Shown: one piece after another, positions 1 to 41,618 of the stretch
Layout of the letters: every line of letters begins with the position of its first letter
Numbering within the stretch: position 1 is the first letter of the stretch
IMG/VR virus record: IMGVR_UViG_3300042987_001913
Coordinates: 1 to 41,618 of that record
Length of the DNA: 41,618 nt
DNA from: a virus
Reading direction: 5' to 3' (one strand)
The notes under the pieces: generated by a model
Databases searched by the model: none
What the model was told of the DNA's origin: nothing
The model's input: the letters and a program-made list of their open reading frames with translations, nothing else
Position numbers and translations under genes: made by a program

Positions 1-697
1 TAAACATCTGGATGTATGGCATCCCAGATGAGTCGACCATCGACTTATTCCAGTCCAGCAGCGCCAACGCATGTCCACCACCACCGCTGCGATAGGACTC
101 GATCTTGCCAAGGCTGTTCGGCTCCATCGTCGAGTTCCACCCAATGCCGATCACGACGCCACCGATGCCGTAAACCAACCACTGCAGAGTCTGCTCGTAG
201 CTTTCAAGTCTGACATAGCTACTCAGCGTGCGTTTCTTAGCGTCGTCATACGCAGCCTGACTAAAGTCGGTGTAGTAGCGACCTGTATACGGTGCCAGTT
301 CTTCAAGGCAGCTCCCGCGTTTTTGCGAGGCTCTGGCGCCGCCTTCAATGGTCGATCCGCGATCGCCGCGAATGCCATCCTCTTGCTGGCTTGTGATGTA
401 GGCAAACTGCCTTGATAGCTGAATGATCGCGCCCTCGGTCTGGCGGTAGATTGCGACTTCCTCCGCTGAGGTTCTTGCATGACCCTGGCAGGCACCTTGT
501 TGCTTTTGATCCTCGATCTGTAGCCAGGCAGCGACGCCTTGCGAGTCAGGAAGATCCTTCACGTTGACCGATGGCAGATCAAGGCCAAGACCTGAAAACG
601 TAGCGCAAAAAGTCTTTTCTTCAGGTGTGCGAATCAGACCATAGCTGTAATGGCCTTCATCCTCAACAATGGCGCGGTCTTGTTCGTAGATACTCAC
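1..697 (-). CDS. papain-like (C1 family) cysteine peptidase, C-terminus cut by window edge
   Basis: Reading the minus strand from a GTG at 697 gives 232 residues with no stop before the left edge. Around residues 63-74 the motif DQKQQGACQGHA matches the papain-family signature DQGxxGxCxGxA. Gln64 sits six residues before Cys70, the spacing of papain Gln19 and Cys25. GGGGHALALLDW at 205-216 supplies the catalytic His209. The third catalytic residue, the Asn of an NSWG-like motif, would be expected just past the edge and is not seen. The GTG overlaps the TGA of the upstream gene (GTGA), so translation is probably coupled. There is no signal peptide at this start. The target is unknown: a role in lysis, in virion maturation or against host proteins is possible. 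The family call is strong; the role is inference. Confidence 0.8.
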   Translation of the reverse strand, partial: MSIYEQDRAIVEDEGHYSYGLIRTPEEKTFCATFSGLGLDLPSVNVKDLPDSQGVAAWLQIEDQKQQGACQGHARTSAEEVAIYRQTEGAIIQLSRQFAYITSQQEDGIRGDRGSTIEGGARASQKRGSCLEELAPYTGRYYTDFSQAAYDDAKKRTLSSYVRLESYEQTLQWLVYGIGGVVIGIGWNSTMEPNSLGKIESYRSGGGGHALALLDWNKSMVDSSGMPYIQMF

Positions 698-1389
698 TTT
701 GCGAGACTCCTGAAACCGGAACCGATCTCGCGAAAGATTGCAGCCGCATCACCAGGGAGCTGACCTGTGCCAAGTCGCGGCGCCATCACGTTAGCCATCG
801 CCTGCTTGAATGCCGATCGAGTAGCCGCGTCTAGAGTGTTTGAGGCCTTGCTGGCATCCTCGACTGTCTTGAAGTCTTTGACGCCGGCTGCTAGCAGATC
901 CATGTCATGCGCCATCGCGTTGACATACTCGGCCATCGCTTTGCGTGCTTCACGAGATAGCACCGACAGCTCGTCTACAGGGAACGGCTCGACGCGATCG
1001 TCTGTCAGTTCAATCAGCGTTTCTTCGGATGCGATGCCACGCTCAGGGTCAAAAGCAGAGAACTCAACGACGTACTTTCCGGCGGGAGTGCCACTCTTGA
1101 AGCGATAGACGTTCGGAGAAACCTCATCGAGGCTTACCCGCTGCAGGTCCGGTATACGTCGTGCTTTCATCTGGCTGAACTTGTAAGGCACGACAGTCTC
1201 GACGTTGATCGTTGTTTCGACATGATCGATTCGCGGCCTACTGGACACAGACGCGACGACAGCACCGTTGACGATCTGCGGATTCTCAAAGCCGGTCCAG
1301 TACGCCAGACGGCTCTCGGTAATCTTGACCTGTGCCGAGGCCAGCTCCGCGACGACCAGTACCAGAACAATCGCCATCCACCGCGCCAT
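694..1389 (-). CDS. secreted protein of unknown function (signal peptide)
   Basis: A 231-aa protein. Residues 1-19 form a clear Sec signal peptide: Arg near the start, a hydrophobic run (MAIVLVLVVA) and a small-residue site at ASA-Q. The mature part starts with a beta-rich region around residues 20-130, including FKSGTPAGKYVVEFSAFD, which resembles an Ig-like or PKD-like strand pattern. A helical C-terminal half follows. There are no Cys residues in the mature part and no catalytic motif that I recognise. The start is supported by CGGAGG six bases before ATG. It lies between a small unknown gene (11 bp upstream) and the papain-like peptidase (4-nt overlap), so the three are probably co-expressed. 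Export of this protein beside a peptidase suggests a job at the cell envelope, such as lysis or exclusion, but this is inference. Confidence 0.7.
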   Translation of the reverse strand: MARWMAIVLVLVVAELASAQVKITESRLAYWTGFENPQIVNGAVVASVSSRPRIDHVETTINVETVVPYKFSQMKARRIPDLQRVSLDEVSPNVYRFKSGTPAGKYVVEFSAFDPERGIASEETLIELTDDRVEPFPVDELSVLSREARKAMAEYVNAMAHDMDLLAAGVKDFKTVEDASKASNTLDAATRSAFKQAMANVMAPRLGTGQLPGDAAAIFREIGSGFRSLAK

Positions 1390-1400
1390 GACAGCCTCCG

Positions 1401-1700
1401 TTACAATCGCTCAGCCACTATTTTGTCGTAAACGATTCCGACCAGCTCGAGCCACCAGACACGCAGTTGCGAATCAACTACGGGCTCGACGGCATCTGGC
1501 ACGTATGGCAGGTCGTATGGCGCGACATACTTGTCGAAAGCGATCGCTGCAGCATCGAGAACAGCTTGCCGATCGGGAATTGAGATCGCGGATATTAACC
1601 GATCTTCAATCAGCTGCTGCAATCGATCAAGGAAGAATCCAGCGGTAGGCCGCGACACAGACTCGAGCGGCAGCTCGAACAACAAAGCTTTGTCCGACAT
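1401..1700 (-). CDS. small hypothetical protein
   Basis: A 99-aa protein starting MSDKALLFELPLES. This ATG was chosen over a longer reading because AAGGGA lies about ten bases upstream and the extra N-terminal residues would run back through a probable terminator. It is mostly helical, with many Asp and Leu residues and a hydrophobic C-terminal stretch (LRVWWLELVGIVYDKI) that is too polar to be a sure membrane span. I do not recognise the family. It lies 11 bp upstream of the secreted-protein gene in the same direction and just after the hairpin at 1719-1767, so it may be the first gene of a separately controlled three-gene unit. Confidence 0.55.
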   Translation of the reverse strand: MSDKALLFELPLESVSRPTAGFFLDRLQQLIEDRLISAISIPDRQAVLDAAAIAFDKYVAPYDLPYVPDAVEPVVDSQLRVWWLELVGIVYDKIVAERL

Positions 1701-1718
1701 CGACGCATTCCCTTGGTA

Positions 1719-1767
1719 AGAAAATGCCCCGCCACCGTTGGTTAGGTTGCTGTCGCGATGGCGGGGC
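1719..1767 (-). terminator. probable intrinsic terminator, minus strand
   Basis: Arms 1726-1737 and 1756-1767 pair over 12 bp on the minus-strand RNA (GCCCCGCCATCG with CGGTGGCGGGGC, one G-U pair), around an 18-base loop. They are followed by ATTTTCTT. The hairpin lies between the zinc-ribbon gene and the 99-aa gene, so it would separate the membrane protein/zinc ribbon pair from the downstream peptidase unit. The T-tract is short and the loop is long, so partial readthrough is likely. Confidence 0.55.
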
Positions 1768-1809
1768 GCGCGGAGACACTCGCGCAAGATAGCAACTCAG
1801 CGGAGATAC

Positions 1810-2004
1810 TCAATCTTTTGATTGGCAAGCTGGCGAAGCACTGGCAGATGTAGATTGATTAGCGACAAAAACGCGCTCGTACGTGTAGATTTTTTTCGCG
1901 CCGCAGTGCCGGCAGACTCGCTCGCGCAGGACGCCATCTGCAGTCTTGCGAGTGTGAAGCACTTCAGTGCTTGCTGATTTGCATACAGGGCAAGTTATCC
2001 CCAC
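1810..2004 (-). CDS. small zinc-ribbon protein
   Basis: A 64-aa protein starting at GTG 2004, with an excellent AGGAGGTT six bases upstream. Residues 5-34 carry two CxxC pairs (CPVC and CRHC), with the spacing of a treble-clef zinc ribbon and an intervening TRKTADGVLRERV. The pattern resembles the N-terminal ribbon of NrdR and of Ogr/Delta-type phage late activators. The C-terminal part (QSTSASASPAC) is low-complexity. A DNA- or RNA-polymerase-binding role would fit the family resemblance, but nothing here proves it. It overlaps the end of the upstream small membrane-protein gene by 10 nt. Confidence 0.65.
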   Translation of the reverse strand: MGITCPVCKSASTEVLHTRKTADGVLRERVCRHCGAKKIYTYERVFVANQSTSASASPACQSKD

Positions 2005-2168
2005 TCGTCAACCTCCTCATCTCGCGAGATCCATCCGCAGCCGTAACCCAGAGCAAACGTACCGAGACTAATCATCACCACTGAAGCTGCTGGCGGATCG
2101 GGCCTGGCTGACCAGACTACGCCGGCAAACAACAACACTATGCCTGTTGCGATGGCGAGCCTGTGCAT
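1995..2168 (-). CDS. 57-aa membrane protein, holin-like candidate
   Basis: The minus strand from ATG 2168 to TAA 1995 encodes 57 residues. GGAGA lies about seven bases before the start. Two hydrophobic segments are visible: residues 4-20 (LAIATGIVLLFAGVVWS) and 28-47 (ASVVMISLGTFALGYGCGWI). They are joined by a short polar turn (ARPDPP), and an acidic tail follows (RDEEVDEW). Two short helices, small size and a charged tail are typical of phage holins, but many small phage membrane proteins look the same. It overlaps the zinc-ribbon gene by 10 nt and lies upstream of the secreted protein and peptidase, where a lysis gene would make sense. The coding call rests on the RBS and the amphipathic pattern. 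Confidence 0.6.
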   Translation of the reverse strand: MHRLAIATGIVLLFAGVVWSARPDPPAASVVMISLGTFALGYGCGWISRDEEVDEWG

Positions 2169-2251
2169 CGATCGATCTCCATATCAACAGGACGCCACTG
2201 TCTAAAACACAATTTCAAACGCCTTTTCCCGATCTAAAACATCATGAAACG

Positions 2252-2815
2252 CTATTGATACAAAACGATCGGCAATATATCCCATCCGTTCAAAATCGCT
2301 TTTGGCGAGCCTACCCAACCGACATTTCCTTCAACGTGCCATATTTCATACCAAGGCTCAATCATTTCCAGATAATTTTGATAACTCCAGCCAGGCTTAT
2401 CGCCTTTTTTTACTTCATCCAATTCATTGACAAGCTGATAAAATGGCGTTGCCATACCTGGGCCACGATCAAACCTTTGGAACCATCCCGCTAAAACCGC
2501 AAAAGTCGCATCTTGATGGTACATCATGGCGGAAAATGGTATGCGTATTATTGCGTCTACGTATTTAAGAATTACTCCATCTCTCTTTCGATCGCGTTCC
2601 GCGTTGTGAAATGCTTTACCGTCGAGCTCTACAACAATTGCCTTGCCACTATCTTCAATAAACGCATCGACACGAAAGTTTTCAAATCGCTTTTGTGGTG
2701 TTGCTCCATCCTCTGACTTTGGTGTCTTTCGCAGATAATGCCAAAACATGCACTCCAGTTGCGAATCACAACCATTCCCACAATAGCAATCAAGTTGCGA
2801 CCAATCTTTTTTCAT
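2252..2815 (-). CDS. DUF559/Vsr-like PD-(D/E)XK endonuclease
   Basis: A 187-aa protein. Residues about 45-105 carry a restriction-endonuclease-like core: FRVDAFI (metal-binding Asp), then VVELDGKAFH (the E-x-DGK strand), then RDRKRDGVILKY and IIRIPF. This order matches the DUF559 and very-short-patch-repair nuclease families. An N-terminal Cys cluster (DCYCGNGCDSQLE) may bind zinc. The C-terminal third is Trp- and Tyr-rich and unrecognised. The gene lies downstream of RusA in the replication/recombination operon, so trimming of DNA intermediates or degradation of host DNA are both possible. No strong Shine-Dalgarno sequence is seen close to the ATG. Confidence 0.7.
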   Translation of the reverse strand: MKKDWSQLDCYCGNGCDSQLECMFWHYLRKTPKSEDGATPQKRFENFRVDAFIEDSGKAIVVELDGKAFHNAERDRKRDGVILKYVDAIIRIPFSAMMYHQDATFAVLAGWFQRFDRGPGMATPFYQLVNELDEVKKGDKPGWSYQNYLEMIEPWYEIWHVEGNVGWVGSPKAILNGWDILPIVLYQ

Positions 2816-2892
2816 AGCGTCACATCAACCTTCACTCCGTTACCTCCACGCCAACCTATCCCGCCATTCGTTCCGCCCGCAGTATGAATGCG

Positions 2893-3093
2893 TTAATCAT
2901 GCTTGCGGTCTTGCGTGTCAACAAAAGCAACAACATCCAGTGAAGTGTTCTCGTCGTAATGTTCACCGTTTTCGTGCCATGCTTCAAGCTTGCCATTGAC
3001 GTTTCCCCACCAGAGCCCGTCATCTGTTTGACCCCAAACCTCTGCGTCCCAGCTACTGCGTGTTTTCCAGTTTCCTTTTTCAATCTTGGGCAT
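2893..3093 (-). CDS. small acidic hypothetical protein
   Basis: A 66-aa protein rich in Trp, Asp, Glu and Asn (for example DAEVWGQTDDGLWWGNVNGK). It has no Cys and no recognised motif. The start ATG lies 14 nt inside the end of the RusA gene, matching the compact overlaps in this operon. Another frame over the same bases is basic and Thr-rich and looks like a shadow. The acidic Trp-rich composition recalls small DNA-mimic or nuclease-inhibitor proteins of phages, but that is only a resemblance. Confidence 0.5.
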   Translation of the reverse strand: MPKIEKGNWKTRSSWDAEVWGQTDDGLWWGNVNGKLEAWHENGEHYDENTSLDVVAFVDTQDRKHD

Positions 3094-3589
3094 AAATCGT
3101 TACCTCCACTCTCTCAGCGGCCTCAGTCCAATACTTTCCGGTGTACCCTGCGTAGCACCAGACTTGTTTGTCGTCGCGCCACACCTGGCCGGTAATCGCG
3201 TCCTCGAGGGCTCGGATCAATTTGGCAAGGTCTGGGGTTTGCAGATGCAGCCTCGGCGCACTCGCCTTGAGCCCATTGGCGCCGTAATGCGATTTCGGGC
3301 GTGCGAAAAAAAACTTGCACCCGAGGATGATTGGCCCAGCCAACAAGGGCTTGCCTCCGTACGCCGCAGCTGCCATCGCGCGTACTTCCGCCATCCACTG
3401 GCCGGAGTTTTTGTTTGCGTCCATCGCGTACGTGCATACTCTCCCATTCGCCATGACTGGTTTGCCGTTGCGATAGATCACCATGGCACGCTTCGAGCCT
3501 CTCTGTTGCGGTCTTCCGTAGACGGTGAAATTCAACTTCGCATCAAAGATTTGCTGTGTCAGCGGTTCCCAGATTCGTTTGTTTTCCAT
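3080..3589 (-). CDS. rusA: RusA-type Holliday-junction resolvase
   Basis: A 169-aa protein with the RusA fold signature. The N-terminal strand LNFTVYGRPQQRGSKRA is followed by the catalytic stretch TPDLAKLIRALEDAITGQVW and then RDDKQV. These supply the conserved Asp, Lys and paired Asp residues that bind Mg in RusA. RusA dimers cut four-way junctions made during phage recombination and replication. It is longer than lambdoid RusA (about 120 aa) because of an insert at residues 40-80. AGGAGGAG lies about 14 bases before the ATG, which is rather distant. It follows the replication genes and fits a RecT/YqaJ/RusA recombination set. Confidence 0.85.
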   Translation of the reverse strand: MENKRIWEPLTQQIFDAKLNFTVYGRPQQRGSKRAMVIYRNGKPVMANGRVCTYAMDANKNSGQWMAEVRAMAAAAYGGKPLLAGPIILGCKFFFARPKSHYGANGLKASAPRLHLQTPDLAKLIRALEDAITGQVWRDDKQVWCYAGYTGKYWTEAAERVEVTIYAQD

Positions 3590-3621
3590 GGTTTACAAGT
3601 GGCTCCTCCTGGGCCTGTCAA

Positions 3622-4236
3622 CTAACTGGTTGGTAACGCGCGAAATGCCAACTGAATCTCTCGAGTTGCGCCGGCCAGCTTCGGCTGAGCTGCACGATCA
3701 GGCGAACACGCAATTCTGCGAGGAACTGGATCGCCAACAACTCCGCCAGTAGCTTCAGCGACCGATATACCTGGCAATGGCTCGCAGGCCTCACCAGTCA
3801 CACCGCCGGCCAGTAGTGCGGTATATGTTTTGAGAAAATCAAGCCGCACCCACTTCTCTGATTCTGCATCGCCAAAGCGCTGCAAGAACGAAGGCCAGCC
3901 GCCAAGGCTGCGTATGCTGGCGTTCACAAGCTTGTCGCCAAAATCGATATGCTTGTACGGACCAAGCGGCACAGCTGCCATCACATCCGACCAAGCGGCA
4001 ATTGCGCGTTGCTCACCGGTCTGCTCGCCGGCAAATCTCCGCAACTCCACAGGCCGCGGCAATCGATCTGCTGATCGGATGGCGGTCGCAACTGCAGCTT
4101 GAACACTCTCAAGCGGCAAATCGTTCAACCCGAGCCAATAGCCGTACAATGTCGGCTTGGTTGCCTGCTGCCCAAATGTCTCGAGCAAGGCTGCCATGGC
4201 TATCGAAAACGGTCCTTTGTCATCGGGATCACGCAT
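3622..4236 (-). CDS. phage replication accessory protein (helicase-loader-like)
   Basis: A 204-aa protein starting MRDPDDKGPFSIAMAALLE at 4236. This start gives an 8-nt overlap with the upstream replication gene (shared bases ATGCGTGA). The longer open frame reaching 4437 is only the shadow of that gene. The N-terminal half (TFGQQATKPTLYGYWLGLNDLPLESVQAAV) is a helical repeat like the N-terminal domains of phage helicase loaders and of DUF6475-type phage proteins, where residues such as Y-W-L and a following LPRP are common. No P-loop is visible. It directly follows the wHTH replication initiator-like gene, which supports a role in helicase loading. Confidence 0.55.
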   Translation of the reverse strand: MRDPDDKGPFSIAMAALLETFGQQATKPTLYGYWLGLNDLPLESVQAAVATAIRSADRLPRPVELRRFAGEQTGEQRAIAAWSDVMAAVPLGPYKHIDFGDKLVNASIRSLGGWPSFLQRFGDAESEKWVRLDFLKTYTALLAGGVTGEACEPLPGISVAEATGGVVGDPVPRRIACSPDRAAQPKLAGATREIQLAFRALPTS

Positions 4237-5125
4237 CGCCAACAAACTCCTCGATTGCACGCTTCGTTCCGGCCACACGCATGTCGGCAAATGTTTCACG
4301 CTGCGGCTTGCTGCGATTGGCGTACTTACCCTCAAGTAGCTTTGTGACCGAGTCAGGCCGCAAGAACCACTCGAAGTCTGCCACCCAGCCGCGATCGTTG
4401 ACTCCTCTGCAGAAGTCGCTCTCAGACGCCCTAGCAATCGCTCTACGCCAGTGCTCGAGCCAAAATCGATCCTTGAGCCGTTGGCTCAGCGCAGCCCTCC
4501 GCTTGCTTGTTAGCTTGCAATACTGCTGCATGGCCTGATTCCAAGCCGATAGCACCTCCTGGTGAGCAAGGGGTCCAGCGGCGTCAGCCGCGTTCGACTC
4601 CCCCTCTTCAAGGATAGGCTTGGCCTGGTTAGGGTTTGGGCTAGGCTTGGCTAGGCTAGGCTTGGCTTGGTCACGCGAGGCGCCGCCTTCTGCCGTAGGC
4701 TCTGTAATGGCTTCTGCAGTAGGCTCTGCAATAGGCTCTGCAGTAGACACTCCCCCAGATTTAGCGGTACCCTGCGGCAGTTGCCCTCGGTATTCAGCCA
4801 AGAAATCCAGGTTCAGTTTTTGAAGTTTCAGCTTCACCCACTGCTCACAGTGTTCGTGCCAGTCGTGGACGCGGAGCCTGTGATTCTCGCTCTTGTCGAC
4901 CCAACCAGACTCAACTAACGCAGTAATAAACTCCTCTGGAGACCCAGTCCACTCACAGGCTCTTGAGATAGCGCCGTCTCGATGCTTCCCTATGTCGCCT
5001 TGAGGCGCATACTGCGCCGTAAAGTCAAATAGCAGCGTCACGACGCCTATGGCCTGCGCCCTCGTCACATCAAGCCGGCTCGCAAGGTCCAGCATCTTCG
5101 GATGATTCAACGCATCACGCTTCAT
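4229..5125 (-). CDS. replisome-organiser-like replication initiation protein
   Basis: A 298-aa protein. Residues 1-105 match the N-terminal winged-helix domain of phage replication initiators: MKRDALNHPKMLDLASRLDV, then LFDFTAQYAPQGDIG, then the WVDKSENHRLRVHDWHEH end. A low-complexity linker of EPTAE- and QAKP-type repeats follows (about 130-175). The C-terminal domain (about 190-298) includes RAALSQRLKDRFWLEHWRRA and WVADFEWFLRPDSVTKLLEG, typical of DnaD/DUF1376-type phage replication proteins. It probably binds the phage origin and recruits the host helicase, together with the next gene. The RBS AAAGGAA lies about eight bases before the ATG. Confidence 0.7.
   Translation of the reverse strand: MKRDALNHPKMLDLASRLDVTRAQAIGVVTLLFDFTAQYAPQGDIGKHRDGAISRACEWTGSPEEFITALVESGWVDKSENHRLRVHDWHEHCEQWVKLKLQKLNLDFLAEYRGQLPQGTAKSGGVSTAEPIAEPTAEAITEPTAEGGASRDQAKPSLAKPSPNPNQAKPILEEGESNAADAAGPLAHQEVLSAWNQAMQQYCKLTSKRRAALSQRLKDRFWLEHWRRAIARASESDFCRGVNDRGWVADFEWFLRPDSVTKLLEGKYANRSKPQRETFADMRVAGTKRAIEEFVGDA
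4614..4748 (-). repeat. short tandem coding repeats in the replication protein linker
   Basis: On the plus strand two groups of near-repeats are visible: GGCTTGGCTA-type units at 4614-4675 and TAGGCTCTGCA-type units at 4690-4748. They encode Q/A-K-P and A-E-P-(T/I) repeats in the linker between the wHTH and C-terminal domains. Similar flexible linkers occur in lambda O, where the origin iterons lie inside the gene. These units are therefore also candidate initiator-binding sites, though they could simply be linker coding. Confidence 0.5.
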
Positions 5126-5162
5126 GCGGCAATTCCTTTTAGCGCCTTTTCAAACACAATTT

Positions 5163-5516
5163 TTAGAACAGCATCCCCTGCACGGCCTCGGCATCCTCAA
5201 CAACCTGACTGAACGTGCGACCAGGCTTCGGTTCTTCCGAAACCCACTGCCACACATGGACAGGCCTGCCGTAGTCGCCAATCACATGCTCCTCGCACTT
5301 GCGCAAAACTCCTGCCCGGGTCAAATTGCTGATCGCTCGCCTAACACTCGTTAAAGGCGCGTCTGACAACACACGATCACGTACTTGCTCGGGCGACAGC
5401 CGAGCCGGAAAGCTCGCGCAGAACAGGTCGAGTACAATCGCCTCTTGCCCCTGAGCTTTACGCTCGTATTCTGCGCGAGTCCCGGCATCGACTGCTGTAG
5501 TGTGGTGGTAGTTCAT
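5163..5516 (-). CDS. winged-helix DNA-binding protein
   Basis: A 117-aa protein starting MNYHHTTAVD. An alternative TTG start seven codons upstream is possible. Residues about 25-105 make one winged-helix domain: QEAIVLDLFCASFPARLSPE, then LTSVRRAISNLTRAGVLRK as recognition helix, then a wing ending RPVHVWQWV. The pattern is like phage wHTH proteins that act in replication control or transcription. It lies between the RecT operon segment and the replication initiator, three bases after the preceding stop. Confidence 0.6.
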   Translation of the reverse strand: MNYHHTTAVDAGTRAEYERKAQGQEAIVLDLFCASFPARLSPEQVRDRVLSDAPLTSVRRAISNLTRAGVLRKCEEHVIGDYGRPVHVWQWVSEEPKPGRTFSQVVEDAEAVQGMLF

Positions 5517-5518
5517 GA

Positions 5519-5746
5519 TTACTCGCGATTTAACCAATCGTCTTGAATCCTCACTGGCCGTGAAGCATCAAGTTGGTTCTGAACCACCTGCCTGTCGGCA
5601 TCGGAGAGGCCTGGGGATGATCCAGCACGCATTCCTGCCCAGAACGCACACCACAGAGCTTCGGAAATCTCCGGAGCTACTTCGGGAAAATACTTTGAAA
5701 CGAAATATTCAAAGCTCATGCGCACTGCGCCGGGCCTGGCTATCAC
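5519..5746 (-). CDS. small hypothetical protein in the recombination operon
   Basis: A 75-aa protein beginning at GTG 5746, with GGAGG seven bases upstream and a GTGA overlap with the end of recT. Both point to coupled translation. The core (MSFEYFVSKYFPEVAPEISEALWCAFWAGMRAG) is helical and aromatic. The tail (QNQLDASRPVRIQDDWLNRE) is polar. I do not recognise the family. Small proteins at this place in RecT/YqaJ operons are sometimes recombination modulators, but nothing here shows that. Confidence 0.6.
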   Translation of the reverse strand: MIARPGAVRMSFEYFVSKYFPEVAPEISEALWCAFWAGMRAGSSPGLSDADRQVVQNQLDASRPVRIQDDWLNRE

Positions 5747-6495
5747 GTTAAACCTCCGACAAGCTCAGGCTCGGAATCTTCAATCATGCCGGCAAGGCGA
5801 TCGGCTAAGACTTCGGTGCGAGGCTGTCCGCTAACCGGCTGGCGATCGGAGTATTCGATGCGCTCGAGGTCTTCCACGCTCACAGCCCCCAGCACTAAAT
5901 CAGGCATAAAGCGCCTGCACCACTTTGTGGCCCCAGAATAAAACAGCTTCTGCTCAGGGTCGCTTACCCACATCTTGTTATCTGACTTGACCTGGCCAAG
6001 CACCAAGCGAATCGCTTTGACGCCGCTCAGCTGCAGGTCGGTCGCAGTAGCAGCCTTGCCGGTACTCACATAGTCGCGGAGCAGTTGCTTGTCAGCTTCT
6101 GTCAGCTTGTGAGACGACCCATAGACGACTGCAGCCATCTTGTCGCCAGACCCGTCGTAGATCACTTGCAGGCCATCTACTAGGCCGCCGTGAGCAACAG
6201 CCAATGCTGCGTACAGTTTTCCCTGGAAACCAACTTTTCCGTGCACCGAGTAAGTCTCGCCGGCGACCATCTGGGCACTCATTCGCCACTTCTCCGCCAT
6301 GGTCACCACGCCGATACAGGTCGCGATAGTCTCTTGGTCATTTCGGCCAATCAGGTGCTTCGGCGTCCAGCTGCTTTTAGCTAGCGCCGTTGCCTCTCGT
6401 TGCGCCAACTCCCATCGCGTTTTCTGGAGTTCTGCGGCTTCCGATAGAACGATCGAGGTGCTGACAGGTGTCGAGTTTGCTGGAACGATACTCAT
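5743..6495 (-). CDS. recT: RecT/Bet-family single-strand annealing protein
   Basis: A 250-aa protein. It carries the RecT-family features: a helical N-terminus, IATCIGVVTMAEKWRMSAQM and GKVGFQGKLYAALAVAHGGL in the centre, and KLFYSGATKWCRRFMPDLVL near the C-terminus, the most diagnostic block of phage RecT/Bet-like proteins. Such proteins coat single strands made by the partner exonuclease and anneal homologous DNA. Its ATG overlaps the stop of the YqaJ exonuclease gene (ATGA), the classic exonuclease-annealase pair. The length is usual for the family. This pair could drive RecA-independent recombination or mosaic exchange. Confidence 0.85.
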   Translation of the reverse strand: MSIVPANSTPVSTSIVLSEAAELQKTRWELAQREATALAKSSWTPKHLIGRNDQETIATCIGVVTMAEKWRMSAQMVAGETYSVHGKVGFQGKLYAALAVAHGGLVDGLQVIYDGSGDKMAAVVYGSSHKLTEADKQLLRDYVSTGKAATATDLQLSGVKAIRLVLGQVKSDNKMWVSDPEQKLFYSGATKWCRRFMPDLVLGAVSVEDLERIEYSDRQPVSGQPRTEVLADRLAGMIEDSEPELVGGLT

Positions 6496-7430
6496 TTCTT
6501 GCCCCTTGGTTTGACGACTTGGATCTGACGATAGGTACTAGCTTCGACGGTGTAGGCTTTGCGCGATCGCTCGAAGTGCGTGAGTCGCGTGCCATCTGGT
6601 AACACTCCCTCTTCTGCATCGCCTAGCGCCAGTAGGATCTGTGAATCAACTGCTTCCAGCTGTTCGCGAAGACTCTTTTCCTGCTCCTTGAGAGATGCCC
6701 GCTGCTCCATCAGGCTCGCTTCTGCAGAAGTCAGCTCGATCGATTTGCCTGCTTCCTTCCGTAGTCGTTTGACTACGCTCAGTGCCGGCGGAGTCCGCAA
6801 TTCAGGCTCGATGCCGCGAACGATGTGCCTCTCCCACCAATCGGTGAGCATTGTCGTGAGCTGCGATGCAAGACGATCTGAGCGTTCGCACTGATACTTC
6901 ACCACGCCGCGACCGGCGATCAGGGCGAATAGGTATGCCATCTCAGCGCCAGTGCAAATCAATTGCGCGTGCAGCTGGCATAGGTAGTGATCCGGAACCT
7001 GATCGGTGAGCGCGTCACCCCAGTCACCCATGACTTTTCCAGTCAGACCAGTCGTCTTCGCTTCGACTGGCTCTCCGCTGCTGACAACCCTCGCGTCTAG
7101 TGTCGCGGCAAGTGGAAACTCGCGATGAACCACTCGCACGTTACGCTCAAGCAACCCAAGCTGATCTTCAGCCACATCCAGCACGCCAGATTCAAAGGCT
7201 TGACCAGCTCTAGTCGCATCGTTACCAGCCCAGTTGCTAACTTTACCGGTCTTATCAGCCCATACTTCCCAAGCTGTTTTCCAAGGGCTAATACCAAGGA
7301 TCGCCGCGACATCGCTAGCGCCTATTGCTCCGCGCCTTTGCTCGAGCCACTCCTGCCTTGCATCTACCGCCGGCGCCGCATTCGCCGGCAATCCATTTGC
7401 GTCAAAAACTTGCGGCTCTGCGATTGTCAT
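6492..7430 (-). CDS. YqaJ/lambda-exonuclease-family recombinase nuclease
   Basis: A 312-aa protein starting MTIAEPQVFDANG at 7430; AGGT lies just upstream, so the longer frame to 7487 was not used. Residues about 27-60 give EWLEQRRGAIGASDVAAILG and SPWKTAWEVW, the YqaJ entry motif. Later VEAKTTG (the catalytic E-x-K) and DHYLCQLHAQL complete the nuclease core. A coiled-coil region (about 220-275, SLMEQRASLKEQEKSLREQL) is near the C-terminus. The family digests one strand of double-stranded DNA ends, giving the substrate for RecT. The gene follows CsrA by seven bases and overlaps recT by four. Confidence 0.85.
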   Translation of the reverse strand: MTIAEPQVFDANGLPANAAPAVDARQEWLEQRRGAIGASDVAAILGISPWKTAWEVWADKTGKVSNWAGNDATRAGQAFESGVLDVAEDQLGLLERNVRVVHREFPLAATLDARVVSSGEPVEAKTTGLTGKVMGDWGDALTDQVPDHYLCQLHAQLICTGAEMAYLFALIAGRGVVKYQCERSDRLASQLTTMLTDWWERHIVRGIEPELRTPPALSVVKRLRKEAGKSIELTSAEASLMEQRASLKEQEKSLREQLEAVDSQILLALGDAEEGVLPDGTRLTHFERSRKAYTVEASTYRQIQVVKPRGKK

Positions 7431-7437
7431 AATGCAC

Positions 7438-7611
7438 CTAACCTTTCTGCTGCCTCTTTTTGGCAGCTGCGACTTCTTCTCGATCAATCGTTACCGTCCG
7501 CGGTGCCTCGATGCCGAGTCGCACTCGGTCTTTGTGAACCTCGAGAACCGTGACCGTGATGCCTCCGCTTAGCATCAATTTCTCTTTCAATTTCCGCGAC
7601 AAAACTAACAT
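7438..7611 (-). CDS. csrA: CsrA-family RNA-binding regulator carried by the phage
   Basis: The minus strand from ATG 7611 to TAG 7438 encodes 57 residues beginning MLVLSRKLKEKLMLSG. The CsrA hallmarks are in order: MLVLSRK, the I-T-V-T-V-L strand, V-R-L-G-I-E-A-P-R and VTIDREEV. CsrA dimers bind GGA in RNA hairpin loops, often blocking the ribosome-binding site. GGAG lies seven bases before the ATG. The leader (7612-7630) holds two GGA cores overlapping that SD and the start, which suggests possible autoregulation. It is the gene just before the exonuclease-annealase pair, seven bases upstream. Its small size explains why it could be overlooked. The identification is secure; its targets are not known. 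Confidence 0.92.
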   Translation of the reverse strand: MLVLSRKLKEKLMLSGGITVTVLEVHKDRVRLGIEAPRTVTIDREEVAAAKKRQQKG

Positions 7612-7632
7612 TCCATTGCTCCAATAAACGTC

Positions 7633-7950
7633 CTAAAGAACCACTTCCTCAGTTGTTGGGGTCGACTTACGAAAGACATCCCAAGAAAACTTGAGCGACC
7701 AGTCGTGATCGACTACCACAAACTCATCCATGCTTGATTTGTGATCTACTGTTGCCGGGTAGCCTGGAAACAACTTCTTGGCTGACTCAGCGCCGCGAAA
7801 GCCGAAACTGACACACGCACCACAATCCTTGTCCCACACGATCGCGATTACATCCGGCGCGTGCGGATGTGCATCGATCCAGCCAGACACTCGATCTAGC
7901 GCATCGCGAAACGCGCCAGCACGACTAACCTCAAAACCACAACCACTCAT
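7633..7950 (-). CDS. hypothetical early protein
   Basis: A 105-aa protein with the strand-rich pattern VIAIVWDKDCGACVSFGFRG and FVVVDHDWSLKFSWDVF. CGGAG lies just before the ATG. It is the first gene of the early operon after the terminator at 7967-7992 and is 21 bp upstream of csrA. I do not recognise the family. As the first early gene after a terminator it could be an antiterminator or an anti-host protein, but this is only positional inference. Confidence 0.5.
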   Translation of the reverse strand: MSGCGFEVSRAGAFRDALDRVSGWIDAHPHAPDVIAIVWDKDCGACVSFGFRGAESAKKLFPGYPATVDHKSSMDEFVVVDHDWSLKFSWDVFRKSTPTTEEVVL

Positions 7951-7966
7951 CTCCGCACCTCGAAAT

Positions 7967-7992
7967 AAAAAGCGCAGCGAAACGCTCGCTGC
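7967..7992 (-). terminator. intrinsic terminator between the control gene and the early operon
   Basis: On the minus strand GCAGCGA pairs with TCGCTGC (7 bp, loop GCGTT) and is followed by GCTTTTTATTT. It lies 40 bp after the stop of the zinc-knuckle regulator at 8032 and just before the gene starting at 7950. It could attenuate early transcription, as lambda tR1 does, or simply end the regulator transcript. Confidence 0.65.
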
Positions 7993-8031
7993 CAGCGGCT
8001 TAACCAGTGCTCCTGCACCGGGGAAAATCGT

Positions 8032-8436
8032 TTATTGCTTTGCGTAAATCTCTTTAGTCACCGGATTGCTTGGGCTGCCGCCGCCAGGTTCGGACACCAG
8101 CAGCTTGCCTTCCGCAATTCGCTGCGCTTCGGTGGTTTTTCCGTTAGCGACACTTCGCATCGTTGCGCGGTAGCATCGCTCGTGACACCCACGCACAACT
8201 CGCGTCTCGTCCAAAGGCTCCATGCAAGCAACGCACAGATTTTTAGTCTCAGCCTTTGCAAGTCGCTCTTTCGCTTCGTCGTTCAATTCGATTTGCATAC
8301 CGCTGAAATCCACTGTTGACCAAGAAACGCCTGCCTCACGTAAGGAAACATACCTCGCATCCATAGTGGTGTCAAGCGTAGCGTCCATTGTGGATACGTA
8401 CGTGGTGTCTTCGTTTGATTTGCAAGTCTTTGCCAT
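8032..8436 (-). CDS. zinc-knuckle protein, leftward member of a divergent paralogue pair
   Basis: A 134-aa protein. The core has Cys68, Cys71, Cys84, His85 and Cys88 (CVACMEPLD, then VVRGCHERCYR): C-x2-C-x12-CH-x2-C, a probable zinc site. It continues with RSVANGKTTEAQRIAEGKLL and a Gly/Pro/Ser tail. The plus-strand gene at 8450 has the same core and the same spacing to a TE-A-E-G block, so the two are paralogues. The N-terminus contains four-residue repeats (EDTT-YVST-MDAT-LDTT-MDAR) matching 12-bp DNA repeats. It lies where a temperate phage would keep Cro or the repressor. No clear SD is seen. DNA binding is inferred from position, not shown by a known fold. Confidence 0.65.
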   Translation of the reverse strand: MAKTCKSNEDTTYVSTMDATLDTTMDARYVSLREAGVSWSTVDFSGMQIELNDEAKERLAKAETKNLCVACMEPLDETRVVRGCHERCYRATMRSVANGKTTEAQRIAEGKLLVSEPGGGSPSNPVTKEIYAKQ

Positions 8437-8473
8437 TTAAGCACTTGCGGTGGACACTACGGTGGACAAGAAT
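8366..8473. repeat. 12-bp phased GTGG repeats across the divergent start region (possible operators)
   Basis: On the plus strand GTGG occurs at 8366, 8390, 8402, 8450 and 8462, with GTAG at 8378. All spacings are multiples of 12. Units such as GTGGTGTCAAGC, GTGGATACGTAC, GTGGTGTCTTCG and GTGGACACTACG share a GTGG-(T/A)-x-x-C theme. The array covers the 5' ends of both divergent paralogue genes. Because 12 bp is four codons, it is also read as tetrapeptide repeats in the leftward protein. It could be a multi-site operator, an iteron set, or only a coding repeat. Confidence 0.5.
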
Positions 8474-8917
8474 TTTGCTATGGATGCTGACGCAATCGCG
8501 AGACAAATCAAAAAGCTGATCGTGGAGCTAACCGTGCTTGAACGGATGGTCAGCGAAGGAGTGCCCACATTTCCTGCTGACCGGCTGACGCTTGTTGCTG
8601 AGAAGGTGTGCCTTAATTGCAACAAACCACTCGGCAAAAGTCGCGACGTTCGCGGTTGCCATGAATACTGCTACAAGCAGGTCAAATCTTCGATTAAAGC
8701 AGGAGAAATGACCGAATTTGAAGCAGTTGAAGCCGGTTTAGTGCTACCAAAAGAAGTTGGTGGCGGGCGAAAGCCAACAGGCACTCAGCTTGCAAAGCTT
8801 CTGGCCCAAAAAAGCGAAGAAGCACGCATTGAAAGCTTGGCATCAAAAGACGACCCTACGCGGAAATCTGGCGCTTCCGGCAGACGCGCCCGCAAGACAA
8901 AAGGCGCCGAGGGCTAG
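8450..8917 (+). CDS. zinc-knuckle protein, rightward member of the divergent paralogue pair
   Basis: A 155-aa protein from GTG 8450; ATG 8480 (MDADAIARQ) is an equally possible start and would leave more room for a promoter. The core has Cys54, Cys57, Cys70, His71 and Cys74 (CLNCNKPLG, then DVRGCHEYCYK), the same zinc pattern as the leftward protein. The shared continuation is SSIKAGEMTEFEAVEAGLVL. Helices precede it (IARQIKKLIVELTVLERMV). The basic tail (RKSGASGRRARKTKGAEG) suits nucleic-acid binding. It opens the plus-strand lysogeny-side genes, so the pair may form the phage genetic switch. That function is inference. Confidence 0.7.
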   Translation: MDTTVDKNFAMDADAIARQIKKLIVELTVLERMVSEGVPTFPADRLTLVAEKVCLNCNKPLGKSRDVRGCHEYCYKQVKSSIKAGEMTEFEAVEAGLVLPKEVGGGRKPTGTQLAKLLAQKSEEARIESLASKDDPTRKSGASGRRARKTKGAEG

Positions 8918-9059
8918 ATTCGATTCGCACAATTACCGGTCTTCTACCGAGCTTCGCGTAGATTTTTCCCAAAGCAAAAGCAGTGTCTCTGTCGTAAGAC
9001 TGCCGCAGCCAGTATTGATTGCCATTCACAGTAAATTTAATCACATAAACCTTGATCAT
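8856..9059 (-). CDS. possible small basic protein, convergent with the preceding gene
   Basis: A 67-aa frame starting MIKVYVIKFTVNGNQYWLRQ. A good AGAGAGGTG lies about six bases before the ATG at 9059. The first 45 residues have a convincing strand-helix-strand pattern (YVIKFTVNGNQYWLRQSY, then DTAFALGKIYAKLGRRPVIV), and the tail is Arg-rich. The last 62 bases overlap the 3' end of the plus-strand zinc-knuckle gene, which is unusual. A possible plus-strand terminator (8943-8967) also falls within it. I rate the gene as likely but not certain. Confidence 0.5.
   Translation of the reverse strand: MIKVYVIKFTVNGNQYWLRQSYDRDTAFALGKIYAKLGRRPVIVRIESSPRRLLSCGRVCRKRQISA
8943..8967 (+). terminator. 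possible intrinsic terminator, plus strand
   Basis: TCTAC-CGA pairs with TCG-C-GTAGA (one bulged base, loop GCT), followed by TTTTT. It lies 26 bp after the stop of the plus-strand zinc-knuckle gene. It would separate that gene from the HTH genes starting at 9346. The stem is modest. Confidence 0.4.
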
Positions 9060-9255
9060 TGATGCACCTCTCTGACGAATGGACGGCATCATGCCCGCCT
9101 TATCCGATCGCATCAGTGTCATGTAGCAGCGGACACGTTTGGTCACTATCTAGGCCAAGTAACAAAATCAACGGATCCAGTAGGCATCCCAGAAAAGACC
9201 GACAATCCAGATTTGGCAGATTTAATCTCAGATTGCGCTAGTCACAGATGCAGGG

Positions 9256-9283
9256 TTGACTGCTGTCTCGCCTGCGGTACCAT
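9256..9283 (+). promoter_or_regulatory. candidate sigma70-type promoter for the plus-strand HTH genes
   Basis: TTGACT (9256-9261) is followed after 16 bases by TACCAT (9278-9283). That is 5 of 6 and 4 of 6 matches to the -35 and -10 consensus. A transcript would start near 9290, about 55 bases before the ATG at 9346. The rest of 9060-9345 shows no convincing gene on either strand. Confidence 0.4.
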
Positions 9284-9345
9284 ATCCATCGCTTAACCAG
9301 ATCCTGCTGCCGGACTCCAATGGATTTCAGAGTCAGGTGGCCATC

Positions 9346-9624
9346 ATGCTACTCAAAGCCAAACAGGTTGCGCAGCAGCTCAACTGCGGTGTGACTACCG
9401 TTCTAACTTTGGCCCGGTCTGGTGATCTCCCGGCGGTCAAGCTCAATCCGACCAAGCCCAACTCTGAATGGCGATTTCGCCAGGAAGACGTTGAGGCGTT
9501 TCTGCAGCGGGCTACCTATCGGGCAGCCATAGTGCCTATGCCAATGGCCACTTCCACCTTAGGGCCCAGGCCTGGATTGCCCATGCTGGATCGCATTTGC
9601 GCTCGCAAAGGAATCCAGCGCTAA
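9346..9624 (+). CDS. excisionase-like helix-turn-helix protein (Xis candidate)
   Basis: A 92-aa protein starting MLLKAKQVAQQLNCGVTTVL, with AGGTGG about six bases before the ATG. Residues 3-55 match the MerR/excisionase-type domain (helix_turn_helix_17): LKAKQVAQQLNCGVTTVLTL, then ARSGDLPAVKL, then EWRFRQEDVEAFL. Such small proteins recognise short DNA sites and, beside an integrase, often act as the excision directionality factor. The tail (PMATSTLGPRPGLP) is flexible. It opens a three-gene plus-strand unit that runs towards the integrase. Xis is the best guess from fold and position. Confidence 0.65.
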   Translation: MLLKAKQVAQQLNCGVTTVLTLARSGDLPAVKLNPTKPNSEWRFRQEDVEAFLQRATYRAAIVPMPMATSTLGPRPGLPMLDRICARKGIQR

Positions 9625-9851
9625 TGTTCTCGCGGGGCGATCTCGTCGACTGGAACGACACTGACATCGTCGAACTCTGGCGAGAGCGGGTCGCCATGCG
9701 GCTAATGCCGATTACAGGTCGGCAGGAGACAGTGAGCGATGTGCGGCAGGCTGAGTATCTAGCAGCTAAGGAAATTAGGCAGTGGGTAGGGAAAAGGCAG
9801 CTACCGCACGAGATTTTGCAATGTTTTCATAAGCTAAGGCAGGCAACATGA
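9624..9851 (+). CDS. small hypothetical protein of the lysogeny region
   Basis: A 75-aa protein starting MFSRGDLVDWNDTDIVELWR. Its ATG overlaps the TAA of the excisionase-like gene (TAATG), and AAAGGAA lies about 11 bases upstream. It is helical and charged (SDVRQAEYLAAKEIRQWVGK). I do not recognise the family. It may be part of a control unit with the two HTH proteins around it. Confidence 0.6.
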   Translation: MFSRGDLVDWNDTDIVELWRERVAMRLMPITGRQETVSDVRQAEYLAAKEIRQWVGKRQLPHEILQCFHKLRQAT

Positions 9852-10294
9852 ATGCAATTACATTTCGTCAAAAGCAGACAGCAAAGCTTCGCCAGCAATG
9901 TCGGGAAATGATGCAAGCAGGCATGGCGATTTCTGACATAGCCGAACAGCTTGGCGTTGTAGTCAGTACCGTCCACAATCACACGCGCGACTTAAAGCGA
10001 ACGAAAAAAACATATTGCGGATGCAAGCCCAAAACCTATAACGACTGGCTTGATCCCGACGACGAGGCTAACGTCCATCAATTTTGGGTACCATCGCCGG
10101 AAGAAATTGCACGAGTTGGTGAGGAGCTACGGAAGCTGCGAAAGCAACGCGAGGAAGAAACGGAGCTGACAATCCAAAAAATGGAGCGACTTGGCGACGA
10201 GCGCCGGTGGGCAAAAGCGGCGGTCAAACGTAATGCGAAAAGTCTAGCTAGGCGTATAGCGTCGAGCAGCGGCCAGCCGGACAGCGGCCAGTAA
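9848..10294 (+). CDS. helix-turn-helix regulatory protein
   Basis: A 148-aa protein whose ATG overlaps the preceding stop (ATGA). Residues about 8-45 form an HTH of the resolvase/sigma-like type: AKLRQQCREMMQAGMAISDI, then AEQLGVVVSTVHNHTRDLKR. The middle has a short Cys pair (YCGCK). The C-terminal half is a charged coiled coil (IARVGEELRKLRKQREEETE). The last 51 bases overlap the convergent integrase gene. It may regulate integrase or the lysogenic state. The HTH is clear; the target is not. Confidence 0.6.
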   Translation: MNAITFRQKQTAKLRQQCREMMQAGMAISDIAEQLGVVVSTVHNHTRDLKRTKKTYCGCKPKTYNDWLDPDDEANVHQFWVPSPEEIARVGEELRKLRKQREEETELTIQKMERLGDERRWAKAAVKRNAKSLARRIASSSGQPDSGQ

Positions 10295-11305
10295 ATGATT
10301 GGAATGCTGATCCAAATGGCCGTATCTTTGCGAGACCATGCGAGTGTCAGTATGTCCCATCAATGCTGACACGGTGGCAATATGGCTGCCGGCCAGTAGC
10401 GACTCAGTCGCAAATGTGTGCCGATAAGCATACAGCGTGAGCCCGTCTGGCAGCTTGAGCCTCTTTCGCAGCCGGCGAAATCGCTGCTCGGCGGTATTTT
10501 TCTTCCAGGGATCGCCATCCGCTGTAGTGAATAAGTGATCTTTGCAGCGACTGGCGAGCAGTATGCGTGTCAGCGTCTGTAGACACGGGTTGAGGTACAC
10601 TTTTAGGTGACGGCCTGTGCGCTTTGCTGTTTTGTGGCTGGCAAAAGCCCAGGCAGTACAATCTGGCAGCACATTAACGCGAGTAACCTCTCGGATTTGC
10701 TGCGGTCGAGCGCCACACTGCATTGCGATTAGAAACAGCCCAAAAGACTTGTCGTCCACGCACTTCATAGTCTCGGTAACCAGCTCGGAGTGTGTGCTGG
10801 AATCGATCGTCACCGCCCGCGGAGGCCCCTCGCTTACCGAGAACGCAAACAGAGGATTCTTGCTTACCCTACCAGTGCCGTGGGCCCAGCGCATCACTCG
10901 CTTAATCGCCGCCGCCGCGTCCCGTCTGGTAGATTGTTTCCAGGTCTTAGGCTCGCCTTGCGTGCCGTTCTTTCGCAGTCTTCCAGGCTTAGGCTCATCG
11001 AGCCACTTGGCCACCATGCCGGGCGTAAGCTCGATCGCGGCCAGGCCATCAGCCGCCGGCAGAAACGCAGCCAGGTAGCCACCCACTTGGTTTAGCTTAC
11101 TCTCTGGCAACAAATGAACATGCTCCTGCAGCCAGGCTTCGGCCAAGACGGCAAATGAAGACCGGTCGCTGATCGACTGCAGATCGAGCATTTGAGCCCA
11201 CTGGGTATGGGCCTTTGTTTCGTCAGGATCGAGGCGAATAAATCGGCCAGCGCCGTCTTTGACGTACCAACAGCCATGAGAAGCACGATAGAAGGGTTTT
11301 CGCAT
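10244..11305 (-). CDS. int: tyrosine-recombinase integrase
   Basis: A 353-aa protein with a CGGAG SD about eight bases before the ATG. The N-terminal part (1-160) holds arm- and core-binding domains, including VRWAHGTGRVSKNPLF-like helices. The catalytic domain has Arg200 (CGARPQQIREV), Lys in the beta-hairpin near 225, Arg295 (LYAYRHTFATE), His318 (ALMGHTDTRMV) and Tyr328 (SQRYGHLDQ). The usual box-II His (H-x-x-R) is Tyr292 here, a variant common in planctomycete-type recombinases by family knowledge. It catalyses integration at attP, which lies about 150 bp upstream of its start. It is transcribed towards the control genes. Confidence 0.92.
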   Translation of the reverse strand: MRKPFYRASHGCWYVKDGAGRFIRLDPDETKAHTQWAQMLDLQSISDRSSFAVLAEAWLQEHVHLLPESKLNQVGGYLAAFLPAADGLAAIELTPGMVAKWLDEPKPGRLRKNGTQGEPKTWKQSTRRDAAAAIKRVMRWAHGTGRVSKNPLFAFSVSEGPPRAVTIDSSTHSELVTETMKCVDDKSFGLFLIAMQCGARPQQIREVTRVNVLPDCTAWAFASHKTAKRTGRHLKVYLNPCLQTLTRILLASRCKDHLFTTADGDPWKKNTAEQRFRRLRKRLKLPDGLTLYAYRHTFATESLLAGSHIATVSALMGHTDTRMVSQRYGHLDQHSNHLLAAVRLAAARRYTPS

Positions 11306-11385
11306 TTTACTGACTCCGCGCGAGAGCCAATGTTAGCGATTCCGCTGGACACGTTTGGTCAGAAGTGCCACAGGCTGCGGCACTC

Positions 11386-11407
11386 TTTGGTGCCATTTTG
11401 GTGCCAA
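11386..11407 (+). repeat. paired arm-type repeat on the integrase side of attP
   Basis: Two adjacent 11-bp units, TTTGGTGCCAT and TTTGGTGCCAA. The same pair recurs at 11589-11610 on the other side of the tRNA-derived core, as expected for integrase arm-binding sites. Confidence 0.7.
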
Positions 11408-11454
11408 GATTTTCGGGCACCGAAGAAATCTTGCGTATTTGCAAGGGATTTTAA

Positions 11455-11496
11455 TGGGCGAGGAGGGACTCGAACCCCCGACATCTACTTTGTAAG
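11455..11496 (-). other. attP core: 3' half of a tRNA-Val(TAC) gene
   Basis: On the minus strand the bases read anticodon loop CTTACAA (anticodon TAC), stem AGTAG, variable loop, a T-arm with GGTTCGAGTCCC, and acceptor end CTCGCCC plus discriminator A. That is the anticodon-to-3'-end half of a tRNA-Val. The 5' half is missing: the bases before the loop do not pair with AGTAG, and no D-arm follows. This is what a phage att core looks like when it restores the tRNA gene on integration. Together with the flanking repeats and the neighbouring integrase, it defines attP. The intergenic stretch 11306-11632 holds nothing else that I recognise as a gene. Confidence 0.85.
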
Positions 11497-11588
11497 CGAC
11501 AGAATAGCAGCACAAAACATCAAAATCTCTGGGTTTTTAGCGCATCCAGCCCGCGCAAAGGTGTGAAAAACGTGTTAGTTAGCGGTGG

Positions 11589-11610
11589 TTTGGTGCCAAA
11601 ATGGTGCCAA
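11589..11610 (+). repeat. paired arm-type repeat on the structural-gene side of attP
   Basis: Units TTTGGTGCCAA and AATGGTGCCAA, near-identical and in the same orientation as the pair at 11386-11407. The two pairs flank the core at roughly 50 and 90 bp. Confidence 0.7.
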
Positions 11611-11632
11611 GGATTCGTATGCACAAGATGTT

Positions 11633-12109
11633 TTAGAGGCGATTCCTTCCCCAATGTTTTTCGGCTTCCTGTAACGCGAGATTAGGCTTGCCTAGCTTTT
11701 GGTTGACCGCATTATGTATGCGAACCGTCCATTCAAAAAACTCCGCAGCAGATTCTAGGTTAGGCATATTACCCGGTAGTGTCAGCAAGTCGCGAAAGGT
11801 ACCTTTGCATGAGCAGCCGAAGCTGGGGATTCGCGCGATCCACTCGTCTAGCCATTTGGCTGTATCTACTTTGCTCCATTCCGCCGGCGCGTAGCTGTGC
11901 AGCTCTGACCATAGGCCGCGAAATCGCTCTATTCGATCCCTGGCTAGTTCCGCTGGGTTTCTATAGTCGACAGGCTGACCAGGCCCGCGCCCAGCCTCCC
12001 AGGCTGACCAGTAATCCTGTCGAGTGCGGCACAGCTCAAGCCACCTGTCGGTCTTGTGAACGGCATGTCTGGCGCAGTAGCCAGCAGCTGAGCAAGCGCA
12101 TTCGGTCAT
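11633..12109 (-). CDS. Erv1/ALR-like sulfhydryl-oxidase-type protein with CxC in place of CxxC
   Basis: A 158-aa protein. The C-terminal half reads like the Erv1/ALR FAD-binding core: PSFGCSCKGTF (Cys99, Cys101), then LESAAEFFEWTVRIHNAVN, QKLGKP, and a final EKHW. Trp127, His132, Asn133 and Asn136 match W-x4-HNxVNxxLGKP of that family. The active-site pair is Cys-x-Cys, not Cys-x-x-Cys, and no second shuttle disulfide is obvious. The N-terminus has CACSAAGYCARH, a CxC-x5-C-x2-H cluster that may bind zinc. It overlaps the Cys-rich tail-protein gene by four bases and ends the virion operon. Disulfide formation in that neighbour is attractive but unproven. Confidence 0.5.
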   Translation of the reverse strand: MTECACSAAGYCARHAVHKTDRWLELCRTRQDYWSAWEAGRGPGQPVDYRNPAELARDRIERFRGLWSELHSYAPAEWSKVDTAKWLDEWIARIPSFGCSCKGTFRDLLTLPGNMPNLESAAEFFEWTVRIHNAVNQKLGKPNLALQEAEKHWGRNRL

Positions 12110-13350
12110 TCAGTGATCTCAACCGAAAAGTTGTACTCGTATAACTCGCCATCTACGCCAACAGTATTGTCATGGTAACCCGTTTCGGAGCATAAAAACG
12201 CCTGAGTGCTAAAGATCAGTTGCCGTTCCTTGAACGGTGGAAACCGCAACAGAATCGGATTACAGGTACTGGTTGCCAGAGAGATGGCATTGGTGCGACT
12301 GTTATTGGGCCCAACGGTCACAAAATCAAGCGTTTCATCGTAGGCGATGTCGAAGCCCAGATAGTCACCAAGGCCAGTTGGGTCTAGCGTCGAAAATGGA
12401 AAGCTAGTGCCGTAGTCTGTCCAAAAAACCATAGCTAATCGCATTTTTGGATAGCCTGCGCCATAGTTGTCGCCGTAGGCGTAATCGCAATCGAGCCTCC
12501 AAAGATAATAGAAATCGTCTCGAGTAATGGTGTCGCTGAGCCAGACGCGCTTTGCGGCAGAATCAATGATACTTGGCGTATCAAAATTGGTGCCTCCAGT
12601 CTCCCATTTTGCATTCAGAGTAAAAGACGCAGGTATACCAGGGCAGTCTCCGCCATTGGTCAACGTCAGCGTCAACGTATCTGGCCAGCACTTGACGATA
12701 GCGCTGTAGCCAAACCCCTCCACGCAGAGACATTCGCAATATGGGCAGTTGCGATTGTCGATCCAATGAATTTCGTAAAGCCAGTCGTCAAAGTCCCCCT
12801 CGAGGAAGCTGAAATTGCCCAGACCGTCAAAGCATCTTGCCGCTCCGGTGTCGTCGATGCAGATTTCAGCTTCATAAATGTCGTCTGGCAGTCCTCCCTG
12901 TAATGCGGTGAATGCTGTAGCCTGCACGCCAGGCACGTAGCATAGGCCACCAATCACAGGATTCTCAGTTCCCATGGCAAAACCAGAGACGGTCTTGGTA
13001 TTGCCGCTGCCCTCAATCTCGAGAGTAACATCAAAACCACCTGGAGACGTTTCTGTTAATGTCCATGTCGCTTCGACAGCACCGTCCAGAGGATCGCCTG
13101 CACGCACCTTGTAAACTTTGCCATCCGCTGGATTAGCCAGTACAAAATTGGAACGGAAAGATCCCAGAGGAGCCCATGCCGGGTGGCAAATTGTGGTGGC
13201 CAACACGCCAGGCGTAACGCAGACAAGAACACCGTCTACGATCTCCCACTCACCAGATTCCACACTCCAACCCGAGCCAATTTCGGATCGCTCGAAATAG
13301 TCTTCGCCAAGAAAGCAAGTACGTTGACAGCAGCAGCGTTTAGTGGGCAC
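12106..13350 (-). CDS. cysteine-rich tail-tip or receptor-binding candidate
   Basis: A 414-aa protein from GTG 13350, with AGGAGG about six bases upstream. It opens with a Cys cluster (KRCCCQRTC), then a jelly-roll-like region (GSGWSVESGEWEIVDGVLVC). A second cluster, RNCPYCECLCVEG, lies in the middle. I count about 18 Cys in all, very high for a phage protein. No enzyme motif or signal peptide is seen. It lies at the distal end of the tail genes after a hub-like protein, where tail-tip or receptor-binding proteins are usual. Disulfides or bound metal may stabilise it outside the cell. The next gene is the Erv-like protein. Confidence 0.55.
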   Translation of the reverse strand: MPTKRCCCQRTCFLGEDYFERSEIGSGWSVESGEWEIVDGVLVCVTPGVLATTICHPAWAPLGSFRSNFVLANPADGKVYKVRAGDPLDGAVEATWTLTETSPGGFDVTLEIEGSGNTKTVSGFAMGTENPVIGGLCYVPGVQATAFTALQGGLPDDIYEAEICIDDTGAARCFDGLGNFSFLEGDFDDWLYEIHWIDNRNCPYCECLCVEGFGYSAIVKCWPDTLTLTLTNGGDCPGIPASFTLNAKWETGGTNFDTPSIIDSAAKRVWLSDTITRDDFYYLWRLDCDYAYGDNYGAGYPKMRLAMVFWTDYGTSFPFSTLDPTGLGDYLGFDIAYDETLDFVTVGPNNSRTNAISLATSTCNPILLRFPPFKERQLIFSTQAFLCSETGYHDNTVGVDGELYEYNFSVEITE

Positions 13351-13353
13351 GCG

Positions 13354-14796
13354 CTAGCCTCCTATCTCGCTGGCTGCGCAGCACCTGTCATCGGCAGCCC
13401 AATGGCAGGGAGTTAGCGCACCTTCTTCTGCACCTGCATCGCGCGACAAGGCAATACCTTGGCTTGCCCACCCCCAGACCCCCTCAAGATCAGCTCCATC
13501 AAGATCAAAGACGCAGCCAGAATGATCAACAACGTCGACCTGAGTGCCGATCAACTCAGGCTGCTCGCAAGGAGCCACTTGCACGGTGACCGTAGCTATC
13601 TTTAAGCCAAAGTACGGCAGATCCGCCCCGCTGGATGCCGTTCGCAACGAATCGATGACATACTGAATCTTGGCACCACCACCGCCACCAAAGATGCGAG
13701 GTAATGTTGGCCAGTCGATTTCGGCATACGAGTGACGCACGACGGTTTGCATTCCGCGGTAGCCATCGCTCGACCACTGAACTTCGGTGACCTCCTCGCC
13801 ACAGTGAAACTCTAAAGCGCCGGCGTAGACTGAGCCCCAAGGAGATGCCAACGGTTTGAGCAGCCCGACAAAAGCGTCAGCTATTTCCTCTGCTCGCGCG
13901 GTGCGGTCGGCAGAATTGTCATCCCAACTAAACATGGTGTCTTCAATGGGCCAGGATGTACCAGCCAGGCCACCAGACGATAGACTAGCCTCCTCGACAT
14001 CTGGCTGCTCCAGCCATGGCTGCTCGCCTTTGCCCGGCACTTTCTGAAACGTCACAGACACTTTCGCTGGATAATTCACATTTGCAGGTGATTCGGGTCG
14101 AAAGTCCCACAGCACGCGGCTCTTATTGGCTTCCCGTAGCGCAGACAAGCCGCTCTGCGAATCGCTCAAATGTACGATCGAAAACTCTTCGGTGAGCGGA
14201 TTGAACACCGAAGCACACCCGATTGCTGTCAGCACCTGGTTAATCGCTCGCCACGCTGACATGCCATAGAAATCAAGGTTCTCCGGTGTCGACGTTGCGG
14301 TTATCGCTGCCACTGAAGGTATCGTGCCTGGCAAAAGCGACCACAGATCCTGAATGATTTCGTCCCATGTCCACGGAGTGTCGCTGTTTAGCGTGTCTTG
14401 AACCCATTCACTATCCGTGCCTTTGCGGAAGTTATAGCGTTTGTTGCCGGCGATCCGCTCAAAAACATATCGCCTGTCCGCTAGCACGATCCAGTGAGGG
14501 GGCTTAGATGAGTCTCGTGATACAGCTTCGGTGCGAGTTACATAGTAGTCAGGAAACGTGAGCTTGCCATCTTCATGAGTAATCTCAAGCTCAAGCGGGC
14601 CTGTTAAGTCAATCGCGTGTAGCGACTCGTCGCTCAGCAGAAAATGGGCTTCGCCGTAGGGGCGACCTCGAGGGCATGTCAATCCGTTGACCAGCCCATG
14701 CCATTTCATTGGCCAGTTGTAAGCCGCTGCTGTTTTGGCGATGTGTGCAGGATGTAGCACTCGCTCGCCACCAACTGTCCATATGCGTTCTACCAT
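13354..14796 (-). CDS. tail hub/baseplate-like protein
   Basis: A 480-aa beta-rich protein. It includes LELEITHEDGKLTFPDYYVT and RAINQVLTAIGCASVFNP-type segments, a pattern seen in siphophage tail-hub proteins where small beta barrels surround a helical insert. A Gly-run (IFGGGGGAKIQ) forms a linker near residue 375. The C-terminus ends with paired Cys (DDRCCAAS). Start and upstream stop share one base (TGATG). It follows two small unknown genes after the giant MuF fusion. The family call is weak and rests on position and fold-like pattern. Confidence 0.5.
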   Translation of the reverse strand: MVERIWTVGGERVLHPAHIAKTAAAYNWPMKWHGLVNGLTCPRGRPYGEAHFLLSDESLHAIDLTGPLELEITHEDGKLTFPDYYVTRTEAVSRDSSKPPHWIVLADRRYVFERIAGNKRYNFRKGTDSEWVQDTLNSDTPWTWDEIIQDLWSLLPGTIPSVAAITATSTPENLDFYGMSAWRAINQVLTAIGCASVFNPLTEEFSIVHLSDSQSGLSALREANKSRVLWDFRPESPANVNYPAKVSVTFQKVPGKGEQPWLEQPDVEEASLSSGGLAGTSWPIEDTMFSWDDNSADRTARAEEIADAFVGLLKPLASPWGSVYAGALEFHCGEEVTEVQWSSDGYRGMQTVVRHSYAEIDWPTLPRIFGGGGGAKIQYVIDSLRTASSGADLPYFGLKIATVTVQVAPCEQPELIGTQVDVVDHSGCVFDLDGADLEGVWGWASQGIALSRDAGAEEGALTPCHWAADDRCCAASEIGG

Positions 14797-15137
14797 CAGC
14801 CGTTCTCTAAAAAGTCAGATAGTGCATCCACCTGGTCATCCATGCCGCCTTCAATCTCCCAATCCTCGGCTGGCTCCTCTTCAGATGCAGGAAGTACGTT
14901 TTGAATTGCTAATTCATTAGCCGTGGCGGGCGGCGTGCCAGCTGCCACCAGTCGATCAAACTCAGCAATCGCGTCAGCCACCTTTACCCGCAGGTAAGAC
15001 TCCAGTTCGCCAAGCTGGAACAACTCGGTATGAAGGTCGGGCTGGTCAACCAAAAGCGTGTTCTCAATGATCTGTGCCCATGGATGCTCCAGCGGAGGTA
15101 AGTCCTTGGTTTTTGCAGCTAACTCTTGCCAGTACAT
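14796..15137 (-). CDS. small acidic hypothetical virion-operon protein
   Basis: A 113-aa, strongly acidic protein (ASEEEPAEDWEIEGGMDDQV), helical in its first half (LESYLRVKVADAIAEFDRLV). It starts one base after the preceding stop. I do not recognise the family. Small acidic helical proteins at this site could be chaperones for the hub or tail-tip proteins that follow. Confidence 0.55.
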   Translation of the reverse strand: MYWQELAAKTKDLPPLEHPWAQIIENTLLVDQPDLHTELFQLGELESYLRVKVADAIAEFDRLVAAGTPPATANELAIQNVLPASEEEPAEDWEIEGGMDDQVDALSDFLENG

Positions 15138-15138
15138 G

Positions 15139-15372
15139 CTATTGCCCTCGTGTTGCGTCGTACCATGCTTTCAGCACCAACTCAGCCCAGTCTTGTATCT
15201 CTGGAGTTGGGGCCGGTTCGTAGTTGTACATGATGATTCGCCCAAGACTCTCTTGCGGCTGCTGGCCGGATTCAATGAGCTTGAGATTCCTGTGGATGAC
15301 TTGCATTGCCGGATCCTGCGAGCGTTGGAGCAATTCTTCCGTTTTGGCTACTGCCTGCTGCAATGGGTTCAT
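15139..15372 (-). CDS. small hypothetical protein overlapping the end of the MuF fusion
   Basis: A 77-aa helical protein starting MNPLQQAVAKTEELLQRSQD, with GAGGA about ten bases before the ATG. Its first 101 bases overlap the 3' end of the 2447-aa gene in another frame, far more than the usual 4-8 nt here. An internal Met (MQVIHRNLKL, 15303) is an alternative start that reduces the overlap. Either a true overlap or a frameshift near the end of the long gene would explain this. Confidence 0.5.
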   Translation of the reverse strand: MNPLQQAVAKTEELLQRSQDPAMQVIHRNLKLIESGQQPQESLGRIIMYNYEPAPTPEIQDWAELVLKAWYDATRGQ

Positions 15373-18300
15373 GTTTTTTGGCTATCCTCACATTGGGGTG
15401 AGCGGCTGTCGGTATAAACCATTGGGGGCCACCGCCGCTGACATAATGCTGCTGCTTTGGATCGCTCCATGTATCGATTGTTGGTGCGGCTGTAGAAAAT
15501 AGGTAGGTCATGCGATCAAATTTCGCCGTTTTAGTCTCAAATCTCGTTTGCTGCCTCGGCAATATTGGCTGGTTGGGCAGCTGCCACGCGGTCGCACGAT
15601 CGTGTATGCCGAGATCCTGCGGTTTGCTTCCCTCTACGGAAAAATAGCCTCCGCGAAATCCTCCATGTGCCTGCCATTGAACCAGCGTGTCAGGTGGCGG
15701 AATAGTAGGCGGCGGGCCAGCGATCACAGGCTTGGACAGATCTATGCCATCCAACATGCCCTTGTGTCGTTCTGGAGTAAGGGGTTGGAGCCTGCCTGAC
15801 CTGTGATCATAAAACGTCGCTTGGTTCATCAGATAGTGTGCGGCAACATGCTGACGTGCCGCTCGATGCTGCGGGCTATCTCCAACTTGAGCCGCCAATC
15901 GCATAGCCTCCGGTGTTGGCGGTTGACTCCAATGCGGCTGCAAGTGGCTCATGGGCTGCGGTGGAGCCGGCGGAGAGGGTTGACTGGTCTGTTGAATAGG
16001 CTTTGGCGGCGCTGCTGTCTGTGCCTGTTGCGGTGGCTGCTGGGGTTGCGTGGCGGACTGATTTTGATTTGCCCAGCGGTGATGCTGGTTCAGGGTGTAT
16101 GTCACTCCATTGATTACTTTTGTAACACCCGGCACCAGGCTAAGTTTCTTGGGTCCGGTGCTTTCTTTGAGTTTGGCCAGCCTAGCTTCTTTCTCTTTGA
16201 GCGTCTGCTCGTGACGAAATGGCAAGGCTTGCTGCTGTTGCATCTTGGACACATCCACGTGGAAATCCTTGATTTGTTGATCAACATTGGCTGGCAGCTT
16301 GCCAATTTGCCGGGCAGCATATTCGAGCGACTGCAAGGAATCGCCAGATTTATACGTTTGTCCGCTCGGGCCAACTAATTGCAACATGCCGTCCTTCCTG
16401 ACCGATACCGGCATTCCGCGATATTCCGCCACTCGAATGACAGGCTCGCCATACCGACCGTTTTCGGAGTGGGCTTCCTTCGCTTTGGCGATCGCCTGCG
16501 ATAGTGCCTCTGCTGCTGGCTGCCGTTCGTTGAAATGATCACTACCTACGCTCAAAGTAAAGTCTTGACGCTCCTGAAGATGCTGGGCGTCGCGCTCAAA
16601 GTCGCGTTTCTTTGTTTCCAGGGCTGTCAGTGTTTTGCCGGCGTTCGCCAGTGTATCTCCGATGCGAATCTGGTCGCTCTTGTGGCGCGATTGCGACCTG
16701 CGCAACCTTTTGACTTCATCCTCGAGAGACACTCGCTCGAGCATGGCCTCATCGCCTGTGGCCACGGCCACCATTTCCTCTGGGCTAAGCGTATCGGTTT
16801 CCAAGTCCTTCATCGTTCTCGCGCCGCGGCCACGCATATATTGATTGATAAAATTGCTCTTGTTAGCGACGATCTGCCAGAACAGGTTGTCTGCCGAGCC
16901 CTGCTGCACGTACTTGTAAACATCTAGGTCGGTGTTCTTATTGCCAGACCGATAGCCGCGGCCATCGCGCTGCTCAATGAATGCTGGCACATACGGTATG
17001 TCCAGGTGATGGATGGCTTTCAACCGATCTTGGACATTAGTGCCAGTGCCCAGTCGCATGGTCGATCCAAGCATGATGCGAACGTCTCCGCGTTTGGCAG
17101 CCTGCTGGGCTTCTTGCCGTTTGACATCGGTCATGCCGGGATCGCTAAAATCGACAATCTGCTCATTGGGAATACCGGACTCTGTCAGCTTCTTGCGAAT
17201 GTCTTTAAAAATACTGAATCCCGAGTCTGCCACATCTATCGTGAAATCGGACTCATTGTCATCCTCTGCAGGCTTGTCCTTGTCCTTCTTTGACTTCTTT
17301 CTATCATGCACGCCCAGATCGCTAAATATGCACTGACTTTGGCCTGGGTGCTCGTTGTAGATTTTCAGCACATTGCGGATGCACTGGTTTACCTTGCTAT
17401 CAGGATGATCCTCGGCGTGCAGATCTAGCAGGCGCATATCGATCGAGCCAAGCTTGGCATCGTTGCAAACATTGAGCATGTTATCAGCCCCTTTTTCGGC
17501 GCGCCGCCCCTTGCCTTTCATATCCTCGGCGCGTTTGTGGATGCTGTCCATCATTTGCTTGATTGGCTCGCTGACGGGCGAAATAACGACATGATCGTGT
17601 TTGGCCGGTCGTGGAATTGCCGGCTCGCCACTAGGCAGCTTTTGATTGTCGACCAATTGCACATCCATGAACTCGCTGGCCATGTGGCGCAGCTCTGGCA
17701 GATTGATAAACTCGGCAAATCGCGTTGTCGGCGAGACATCGCCATTAAGCTTGAACTCCATTCGCGTGACGGTGTCGCCAAACGTGTCTTTCCAGGCATC
17801 GAAACGATGTAAGCCTCGCTCTTGCAATGTGTCATACTGCAAATATCGCTGCATGTTGAACAGCTCGCCCATGGTGTTGGCGATCGGTGTGCCGGTGGCA
17901 AAGACTACGCCGCGACCCTTATTTTTATTTAGTAGCCAGCGGGTTCTCATCAGCATGTTTGTGGCGCGTTGCGAGCGTCCGCTGGGAATGCCTTTGATGT
18001 CGCCCTGTCGACTGTAGCATGGCAAAGACTTGAATTTATGGGCTTCGTCTACCATGAGCATGTCGATGCCGCTGTTCTCAAAATAGATGTCGTCTTTATC
18101 TTGCTCTGCTAAGGCCGCTTTGAGTTGTGCCTCTAGTTTCTGTTTTTGGTTTTCCAGTCTTTTTACAATGCGGCTGCTTTGCTTTTTCTCTCCCGCGGAA
18201 ACCTTTTCGGATTCTGCGGCTATGATCGACTGAGACAGTTCGTCGATTTCATCTTGAATAAACTTGGCCGAGGTCTCGGGTCGCATTTTCATCGCGTCGA

Positions 18301-21300
18301 GATGATCATGCGTCATAATGACGATGTCATAGTCGCCTGTAGCGATAGCATTCAGTGTCTGCTGGCGTTTGTCCTTGGAAAACATAGTAGCCGTCGACAG
18401 AATCTTGGCGCCAGGATAAAGCGACTGAGCTTCGGCGGTAATTTGCTCGATATTCGCTTTGAGGCAGCAGATGGCTGGCTTTTTAGCGAGCCCAAGACGC
18501 CGCAGCTCCATCGCGGCTGCAATCATGCTGGCAGTTTTGCCGGTGCCCACCTCATGAGCCGCCAGACCTTTGCCGGTCGTGATCACGCGCCAAATAAAAT
18601 CCTTCTGCATCTGGCGTAGCTCGACAGGATCGTCGGTGCCTGGCCATTTGCTGATCATACCAGGCAAAGTCAAATGCGAGCCATCGAAATGGCGTGACAC
18701 TATGTTGTTGTAGTTGTCGTTATAAAACCGATGCAGCTGAGCGCGCCGGTCGTCATCCTCCCACACCCAGTCTTTGAATCTAGCCTTGAGTTCCTCTACT
18801 TTTTCGCGAGCCTTTTCGGTGGCTTCCTGCAACACTGGATGCGTGCCATCTTGCTCGTACGCGCTGCGAATGACTATTGCCTTGCCGTTGAGCGCCGACC
18901 CGAGGATGTCCATAAAGCTGACCGCAATGTCGCCGGCATCATTTTGCACACCCCAGACTTCGCGGTTGGAAGATCGATAGTGCACGCTATTGTTAATTGC
19001 GGTCGCGTACCACTCGTTCAAATTGTCGGCGTAGCGAATGGCAAAATCATCTTCGCGAGCCCCAAGCACATCAGCCGCAAACTGCTTCACAATGCTAGCC
19101 GGCACCCATGGCGATCCAACCTTTACCCCAATATCTTCGGCATCAATGTCTTCTGGCTGATTGGCTTCGAGCGCTTTGACATTCACATCAAAAGCGGGAT
19201 CGCTCGCAGCTGCGACTCGCGCCTCTTGCAGTTTGCGGCGAACATTGCCGCTTAGGTACTCAGCTGACTCCACCCACTTGCCACCGTTGGGCTCGCGGAA
19301 CGCCAGGCCACCGTCGATCAGTTCCGATTCCACTTCCTCGGTGGATTTACCGGTGAGCTGGGAAATGCGATTTACGTCGAGAAAAGCTGATTCGTTGAGC
19401 ACGATGCCGGTAGCGTCGGACACACTCGATGCGGAATCGGCTTTAATGTTGGGTCGGATGGTGTCTCGGCTGAATATGTCAGCTTTGTCTGCCTGTTTGG
19501 TTGTCGAGTTGTATCGCTCAAGCGACAGCAGAAACTTACCCTCCGGATCAAGCTTGAAGCTGTTGCGGTTCTTGGCGTCATGCAGCAATCCGTACTGCCC
19601 AACATATTCGTCATAGGCTCTGTTGAGTTCTGCGCGGGCGCTCTCGATGCCCTCACCAGCTTGCTGGGCTGCGATTAAGCCACGCGCAGCATCACGAATG
19701 GCCATTTGGCCTATAACTCGCTCGCGTTGATCTGCGCTCAAATTAACTGGTGTCAGTGCGCCACCAAAATGCTGATAGATTGCGCCATCTTTGTTGACCA
19801 GCTGGCCTTCAGCGTATTTCTGGTCAGCCTCGATTCGTTGCTGCTGCTCTGGCTTGTCAGCTGCCGGTTCTTTGTCAGCCCAAAATGCACCAGCGGGTAA
19901 ACGATCGATGGCTTCTTGGAGTCTTTGCTCGTAGTCGTCGGTACGAGAGACATTCATCTGGCCCGAGGTGTACATGGAGCCGGTGCGATCGAGCGTGCCC
20001 AAAATCTGATCAGGATGCTCTGCGAAATAGCGATTGACTTGTATCGGGTCGCCGCCAGCAGGATCTGGCACACTGACGATGTCATCCCACTTCGGTGCTG
20101 GTACTCGTTTGCCATCTTCCCAGTGATAGAGCCGTCCGAGAGCATCGACCGTCACGCCGGTGAAACCTGGTTGTTTCGGTTCAGCCTCGCTAGGTGTTTC
20201 TTCGGTGACCGGTGGTATGTCGGGATGCTTTTTCCGCAGGATTAGCATATCGGTGACGACAGATGTCCCTGCGTTTTCTTTGTGCGCGTCGCCAGGGAAT
20301 CGCACTGCAGCCACAAGTTCAGCTTCGGAGTTGATGTAATTCCTGACTTTTGGATCAAGCTTATCCATGGTGCCGGCGCTGGTCAGGTGCATGATTAGGC
20401 CACCTGGCTTGGCCGTATCGACTGAGCGCATGAAATAGTAGTCATGCAGCAGTGGCTTATTACCTTTGTATTTCGGGTCTTTGATGCGTATCTCACCCGA
20501 GAATGGCACATTGGTGCTGACAATATCGTAGAAGTCGTCTGGCGTCTTGAAGTCTTGGAATGGCGAAATCTGTACATTGGCGGACGGATAAAGCTGCTTA
20601 GCGAGGCCTCCCGTCAGCTGATCCATTTCTACAGCAGTTACCGTCGTCTCTTTTGCCAGACTCTCGGGCATCATGCCGATGTAATACCCAGAGCCTACAG
20701 CTGGCTCCAGAAATCGGCCCCCTTTGAAACCCAGACGCTCGGCCATTTTCCAATTGGCGTCCACAATGTCGGGGTGCGTGTAGTGGGCATTGATCGTAGA
20801 CGCGCGGGCACTTTCGTATTCCTTGTCGCCCACTAGGCCACGTAACTCTTCGCGCTCTTTTGCCCACTGGTCATCTCGCCATGAGTAGACAAACAGCTGC
20901 GGAAACTGACCCCAGCCGACATACTTGGATAGCTTTTCTTGCTCTGCTTTCGTGGCGGGCCTGTTTTCAAGCTCCAACGTCTTGAGCGTGCGGATTGCAT
21001 CCACGTTGTCGCGAAATTTGGCCTTTAGGCCAGACTTAAAAAAGTCGCGTCTATCGTAGTGCCAGTTGCCTTCGTTAGTGGGTGGCTTAAGCTTCCTTTT
21101 CGGCTGTTTGACTGCTGGAGGAATAACGGGTGGCTTAGGCTCGACGGCAGGCTGAGAATGAGCTACTCGAGGTGCTGGACCTGCAATTGCGCGAGGCTGC
21201 TGGCCGACCGGTGCCGTTTGCACGATGACTTTTTTGTACGTGACTGCTCCGTTTTCTTCCGAGCGTGTAATGATGCCTTTGTCTAGCAAACTCTGCACTG

Positions 21301-22615
21301 CGCGTCGGTGCCGACCACCCATGAAGATGTCTTGACCAGGCGCGAATGAACGCCCCTCTTTGCCGATTGAGGCAATCACACCGCGCTGGTCGTCGCTCAG
21401 CTTGAGTTTTGATAAATCAACCTCGGAACCAGCTGCAAATTTCTTGCCAGTGGCAATCTCTTTCTTCTGCTCGGCGTTTGCCTTATCAAACTCGGAGGAC
21501 GGGATAAACTCGCCACCCACGTAGGCCTTGCCGGCGATCATGAGCGGATTGCTTTTGGTGTAGCCCGATGGCGCCCTGTAGGCACCCATGCGAACGAGCG
21601 ACATAGCCACAAATCCGACTTTGCCGCGGCTGCCCCAGTCTGGATTGGAATCAAACGGAATATGCGCCAAGCGGTATTCAGGCTGCAGTGGTGGCCTGCC
21701 AGTGCGTAACCACTCTTGAGCTTCTTTGACTCCATCGCGGGCTGCCTGCTCAAGAGTTAGCAGTCTCACAGAGCAGCGGCAGTTGTAGTCCCACGGCGGG
21801 GTGAAATGATCCCACACAGGATCGTCTACACGATACACGTTGGTCCCGTTAAGACCTAGCTTTTCCAATTCTCGATGCGTATGGCGAGCGCGAGCATCAT
21901 GCACTGCCACGTAGGCCTGGTAAGGAAATGTCGCTTTAACCAGCGGATTTTGACGCAGCGTCTCGCGGCCATCGCGGATGGCAGACTGCATGTTAGTCCG
22001 GTAGACGTTTTCAAGGTGGCCTGCGGCTATTGGACTGGTTCCTAGATGCTCCTCGACTCGCTTGCGAAAGCTTCCGAGCGAGGTGCCTTCTATCATGTCG
22101 TCCACTAAAAACTGGCGCATCCGGTCGATCGTGTCTTCGCTCAAACCGCCAGCAATTTCAAATGCCTGTGCCTTGGCAGCTGAACTAGCGGCATCAAACT
22201 GCTCGCGGGTCATAATGCGACGCTCAAGCAATCGCTGCATCGCGTTTTCGATTATCGGTAGCTTCAGCTCCGGCTCGGTATCGAACATCTTAAATAAGCT
22301 GTTGTCTGCTGGCGGAGTCGGAGGAGGTGGCGTGCGGCGAACGGTGGTTTCAAATTCGCGCTGCAGCCAGGCAGGAAACCGCTTGGCCACATCGTCAAAG
22401 CCATACACCCATGCGGATAGCACTGAATCGCTAATGTGCTGTGCCAGCAGAGCATCAAACCGCTGCAGCTGTTCTCGCACTAGCCGCAGTGTCTCGCTTG
22501 GCCAGTAGTGCATTTCTCGGGCATGAATCACCGCCTGTGTGATTTGATCGAGTATTTCATCGGAAATGCCGATCGCACCTACCAATGCCGTGTTTACGAT
22601 TTTATTCAGCTGCAT
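15272..22615 (-). CDS. MuF head protein fused to N6-adenine methylase and SF2 helicase (polyvalent protein)
   Basis: A 2447-aa protein. Residues about 120-300 are a MuF/SPP1 gp7-type head morphogenesis domain: RTNMQSAIRDGRETLRQNPL, then AVHDARARHTHRELE, then the end motif PPWDYNCRCSVRLL. About 560-790 is an N6-adenine methylase with FLEPAVGSGYYIG (motif I, near 638) and STNVPFSG (motif IV, near 702). About 1330-1930 is an SF2/SNF2-like helicase: HEVGTGKTASM (Walker A, near 1357), VDEAHKFK (near 1523) and EQRDGRGYRSGN (motif VI, near 1885). A coiled coil and a Pro/Gln-rich tail follow (about 2180-2270). The methylase-helicase half resembles the P1 DarB class of injected anti-restriction proteins. 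MuF tethering would place it inside the capsid. The domains are clear; delivery and function are inference. Confidence 0.85.
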   Translation of the reverse strand: MQLNKIVNTALVGAIGISDEILDQITQAVIHAREMHYWPSETLRLVREQLQRFDALLAQHISDSVLSAWVYGFDDVAKRFPAWLQREFETTVRRTPPPPTPPADNSLFKMFDTEPELKLPIIENAMQRLLERRIMTREQFDAASSAAKAQAFEIAGGLSEDTIDRMRQFLVDDMIEGTSLGSFRKRVEEHLGTSPIAAGHLENVYRTNMQSAIRDGRETLRQNPLVKATFPYQAYVAVHDARARHTHRELEKLGLNGTNVYRVDDPVWDHFTPPWDYNCRCSVRLLTLEQAARDGVKEAQEWLRTGRPPLQPEYRLAHIPFDSNPDWGSRGKVGFVAMSLVRMGAYRAPSGYTKSNPLMIAGKAYVGGEFIPSSEFDKANAEQKKEIATGKKFAAGSEVDLSKLKLSDDQRGVIASIGKEGRSFAPGQDIFMGGRHRRAVQSLLDKGIITRSEENGAVTYKKVIVQTAPVGQQPRAIAGPAPRVAHSQPAVEPKPPVIPPAVKQPKRKLKPPTNEGNWHYDRRDFFKSGLKAKFRDNVDAIRTLKTLELENRPATKAEQEKLSKYVGWGQFPQLFVYSWRDDQWAKEREELRGLVGDKEYESARASTINAHYTHPDIVDANWKMAERLGFKGGRFLEPAVGSGYYIGMMPESLAKETTVTAVEMDQLTGGLAKQLYPSANVQISPFQDFKTPDDFYDIVSTNVPFSGEIRIKDPKYKGNKPLLHDYYFMRSVDTAKPGGLIMHLTSAGTMDKLDPKVRNYINSEAELVAAVRFPGDAHKENAGTSVVTDMLILRKKHPDIPPVTEETPSEAEPKQPGFTGVTVDALGRLYHWEDGKRVPAPKWDDIVSVPDPAGGDPIQVNRYFAEHPDQILGTLDRTGSMYTSGQMNVSRTDDYEQRLQEAIDRLPAGAFWADKEPAADKPEQQQRIEADQKYAEGQLVNKDGAIYQHFGGALTPVNLSADQRERVIGQMAIRDAARGLIAAQQAGEGIESARAELNRAYDEYVGQYGLLHDAKNRNSFKLDPEGKFLLSLERYNSTTKQADKADIFSRDTIRPNIKADSASSVSDATGIVLNESAFLDVNRISQLTGKSTEEVESELIDGGLAFREPNGGKWVESAEYLSGNVRRKLQEARVAAASDPAFDVNVKALEANQPEDIDAEDIGVKVGSPWVPASIVKQFAADVLGAREDDFAIRYADNLNEWYATAINNSVHYRSSNREVWGVQNDAGDIAVSFMDILGSALNGKAIVIRSAYEQDGTHPVLQEATEKAREKVEELKARFKDWVWEDDDRRAQLHRFYNDNYNNIVSRHFDGSHLTLPGMISKWPGTDDPVELRQMQKDFIWRVITTGKGLAAHEVGTGKTASMIAAAMELRRLGLAKKPAICCLKANIEQITAEAQSLYPGAKILSTATMFSKDKRQQTLNAIATGDYDIVIMTHDHLDAMKMRPETSAKFIQDEIDELSQSIIAAESEKVSAGEKKQSSRIVKRLENQKQKLEAQLKAALAEQDKDDIYFENSGIDMLMVDEAHKFKSLPCYSRQGDIKGIPSGRSQRATNMLMRTRWLLNKNKGRGVVFATGTPIANTMGELFNMQRYLQYDTLQERGLHRFDAWKDTFGDTVTRMEFKLNGDVSPTTRFAEFINLPELRHMASEFMDVQLVDNQKLPSGEPAIPRPAKHDHVVISPVSEPIKQMMDSIHKRAEDMKGKGRRAEKGADNMLNVCNDAKLGSIDMRLLDLHAEDHPDSKVNQCIRNVLKIYNEHPGQSQCIFSDLGVHDRKKSKKDKDKPAEDDNESDFTIDVADSGFSIFKDIRKKLTESGIPNEQIVDFSDPGMTDVKRQEAQQAAKRGDVRIMLGSTMRLGTGTNVQDRLKAIHHLDIPYVPAFIEQRDGRGYRSGNKNTDLDVYKYVQQGSADNLFWQIVANKSNFINQYMRGRGARTMKDLETDTLSPEEMVAVATGDEAMLERVSLEDEVKRLRRSQSRHKSDQIRIGDTLANAGKTLTALETKKRDFERDAQHLQERQDFTLSVGSDHFNERQPAAEALSQAIAKAKEAHSENGRYGEPVIRVAEYRGMPVSVRKDGMLQLVGPSGQTYKSGDSLQSLEYAARQIGKLPANVDQQIKDFHVDVSKMQQQQALPFRHEQTLKEKEARLAKLKESTGPKKLSLVPGVTKVINGVTYTLNQHHRWANQNQSATQPQQPPQQAQTAAPPKPIQQTSQPSPPAPPQPMSHLQPHWSQPPTPEAMRLAAQVGDSPQHRAARQHVAAHYLMNQATFYDHRSGRLQPLTPERHKGMLDGIDLSKPVIAGPPPTIPPPDTLVQWQAHGGFRGGYFSVEGSKPQDLGIHDRATAWQLPNQPILPRQQTRFETKTAKFDRMTYLFSTAAPTIDTWSDPKQQHYVSGGGPQWFIPTAAHPNVRIAKKHEPIAAGSSQNGRIAPTLAGSGNASHPQESQAH

Positions 22616-22623
22616 CGTGCCAC

Positions 22624-22866
22624 TCAGTCTTTAATGTTGAATCCCGGCGGTTTTTGCGCGTTGTCGTTGGTGGTGGTATTGTCGTCGTCGCTTACGAATA
22701 GCTCATGCGGTACGTCGACTACGAGGCCTTGCGCCTGAATATCTGCTACCTGCTTAATCAGCCTTTGCCGAAACTCGGCCTCCTCGGGAGTATCTGGCGT
22801 CTTGGGCTGCTTGCCCTGCATGATCTCGACGAGAATCTTTTCAGCTTTGTCCGTGGGAATGCTCAT
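22624..22866 (-). CDS. small hypothetical protein between the two giant virion proteins
   Basis: An 80-aa protein starting MSIPTDKAEKILVEIMQGK; its ATG overlaps the stop of the portal fusion (ATGA). It is helical, with an acidic, Asn/Thr-rich tail (VSDDDNTTTNDNAQKPPGF). I do not recognise it. Its place between portal and MuF genes suggests a small head-vertex component or a chaperone for one of the giant proteins. Confidence 0.55.
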   Translation of the reverse strand: MSIPTDKAEKILVEIMQGKQPKTPDTPEEAEFRQRLIKQVADIQAQGLVVDVPHELFVSDDDNTTTNDNAQKPPGFNIKD

Positions 22867-25800
22867 GTTTGCCCTTTCGCAATAAAGTCTTGCCATAGTT
22901 TGGGATCATGAATCTGCAGCTGGCCACCATTTTGCTGAGAAGCCACTTTGACGACTCCGTTAGTGGTGTCCCACAATGCAAACTCATCAAAGAATTTACC
23001 ATCTACGGCTTTGGGCACAATTTGCGACACACTTGCATGGCAGTTGCGCAGCATGTCTTCGGGCGGCAACCTGCCAGTTTTCTTGGCCCGTTCGATATTT
23101 CGCTGAATAGCAACCTCGGTTGGGACTGTCACATAATGCCCAATGACTTTCTGCCCAGCTTCTCGCATTTTCTGGACCTTACGCTGCAGCTTGTCTAGGC
23201 CTGAATCTCCGGTGCCGTCGAGCAGTGTGTTGTACTTGCCTTGGCTGCCTTGCTCTTGGATTAGGTTAGCTATGTAGCTAGATTCCTCATGCACATGGCT
23301 GGCCGCTCGATGGTCGTTTGCTTGAACCATTTGTTGATATTCGGGCAGCATTCCCTTAATTGCATCGGAGTCGATATGCACAGTGTTGGCATCGATGGCC
23401 ACATGCCCACCATGCACAATCGAGCTTTTGCCGGACGCCGGCCCGCCGCCTAGCACGTAGGAAACAGGATTCTGTACTGGGGTCTTGCCCTCAAAGTGCT
23501 TGGCAATGATTTGCTGATGCAGCTTTTGTCGCTCGGGTGACCACTGGCCGTCCTTGGTGAACTGCTCCATGGTGTCGAGGCCAGCTGGATTGATCGCTCC
23601 AGGTGATACCGGCACTGGCTTTTTGGCGTCTCCAGTGGGCGGTGGCTGGTTTGGAGGTTGATTGGGTGGCTGCGGCGGCTGAGTAGCTGAAGTGGGCTGC
23701 GGTGCTGCTGATGCCGGTTGTGGCGCAGTAGCTACTGGCTGCGACGTAGGTGGCGCAGACGGCTTCGCGGGCACTTGTGCCGCTGGCTTGGATTGTGATT
23801 GGCTTGTGTTGCTAGCACCGCCACCTCCGCCACCTTTGCTGGTGAATTGACCACCACCTGGTCCTTTGCCCTTGTGCTCGTGGCCTGTCTTGTCAACGCT
23901 CATGCGAGTTGTCTGGCCACAGATAATGTGCCTAGCTACAGACTCGCTGGTGCTGGCATCGTCGTCGCTCAGTTGCCATTCACTTTTCTTTCCGCCGTAA
24001 TCTCGACTAACGCTCATGGCTAGGGCCTCGCTTCCCGCATCGCTCCACTGGTGGTTCTTGTCTTTAGTGACTGTTTCGGGCTCATCGATGAGTTGGCGTA
24101 CCGCCTCCAAGGTGGCGCGCTTGATTGATTCGCGATCCGCTTTTTTGGAAGCTTTGGCCAGCTCTGCGGCTTTAGCTTTGATCGTGTCTGCTACCTGGCC
24201 CCTTAAACCAGCCTCACGCTCAAAATCAGCTAGCGCTGTTCTGGCCGAGTCTCGTTTGTGTAAGTTCTTGTCGACGTTGAGCACATTGCCAGTCTCAGCT
24301 ACGCGCTCCGCTCGCCTCGAAGAACTTACCGCCGCAAAATCATTGGCTTCCTGTGCCAGTGCTTTGGCGATGTATGACTCGAGTTCTACTTCCTGGTCAA
24401 ATGTCGACTCTTCGCTTTCCCAATCGCCAAACAGATCAGTACCAGACTGTGTCACACTGCCAGCCCGCGCCATCTTCTTGGCTGCGGCTTCGATCTCGCG
24501 CGTGCTCCAGTCCTTGCCGTCGTCTTCGCGCTGGGCGATCTTTTTGAACAGCTTGTCCTGCAGATCATGCTTTTTCAGGTGCTTGGCCACTGCGACCGCT
24601 TTGTCTTCGTCTATCCGGCCTTGCGTGACTTCCTGAAATGCTTTTTCGCTTAGGTCGACTAGCTGCGAAGCATCGCTGGCTACTTTGCCGGTTAGCGAAA
24701 TGCCAGCGTCGCGAAAGTGCTCAATGTCGCGGCCAGAGTCGCGCAGGTACTTGGCGGCGTCGAGGGCAGTCCCGCGCCCTTCGGCGATGTTGGCCAGAGC
24801 CCCAACCGCGCGAGCCGTCTTGGCTGTTGGCGCGTCGATATAGCGGACATTAACGGAGTCGGTTCCGGTTCGATTAGCCAGTTCGTAGCGATGATGGCCG
24901 TTGACCACATAGTCCTTACCGCTGTCTGGATCACGCCAGGCGAGCAGCACACCGCCCAGCTCGGGATTCCACTTACTGGTGCCTTTCAGTTCCTCGCCAA
25001 TGCCAGTACCTTTATCAATCCCTTTAACCTTGTATTGAAATCGAGCCGGATCAACCCGCAGAGATTTGACTGGCACCGTATACACATCTTCACGCACCGG
25101 CGCCCGCGGCGTATCGTCCTCACGCCGGCCAGTTCGATGACGACCCTCTGTCAAGCGATTAGACAGCTTTTCAATGAGCGCCTGCTTGGTGGCTGCGCTA
25201 GCCTTGGTACCGTACTCCGCCTTGAGCTTATGCAACTGCGCCACGGTGAGTGTATTCATGTGATCCATGAGTGCCTTCATGGATTCTGGCGAGCGCGATC
25301 GATGGGCTTCGTCTACGCGATCCTTAGCAAGTGCGTAGGCTTCAGCTGTGCCTTTAGGTATGAAACGCCCATTCTTCCCTCGCGGATGGTCCGCTGGTGA
25401 CCACAAGGCCATACGTTTGGCCGATAGGATTTGGTCTAAGTTTTCTTCAGCATGATCGCCGTAAATCGCGGCTAGTAAGTCGGCCATGGCTTCGATGCGA
25501 TCATCATCGAACGCGTATTCGCCACCTTTGTCGTCTGTCTGCGATTCTTCCGGAGTATCCGGCTGTGCCGACATCCGAACGGCTTGCCTAGCGCGAGACA
25601 GCAGGTCCATGAGCTGTGGCTGCTGCTGCGATTGATCCGCCGGCATTTGCGGCATACTAGGCGCCATGCCTGGTTGCTGAAGACCTTGAGGTTGACCATC
25701 CAATCCCGGTAAACCACCAGCATTGGGGTCTCCCTGCTGCGCACCTGGGCCGGCGTTGGACTGCTGTTCCATGGCCTGTTCGGCCAGCGGCTTGTGCTTG

Positions 25801-26933
25801 ATCTCGTAGTCTGGAATCAAGCCAAAATTTAGCAAGCAGAGATTATCAAGCAGCTGCTCTTTCAAATCACAGACAATTTGCACAATCCATTGGTCGAGCG
25901 ACGCATAGAACGAGGCCATAGTGACGCGCTTGCTCGCCCAGGCGTCGCCTTCCTCCTCGGGCACCTCCAGGCCAGCGCGGATTTCTGCATCAAGATCCTT
26001 TGGATATTGCAAGATATGGGCTGGGTTCGAGGTGACAGTGGCTCGTGTTAGTGGCCACTGCTCATTTCCATTTTCGTCGCGCTTCGAGGGCCGAGTTGTT
26101 ACACCACCTGCTACTAACTGTTCAACAATCTGGCGAGCGATCTGTACGTTAGGCACAAATTGCCCATTAACAAGCGTCTCGCCGTCTGGATAACCGAGGT
26201 CGACCCCGCCGTAGGCATCTTTGTGCATAAACAACTGGCGAACGTCTAGGGCTCCACCCATGAACCACTTGCTAGCCCAGGGTGAATAGCAGCCCAGTAG
26301 TGCACTGACGCCGTAATGGTCGCCGTCTTCAGCGTTGAAGTTGTGAAAGAAGCAGTACGGAAACTGCAGATCCACATGGCCCGCATTGGCTTCGGAGTCG
26401 CGAATGCGCGTAATGCGCACGCCCCAAGGTGATTTGTCTGCTAGCAGCAGCCGACAGTCGGTAGCGTGCCTCGGCAGTAGTTTGTCGATCTCAGTTAGTC
26501 CGCTGCTGGAAAGCTTGAGTGTCACTTCACCGGCTGCCCATCCCCAGACTTGAGACCGCAGTAAAGCCGGCAGATAGTAGTTCCAAATCTTTTGCAGTTG
26601 GCGATAAATGAACTGGCCGATCTCGGGGTGAGAGCATCGCACACCTTCGGTCCAGACCTCACCTTCTTTGTAGCCAAACTCAGCTTTGCAAATAGGAGCG
26701 GATCGTTTCGATAGATTGAGCCTGATCTCGGGATCGATCAGCATGGCGTGAATGGTGGCAAACGAGAATGGCGGCAGGTCTCGAGGCTGCCGCAGCATAA
26801 TGTGCGGAATAGCTTGATAGCCGGCGCTAAGCGGATGCTCTCGCTGGACTGCTTGCTGAGCGCTGACAATCAAAGCCTGGCGTTTGGCCGACAGGTCTTT
26901 CTTTTTGGGCGATGCGGCTGCTGCTCTAGGCAT
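22863..26933 (-). CDS. portal protein fused to ParB-like and zeta-toxin-like kinase domains
   Basis: A 1356-aa protein from ATG 26933, overlapping the preceding stop by 8 nt. Residues about 20-400 look like a Mu gp29/DUF935-type portal: EIRLNLSKRSAPICKAEFGY, LHHN-type beta region, then EIRAGLEVPEEEGDAW and LDNLCLLNFG. A Gln/Gly-rich linker follows (about 390-440). About 560-595 is a SAP-like helix pair. About 615-735 is a ParB/Srx-type domain with VNGHHRYELA (677-686). A Pro-rich linker (about 1045-1110) leads to a zeta-type P-loop kinase: LGGGPASGKSSIV (Walker A near 1162-1171), HIDSDAIKGMLPEY, LLDGTGD. A zeta toxin phosphorylates a nucleotide-sugar in known cases; the substrate here is unknown. 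Attached effector domains on a portal are 'polyvalent' architecture. Confidence 0.8.
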   Translation of the reverse strand: MPRAAAASPKKKDLSAKRQALIVSAQQAVQREHPLSAGYQAIPHIMLRQPRDLPPFSFATIHAMLIDPEIRLNLSKRSAPICKAEFGYKEGEVWTEGVRCSHPEIGQFIYRQLQKIWNYYLPALLRSQVWGWAAGEVTLKLSSSGLTEIDKLLPRHATDCRLLLADKSPWGVRITRIRDSEANAGHVDLQFPYCFFHNFNAEDGDHYGVSALLGCYSPWASKWFMGGALDVRQLFMHKDAYGGVDLGYPDGETLVNGQFVPNVQIARQIVEQLVAGGVTTRPSKRDENGNEQWPLTRATVTSNPAHILQYPKDLDAEIRAGLEVPEEEGDAWASKRVTMASFYASLDQWIVQIVCDLKEQLLDNLCLLNFGLIPDYEIKHKPLAEQAMEQQSNAGPGAQQGDPNAGGLPGLDGQPQGLQQPGMAPSMPQMPADQSQQQPQLMDLLSRARQAVRMSAQPDTPEESQTDDKGGEYAFDDDRIEAMADLLAAIYGDHAEENLDQILSAKRMALWSPADHPRGKNGRFIPKGTAEAYALAKDRVDEAHRSRSPESMKALMDHMNTLTVAQLHKLKAEYGTKASAATKQALIEKLSNRLTEGRHRTGRREDDTPRAPVREDVYTVPVKSLRVDPARFQYKVKGIDKGTGIGEELKGTSKWNPELGGVLLAWRDPDSGKDYVVNGHHRYELANRTGTDSVNVRYIDAPTAKTARAVGALANIAEGRGTALDAAKYLRDSGRDIEHFRDAGISLTGKVASDASQLVDLSEKAFQEVTQGRIDEDKAVAVAKHLKKHDLQDKLFKKIAQREDDGKDWSTREIEAAAKKMARAGSVTQSGTDLFGDWESEESTFDQEVELESYIAKALAQEANDFAAVSSSRRAERVAETGNVLNVDKNLHKRDSARTALADFEREAGLRGQVADTIKAKAAELAKASKKADRESIKRATLEAVRQLIDEPETVTKDKNHQWSDAGSEALAMSVSRDYGGKKSEWQLSDDDASTSESVARHIICGQTTRMSVDKTGHEHKGKGPGGGQFTSKGGGGGGASNTSQSQSKPAAQVPAKPSAPPTSQPVATAPQPASAAPQPTSATQPPQPPNQPPNQPPPTGDAKKPVPVSPGAINPAGLDTMEQFTKDGQWSPERQKLHQQIIAKHFEGKTPVQNPVSYVLGGGPASGKSSIVHGGHVAIDANTVHIDSDAIKGMLPEYQQMVQANDHRAASHVHEESSYIANLIQEQGSQGKYNTLLDGTGDSGLDKLQRKVQKMREAGQKVIGHYVTVPTEVAIQRNIERAKKTGRLPPEDMLRNCHASVSQIVPKAVDGKFFDEFALWDTTNGVVKVASQQNGGQLQIHDPKLWQDFIAKGQT

Positions 26934-27435
26934 TTCTATGTTTTTCCTTAGCAATCTGGCTGTCGACATACCGCTTGAGTGCAATGGACCGCGCTTGCTC
27001 TGCCATGGCCTTGCTGCCTGTGGCCAGCAGGGTCAAGTCATGGACCGTTTGGTAGTCCGAATTTGAGTAATTACCCGCGTTCAAAATCTGCTGTGCCTGG
27101 ACGCGATCGATATTGGCCACCAGCGCCACTTTTTGAGATTCCGTAAGCCCGAACGGATCTACGCCGAACCAATGGGCAATATCTGCGTCGATTGCATGTC
27201 TCTTGCGCAGTAGGTCGACGTACAGGCAGATCGCTCGCCATGCCTGCCACGCGCCTGAGAGCGTGACATTTAGTCCACGCCTGGCGAGGTACTGGGCGAC
27301 AGATGTCAAGAACGGCACGTTTGGCTGCAGCGTATTGCCCACGCTGAGCTTGTGCTCGATCTCCCAGTCCAATAGCTTGCGGTGCAACTCCACTGTTGTG
27401 ATTTCGACCGAGCTAACACCATCAGTCAGCAGCAT
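26926..27435 (-). CDS. hypothetical protein upstream of the portal fusion
   Basis: A 169-aa helical protein: LHRKLLDWEIEHKLSVGNTL, then SVAQYLARRGLNVTLSGAWQ, and a basic tail (SQIAKEKHRNA). It starts three bases after the preceding stop and overlaps the portal gene by eight. I do not recognise the family. Its place between tail and portal genes, and its size, could suit a neck or head-tail adaptor protein. Confidence 0.55.
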   Translation of the reverse strand: MLLTDGVSSVEITTVELHRKLLDWEIEHKLSVGNTLQPNVPFLTSVAQYLARRGLNVTLSGAWQAWRAICLYVDLLRKRHAIDADIAHWFGVDPFGLTESQKVALVANIDRVQAQQILNAGNYSNSDYQTVHDLTLLATGSKAMAEQARSIALKRYVDSQIAKEKHRNA

Positions 27436-27438
27436 GGT

Positions 27439-29082
27439 TTACGCTCCCGCCGCTTCGGGTCTATTGATGGGATCGGCTTCATCCGACGAAGCTTCCTCGG
27501 GGCGTTCTTCGACAACGTAGCGCAGCTTCCAAGAGGCTGCATAAAGAGGTTGGCAAAAGAAGGTACCGACAAACTTTTTACGAAAGACGCCTTCTCCGTG
27601 CCGAACCAGAGTTTTATTGCCAAAGGTGAGCTTGTTGGGCCGCGGAATGTCATACCCAACGCGTTCCGCGTATCCCATCCACTCGAATACCATACCTGCC
27701 GGTGCTTCTTCCACGTATCGCTTGATATTCGCTCCTGCATCCGTATCACCGATAGTGCCCGCCGGATCGCTGGGATTGAAGTCTTTGCGTCGCAAATCGT
27801 CTTTGCCGATGGAAATCTGCTGAGCAGCTGGGTTGTCCTCAATGCTGGTTAACGCGCCTTCAAATCGCAGCCAACTCTCGTACGGCTGGGGCTTCTCATT
27901 GCAAAAACGCATGTATGTGCTATTGGTGTATGGCGGATACGCGTAGGCTTGCCGATTACTAGAGGCTATGTCCGTCGTGCACAGATCGACTATCTGGTCG
28001 GTTGTCTTGTCATGGGCCATATTGGCCAAGCCGCGATGCGTTTCAAATTGATCGCGAATCGCTGAGTTCTGCACCCAGTCCCCGTACGGCTTGGTAAACA
28101 AGCCGGTAGCCGTGAAAATCTCTCCTATCGCTGATTGACCGTGCCCAAAATACAAGCGGTACGACAAGCTGAAGGAAATCGAGTGATCGTAGAGTGCCTC
28201 GTCGACGTCCAGCGATTCCAAGAAAACTTTGCGCCCCTGCGAGGCAATGTTAATGCGGTCGGCGCAGATCAATCGAAAGATTTCCCAGGCTCGCGATCGG
28301 GGCTGGCCAGGTGCAAGCGTGACGTTGGCACTAATCACATTAGGCAGAGTCGCCAGAGCTCGCCGTGACCATCCAACGCGATGATTAGCACGTATGGCAG
28401 TCACGCCAGGCGGGTATGGGTGCGGCGAATTGATTTCCGTATCAACAATGGAGAAGTCAGCTCTTGTCTTATCAAGCGACAGACTCCAAGTCGTAGTACG
28501 CTCAAAGTTTGGTGGACGCGGAATGACCACAAATTCTCGATAGCGGTCTGCTGTGTCTGGCAGTAGCGTGCCGCCACCATCGCGCGTCATGGCGATTTGC
28601 AGATAGCCTGTAATGGTGCGAGTGGTATACCCGCTAACAATCGACCAGCTGATCGAATAGTTTAGTGTAGCTAAGCCTTTGAAGTGTACGTAGCCTGTGC
28701 CTTCACAAGTTGGCAGATGAAACTCACACTCCCAGGTGACAAACACCGCGTTTTCGGCACCGATCGGCTCCCACTTCAGCATCCGCGGCTTAGGGCCCCA
28801 AAGAACATCGCTAACATTTGATAGTCCATTGACGTTCAGCTTCGGCCCAAACCCATCGTGCTCAATAATCAGCTCTTGGCCAGATTTTGATAGCAACTGG
28901 CGAATACGCTGAAAATGTCTGCCTACATTGGAATCGCCAGCTTCGGCATAAATAGTTGTTTCGACATGCAGTCGATAGCGGTGATACAGTACCGTTCGCC
29001 CTGCGTCGTCATACACCATTTCCGCGTCAACCGTGACATGGGTGTAATCGTTGAATGTGTAGCCGTTGTATTTAAGCGTCAA
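27439..29082 (-). CDS. distal tail/baseplate protein candidate
   Basis: A 547-aa beta-rich protein. The TTG start at 29082 is supported by GGAGGTGG about seven bases upstream and a TTGA overlap with the tape-measure stop. The opening residues (LKYNGYTFNDYTHVTVDAEM) and later SISFSLSYRLYFG give long beta stretches typical of distal-tail and baseplate proteins. The C-terminal part (YVEEAPAGMVFEWMGYAERV) is also beta-rich. It directly follows the tape measure, the normal place for such a protein. No closer family is recognised. Confidence 0.55.
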   Translation of the reverse strand: MTLKYNGYTFNDYTHVTVDAEMVYDDAGRTVLYHRYRLHVETTIYAEAGDSNVGRHFQRIRQLLSKSGQELIIEHDGFGPKLNVNGLSNVSDVLWGPKPRMLKWEPIGAENAVFVTWECEFHLPTCEGTGYVHFKGLATLNYSISWSIVSGYTTRTITGYLQIAMTRDGGGTLLPDTADRYREFVVIPRPPNFERTTTWSLSLDKTRADFSIVDTEINSPHPYPPGVTAIRANHRVGWSRRALATLPNVISANVTLAPGQPRSRAWEIFRLICADRINIASQGRKVFLESLDVDEALYDHSISFSLSYRLYFGHGQSAIGEIFTATGLFTKPYGDWVQNSAIRDQFETHRGLANMAHDKTTDQIVDLCTTDIASSNRQAYAYPPYTNSTYMRFCNEKPQPYESWLRFEGALTSIEDNPAAQQISIGKDDLRRKDFNPSDPAGTIGDTDAGANIKRYVEEAPAGMVFEWMGYAERVGYDIPRPNKLTFGNKTLVRHGEGVFRKKFVGTFFCQPLYAASWKLRYVVEERPEEASSDEADPINRPEAAGA

Positions 29083-30500
29083 AACAAGCCACCTCCATTT
29101 AAGCCTGGCGCTGCCGGCGCTGGCGGGTTGGGTGGTCCAAGCTGCATATTCAGAACACTAGCTAGAAACGGGTCCATGCCCATATTGGCGGGACCATTTG
29201 CCGACACCACATCTGCTAGGGCTTGCCTGAAAGCATCAATTGACTCTTTTAGAGCGTCCTGCGCGGCTTGATTGTCTTGCGGATTGCCACCTAGTAGCGG
29301 CAGGTCATTGACCTTGGACCATACCGCGTTGAAAGTGGCCACAACCAAATCGATTCCACGCACGCCGGCAGTAGCCGAGTCAACTAACCCCTCTAGCAGA
29401 GGAGCAAACTTGACAACGGCCTCAAGTATCTTGGTTTGAAGCTCATAGGTGGCTTCTCCTAGTCGCCCACGAGCGGCTTCTACTTGCGCCACACCTTCAC
29501 CAATACGGCCAGCTCTATCTAACCTAGCCATTTCGCGCATCGCATCAAACTCGGCGCGCACAGTGGCGATCTCTGGGCTGAGATCCTCAAGTTCATCCGC
29601 CGCCTGGTTGACCATGTCCATCATCTTGCGGATCGCAAGGCCAGCGCCGATTGCAACTACGGCCAGAACAGCCAGCGGAGGCAGCAACGTACTTGCGATA
29701 CCACCAGCAGCAGCGCCTGCAGCGACTGCACCTTCAGCGGCTGCACCACCAGCAGCTGCACCACCGGCAGCGCCTCCAGCAACGGCGGCTTCCGCACCTA
29801 CAGCGGCTTCCGCGCCAGCTGTCGCAGCGCCTCTTGCCGCTGTTCCAGCGCCAGCAGCCGCTACCGTGGACTGACTAGCGTTGGGCGCAGACGATCGCCC
29901 AAGATTTTGAACTTTGTCGACTAAAGGCTTCAGTCGTTTCCCAAGGGCTTGCAATTTTGGCGACTTGCCAGCTTTTTTGATCAGCCCTCGAGCGGCACGC
30001 TTGCCCATCCGCGCCATGTGCAGCAATCTTTGGCCTCGTAAAGAACGACCAAAATGGCTGTCACGATACATTTCGCCAAGCGGCTTTAAGTATTTTTCAA
30101 ACTTAGCCGTCAGATTGTCGAGAAAGCTCTTTTGCTGCTTGGCTTCTGGGGTGCTAGCCAATCCGCCGCTTGGCAGCTTTGGGTCACGCTCACTAGCGAT
30201 GAGCTTTTCTAGATTGTCAATTAACTCCTGAATGCTACTTATTAGCCTGTTATGCTCTCCGCCTGGCGCTCGACCTGTAGCCTCAGTGCCATCTGCGGTC
30301 TCTGGCTGTTTCGTTTGCGCCACGACAGTAGGCAATGTCGACGTCTGAGCCGGCGCAGCAGAACGCTCAACTACAGACTCGCTAGGGCCTGTAACGCGAG
30401 GCTCAATGCCTGGGTCGCTACTACGCATCTCACGATTAAATGCGGCCTGCTGGTCAGGATCTTCGCCAACCAGCACTACACGCAGCTCTGCACCGCTCAC
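29079..30500 (-). CDS. short tape-measure-like protein
   Basis: A 473-aa protein from GTG 30500 (GTGA overlap). Helical segments (LISSIQELIDNLEKLIASER, DNLTAKFEKYLKPLGEMYRD) lead to an Ala/Gly-rich run (about 210-260) and a hydrophobic stretch (LLPPLAVLAVVAIGAGLAIR, about 266-285). More helices follow. Helices plus a hydrophobic zone between the tail chaperone and baseplate genes is the tape-measure layout, though at 473 aa it would suggest a short tail (roughly 0.15 nm per residue, so about 70 nm). The N-terminal 100 residues are disordered and Pro/Thr-rich. Confidence 0.65.
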   Translation of the reverse strand: MSGAELRVVLVGEDPDQQAAFNREMRSSDPGIEPRVTGPSESVVERSAAPAQTSTLPTVVAQTKQPETADGTEATGRAPGGEHNRLISSIQELIDNLEKLIASERDPKLPSGGLASTPEAKQQKSFLDNLTAKFEKYLKPLGEMYRDSHFGRSLRGQRLLHMARMGKRAARGLIKKAGKSPKLQALGKRLKPLVDKVQNLGRSSAPNASQSTVAAAGAGTAARGAATAGAEAAVGAEAAVAGGAAGGAAAGGAAAEGAVAAGAAAGGIASTLLPPLAVLAVVAIGAGLAIRKMMDMVNQAADELEDLSPEIATVRAEFDAMREMARLDRAGRIGEGVAQVEAARGRLGEATYELQTKILEAVVKFAPLLEGLVDSATAGVRGIDLVVATFNAVWSKVNDLPLLGGNPQDNQAAQDALKESIDAFRQALADVVSANGPANMGMDPFLASVLNMQLGPPNPPAPAAPGLNGGGLF

Positions 30501-30826
30501 GCCGATTGTTCCTTTTGTAGTTCATGCACCTGCCGAACAATCGACCGCGACAATTGACCAAATTGCACCATCACCAGCTGGTGCATCCGCATTGCCAAAT
30601 CCAAAGGACAGGCAGGACATCCCAGATTCAGCAAAAACTGAGCAAAGTCTGCCAGATACGCCGCTGTGGGTTTTTCTAGCTTGTCGCTATTCAGTCCGTA
30701 TTTCTCGTCGAGGCGCTCCATTTCTAGCTTGAGCACGATGACGTCGTACTCCCATCGAGTAGCGGTACCGTCCTCTTGCTGGAACTCGAGCGCCGGTCTT
30801 TGTGCGTTTACTTTGAGTACCTGCAT
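30497..30826 (-). CDS. tail assembly chaperone-like protein
   Basis: A 109-aa protein starting MQVLKVNAQRPALEFQQEDG at 30826, chosen because GGGGG lies five bases upstream; an ATG at 30838 is the alternative. It is helical after a short beta opening (FAQFLLNLGCPACPLDLAMR). Its position between tail tube and tape measure is that of tail chaperones. A programmed frameshift partner was not found. The family call is from position and size. Confidence 0.55.
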   Translation of the reverse strand: MQVLKVNAQRPALEFQQEDGTATRWEYDVIVLKLEMERLDEKYGLNSDKLEKPTAAYLADFAQFLLNLGCPACPLDLAMRMHQLVMVQFGQLSRSIVRQVHELQKEQSA

Positions 30827-30851
30827 GTTTGCCCCCATGCTGCTGTCAAAA

Positions 30852-31367
30852 CTAAGTGTTCGACCCAAAAAGTAATGTGCTCATGTTTGGGTAATGCCTC
30901 ATTTGAATTGGCACCTCTCGGAGGTCTGGACCGAGTAGTACCTCAACTGGAAACCCTTCGCGGAGTATCGACAGAGGAAGCGTGATAGTTACTTGCATGT
31001 CGGTGTAGGCCGATGTGCCGCTGACCGCAGTGCCCACCAAAGACTTGCATCGCGAAACTGGCGATACCCCGCCAGCCCCTTGCACATCTAGTAAGCCAAT
31101 CACACCCAGCGTCCACGGCGTTCCAACCGTGCCAGCGTAGGGGTCGATCAAATCGAGGATGCCTGCCTTGTCAGCTTCGATGAGCGTAAAGCTGGACGTC
31201 TGTTCGCGCCCTTGATACACGGCGTCTTGTGGCGTTTGCCCGCCAAGATCGCCAGTAATCAATCGCTTAAAAAAGCTGTGGCTCATGCGAAAACCATCTC
31301 GCGTTTGGCCGAGCGCCTTGGAGTTGTAGGTCCACGTATAATTGCCGGCAATAAATTCAGCACTCAT
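30852..31367 (-). CDS. major tail tube protein
   Basis: A 171-aa beta-rich protein starting MSAEFIAGNYTWTYNSKALG. It has alternating strands (SSFTLIEADKAGILDLIDPY, TDMQVTITLPLSILREGFPV) and ends in MRHYPNMSTLLFGSNT. The length and strand pattern match siphophage tail-tube proteins. It lies two genes after the tail-terminator candidate and before the chaperone and tape measure, as usual. A hexamer-ring stack is the expected assembly. Confidence 0.65.
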   Translation of the reverse strand: MSAEFIAGNYTWTYNSKALGQTRDGFRMSHSFFKRLITGDLGGQTPQDAVYQGREQTSSFTLIEADKAGILDLIDPYAGTVGTPWTLGVIGLLDVQGAGGVSPVSRCKSLVGTAVSGTSAYTDMQVTITLPLSILREGFPVEVLLGPDLREVPIQMRHYPNMSTLLFGSNT

Positions 31368-31379
31368 GGCGATTCCCTA

Positions 31380-31772
31380 TTAGCGAGCTTGAAACTTCCA
31401 CGTGTCATCGGTCTTGATTCCTAGTTGCTCCGCTTTTGCGATGCAGCCAGGACAGTTGGCGATTTTGGCGTTGTCGGTAGCCGCCTCGAGATTGGTGGCA
31501 GTGGCCAGATATGCCCGCTCGTCATCGCAGGCGATTACCCAGCGACCTGCTTTGCCGAGGATCGGTCCTTGTGGGTGCGGCAATAGCAAATGTGTTAGCA
31601 CCAGCAAACCAACTTGAGGTGAACGATCGGCTCCACACTTTGGGCAGGCAAAGCGATCGTTTTCCACTGTAAAACGAAATTCCCTGTCATCGTCGCGGCA
31701 TTCTGGATTGCGGCAAAAACCAGCTGCTGGCTGATGGATGGTTCGATCTTCGGGTACTTTGATGCCCGGCAT
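31380..31772 (-). CDS. zinc-ribbon protein in the tail operon
   Basis: A 130-aa protein with three Cys sets: FCRNPEC, CPKC and NCPGC. The first two make a zinc ribbon at residues about 19-47; the last lies near residue 105. Between them is a beta-rich middle (VGLLVLTHLLLPHPQGP). It starts one base after the preceding stop. Zinc proteins inside a tail operon are seldom described. It might be a tail-assembly factor or a small structural protein. Confidence 0.6.
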   Translation of the reverse strand: MPGIKVPEDRTIHQPAAGFCRNPECRDDDREFRFTVENDRFACPKCGADRSPQVGLLVLTHLLLPHPQGPILGKAGRWVIACDDERAYLATATNLEAATDNAKIANCPGCIAKAEQLGIKTDDTWKFQAR

Positions 31773-31773
31773 A

Positions 31774-32328
31774 TCAAGCCCTTTCTTTCATGTATCTGGC
31801 ACGGCGAAATGTGATTGACCGAGCAAGTGCAATAAGTGGCTCACCCATTTGCGAGTTCATAGGCGAGACGTCGTAATCCTGAACCACTGGTCGCGGATTA
31901 GTGTCAACCGAGAACTCGCGGAACGGCTCTGGGTAATTGCCACCTGCCGCCGGCGTACCAGGCAGCAAGTTTTGTGCAGCGGTTAGCAAGCTGTAGGAAA
32001 AGTCGAGAGTCTCAATAGCCAGGCCGACATCGACATTCAAGCCCGTTAAACGATCCGCATAGGTTTTGCGGCGCCTGTCGCGAGCTACTTCGGCAATGCG
32101 ATGATAGATCGTCACCTTGGCTGCGATTCGCAAGTCCCACACGCCAGCAGAGCTAGAATGGCGTTCACCAGTAGTGACGCCGGCGCCGCAGATTGACACG
32201 TAGCGATCGCTGGCAATAGCCGGAATGCTGTCTTCTAAATTGATGTCGCACTGAGAATCGTCCAGTTGCAAGACCTGGCGCAATCGATCGCGAATAGCAA
32301 GTAGTAGGCAAGTCTCAGCGACGATCAT
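31774..32328 (-). CDS. tail terminator/completion-like protein (Mu gp37 type)
   Basis: A 184-aa protein starting MIVAETCLLLAIRDRLRQVL, an N-terminal helix followed by strands (LRIAAKVTIYHRIAEVARDR and the end ARSITFRRARYMKERA). This helix-strand order and the place after a gpG-like gene match Mu gp37/tail-terminator proteins. The start overlaps the upstream stop by four bases (ATGA). Confidence 0.55.
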   Translation of the reverse strand: MIVAETCLLLAIRDRLRQVLQLDDSQCDINLEDSIPAIASDRYVSICGAGVTTGERHSSSAGVWDLRIAAKVTIYHRIAEVARDRRRKTYADRLTGLNVDVGLAIETLDFSYSLLTAAQNLLPGTPAAGGNYPEPFREFSVDTNPRPVVQDYDVSPMNSQMGEPLIALARSITFRRARYMKERA

Positions 32329-33164
32329 GCAGCCCTCCCTTGCCCGAGACTATCCTCGAGCGCGTAGGCTACAGCCTGCATCCCGGCATCGAGCCAGCGA
32401 GCCATCCACTGGCTGGGAATCCTGTCTGGTCGAGGAATGAATGGACGAGCCGGCAACCTGCCTGGCACCCCTTCGTTGTGGGCTCGCGCGTATTTCACTC
32501 GAGTGCCAACTACGATGCCATTCTCAATTGGCGCAAATACTTGATCTTCTGGCGCTGGCCTGTTAGAGACGCCTGAAGCGTAAGCATCAGCATCGCTTGC
32601 CATGTGTCCCATGCTCAAAGAGTTCAAGAGTATGCTAGTGTCGCGCAGAATCTCCACTTCTCGGTGACCAAAGACCTCCAGCTTTGTTTTTGCGCCAGCA
32701 GCTTTAAGCTGAGTCCAAGCAATGGCTGCCGCTTTGGCCTTGGCTTCGCCGAGGTCCATGTCCATGGCAAAACGACCAACCAATCGCGCAAAGATCGCTC
32801 GCCAGCGTTTGAGTTCGGCATTTGTGAGCAAACCCTTCTTCCCGCCTGGTGCCAAGTGATGGGCTCGAGTTAGTCCCGCAGCTGCCTTGAGTGCCGTTTG
32901 CTCGCCAGGTCCAAAGCGTCTTGAGTACGCTAATGTTTTTGGGCTGAGTGGTGGCCACTTCACGCCATCCTCGCCTGTGCCGCCGCGGGCCTTGCGAATA
33001 TAGTCGGCATGAATGTCCGACATGGCGGCAAATCCAATAACGAAATACACGCCACGTGCATAGTCGCTGAACTGCCGGCTGTGACCTGTGAGCGTACTCA
33101 CCATGGCGCGAACAATACGCGCGGCTTCGGATCTGCCACCACGAAAATAAATTGTTGACGTCAT
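32325..33164 (-). CDS. virion morphogenesis protein (Mu gpG / HK97 gp10-like)
   Basis: A 279-aa protein starting MTSTIYFRGGRSEAARIVRA; ATG 33164 overlaps the preceding stop (ATGA). The C-terminal half has the gpG/gp10 signature: EILRDTSILLNSLSMGHMA, then VGTRVKYARAHNEGVPGRLP and ARPFIPRPD. These proteins help connect head and tail. The N-terminal half carries a long helical insert (GGKKGLLTNAELKRWRAIFA), making it longer than usual. Confidence 0.75.
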   Translation of the reverse strand: MTSTIYFRGGRSEAARIVRAMVSTLTGHSRQFSDYARGVYFVIGFAAMSDIHADYIRKARGGTGEDGVKWPPLSPKTLAYSRRFGPGEQTALKAAAGLTRAHHLAPGGKKGLLTNAELKRWRAIFARLVGRFAMDMDLGEAKAKAAAIAWTQLKAAGAKTKLEVFGHREVEILRDTSILLNSLSMGHMASDADAYASGVSNRPAPEDQVFAPIENGIVVGTRVKYARAHNEGVPGRLPARPFIPRPDRIPSQWMARWLDAGMQAVAYALEDSLGQGRAA

Positions 33165-33682
33165 TCGATGGCCCTCCACCTGTCGACAAACCGCCGCAGG
33201 GCAGTAGGCGACATATTGGAGGTGGTATCAGTGACACGCACATTGGCTTCGGCAAAGCGCCGATCCACTTGTAGATTGGCGTGCTGTGGCGCGGTGCTGC
33301 TGCGCTGAGCAATTCGGTTACCAAGACTATCGATCAGCATCAGCTTGCCAGACTGAATCTTGTCGAGCAGGCCGCGGTCATCCACAATCTCGTGATAGCG
33401 TATTTCTAGGCTGGCTGGCGGAGCATTACCTCGGCGCAAACACAGTTCGCGTAGCGTAATCACAGCATCGATTTCAGCCATAATTACCGATTGAGCTAGC
33501 GATGCGTAAGCGTATCGGTTGGCCAGCATACCGGCGATATAGCCGATAGAGTACAGCTTGCAATCGTCCAGTACCCCGCTGTCTGGGTCACCATCATCAT
33601 TGTGGTCAGCGTACGTAGTGATACCGTAGACGCTCATAAAGCGCTGCAGCACACTGTCGGACGCAAAGTTATTCATCGCCAC
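33161..33682 (-). CDS. head-tail connector (Mu gp36/DUF1320-like)
   Basis: A 173-aa protein from GTG 33682, with AAGGG about 11 bases upstream; ATG 33676 is possible. The opening SVLQRFMSVYGITTYADH, the D-rich loop (DHNDDGDPDSGVLDD) and the following helices (KLYSIGYIAGMLANRYAYAS) match DUF1320/gp36 connectors, whose loop resembles a calcium site. The SGKLMLIDS stretch matches the family end. The gene starts just after the terminator that follows the capsid gene. Confidence 0.7.
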   Translation of the reverse strand: MAMNNFASDSVLQRFMSVYGITTYADHNDDGDPDSGVLDDCKLYSIGYIAGMLANRYAYASLAQSVIMAEIDAVITLRELCLRRGNAPPASLEIRYHEIVDDRGLLDKIQSGKLMLIDSLGNRIAQRSSTAPQHANLQVDRRFAEANVRVTDTTSNMSPTALRRFVDRWRAIE

Positions 33683-33698
33683 AATGTTGAACCCTTAC

Positions 33699-33738
33699 AA
33701 AAAAAGGCCACTGCGCCGGGGCAAGCAGCGTAGTGGCC
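33699..33738 (-). terminator. strong intrinsic terminator after the major capsid gene
   Basis: On the minus strand GGCCACTACGC (33728-33738) pairs with GCGCAGTGGCC (33706-33716), with one mismatch, and is followed directly by seven T. It lies 38 bp after the capsid stop and before the connector gene. It would raise capsid transcript over downstream transcripts, a common arrangement for the most abundant virion protein. Confidence 0.8.
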
Positions 33739-33775
33739 AATCCAGCTTTTTCAGGCACCGAAAAAACCAGTACGG

Positions 33776-34918
33776 TTAGAACACCACGGTTCCGTAAGCG
33801 ATGGACTTGGGAACGCGATTGACGATCAGTGAGTTATCCAGCACATACAGCTCGGTTGCTGTGGGGTTAGCACGCTCGACCGACCAGCTGGCCAAACCAA
33901 CTTTGACGTCCTTGGGGCCGCCGTCATATTCGGCAATTGGTTCCGAGCCCTGGTAGCATTGAACTACATCTTGGCCAGGCTCAAATCCAATAAAGATCGC
34001 TTTTCCGTCCTCGACGATCTTGGTGTAGGTTTCGGACCCCTCGGTACCGATGTCCAACCCTTCGTCGGTAATGTAGAACACCACGCCAGGGGCACTGGCT
34101 AGTTCGGCGATCATCACGTTCTTGCCGGTCTTGGCAATTTGGCTTTCGAGGGCAAACCGCTCGAACCGTAAGTAAGGCGAGTTTGACGTACCGTGCTCAG
34201 CCTTGACATAATCGTTTTTGCGAATGTAATCCCAAACCGAATAACCGCAGATGATGGCGCCAAGGTGGCCACCGGTCAGCTGTTGGAAAGCTGCGTTGAT
34301 TTGCAGCAAGTGCTTGGGCACGTTGGTCGTGCTGGTGGCCCAGGTGGCGTCGATAATGCTACCGGCGCCAAGCATATCCAACTGGCTCTTGTTGCCAGAC
34401 GGCATCTGGAATGGTATCTGCGTCGCGTTGCCAGCAGAACTGAAGGTGATGTACATCGACTCGCCATCCATTTTCAGGTATAGCGAGTCTCGCAGGGCAC
34501 CGATTAGTTGAGCCTTGCGCCAGTTAGCAGCTTTCTGCGCCAGCGTCATGGTTTGCCGCTTGATCATGTCAGCGCCCATGATGTCGCGTTTGGCCGGATC
34601 CGAAAGCATACCCAGGTTATGCAAGGCTTCGGCGGGTAGATTCACCGAGTCGTGCATCCGCGGATAGGTAAAGGTCTGTTGACCCATTGGGTTAGGCGCC
34701 GAGCGTGCCGCAGCCGTTCCAGGCATTTTGCCGCGACCAACGGTACGCACATTGTTGTAGATATTGAAAGCCCCGAAACGACCATGGCCTTCGTAGATTT
34801 CGTTCGAGCCACCAGGCGCGACCCCAAAGAGATTGATCAACCAATCAGACGCAGCTGCCTTTTGGGAGATGACATCTGTGAGCACTTGTGGTGCTAAGAA
34901 GGTTTGTAGTGCAGGCAT
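33776..34918 (-). CDS. major capsid protein
   Basis: A 380-aa protein with GAGGAAG before the ATG. Features fit lambda gpE/HK97-fold capsids: MPALQTFLAPQVLTDVISQK, LINLFGVAPG, MIKRQTMTLAQKAANWRKAQ helix, and a C-terminal beta part (KAIFIGFEPGQDVVQCYQG). Length, position after the decoration protein, and a dedicated downstream terminator all support this. The decoration protein next to it would bind the capsid surface. Confidence 0.8.
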   Translation of the reverse strand: MPALQTFLAPQVLTDVISQKAAASDWLINLFGVAPGGSNEIYEGHGRFGAFNIYNNVRTVGRGKMPGTAAARSAPNPMGQQTFTYPRMHDSVNLPAEALHNLGMLSDPAKRDIMGADMIKRQTMTLAQKAANWRKAQLIGALRDSLYLKMDGESMYITFSSAGNATQIPFQMPSGNKSQLDMLGAGSIIDATWATSTTNVPKHLLQINAAFQQLTGGHLGAIICGYSVWDYIRKNDYVKAEHGTSNSPYLRFERFALESQIAKTGKNVMIAELASAPGVVFYITDEGLDIGTEGSETYTKIVEDGKAIFIGFEPGQDVVQCYQGSEPIAEYDGGPKDVKVGLASWSVERANPTATELYVLDNSLIVNRVPKSIAYGTVVF

Positions 34919-34976
34919 TGCTTCCTCTTCATGGGTCAGAAACTAATTGGTGAATCAAATCCGGTAGCGACTATCA

Positions 34977-35813
34977 CTAGGTAGCCAGGGTTTGGGTCAG
35001 GAATGCACCGGTCGAGAATGGAGCGGCAACCACTTCAGGCAACCACTTGAGCGTGCCACTCAGGTAGACGCTGCTCACACGAATGCGAGCTCCAATCTTG
35101 TTGCCCGAGGTGCTGAACGTGATTGAATCGGCAGACAAGTCGTTGCCCACAATGACGTCGTCACCCGCTGCAGATGCAATCACCAGGTTGTGATCCGAGC
35201 CGCGGAGGAACTCGTAGGACAGACCAGACTTGATCGTGGGTAGCGTGAAGGTGACGTTTCCGGTAATCGCCGTGAAGGCGGTGCCGTTGTCACCTGCCAA
35301 TACCGCATAATCAGCTGCTTTGGTGGCGGTGCGTGCGACGATGCCAGACTTCCAATTTTGAGGATCGTCATCCAGCAGGCAGCCCATACGAGAGAGCAGG
35401 CGACGCGCAAGGTATTCGTCGGTGTGACCAACTAACGCCGATCCGCCAATCAAGAGAGAGCCAGCCTCGAGCGGCGCTTGCACAACGACACCAGCTGCGC
35501 GATCAGCGGCAGTGCCATAAGCATCCACCATTACGAGTTCATGCTCATTAACTGCATACAGATTCTGAGTGCCGTCCGTGGCATCAGGCTTCCATGGCAA
35601 AAGCTTGCCTGAAGACGAATCCTGAGCCAGCAGCAAGCCAGGGCGAATCGCCGTTGTCGGCGTGTTGCCGGCATCGGCCAGGCTGGATGAGAAAATGGCA
35701 TCGGTGCGAATGATCTTAATGCGAGAATCATCGCCACCCCAAAAGATGTTGCGTGCAGACGAGAAAACTGCTGCCGTAGTGCCTGGGACACCGAATGGAC
35801 CGATTCGCGACAT
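34977..35813 (-). CDS. head decoration protein (gpD-like)
   Basis: A 278-aa protein with AGGTG about seven bases before the ATG. Residues about 50-130 match the lambda gpD-type fold: IRPGLLLAQDSSSGKLLPWK, then ADRAAGVVVQAPLEAGSLL. An extra C-terminal beta domain (about 165-278, TAFTAITGNVTFTLPTIKSG) is not part of gpD and might be exposed on the head. It is directly upstream of the capsid gene. Confidence 0.7.
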   Translation of the reverse strand: MSRIGPFGVPGTTAAVFSSARNIFWGGDDSRIKIIRTDAIFSSSLADAGNTPTTAIRPGLLLAQDSSSGKLLPWKPDATDGTQNLYAVNEHELVMVDAYGTAADRAAGVVVQAPLEAGSLLIGGSALVGHTDEYLARRLLSRMGCLLDDDPQNWKSGIVARTATKAADYAVLAGDNGTAFTAITGNVTFTLPTIKSGLSYEFLRGSDHNLVIASAAGDDVIVGNDLSADSITFSTSGNKIGARIRVSSVYLSGTLKWLPEVVAAPFSTGAFLTQTLAT

Positions 35814-35850
35814 ATCAATTCACCTAAAGTAAAAGTTTCGGAAATCCCAA

Positions 35851-37143
35851 CTAGGACATCAAAATCTTCTTGGCCTCGGCTAAATCCGCCGCGGTTGGAC
35901 CTGCTTTTGAAGTCCACTCAGTTCGAGGCTCTACCACCGATAGCTTTTGAGCGGCTGCTTCAGTGCGCTGCTGGCTAGTCCAAAACGTGCCTTGCGGTAC
36001 TGCAGCTCGAGAATCAAGCCACTTCTCGACATCGCCTTTTGCTGGCGTGCCAGAAGTGTCGAGGCTCAACTTGACCGCGCTCATTTGACGAGAGATTGCG
36101 TCCGCTTCCGCTGGAGTGCACCTGCCGCTTTCTAGCGTGTGCTTTAAGCGGTCGGAGACAGCTTGTTTGTATTGCGACTCAGCCCATTGGAATGCCTGCA
36201 GAGCAGGCCCATTCAGACTCATAGTGGCAATCATCGGGCTGGCCGGCATTGGCTGACCAGCTTGCGAGGTCGTGTCGCCACTAACACTACTGCCTTCATC
36301 TTCTTTGCCTGATCGCAGCAGGGCAGTAAGGGCAACACGCAAGTGCGGAATCAGATTGCCGTCATGGGTATCTTCTGGCAAAGCAACGCCAAACTCGCTC
36401 AGTAGGTCGAGAACCTGATCGACCATGTCGTAATCGCCGTCGCCAGTCTTATCGGCTGTCGGCATTTCAGCTGCCTCGGGAGCTTCATCTTCCGGTGCTG
36501 CTTCATCGCCATCGCCATCACCAGGCATCATCTTTTTGTCGGTATCTAAACCCATGCGCTGCAGCACATGATTCATTCGCGCTTTGCGTTGCTGTGGAGC
36601 CCGTTTTTTTCCAGCTGATAGCGACATTTTGAGCCCAGTAAGAATGAACGGTTTGGAACCCAATCCCATGCGTATCGCAGGCACAAAAGGCGATTGCGAA
36701 TAGTCGACGGGATGGTCAACCAAATCGAATGAAGTAATGACGTCCTGGTATTGATTGCCGGCGCCATCCTTCCACTCGGGAAAAATGACTGGCGACACGT
36801 AAATGGCATTCGAGCTGACTACATCACGAGCAGTCGGAGTCAGCGTTTCCAGAACGATCTCGGCAGAGTTGCCGTCCTCGGCTACCTTGAAGCTTCTCAG
36901 CTTGCCAACGGTGGCCTGTGCAGATCGATTAAGGCGATTCTTGAGGGAGGTTTCGTCGATGGGGCTCAGCAGGTCTAGCTCATTTGCGTGATCAAAATGC
37001 GAGGGGATCGCATAGCCGACTTCGTGGAGCTTTTGGACCTGAGATTCCCAGTGACGCAACCGATCAGGGGTCACATGCACAGTGCCGTCAGGACTGTGAT
37101 ATGTGCCCACCGCAAGAATCGCTTTGCTGAAAACGTCGCTCAT
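35851..37143 (-). CDS. prohead protease/scaffold (Mu gpI-like)
   Basis: A 430-aa protein. The N-terminal part (ILAVGTYHSPDGTVHVTPDR, IPSHFDHANE, AEIVLETLTPTARDVVSS, YVSPVIFPEW) matches Mu gpI-type head proteases. A His in PSHFDH and Ser residues nearby may be catalytic, but I cannot assign them safely. The C-terminal part (about 200-430), with an acidic linker (GDGDGDEAAPEDEAPEAAE) and helices, is a likely scaffold. It precedes decoration and capsid genes as in Mu-like heads. Confidence 0.7.
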   Translation of the reverse strand: MSDVFSKAILAVGTYHSPDGTVHVTPDRLRHWESQVQKLHEVGYAIPSHFDHANELDLLSPIDETSLKNRLNRSAQATVGKLRSFKVAEDGNSAEIVLETLTPTARDVVSSNAIYVSPVIFPEWKDGAGNQYQDVITSFDLVDHPVDYSQSPFVPAIRMGLGSKPFILTGLKMSLSAGKKRAPQQRKARMNHVLQRMGLDTDKKMMPGDGDGDEAAPEDEAPEAAEMPTADKTGDGDYDMVDQVLDLLSEFGVALPEDTHDGNLIPHLRVALTALLRSGKEDEGSSVSGDTTSQAGQPMPASPMIATMSLNGPALQAFQWAESQYKQAVSDRLKHTLESGRCTPAEADAISRQMSAVKLSLDTSGTPAKGDVEKWLDSRAAVPQGTFWTSQQRTEAAAQKLSVVEPRTEWTSKAGPTAADLAEAKKILMS

Positions 37144-37191
37144 GCGTTTGTTATGTCAACGCACAAAACACTCAGCAAATCGATCGCGTCT

Positions 37192-37209
37192 TAGATGTTT
37201 TAGATGTTT
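37192..37209 (+). repeat. tandem TAGATGTTT repeat in an intergenic gap
   Basis: Two adjacent 9-bp units in the 85-bp gap between the beta-rich protein and the protease/scaffold gene. The junction forms GATGTTTTAGA, which recurs at 11627-11637 and on the minus strand near 2231-2241. The gap contains no gene. Confidence 0.5.
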
Positions 37210-37228
37210 TGCATGAGCCCAAAATAGC

Positions 37229-38386
37229 TCAGCTGGCAGTGATAATTTGCGAATCCGCCCCTTTGGAAAAGGTGGTGAACGTCGCGCGAACGTAAGGATC
37301 GCGAATGATGCCACCATTTTTCAGAGTCAGCGCGGTTACCGTTTTTGCGCGGAGGTCTTGGGAGAAGTCGATCGTGCCTGGCCCGACAGTAACACTGGCC
37401 AGTGTGCCAGATGATTTGTGGACTAGAGTGCCGGCAGAGATGACCGTTGTCCCGCTCACTGCAGCCGATCCGGCGATGGTGCACGAGCCGCCGTAGACCG
37501 TCAAATTCGTTGGGCTAGCCCAGATCGTCGAAGTCCCAACTGTCAGCACGGTCGTCGCTGTCACTCCTGGCCCCAACACTACAGTAGCATCTTGAGCAAC
37601 GCGCACAGATCCAACCGTGCTCGTTTCTTCTCCAGCCACTGCAACCCACACTTGGCCAGATAGCACATTCACTTCGGAGCTAGCGCTGTTCAGCAGCAAA
37701 TCGACCGTGGCCGAATCCGCTCGCTGACTCGAGCCCCAGACAGCTACGACTGCTGCCGCGGTAGACAAGTCGAGTCGACATAATGCTGGCCCAACGCCTG
37801 GCGACATACCAATCTGCACATCGGTACACGTGATAATTGCTCGCTGAGCGCGGTACTCGTGGTAACCGCCCGTAGCACGCTCTGGCAGGCCAATAGAGCC
37901 ACGACGAACATATAGCTTGGCTAAAGTTAGTGAAGTCGGCAAACCATAGCGAGCGATGGCCTGGTCGCTCTCAAAATAGACTTCATCGCTTGTAGTTGGT
38001 ACGCTGCCAGTTGACCAGTTGTCAGCATTATCCCAGTGATATGGTCCTGTGGCCGATTGAGTGGTACTAACCGCCACGCTGCCAGAAGCAGCAGTTTCTG
38101 ACGCGGTAATGGTCAATGGAATGCCAGCCGATCCAGTGGCCGTGACCACGCCACTATTCACCGACCAGGTAGCTTCCTTGAACTCGGGATCGCTTGAGGC
38201 AGCCGCGGCCAATTGCAACCCTAGTGCCACGCTTGAAGGTGTTGGCGACCCGGTAGCCGTATAGACCACTTCTTTTTCAGCGACCTTGAGCGTGACTGTT
38301 TCGCCAGCTGCCCAGGTGCCACTGATCGTGACTGTGGTAATCTGCTGCTTGGCCGTTGCGGCGCCGATATACTTGAGCTTAGCCAT
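37229..38386 (-). CDS. beta-rich surface/structural protein
   Basis: A 385-aa, Thr/Ser/Val/Ala-rich protein. The N-terminal region (about 16-110) has an Ig-like strand set (TVTISGTWAAGETVTLKVAE). Then comes HWDNADNWSTGSVPTTSDEV, a motif common in beta-helix or autotransporter-type proteins. Repeating strands follow to the end (VTATTVLTVGTSTIWASPTN), suggesting a beta-solenoid. It lies between the HTH protein and the protease, so it may be an extra head fibre or decoration protein. It has only two Cys and no signal peptide. Confidence 0.55.
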   Translation of the reverse strand: MAKLKYIGAATAKQQITTVTISGTWAAGETVTLKVAEKEVVYTATGSPTPSSVALGLQLAAAASSDPEFKEATWSVNSGVVTATGSAGIPLTITASETAASGSVAVSTTQSATGPYHWDNADNWSTGSVPTTSDEVYFESDQAIARYGLPTSLTLAKLYVRRGSIGLPERATGGYHEYRAQRAIITCTDVQIGMSPGVGPALCRLDLSTAAAVVAVWGSSQRADSATVDLLLNSASSEVNVLSGQVWVAVAGEETSTVGSVRVAQDATVVLGPGVTATTVLTVGTSTIWASPTNLTVYGGSCTIAGSAAVSGTTVISAGTLVHKSSGTLASVTVGPGTIDFSQDLRAKTVTALTLKNGGIIRDPYVRATFTTFSKGADSQIITAS

Positions 38387-38792
38387 TGCGAGTGTTGTCC
38401 TTGACTAAATGAGCCTGTACAGAATTAAGCAGGTGTGGGTTGAATTGTTCATTGAATCGTCGCTCGGTGGCTGCATCTTGCTCGCGCTGGCGCTGTTCGT
38501 TTTGTCGCATGCGCTCGAGCATTTCCTGTCTGGCCACTTCTTCTCGCGCATGTTTTTCCGCATCCATCTCGGCCAGCGCAGAGGCACCATAAAATCGAGT
38601 CAACTCCGATTTTCGTATCCGCGGGCAGCCACTTGGGTCTTCGACTTTGCGCAGCAGGCCATCTTCCACCCATCGTCGGATCGTACTGTTGCTGCGCCCC
38701 ACCAGGTCACCCGCTTCGGTGTACGACAAAAACGGATCTTCCGCGTGCGAGGTAAATTCGACGACGTCGCTAACTTGCTTTTTCTTGTTCAT
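38379..38792 (-). CDS. HTH (excisionase/MerR-like) protein with coiled coil, inside the packaging operon
   Basis: A 137-aa protein overlapping the terminase stop (ATGA). Residues about 20-66 are a MerR/excisionase-type HTH: LSYTEAGDLVGRSNSTIRRW, then VEDGLLRKVED, then IRKSELTRFYG. A charged coiled coil follows (about 75-115, EEVARQEMLERMRQNEQRQR). DNA-binding proteins here may help DNA recognition by terminase or regulate late genes. Confidence 0.6.
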   Translation of the reverse strand: MNKKKQVSDVVEFTSHAEDPFLSYTEAGDLVGRSNSTIRRWVEDGLLRKVEDPSGCPRIRKSELTRFYGASALAEMDAEKHAREEVARQEMLERMRQNEQRQREQDAATERRFNEQFNPHLLNSVQAHLVKDNTRNG

Positions 38793-40303
38793 CTTTGCCC
38801 CTGTCTAATGTTGTGCGGTATCGTGCCGCCCCAGGAATCCTTCTGACTGCGCGACACATAGGCCGCGTACGACGAAATATCGATTTGGTCGGCAGTCTCT
38901 TTCGGCAAACCAGTCCAAACCGTTAATTCTCTCTTGTAGGCTGCCAACCACGGCGGGTTGTCTGCCGGCAGAAAAACCTTACCCAGCTCAAGCAATGTCA
39001 GTAATCCCGAGGCAATCGCGCGTTCCAGCTTGGCGCCATCGCTACCATCGCCCATGCCGGCAATTACCGGACCTACCATTTCGGTGCTACAGCAGCGGAT
39101 CTCGCTGCGCAGAGGCTGACCATGATGCGCGTTTTCGATATACGCTTTTTCGACGTTCCAGGTCGCCAGCACGGTCGGAATATCAAGCTTGAGCTGATTC
39201 CAGTCGACTCTCTGGCGCCACACGTGTCGTAGAAACAACATCTGCGTAAGAACCGTGCGTGTGTTGTTTGGCGTGAGTACCATGCTGGGAATCCAATCCC
39301 AGATACCGCAAACAGACCAGCTAGGCGGATCGCCGCGCTGTGCCGCTGCTTTTTCTTTGCTGGTGCCTGCGGTGTCGATGGTGGCAAATCGCCTGCAGCC
39401 GCTTAGTGGAATCTCGTACACATAGCCCTGAAACGAAAATCGCAAGTGGCCGTCCACTACCCAGTACGTATTCAGCCAAGCCTCATCGATGATTGCCCCT
39501 TCGCGAGTCTTCCAGTTGCAGCCAAGCAGGCGATCGCGTTCAATCTTTGGAAGTGCCTTGAGCTTACCAACGTAGGTCTTGTCTAAATACGGATTGTCTG
39601 TGACCGAGGCGGCAATGAATGTTACGCTGAGAATGTCGTTGGCCTCAAACTCGGGAAATTGCTGCCGCAGCTCGTCCTTGGTGTCTGCCCAGTAGATTTT
39701 CTCGCCGTCGCCAATGTCTGTCCGCACAAAGTAGCGCAGGACACCGCAGCGGTCTGCAATAGCCATGCCCGACTCGGGATCAATCCACCACGCAATAAAA
39801 TCGGCTACCCAGCTGCTCCCGTCAGGATTGCATGTCGCTCGGCAATATGGCAGCACACCGCAGGTCGAGCGGTTTCGACTCAGCATATAAAAGAATTGCG
39901 ACTCACTAAAATGTGTTAGCTCGTCAAATCCCAAGTAGCATATCTGGTGACCTTGATATTCGTATTTGGTTTTCTCATGCTGCATGTGGCAAAACGCGAT
40001 GCTTGCGCCGCTCGGAAAGCGTGCATCGAGGTCAGAACCCTCGCGCATCCGCGCGCCGAAGTGTGGATACATTTGTCTGGCTTCATCCCAGATACCGCCC
40101 TGACCGGTAATCTGTGGGTAGGTGCGGCGGAAAATGGCGCCTTTGAAGCCGCCGTTAGAAACATGCCGAAGCGGCTCGGCAAGTAGCCACCAGGTCTTGC
40201 CACCGCCGGCTCCACCGCCGTAGATCACGATGTCCGCAGAAGACGCACAGGCTGCATACTGTGGCCCAGGACTGGGCTGAATGTCAACTGTTGCTGCGGC
40301 CAT
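38789..40303 (-). CDS. terL: large terminase subunit (packaging ATPase-nuclease)
   Basis: A 504-aa protein starting MAAATVDIQPSPGPQYAACA at 40303. The longer frame to 40522 overlaps the small terminase and is not used. Walker A is GGGAGGGKT (29-37), with the following IFRRTYPQI adenine/arginine region. Walker B is CYLGFDE (Asp127-Glu128). The nuclease domain starts at FATIDTAG (Asp310), with YIENAHHGQ and the late DQIDISSYAAY aspartates. The start lies 20 bases inside the small terminase gene. It drives DNA into the prohead through the portal. Confidence 0.9.
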   Translation of the reverse strand: MAAATVDIQPSPGPQYAACASSADIVIYGGGAGGGKTWWLLAEPLRHVSNGGFKGAIFRRTYPQITGQGGIWDEARQMYPHFGARMREGSDLDARFPSGASIAFCHMQHEKTKYEYQGHQICYLGFDELTHFSESQFFYMLSRNRSTCGVLPYCRATCNPDGSSWVADFIAWWIDPESGMAIADRCGVLRYFVRTDIGDGEKIYWADTKDELRQQFPEFEANDILSVTFIAASVTDNPYLDKTYVGKLKALPKIERDRLLGCNWKTREGAIIDEAWLNTYWVVDGHLRFSFQGYVYEIPLSGCRRFATIDTAGTSKEKAAAQRGDPPSWSVCGIWDWIPSMVLTPNNTRTVLTQMLFLRHVWRQRVDWNQLKLDIPTVLATWNVEKAYIENAHHGQPLRSEIRCCSTEMVGPVIAGMGDGSDGAKLERAIASGLLTLLELGKVFLPADNPPWLAAYKRELTVWTGLPKETADQIDISSYAAYVSRSQKDSWGGTIPHNIRQGQR

Positions 40304-40646
40304 TGTCTGGCAATTTGAGAATATGCACGACGCCGGTCGACTCCACGCTGCCGGTAAGGTTGATATTTCGAGAGTAGCCGCGATCACGACCCAGAGTGGT
40401 AACGACCAGCTTGACAGCCCATGGCTCTTTCGCGGTAACAGCCTCGCGCAAAGCTGCCTCCGCATCATCCACCATACTTTCTCGCGCTTGAAGCATTGCT
40501 TCTTTGAGTTCGGTGTCTGCATTGATACGTTTCCAAATGGCCTGGCGACTCAAGTTCACATGCGACGCGATCGAATTTATGATTCCGCCATGCTTGTGAA
40601 TAAGCTGCAGTAGCCTTTCGTTCGTAATCTGCTGTTTTGCTGCCAT
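40284..40646 (-). CDS. terS: small terminase subunit-like HTH protein
   Basis: A 120-aa protein starting MAAKQQITNERLLQLIHKHG at 40646. Residues about 5-45 form an HTH (SIASHVNLSRQAIWKRINAD), followed by a helical core (EAMLQARESMVDDAEAALRE, WAVKLVVTTLGRDRGYS). Length, HTH and position directly before terL are typical of small terminases that recognise phage DNA. A weak GGA lies upstream. Confidence 0.75.
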   Translation of the reverse strand: MAAKQQITNERLLQLIHKHGGIINSIASHVNLSRQAIWKRINADTELKEAMLQARESMVDDAEAALREAVTAKEPWAVKLVVTTLGRDRGYSRNINLTGSVESTGVVHILKLPDNGRSNS

Positions 40647-40653
40647 CGAGTAA

Positions 40654-41618
40654 TCATCCGACAATAACCAGATCATCCGCAAAGCAAGTGCTGACGTTTG
40701 GCACAGTGACATATCGACTGTACATTCTCACGCCAGCAGAATCAGACACTGTTATTTTGTATGTTCCACCAAACGTGAACGAGTCCTTGCGGATCAGTAT
40801 CAAGTCGACATATCCACTGCCATTCGTGGTTCCCGTTGCCTTCGTTCTCGCGACAAGCGAGTTATCTACCGTCGAGTTCAGCGTATCGACCTCGGCAGTA
40901 ACCGTAGCGCCGCTGACAACCGACCCTTGATGCACTACAGAGAACCGCACAGTACATAGACCAGGAGTGGCAGGTGGTGAGATCGACTGAGGCGTCAGCG
41001 TGATAGTGTCAGCCGTGTCTGTCGGTATTGTGATCGCCACAGGCGATGCCGGTGTATATGCGGCGGAGGACGAGACAACGACGTCATAGCTGCCTGCAGC
41101 CAGACCAAAGACAACTTGACCTGCAAGGTCTGTGCGACCCCAAGCGATAACGCTACCGCTGCTCTCAATCGAGACAGGTACATTTGGAATAGCCGACCCG
41201 CCTGACGCTTCTACTGTAACCGTGTATGTATTCGGACCACCACCGAGGCTATCAAGTGCGTCAACTGCATCCTTGATGTCTTTCAGCGAATCGCCGCTGG
41301 TCCAGCCAGTTCCCTTGATGTCTGTCAGTGCATCCGTCACCGGAGTCAGATTGACCGCACTTTCCGACCTTGGCTGAAACGTAGCCGTACTCAGCGTCAG
41401 GTCGTACACTTCGTTGGCGAATCCACCAGTTCCGCTTACAAAGCCATTCAGCCGATAACTTCCTGCTGGAATATCTGTGTAGCTTACCGAATAACGATTC
41501 TTATCGTTCGTTTTCTCTGTAGCCGTAGCCGTAGCCACGACCGTATCGCTACCGATAGCAAACAGTTTGCAACTGATCGTAAGGCCAGTCCCGGCACTAA
41601 ACTCCAGCGTCTGAGTCA
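40654..41618 (-). CDS. Ig/carboxypeptidase-regulatory-like fibre protein, N-terminus at or past window edge
   Basis: The frame is open to the right edge, giving about 321 residues. Domains: a beta opening (TLEFSAGTGLTISCKLFAIG, YRLNGFVSG), a short helix (LKDIKDAVDALD), a carboxypeptidase-regulatory-like fold (TYTVTVEASGGSAIPNVPVS, then GSYDVVV), and a second (CTVRFSVVHQGSVVSGATVT, KITVSDSAGVRMYSR). These modules are common in phage fibres and surface proteins. The last two bases of the window (TG on the minus strand) would need one more A to form an ATG before the first full codon. It ends eight bases before the small terminase start. Confidence 0.65.
   Translation of the reverse strand, partial: TQTLEFSAGTGLTISCKLFAIGSDTVVATATATEKTNDKNRYSVSYTDIPAGSYRLNGFVSGTGGFANEVYDLTLSTATFQPRSESAVNLTPVTDALTDIKGTGWTSGDSLKDIKDAVDALDSLGGGPNTYTVTVEASGGSAIPNVPVSIESSGSVIAWGRTDLAGQVVFGLAAGSYDVVVSSSAAYTPASPVAITIPTDTADTITLTPQSISPPATPGLCTVRFSVVHQGSVVSGATVTAEVDTLNSTVDNSLVARTKATGTTNGSGYVDLILIRKDSFTFGGTYKITVSDSAGVRMYSRYVTVPNVSTCFADDLVIVG

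What the first reader, a model, noticed from the sequence alone, without database searches (positions are those of the whole stretch)
15272..22615. MuF-methylase-helicase giant protein as a head-anchored anti-restriction machine
The N-terminal MuF domain (NCRC end motif) is followed by an N6-adenine methylase (FLEPAVGSG, NVPF) and an SF2 helicase (GTGKT, DEAH, EQRDGRGYRSGN). DarB of phage P1 is a known methylase-helicase delivered to protect phage DNA from type I restriction. Here that unit is fused to a minor head protein, which would guarantee packaging. At 2447 aa it takes up about 18% of the window.
Basis: partly seen in the sequence, partly recalled or inferred. Interest (0 to 1): 0.7.

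Follow-up and report, generated by a model that had tools for sequence, protein, structure and literature searches.

The report
Phage head protein with enzyme-toxin cargo
A bacterial virus known only from metagenome data makes one giant protein that joins a head-anchoring piece, an enzyme pair thought to shield the virus's DNA from bacterial defences, and (missed at first reading) a toxin resembling one that bacteria use against each other, with a likely antidote gene overlapping its end; the parts are known, but this combination appears to be a new arrangement.

Summary
The gene is real: one intact 2447-codon frame on the minus strand (22615 to 15272). Ntox46 matches the NAD(P)+ glycohydrolase toxin Tse6 (E 1.7e-8). 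A 77-aa gene overlaps its 3' end; its predicted fold is nearest to Tsi6, Tse6's immunity protein.

In the nearest relatives the same DarB module sits on the portal protein (9 contigs), and Ntox46 plus the small gene sits on a separate MuF (3 near-identical contigs). One other contig (L090) has MuF-DarB without Ntox46. So DarB is cargo that moves between two head proteins, and this gene is a three-part recombinant.

A head-carried antirestriction protein is a reasonable inference but not a new idea (polyvalent proteins, MuF toxins and P1 DarB are published). Packaging, methylation and toxicity were not testable here, and MuF may mean few copies (SPP1 gp7: 1-2 per head; P1 DarB: about 45 predicted).

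The parts
15272..22615 (-). 2447-aa polyvalent head protein MuF-DarB-Ntox46 (P0001)
   Evidence: open frame; Pfam and PHROGs
21617..22615 (-). MuF minor head domain, residues 1-333 (Pfam core 167-283 with NCRC)
   Evidence: Phage_Mu_F E 1.4e-11; family alignment of 13 MuF proteins, the others at 42-58% identity to the window
21500..21577 (-). cargo adapter 'RAPSGYTKSNPLMIAGKAYVGGEFIP' (residues 347-372), also found between portal and DarB in relatives
   Evidence: pattern matches in L010/L012, L090, L095; blastp of the longer stretch also in L011, L013, L093, L106
16196..21115 (-). DarB-type module, residues 501-2140: GWGQ (LPD36-like), N6-adenine MTase, SWI2/SNF2-like SF2 helicase
   Evidence: PHROG DarB-like 1489 bits; alignment with 7 phage/plasmid relatives and P1 DarB
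20687..20713 (-). MTase motif I FLEPAVGSG (residues 635-643)
20501..20512 (-). MTase motif IV NVPF (residues 702-705); P1 DarB also has NVPF
18533..18547 (-). helicase Walker A GTGKT (residues 1357-1361)
18038..18049 (-). helicase motif II DEAH (residues 1523-1526)
16940..16975 (-). helicase motif VI EQRDGRGYRSGN (residues 1881-1892)
15383..15913 (-). C-terminal Ntox46 domain, residues 2235-2411, Tse6-like NAD(P)+ glycohydrolase toxin
   Evidence: Pfam Ntox46 E 3.7e-9; PDB 4zv0_A/4zv4_C Tse6 E 1.7e-8/2.6e-8
15139..15372 (-). 77-aa candidate immunity gene overlapping the last 101 bases of the giant gene; Tsi6-like predicted fold
   Evidence: homologue follows Ntox46 in 4 of 4 contigs that have it, not detected elsewhere; fold:
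14796..15137 (-). 113-aa acidic gene (P0007); a homologue directly follows DarB in several relatives whichever head protein carries DarB
22863..26984 (-). portal (N-terminal) - ParB-like - zeta toxin fusion, 1373 aa (P0002)
   Evidence: Portal_Mu 8.3e-6, 25.8 bits vs cut-off 23.9, when the first 497 residues are scanned alone; Zeta_toxin 5.1e-26
22624..22896 (-). 90-aa gene overlapping the 3' end of the zeta fusion; homologue follows the zeta gene in L090 (candidate zeta partner)
38789..40522 (-). terminase large subunit (context: tailed phage)
   Evidence: Terminase_6N 1.2e-29
10244..11305 (-). tyrosine integrase (context: temperate phage)
   Evidence: Phage_integrase 5.3e-14

Best explanation
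The protein is a polyvalent head protein of a temperate tailed phage. SHOWN by sequence: MuF (residues 1-333), a cargo adapter, a DarB-type N6-adenine methylase/translocase with all checked catalytic motifs intact (501-2140), and a Tse6-like NAD(P)+ glycohydrolase domain (2235-2411), with a candidate immunity gene overlapping the 3' end. INFERRED: MuF places the protein inside the head at the portal vertex; it enters the cell with the DNA; the methylase/translocase marks or shields the incoming DNA in cis against type I-like restriction, as proposed for P1 DarB; the NADase tail acts in the recipient cell (growth inhibition, lysis-lysogeny bias or competition against non-lysogens, as proposed for MuF toxins); the 77-aa protein protects the producing cell and lysogens that express it. 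SHOWN by comparison: DarB and the toxin-immunity unit are separable cargoes that occur on the portal or on MuF in related phages.
For: Domain hits. Catalytic motifs kept against 7 relatives and P1 DarB, and across the head-carried clade wherever the stretch is held. An independent MuF-DarB contig, L090 (2139 aa; 56% identity over 2091 aligned columns), argues against misassembly. Portal-DarB in 9 of 26 relative contigs with a portal. DarB tree: window+L090 sister (87/89) inside a 100/100 clade with portal-fused rows. Ntox46 to Tse6 E 1.7e-8. The small gene is found in 4 of 4 contigs with Ntox46 and nowhere else in the 260 records searched; its model (pLDDT 92.4) is nearest to Tsi6, VIA Z 10.7, rmsd 2.0 over 73 residues, against 8.1 for the best unrelated row. 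Published precedents: PMC5512222, PMC5576092, PMC12810830, PMC13285283.
Against: No virion, methylation or toxicity data. P1 DarB is only 22-30% identical. SPP1 gp7 is at 1-2 copies per capsid (PMC5576092), which may be too few for DarB-like protection. Portal-borne DarB in relatives cannot be ejected unless it is cut free. Ntox46 lacks the leading K/R of the published motif (F here, Q in L012). The 77-aa protein has no sequence match to Tsi6, its Foldseek E is 1.9-2.2, and helical bundles reach middling Z often (note). Three of the four contigs with the Ntox46/small-gene pair are near-identical. Host unknown.
Confidence: 0.6

Rival explanations
1. Packaging-coupled marking: the DarB module is tethered at the portal vertex (by MuF here, by the portal itself in relatives) and methylates or tracks along DNA as the terminase threads it through, so protection is laid down in the producing cell and ejection of the protein is not needed.
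For: In 9 relative contigs DarB is fused to the portal, a ring protein that stays in the capsid; where the carrier of DarB in the 100/100 sub-clade is identified it is portal or MuF. A SWI2/SNF2-type translocase fits DNA in transit.
Against: P1 Dar proteins are reported to be co-ejected with DNA (PMC12810830). ATP and SAM supply inside a procapsid is unclear. A head protease could free the cargo (a candidate protease/scaffold-like gene, named by eye only, is at 35851-37143). No direct test.
Confidence: 0.17
2. Mainly a weapon: the polymorphic-toxin tail is the selected function and the DarB part is accessory or only helps DNA or protein entry.
For: Ntox46 with its small gene forms a transferable unit; the portal of the same phage also ends in a zeta toxin with its own overlapping small gene; MuF toxins are temperate-phage associated (PMC5576092).
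Against: The DarB motifs are conserved and DarB persists without Ntox46 in L090, L011, L013 and others, so DarB is selected on its own.
Confidence: 0.13
3. Not virion-borne: a cytoplasmic late enzyme in which the MuF domain only docks transiently or is vestigial; the methylase acts on replicating phage DNA.
For: No proteomic evidence; the MuF-borne version is rare (1 of 25 relative MuF contigs).
Against: MuF is full length and conserved (58% identity to L090), and no other MuF homologue was found among the 17 window proteins scanned, so this protein probably also serves as the phage's MuF.
Confidence: 0.07
4. Assembly artefact: two genes joined by misassembly or a frameshift.
For: Metagenome contig; one of only two MuF-DarB contigs seen.
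Against: Intact 2447-codon frame; independent contig L090 has the same MuF-adapter-DarB order.
Confidence: 0.02

Closest known systems
DNA methylase-helicase dyad of polyvalent proteins, archetype phage P1 DarB (PMC5512222)
   Same: N6-adenine MTase with AHYT.P and NVPF, SWI2/SNF2-like SF2 helicase, phage head context
   Different: fused to MuF and to a C-terminal NADase toxin; P1 DarB is 22-30% identical in three pieces and is one of several Dar proteins
MuF polymorphic toxins of temperate phages (PMC5576092)
   Same: N-terminal MuF, C-terminal toxin, small gene immediately downstream, integrase in the genome, portal gene close upstream
   Different: about 1900 residues including a DarB module lie between MuF and toxin; the paper's main text has no hit for Ntox46, methylase or helicase
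Tse6 (Tne1)/Tsi6, T6SS NADase effector-immunity pair (PMC10539506; PDB 4zv0)
   Same: toxin domain homologous (E 1.7e-8); predicted immunity fold similar (Z 10.7)
   Different: delivery platform is a phage head protein, not PAAR/T6SS; immunity protein not similar in sequence; leading K/R of the toxin motif changed
Portal- and MuF-fused effectors (2H, PBECR, Nudix, ART) in PMC5512222 and PMC9503650
   Same: both portal and MuF used as carriers of effector domains
   Different: here one and the same DarB module is seen on either carrier within one phage group; the passages read there do not describe DarB on MuF or portal
MuF-associated NADases (figure legend in PMC13285283)
   Same: NADase toxin domain in a MuF system
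   Different: no DarB module mentioned in the passages read

Membership tests
DarB-type methylase-helicase dyad | gamma-class N6-adenine MTase with TP motif and NPP(Y/F) | tested here: met
   AHYTHP, EPAVGSG, NVPF; second residue of the motif is V, exactly as in P1 DarB, and NVPF or NAPF in 10 of 10 rows of the clade
DarB-type methylase-helicase dyad | SWI2/SNF2-type SF2 helicase C-terminal to the MTase | tested here: met
   GTGKT, DEAH, TGTP, QRDGRGYRSGN; SNF2-rel_dom 9.3e-7
DarB-type methylase-helicase dyad | N-terminal LPD36 with GXGU (U = G, A or S) | tested here: inconclusive
   aligned GWGQ; Q instead of a small residue in 8 of 8 rows of this clade that hold the stretch, GWGG or GWGA in 7 of 7 outer relatives
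DarB-type methylase-helicase dyad | protects phage DNA in cis from type I restriction | not testable with these tools
   needs a plating assay
MuF polymorphic toxin | MuF domain | tested here: met
   Phage_Mu_F 45.5 bits, cut-off 29.6; SPP1 gp7 domain 43.6, cut-off 39.65
MuF polymorphic toxin | C-terminal toxin domain | tested here: met
   Ntox46 37.2 bits, cut-off 25
MuF polymorphic toxin | small ORF under 150 aa directly downstream (candidate immunity) | tested here: met
   77-aa ORF 15139-15372
MuF polymorphic toxin | temperate phage, next to portal | tested here: met
   integrase; Portal_Mu N-terminus of P0002 upstream, one 90-aa gene between
Tse6/Tne1 NADase | sequence homology to the Tse6 toxin domain | tested here: met
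   4zv0_A E 1.7e-8, residues 44-166 of the 177-residue domain
Tse6/Tne1 NADase | [KR]STxxPxxDxx[ST] and Q motif of Ntox46 (PMC3482391) | tested here: inconclusive
   FSTAAPTIDTWS: everything but the leading K/R; Q residues (VQWQ) kept
Tse6/Tne1 NADase | NAD(P)+ hydrolysis | not testable with these tools
   needs an enzyme assay
Tsi6-like immunity | Tsi6 fold | tested here: inconclusive
   three Tsi6 chains at Foldseek ranks 2-4 but E 1.9-2.2; VIA Z 10.7 and 9.7, top of 110 chains aligned; helical-bundle caveat
Tsi6-like immunity | sequence similarity to Tsi6 | tested here: not met
   no PDB hit to E 1; at E 10 only two unrelated chains. So it is called Tsi6-like in fold, not a member of the family
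Virion protein | present in purified particles | not testable with these tools
   mass spectrometry needed

The most novel reading that the evidence does not exclude
In this phage group the portal vertex is a general cargo dock: the portal C-terminus and MuF are interchangeable carriers onto which a DarB module, a DdrB-like ParB region, zeta-like kinases and a Tse6/Tsi6-type toxin-immunity unit are moved, and the DarB module works at the vertex on DNA in transit (during packaging or exit) rather than as a free injected enzyme, while the toxin tail acts in the recipient.
Probability: 0.15. Interest if true: 0.75.

Novelty: new variant of a known kind. Interest (0 to 1): 0.52.

Why it matters
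It joins two published ideas, head-carried antirestriction and phage-carried polymorphic toxins, in one polypeptide, and shows by comparison that the same antirestriction module is passed between two different head proteins. That gives natural swaps with which to ask whether the carrier (portal ring or low-copy MuF) sets dose, and whether such modules act during packaging, after ejection, or both. It also suggests that a T6SS-type NADase toxin with a matching immunity fold is delivered by a phage head.

Tried and rejected
Whole-protein pattern scan of viral contigs with P0001 alone: nothing; an alignment was needed. P0007 as the Ntox46 immunity gene: rejected, because its relatives follow DarB, not Ntox46. 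Catalytic decay of DarB: rejected. Misassembly: rejected on L090. Defence-system filing: NCBIfam and PADLOC hits (DrmD, DpdE, MAD2) lie far below the cut-offs where a cut-off is given, and match single helicase or MTase stretches.

Host: the genome scan gave 80 loci; only one is a close family MuF (L169, 45%, a 5.4-kb contig in a Robiginitomaculum MAG, possibly misbinned); a Planctomycetaceae MAG contig has a 34% partial match. A search of 392 genomes of that MAG's phylum gave 6 with a match, mostly partial. Host left open.

AlphaFold model of the Ntox46 domain failed (pLDDT 39.9) and was not used. PDB searches with MuF and the 77-aa alignment found nothing useful; the DarB core gave only one weak helicase match (INO80, E 7.8e-5). 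tblastn of the toxin domain against 50,697 phage records: no match. tblastn of the whole protein against the same phage records: 265 records, none covering 80% or more; against plasmids: 2083 records, none covering 80% or more. Literature: (MuF + DarB) returned off-topic papers through word-start matching, none, off-topic, three papers; so 'not in print' rests in an open-licence library only.

Limits: pattern scans miss members (L090 was not among the 80 kept in the DarB scan, but came from the MuF scan), so counts are lower bounds. My ORF picker lost the MuF of L112 and L114. The portal and MuF profiles used are specific to this phage group, and several of the other DarB frames are cut at the 5' end.
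Full report
OBSERVATION. The frame is one intact ORF on the minus strand, 22615 to 15272, 2447 aa. Pfam finds Phage_Mu_F 167-283 (E 1.4e-11), helicase families 1331-1891, and Ntox46, 'Bacterial toxin 46', 2278-2399 (E 3.7e-9, above cut-off). PHROGs find DarB-like antirestriction over 490-2190 (1489 bits) and minor head protein over 123-301. The window is a whole IMG/VR record of 41,618 bases with terminase (38789-40522) and integrase (10244-11305), so a temperate tailed phage or a large part of one.

CATALYTIC RESIDUES. Aligned with seven phage or plasmid relatives (33-35% identity) and P1 DarB (22-30%, in three pieces), the window keeps AHYT.P, EPAVGSG, NVPF, GTGKT, DEAH, TGTP and QR.GRG.R.GN. 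P1 DarB also has NVPF. In the close clade (10 rows) the motifs hold wherever the stretch is present, with exchanges such as ETSAG for EPAVG in L095 and L015, NAPF in L106, DESH in L015 and SGTP in L016. The LPD36 GXGU motif of PMC5512222 reads GWGQ here, a departure shared by the 8 clade rows that hold it.

RELATIVES. A DarB alignment (A1) scanned over viral contigs gave 426 pattern stretches, 305 confirmed, 80 kept. The best (42-48%) are L010-L017 and L078. In seven of these nine (L010-L014, L017, L078) DarB is fused to the PORTAL protein, homologous to the N-terminus of the window's P0002 at 43-51%. L015 and the 5'-cut L016 show no portal or MuF of this group. None of the other 71 loci kept showed such a domain on the DarB frame either (E 1e-6; profiles specific to this group, several frames cut). 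A MuF-family scan (A2) gave 264 stretches, 227 confirmed, 80 kept; 27 of the 80 are close (40% or more, L090-L115 and L014). Among them L090 (IMGVR_UViG_3300020201_000022) has MuF-adapter-DarB in one 2139-aa frame, 56% identical to the window over 2091 aligned columns, ending where the window goes on into Ntox46. Merging duplicates from both scans leaves 29 contigs in the table. DarB is on the portal in 9 of 26 contigs with a portal domain (two of the nine cut at the 5' end, one at the 3' end), and on MuF in 1 of 25 contigs with a MuF domain (13 clusters at 90% MuF identity). Ntox46 is on MuF in 3 of 25 (one cluster). A C-terminal extension of 800 residues or more follows the portal domain in 22 of 26; one of 200 or more follows MuF in 5 of 25. 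The MuF of L112 and L114 was lost by my ORF picker. The window is thus unusual in carrying large cargo on both proteins.

ORIGIN OF THE FUSION. In L012, L103 and L104 (near-identical) the layout is portal-DarB (complete only in L012), P0007-like gene, further genes, then MuF-Ntox46 (575-599 aa; MuF 45%, Ntox46 62% identical to the window) and a 78-aa gene. In the window DarB, with the adapter that in L010/L012 and L095 joins portal to DarB, lies between MuF and Ntox46, and the portal carries ParB and zeta instead. The tree of DarB cores puts window and L090 together (87/89) within a 100/100 clade of MuF- and portal-fused rows; a portal-fused row (L095) lies outside, which mildly favours portal-to-MuF. 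Direction is not settled.

TOXIN AND IMMUNITY. The Ntox46 alignment A4 matches Tse6 in PDB 4zv0 and 4zv4 (E 1.7e-8, 2.6e-8). Tse6 is an NAD(P)+ glycohydrolase with the immunity protein Tsi6 (passages of PMC10539506). The published Ntox46 motif [KR]STxxPxxDxx[ST] (PMC3482391) reads FSTAAPTIDTWS here and QSVTAPTIDTWS in L012, so the leading K/R is gone and activity is uncertain. A 77-aa gene (15139-15372) overlaps the last 101 bases of the giant gene and is 44% identical to the 78-aa gene after MuF-Ntox46 in L012 and L103. It occurs in 4 of 4 contigs with Ntox46 (window plus three near-identical ones) and in none of the others among 260 records searched (records include duplicates). Its AlphaFold model (pLDDT 92.4) ranks three Tsi6 chains at places 2-4 of Foldseek, but at E 1.9-2.2; VIA-align gives Tsi6 Z 10.7 and 9.7 (rmsd 2.0 over 73 residues), best of 110 chains, next 8.1. 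The tool warns that helical bundles reach such Z by chance. The independent finding that the neighbouring toxin is Tse6-like makes the match credible. Sequence searches show no relation to Tsi6, so I call it Tsi6-like in fold only.

SECOND HEAD PROTEIN. P0002 is portal (Portal_Mu 25.8 bits, above cut-off, when its first 497 residues are scanned alone), a ParB-like region and zeta toxin (5.1e-26). A 90-aa gene overlaps its 3' end; the homologue in L090 follows a free-standing zeta gene; both occur in 2 of 2 contigs with this zeta and nowhere else in the 260 records. A role as zeta partner is a guess.

HOW IT PROBABLY WORKS. Published: polyvalent proteins and the DarB dyad (PMC5512222, section 14 and passages read), MuF toxins with small downstream genes and SPP1 gp7 at 1-2 copies per capsid (PMC5576092, passages), P1 Dar proteins co-ejected with DNA and DarB predicted at about 45 copies (PMC12810830, passages), MuF or portal fused to ART, Nudix and 2H domains (PMC9503650, passages), and NADases marked as MuF-associated in one figure legend (PMC13285283, passages). 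From these I infer head carriage, cis protection of incoming DNA, and a toxin tail restrained by the 77-aa protein in producing cells. The main rival is action at the portal during packaging, suggested by the portal-borne versions. Low MuF copy number is a real difficulty for the injection reading. No step after the sequence is shown here.

VERDICT. Ordinary in kind (polyvalent MuF protein, published concept), new in combination and in the carrier switch. Host unresolved.

Noticed in passing
window 22863-26984 (-): The portal gene carries a DdrB-like ParB region and a C-terminal zeta toxin, with a 90-aa gene overlapping its 3' end that is conserved next to zeta in L090.
   Followed up: partly
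window 22615-40522 (-); also L090, L091, L098, L102, L113: Unusual gene order: portal and MuF lie after the major head, neck and probable tail genes instead of next to the terminase; the order is shared by relatives.
   Followed up: no
L013 13566-14978; L012 15766-17658; L093 7056-8795; window residues 2169-2181: A short motif like NGxxYxLNxxHRW opens or precedes separate zeta-like kinase genes in relatives and occurs inside the window protein before Ntox46, so it looks like a second recurring junction motif.
   Followed up: partly
L095 9344-11005; L099 8699-11008; L115 4478-9706: MuF with N-terminal extensions (about 220, 435 and 860 residues before MuF) of unknown function.
   Followed up: no
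L016 2-11083: A 3693-aa frame, cut at its start, joins DarB, ParB and a C-terminal region that by eye resembles an ADP-ribosyltransferase.
   Followed up: no
L169 (5.4-kb MAG contig): Only close MuF relative found in a bacterial genome bin (Robiginitomaculum MAG); may be misbinned.
   Followed up: partly

What the first reader, a model, noticed from the sequence alone, without database searches (positions are those of the whole stretch)
22863..26933. Portal protein fused to ParB-like and zeta-toxin-like kinase domains
One frame carries a portal domain, a SAP-like helix pair, a ParB-type domain (GHHRY) and a P-loop kinase of the zeta type, joined by Gln/Pro-rich linkers. The motifs are seen in the sequence. 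'Polyvalent' phage proteins joining virion domains to effectors are known, but this exact portal-ParB-zeta order is not one I can name. The inference is that 12 effector units would sit around the portal ring, inside the head or at the vertex, and could enter the host with the DNA. A zeta kinase could act on nucleotide sugars or block superinfection; the ParB domain might cut or modify DNA.
Basis: partly seen in the sequence, partly recalled or inferred. Interest (0 to 1): 0.75.

Follow-up and report, generated by a model that had tools for sequence, protein, structure and literature searches.

The report
Toxin-tipped, cargo-swapping phage portal protein
In this uncultivated phage, the ring protein through which DNA enters and leaves the virus head carries a DNA-binding domain and a toxin-like kinase at its end, and relatives carry other enzymes at the same spot, several with their own small downstream partner gene, so the ring appears to be a carrier of interchangeable weapons for the next cell.

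Summary
One uninterrupted frame (best start ATG 26933) encodes a portal fold, a weak SAP-like helix pair, a ParB/Noc-type DNA-binding module and a zeta-family kinase. Homologous portals (41-60% identity) in about 25 other viral contigs make an assembly error unlikely. This lineage uses the portal C-terminus to carry exchangeable cargo: ParB, DarB-type methylase-helicase, two zeta-type kinases, 2H phosphoesterase, PBECR3, LPD3. Two phages with 98-100% identical portal DNA carry different cargo. The same modules sit on the neighbouring MuF head protein in other phages.

(1) Four cargoes each have their own small downstream gene. For the zeta kinase it is window 22624-22866, overlapping the portal stop as ATGA. 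All 65 relatives of it lie in loci with a zeta gene (84 loci); none in the 79 without. It has no Pfam or PDB match. (2) In one relative a 260-bp, 92%-identical direct repeat links the portal gene to a displaced zeta cassette, as in Rhs/CDI tip exchange.

Best reading: a polymorphic-toxin-like system with the portal as trunk. MuF-zeta and portal-PBECR/2H fusions are already described, so this is a new variant of a known kind. Delivery, toxicity and neutralisation are untested.

The parts
22863..26933 (-). portal-ParB-zeta protein, likely CDS (ATG 26933; the open frame reaches up to a TTG at 26984)
25746..26888 (-). portal domain (residues 33-413 of P0001)
   Evidence: HMM of 22 relatives; AlphaFold model and PDB fold search, G20c portal E 4.8e-12; relatives hit Portal_Mu
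25347..25412 (-). seam motif A (MALWSPADHPRGKNGRFIPKG) between portal and SAP/ParB module
   Evidence: same motif in 13 other places, mostly just ahead of the SAP-ParB module
25155..25253 (-). SAP-like helix pair (weak)
   Evidence: Pfam SAP below cut-off in relatives
24060..25091 (-). ParB/Noc-type module with helix-turn-helix (residues 632-975)
23850..24017 (-). seam C (MSVSRDYGG...MSVDKTGHEHKGKGPGGGQFTSKG), homologous to the 92%-identical direct repeat of L016
23586..23849 (-). Gly/Ser/Pro/Gln linker
   Evidence: sequence
22869..23585 (-). zeta-family kinase tip (residues 1134-1372), Walker A GGGPASGKS
   Evidence: Pfam 5.1e-26; zeta toxin 1gvn 2.8e-10; alignment
22624..22866 (-). candidate cognate antitoxin/chaperone of the zeta kinase (80 aa), ATGA overlap with the portal stop
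   Evidence: 65 homologues, all in zeta loci, 53 directly downstream of zeta; no Pfam/PDB match
15272..22615 (-). neighbouring carrier: MuF (res 2-334), seam E, DarB-type methylase-helicase (500-2154), seam B, Ntox46 tip (2241-2447)
15139..15372 (-). candidate cognate partner of the Ntox46 tip (77 aa)
   Evidence: 48% identical ORF at 0 bp after MuF-Ntox46 in L062; only two hits in 23,704 small ORFs, both next to Ntox46
14796..15137 (-). candidate partner of the DarB module (113 aa)
   Evidence: seven homologues, six directly downstream of DarB-carrying ORFs whether on MuF or portal

Best explanation
The portal gene is the trunk of a polymorphic-toxin-like system. The N-terminal portal domain builds the packaging ring. 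Its C-terminus, which in solved portals points into the head (established knowledge), holds a DNA-binding ParB/Noc-type module and then a zeta-family kinase. The small gene whose start overlaps the portal stop makes the cognate antitoxin or chaperone that keeps the kinase harmless in the producing cell. In the virion the cargo sits around the inner face of the ring. It would be cut free at the flexible seams or linkers and enter the next cell with the DNA, where the kinase phosphorylates a small molecule (nucleotide sugar as in zeta/PezT, or NAD as in AvrRxo1-like kinases; substrates from general knowledge) and halts host growth or blocks competitors, while ParB binds incoming or host DNA. Cassettes (seam + effector + partner gene) are exchanged between the portal and MuF carriers and between phages by recombination. 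Shown by sequence or model: architecture, folds, cargo replacement, partner-gene linkage, seam repeats. Inferred: packaging, release, injection, toxicity, neutralisation, substrate.
For: Single frame and folds. Relatives with the same portal but other tips. L037 and L041 are mostly 95-100% identical through the portal body, then fall to about 60% with different cargo, then 97.5% again further downstream; L030 and L037 share cargo mostly at 90-100% on portals about 77% alike. On the portal tree at least 6 changes for ParB, 4 for DarB, 3 for kinase tips. DarB is on MuF in the window and L016, on the portal in six or more others; Ntox46 is on MuF with DarB in the window and without it in L062. 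The same zeta family is on MuF in 18 of 48 scanned ORFs, on PF04860 portals in 4 and on a PF06381 portal in 1. Partner genes follow their cargo for zeta, zeta2, Ntox46 and DarB. L016: 260-bp 92% direct repeat between the portal gene and a displaced zeta cassette. Precedents: MuF toxins with adjacent immunity genes (PMC5576092, PMC11699363), zeta-like AvrRxo1 with downstream antitoxin (PMC4938570).
Against: No virion proteomics, no activity or neutralisation data. About 110 kDa of cargo on each of twelve subunits is unusual and might hinder assembly unless it is cut off or only some subunits are full length. No protease or protease site was identified. The DarB module, which is not an obvious toxin, also has a partner gene, so these genes may be packaging chaperones rather than immunity proteins. 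The zeta partner shows no detectable similarity to epsilon or Arc1.
Confidence: 0.58

Rival explanations
1. Early-infection helper, not toxin-immunity: the cargo is injected to help the phage's own DNA (DarB-type protection from restriction, ParB binding of phage DNA, kinase weakening the wall or removing immune signals), and the small partner genes are packaging chaperones.
For: DarB-like module next door; polyvalent proteins are explained this way in PMC5512222; the DarB module also has its own partner gene; ParB modules also occur in very large proteins of other phages.
Against: The strict linkage of a zeta-family kinase to a coupled small gene and an Ntox46 tip with its own partner are the usual layout of toxin and immunity genes.
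Confidence: 0.25
2. Structural role only: cargo domains act in the assembling head (ParB gripping DNA at the vertex during packaging, kinase as a degenerate spacer) and are not delivered.
For: Fusion to the portal fixes the cargo at the packaging vertex; portal-ParB is the commonest combination among the relatives.
Against: Cargo is replaced wholesale between near-identical portals and some relatives have none (L028, L029, L034), so it is dispensable for assembly. Active-site residues of the kinase are kept.
Confidence: 0.1
3. Assembly or frame artefact: the portal and kinase are joined only in the contig, for example by collapse of a seam repeat.
For: The window is a metagenomic virus record, and a seam repeat in a relative could in principle be collapsed.
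Against: The window seam is diverged from both L016 copies (about 40% protein identity), portal-ParB is found in many independent contigs, portal-ParB-kinase in three others, and portal-zeta in two further portal families. The partner gene overlaps the stop of the fused gene as ATGA.
Confidence: 0.03

Closest known systems
Polyvalent proteins of phages and conjugative elements (Iyer et al. 2017, PMC5512222)
   Same: Several unrelated effector domains on one virion-linked polypeptide; MuF-zeta and portal-PBECR/2H fusions and cassette-like small frames already noted there.
   Different: No portal-ParB-zeta, no portal-DarB and no cognate partner genes for portal cargo are described in the text passages read here.
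MuF polymorphic toxins (Jamet et al. 2017, PMC5576092; Bxa, PMC11699363)
   Same: Head-vertex trunk, variable C-terminal toxin, small downstream immunity gene, temperate phages.
   Different: Trunk here is the portal itself; cargo is shared and exchanged between portal and MuF in the same phage lineage.
Zeta toxins / PezT / AvrRxo1-Arc1 (PMC4938570)
   Same: P-loop kinase core with Walker A lysine and catalytic aspartate; small antitoxin gene downstream as in AvrRxo1-Arc1.
   Different: Kinase is a portal or MuF tip; the partner family has no detectable similarity to any solved antitoxin and lacks the Arc1 tyrosine motif.
Rhs/CdiA orphan tip exchange (from general knowledge)
   Same: Repeated seam ahead of a displaced tip cassette (L016).
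   Different: On a phage portal gene; the displaced cassette has its own possible start codon.
ParB/Noc DNA-binding CTP switches
   Same: Predicted fold of the N-domain and helix-turn-helix.
   Different: Fused to a portal; the hydrolysis motif looks degenerate by eye.

Membership tests
Tailed-phage portal proteins (Mu/G20c side) | portal fold | tested here: met
   AlphaFold model pLDDT 79; the 50 listed PDB matches are all portal or portal-vertex entries, best G20c E 4.8e-12
Tailed-phage portal proteins (Mu/G20c side) | Pfam Portal_Mu above curated cut-off | tested here: inconclusive
   not reached by the window protein, reached by relatives with 54% and 49% portal identity
Tailed-phage portal proteins (Mu/G20c side) | MuF gene directly downstream, terminase and capsid in the same cluster | tested here: met
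Tailed-phage portal proteins (Mu/G20c side) | dodecameric ring in virions | not testable with these tools
   needs a virion structure
Polymorphic toxins | conserved trunk with exchanged C-terminal effector | tested here: met
Polymorphic toxins | small cognate gene directly downstream that travels with the tip | tested here: met
   zeta, zeta2, Ntox46, DarB
Polymorphic toxins | tip is toxic and the partner neutralises it | not testable with these tools
   experiment proposed
Polymorphic toxins | orphan cassette with repeated joint | tested here: inconclusive
   present in relative L016; no such repeat in the window
Zeta toxin family | zeta profile, Walker A lysine and catalytic aspartate | tested here: met
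Zeta toxin family | epsilon-type antitoxin | tested here: not met
   a small partner exists but downstream; no Pfam or PDB match
Zeta toxin family | kinase activity on UDP-sugar or NAD | not testable with these tools
   assay proposed
ParB/Noc | ParB N-domain plus helix-turn-helix fold | tested here: met
   (Noc 7nfu E 2.4e-4; model pLDDT 71)
ParB/Noc | CTP-hydrolysis motif ENxxR | tested here: inconclusive
   family reads [AV]NIAEG at the expected place by eye; motif recalled, no structural superposition done
Polyvalent proteins | disparate effector domains on one phage protein in a virion gene cluster | tested here: met
Polyvalent proteins | packaged and injected | not testable with these tools
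   virion proteomics needed

The most novel reading that the evidence does not exclude
The portal ring is itself the trunk of a recombining toxin-immunity system: cassettes made of a seam motif, an effector and its own small partner gene move freely between the portal and the MuF protein, so that phage heads of one lineage are re-armed by swapping the ends of their own DNA gate.
Probability: 0.5. Interest if true: 0.75.

Novelty: new variant of a known kind. Interest (0 to 1): 0.62.

Why it matters
Effector fusions to MuF head proteins are recognised, but the portal, an essential dodecameric motor part, has not been treated as a polymorphic toxin carrier in the papers found here. If it is one, phage particles could bring a fixed number of toxin copies at the exit channel into each infected cell, and the unnamed small genes next to such portals become recognisable antitoxins. 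The tight linkage gives a direct, cheap test (toxin alone against toxin plus partner) and a rule for finding more toxin and antitoxin pairs in viral metagenomes.

Tried and rejected
Assembly chimera: rejected, because portal-ParB fusions recur in many contigs and the window seam is diverged from the L016 copies. Uniqueness of the order: rejected (L043, L150, L151 have portal-ParB-second kinase). ParB as a DdrB-like nuclease: not favoured, since the fold search gives ParB/Noc with its helix-turn-helix. PDB profile searches with the portal and ParB alignments found nothing; only structure prediction did. The small partner as epsilon or Arc1: no Pfam or PDB match, and no Arc1 double-tyrosine motif in alignment A8. 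Internal translation starts that would release free kinase: only weak Shine-Dalgarno-like matches in the window gene. Direct repeats within the window itself: none. A tblastn of the partner against annotated phages: no match. The L016 portal tip looks ADP-ribosyltransferase-like by eye, but Pfam gives nothing, so it is left unassigned.

Full report
What is there. The window is a 41.6-kb metagenomic virus record that looks like a temperate tailed phage: integrase, RecE/RecT-like recombination genes, replication initiator, terminase, decoration and major head genes. The finding is one open frame of 1373 codons, 22863-26984 on the minus strand. Its best start is ATG 26933, preceded by AAGGA and overlapping the previous stop. 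Domains in order: portal (residues 33-413), seam motif A and a weak SAP-like pair, ParB/Noc-type module (632-975), seam C, low-complexity linker, zeta-family kinase (1134-1372).

Portal. Pfam does not recognise the window's portal directly, but relatives that are 54% and 49% identical over this region do reach the Portal_Mu cut-off. A structure predicted from 22 aligned relatives matches portal or portal-vertex entries in all 50 listed PDB hits, the G20c portal first (E 4.8e-12).

ParB. The module is conserved at 45-71% identity in portal relatives. Its model (pLDDT 71) matches Noc and ParB crystal structures through the N-domain and the helix-turn-helix. The motif that in ParB hydrolyses CTP looks changed ([AV]NIAEG; by eye, from memory of the motif), so binding or clamping of DNA is a better guess than cutting.

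Kinase. Pfam zeta toxin E 5.1e-26. Walker A GGGPASGKS and the aspartate that aligns with D67 of the zeta toxin are kept, and the residue at E116 is an aspartate (residue roles from general knowledge). The profile also matches PezT and AvrRxo1, so the substrate may be a nucleotide sugar or NAD; this is not resolved.

Cargo varies on one portal lineage. Searches with the portal gave about 25 distinct contigs. The C-termini differ: ParB alone or with DarB, zeta, a second zeta-like kinase or unknown tips; DarB-type methylase-helicase; 2H phosphoesterase; PBECR3; LPD3; or none. Two comparisons show replacement directly. L037 and L041 are mostly 95-100% identical in DNA through the portal body and then drop to about 60% with different cargo, rising to 97.5% again downstream. 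L030 and L037 have portals about 77% alike but cargo mostly 90-100% alike. On a portal tree the presence of ParB needs at least six changes, DarB four, kinase tips three.

The same cargo sits on MuF. The next gene in the window is MuF-DarB-Ntox46 (2447 aa). In L062 Ntox46 (61% identical) is on MuF directly while DarB is on the portal. Of 48 ORFs with this zeta family, 18 have MuF, four a PF04860 portal and one a PF06381 portal, so portal-kinase fusion has probably arisen more than once.

Each of four cargoes has a partner gene. The ORF right after the kinase (window 22624-22866; ATGA overlap) belongs to a family of about 60-80 residues. An iterated profile search over 25,588 small ORFs in 163 loci, blind to position, gave 65 hits. 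All lie in loci with a zeta gene (84 loci), none in the other 79, and 53 are on the same strand directly behind it, most within 20 bases. One caveat: many of these loci were fetched through the zeta domain, so relatives in zeta loci are over-sampled; the absence from the other 79 is the informative half. The family has no Pfam or PDB match. The same layout holds for Ntox46 (window 15139-15372; two hits in 23,704 small ORFs, both next to Ntox46), DarB (14796-15137; six of seven hits directly behind DarB on either carrier) and the second kinase. In several relatives without such cargo the portal and MuF genes lie close together with no room for one (for example L008, L044).

Seams. Short motifs recur at module borders. 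A mostly precedes SAP-ParB, and E precedes DarB on portal or MuF in all but one case; B and C precede tips and stand-alone effectors. Direct DNA repeats fall on seams in four loci (L007, L016, L032, L043); two short ones in L030 lie upstream of the portal and one in L007 does not lie on a seam. In L016 a 260-bp, 92% identical copy of seam C lies both inside the portal gene and at the start of the following zeta gene, and the portal gene there ends in another tip. Recombination across that repeat would give the window's layout; the window copy is diverged, so it is not a recent product of that very event.

Mechanism. The simplest joint reading is a toxin trunk made of the portal, with partner genes as antitoxins or chaperones, exchanged in cassettes. 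MuF toxins with immunity genes (PMC5576092, PMC11699363) and AvrRxo1-Arc1 (PMC4938570) are the nearest tested precedents. Packaging, release from the ring and injection are inference, as are toxicity and neutralisation.

Known or new. Fusions of effector domains to portals and MuF, including MuF-zeta, are described in PMC5512222 and PMC9503650. Literature searches here found no portal-ParB-zeta or portal toxin-antitoxin report; the library holds open papers only, and figures could not be seen. I class it as a new variant of a known kind.

Noticed in passing
window 15272-22615: 2447-aa MuF-DarB-Ntox46 protein; Ntox46 on a MuF carrier with a candidate partner gene at 15139-15372.
   Followed up: partly
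L016 8869-14334: Displaced zeta cassette behind a portal-ParB gene with another tip, joined by a 260-bp 92% direct repeat, followed by the zeta partner gene.
   Followed up: yes
L064 11879-12160 (inside the portal-DarB frame of L041/L064, about residue 605): A homologue of the DarB partner gene lies out of frame inside the portal gene, perhaps a remnant of an earlier cargo insertion.
   Followed up: no
L091 4693-9912: One ORF with two zeta kinases and two ParB modules in tandem.
   Followed up: no
L005, L003, L006 (P-SCSP1 cyanophage, Ruegeria phage 45A6, MedDCM phage): The same ParB module sits in very large proteins near tail genes of phages without this portal.
   Followed up: no
seams A, B, C in several loci: A methionine stands within about 12 residues ahead of 25 of 29 seams, as if modules once began as separate genes.
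   Followed up: no
L044: The only genome-collection relative is a contig of an uncultured Pirellulaceae MAG, a weak lead to a planctomycete host.
   Followed up: no
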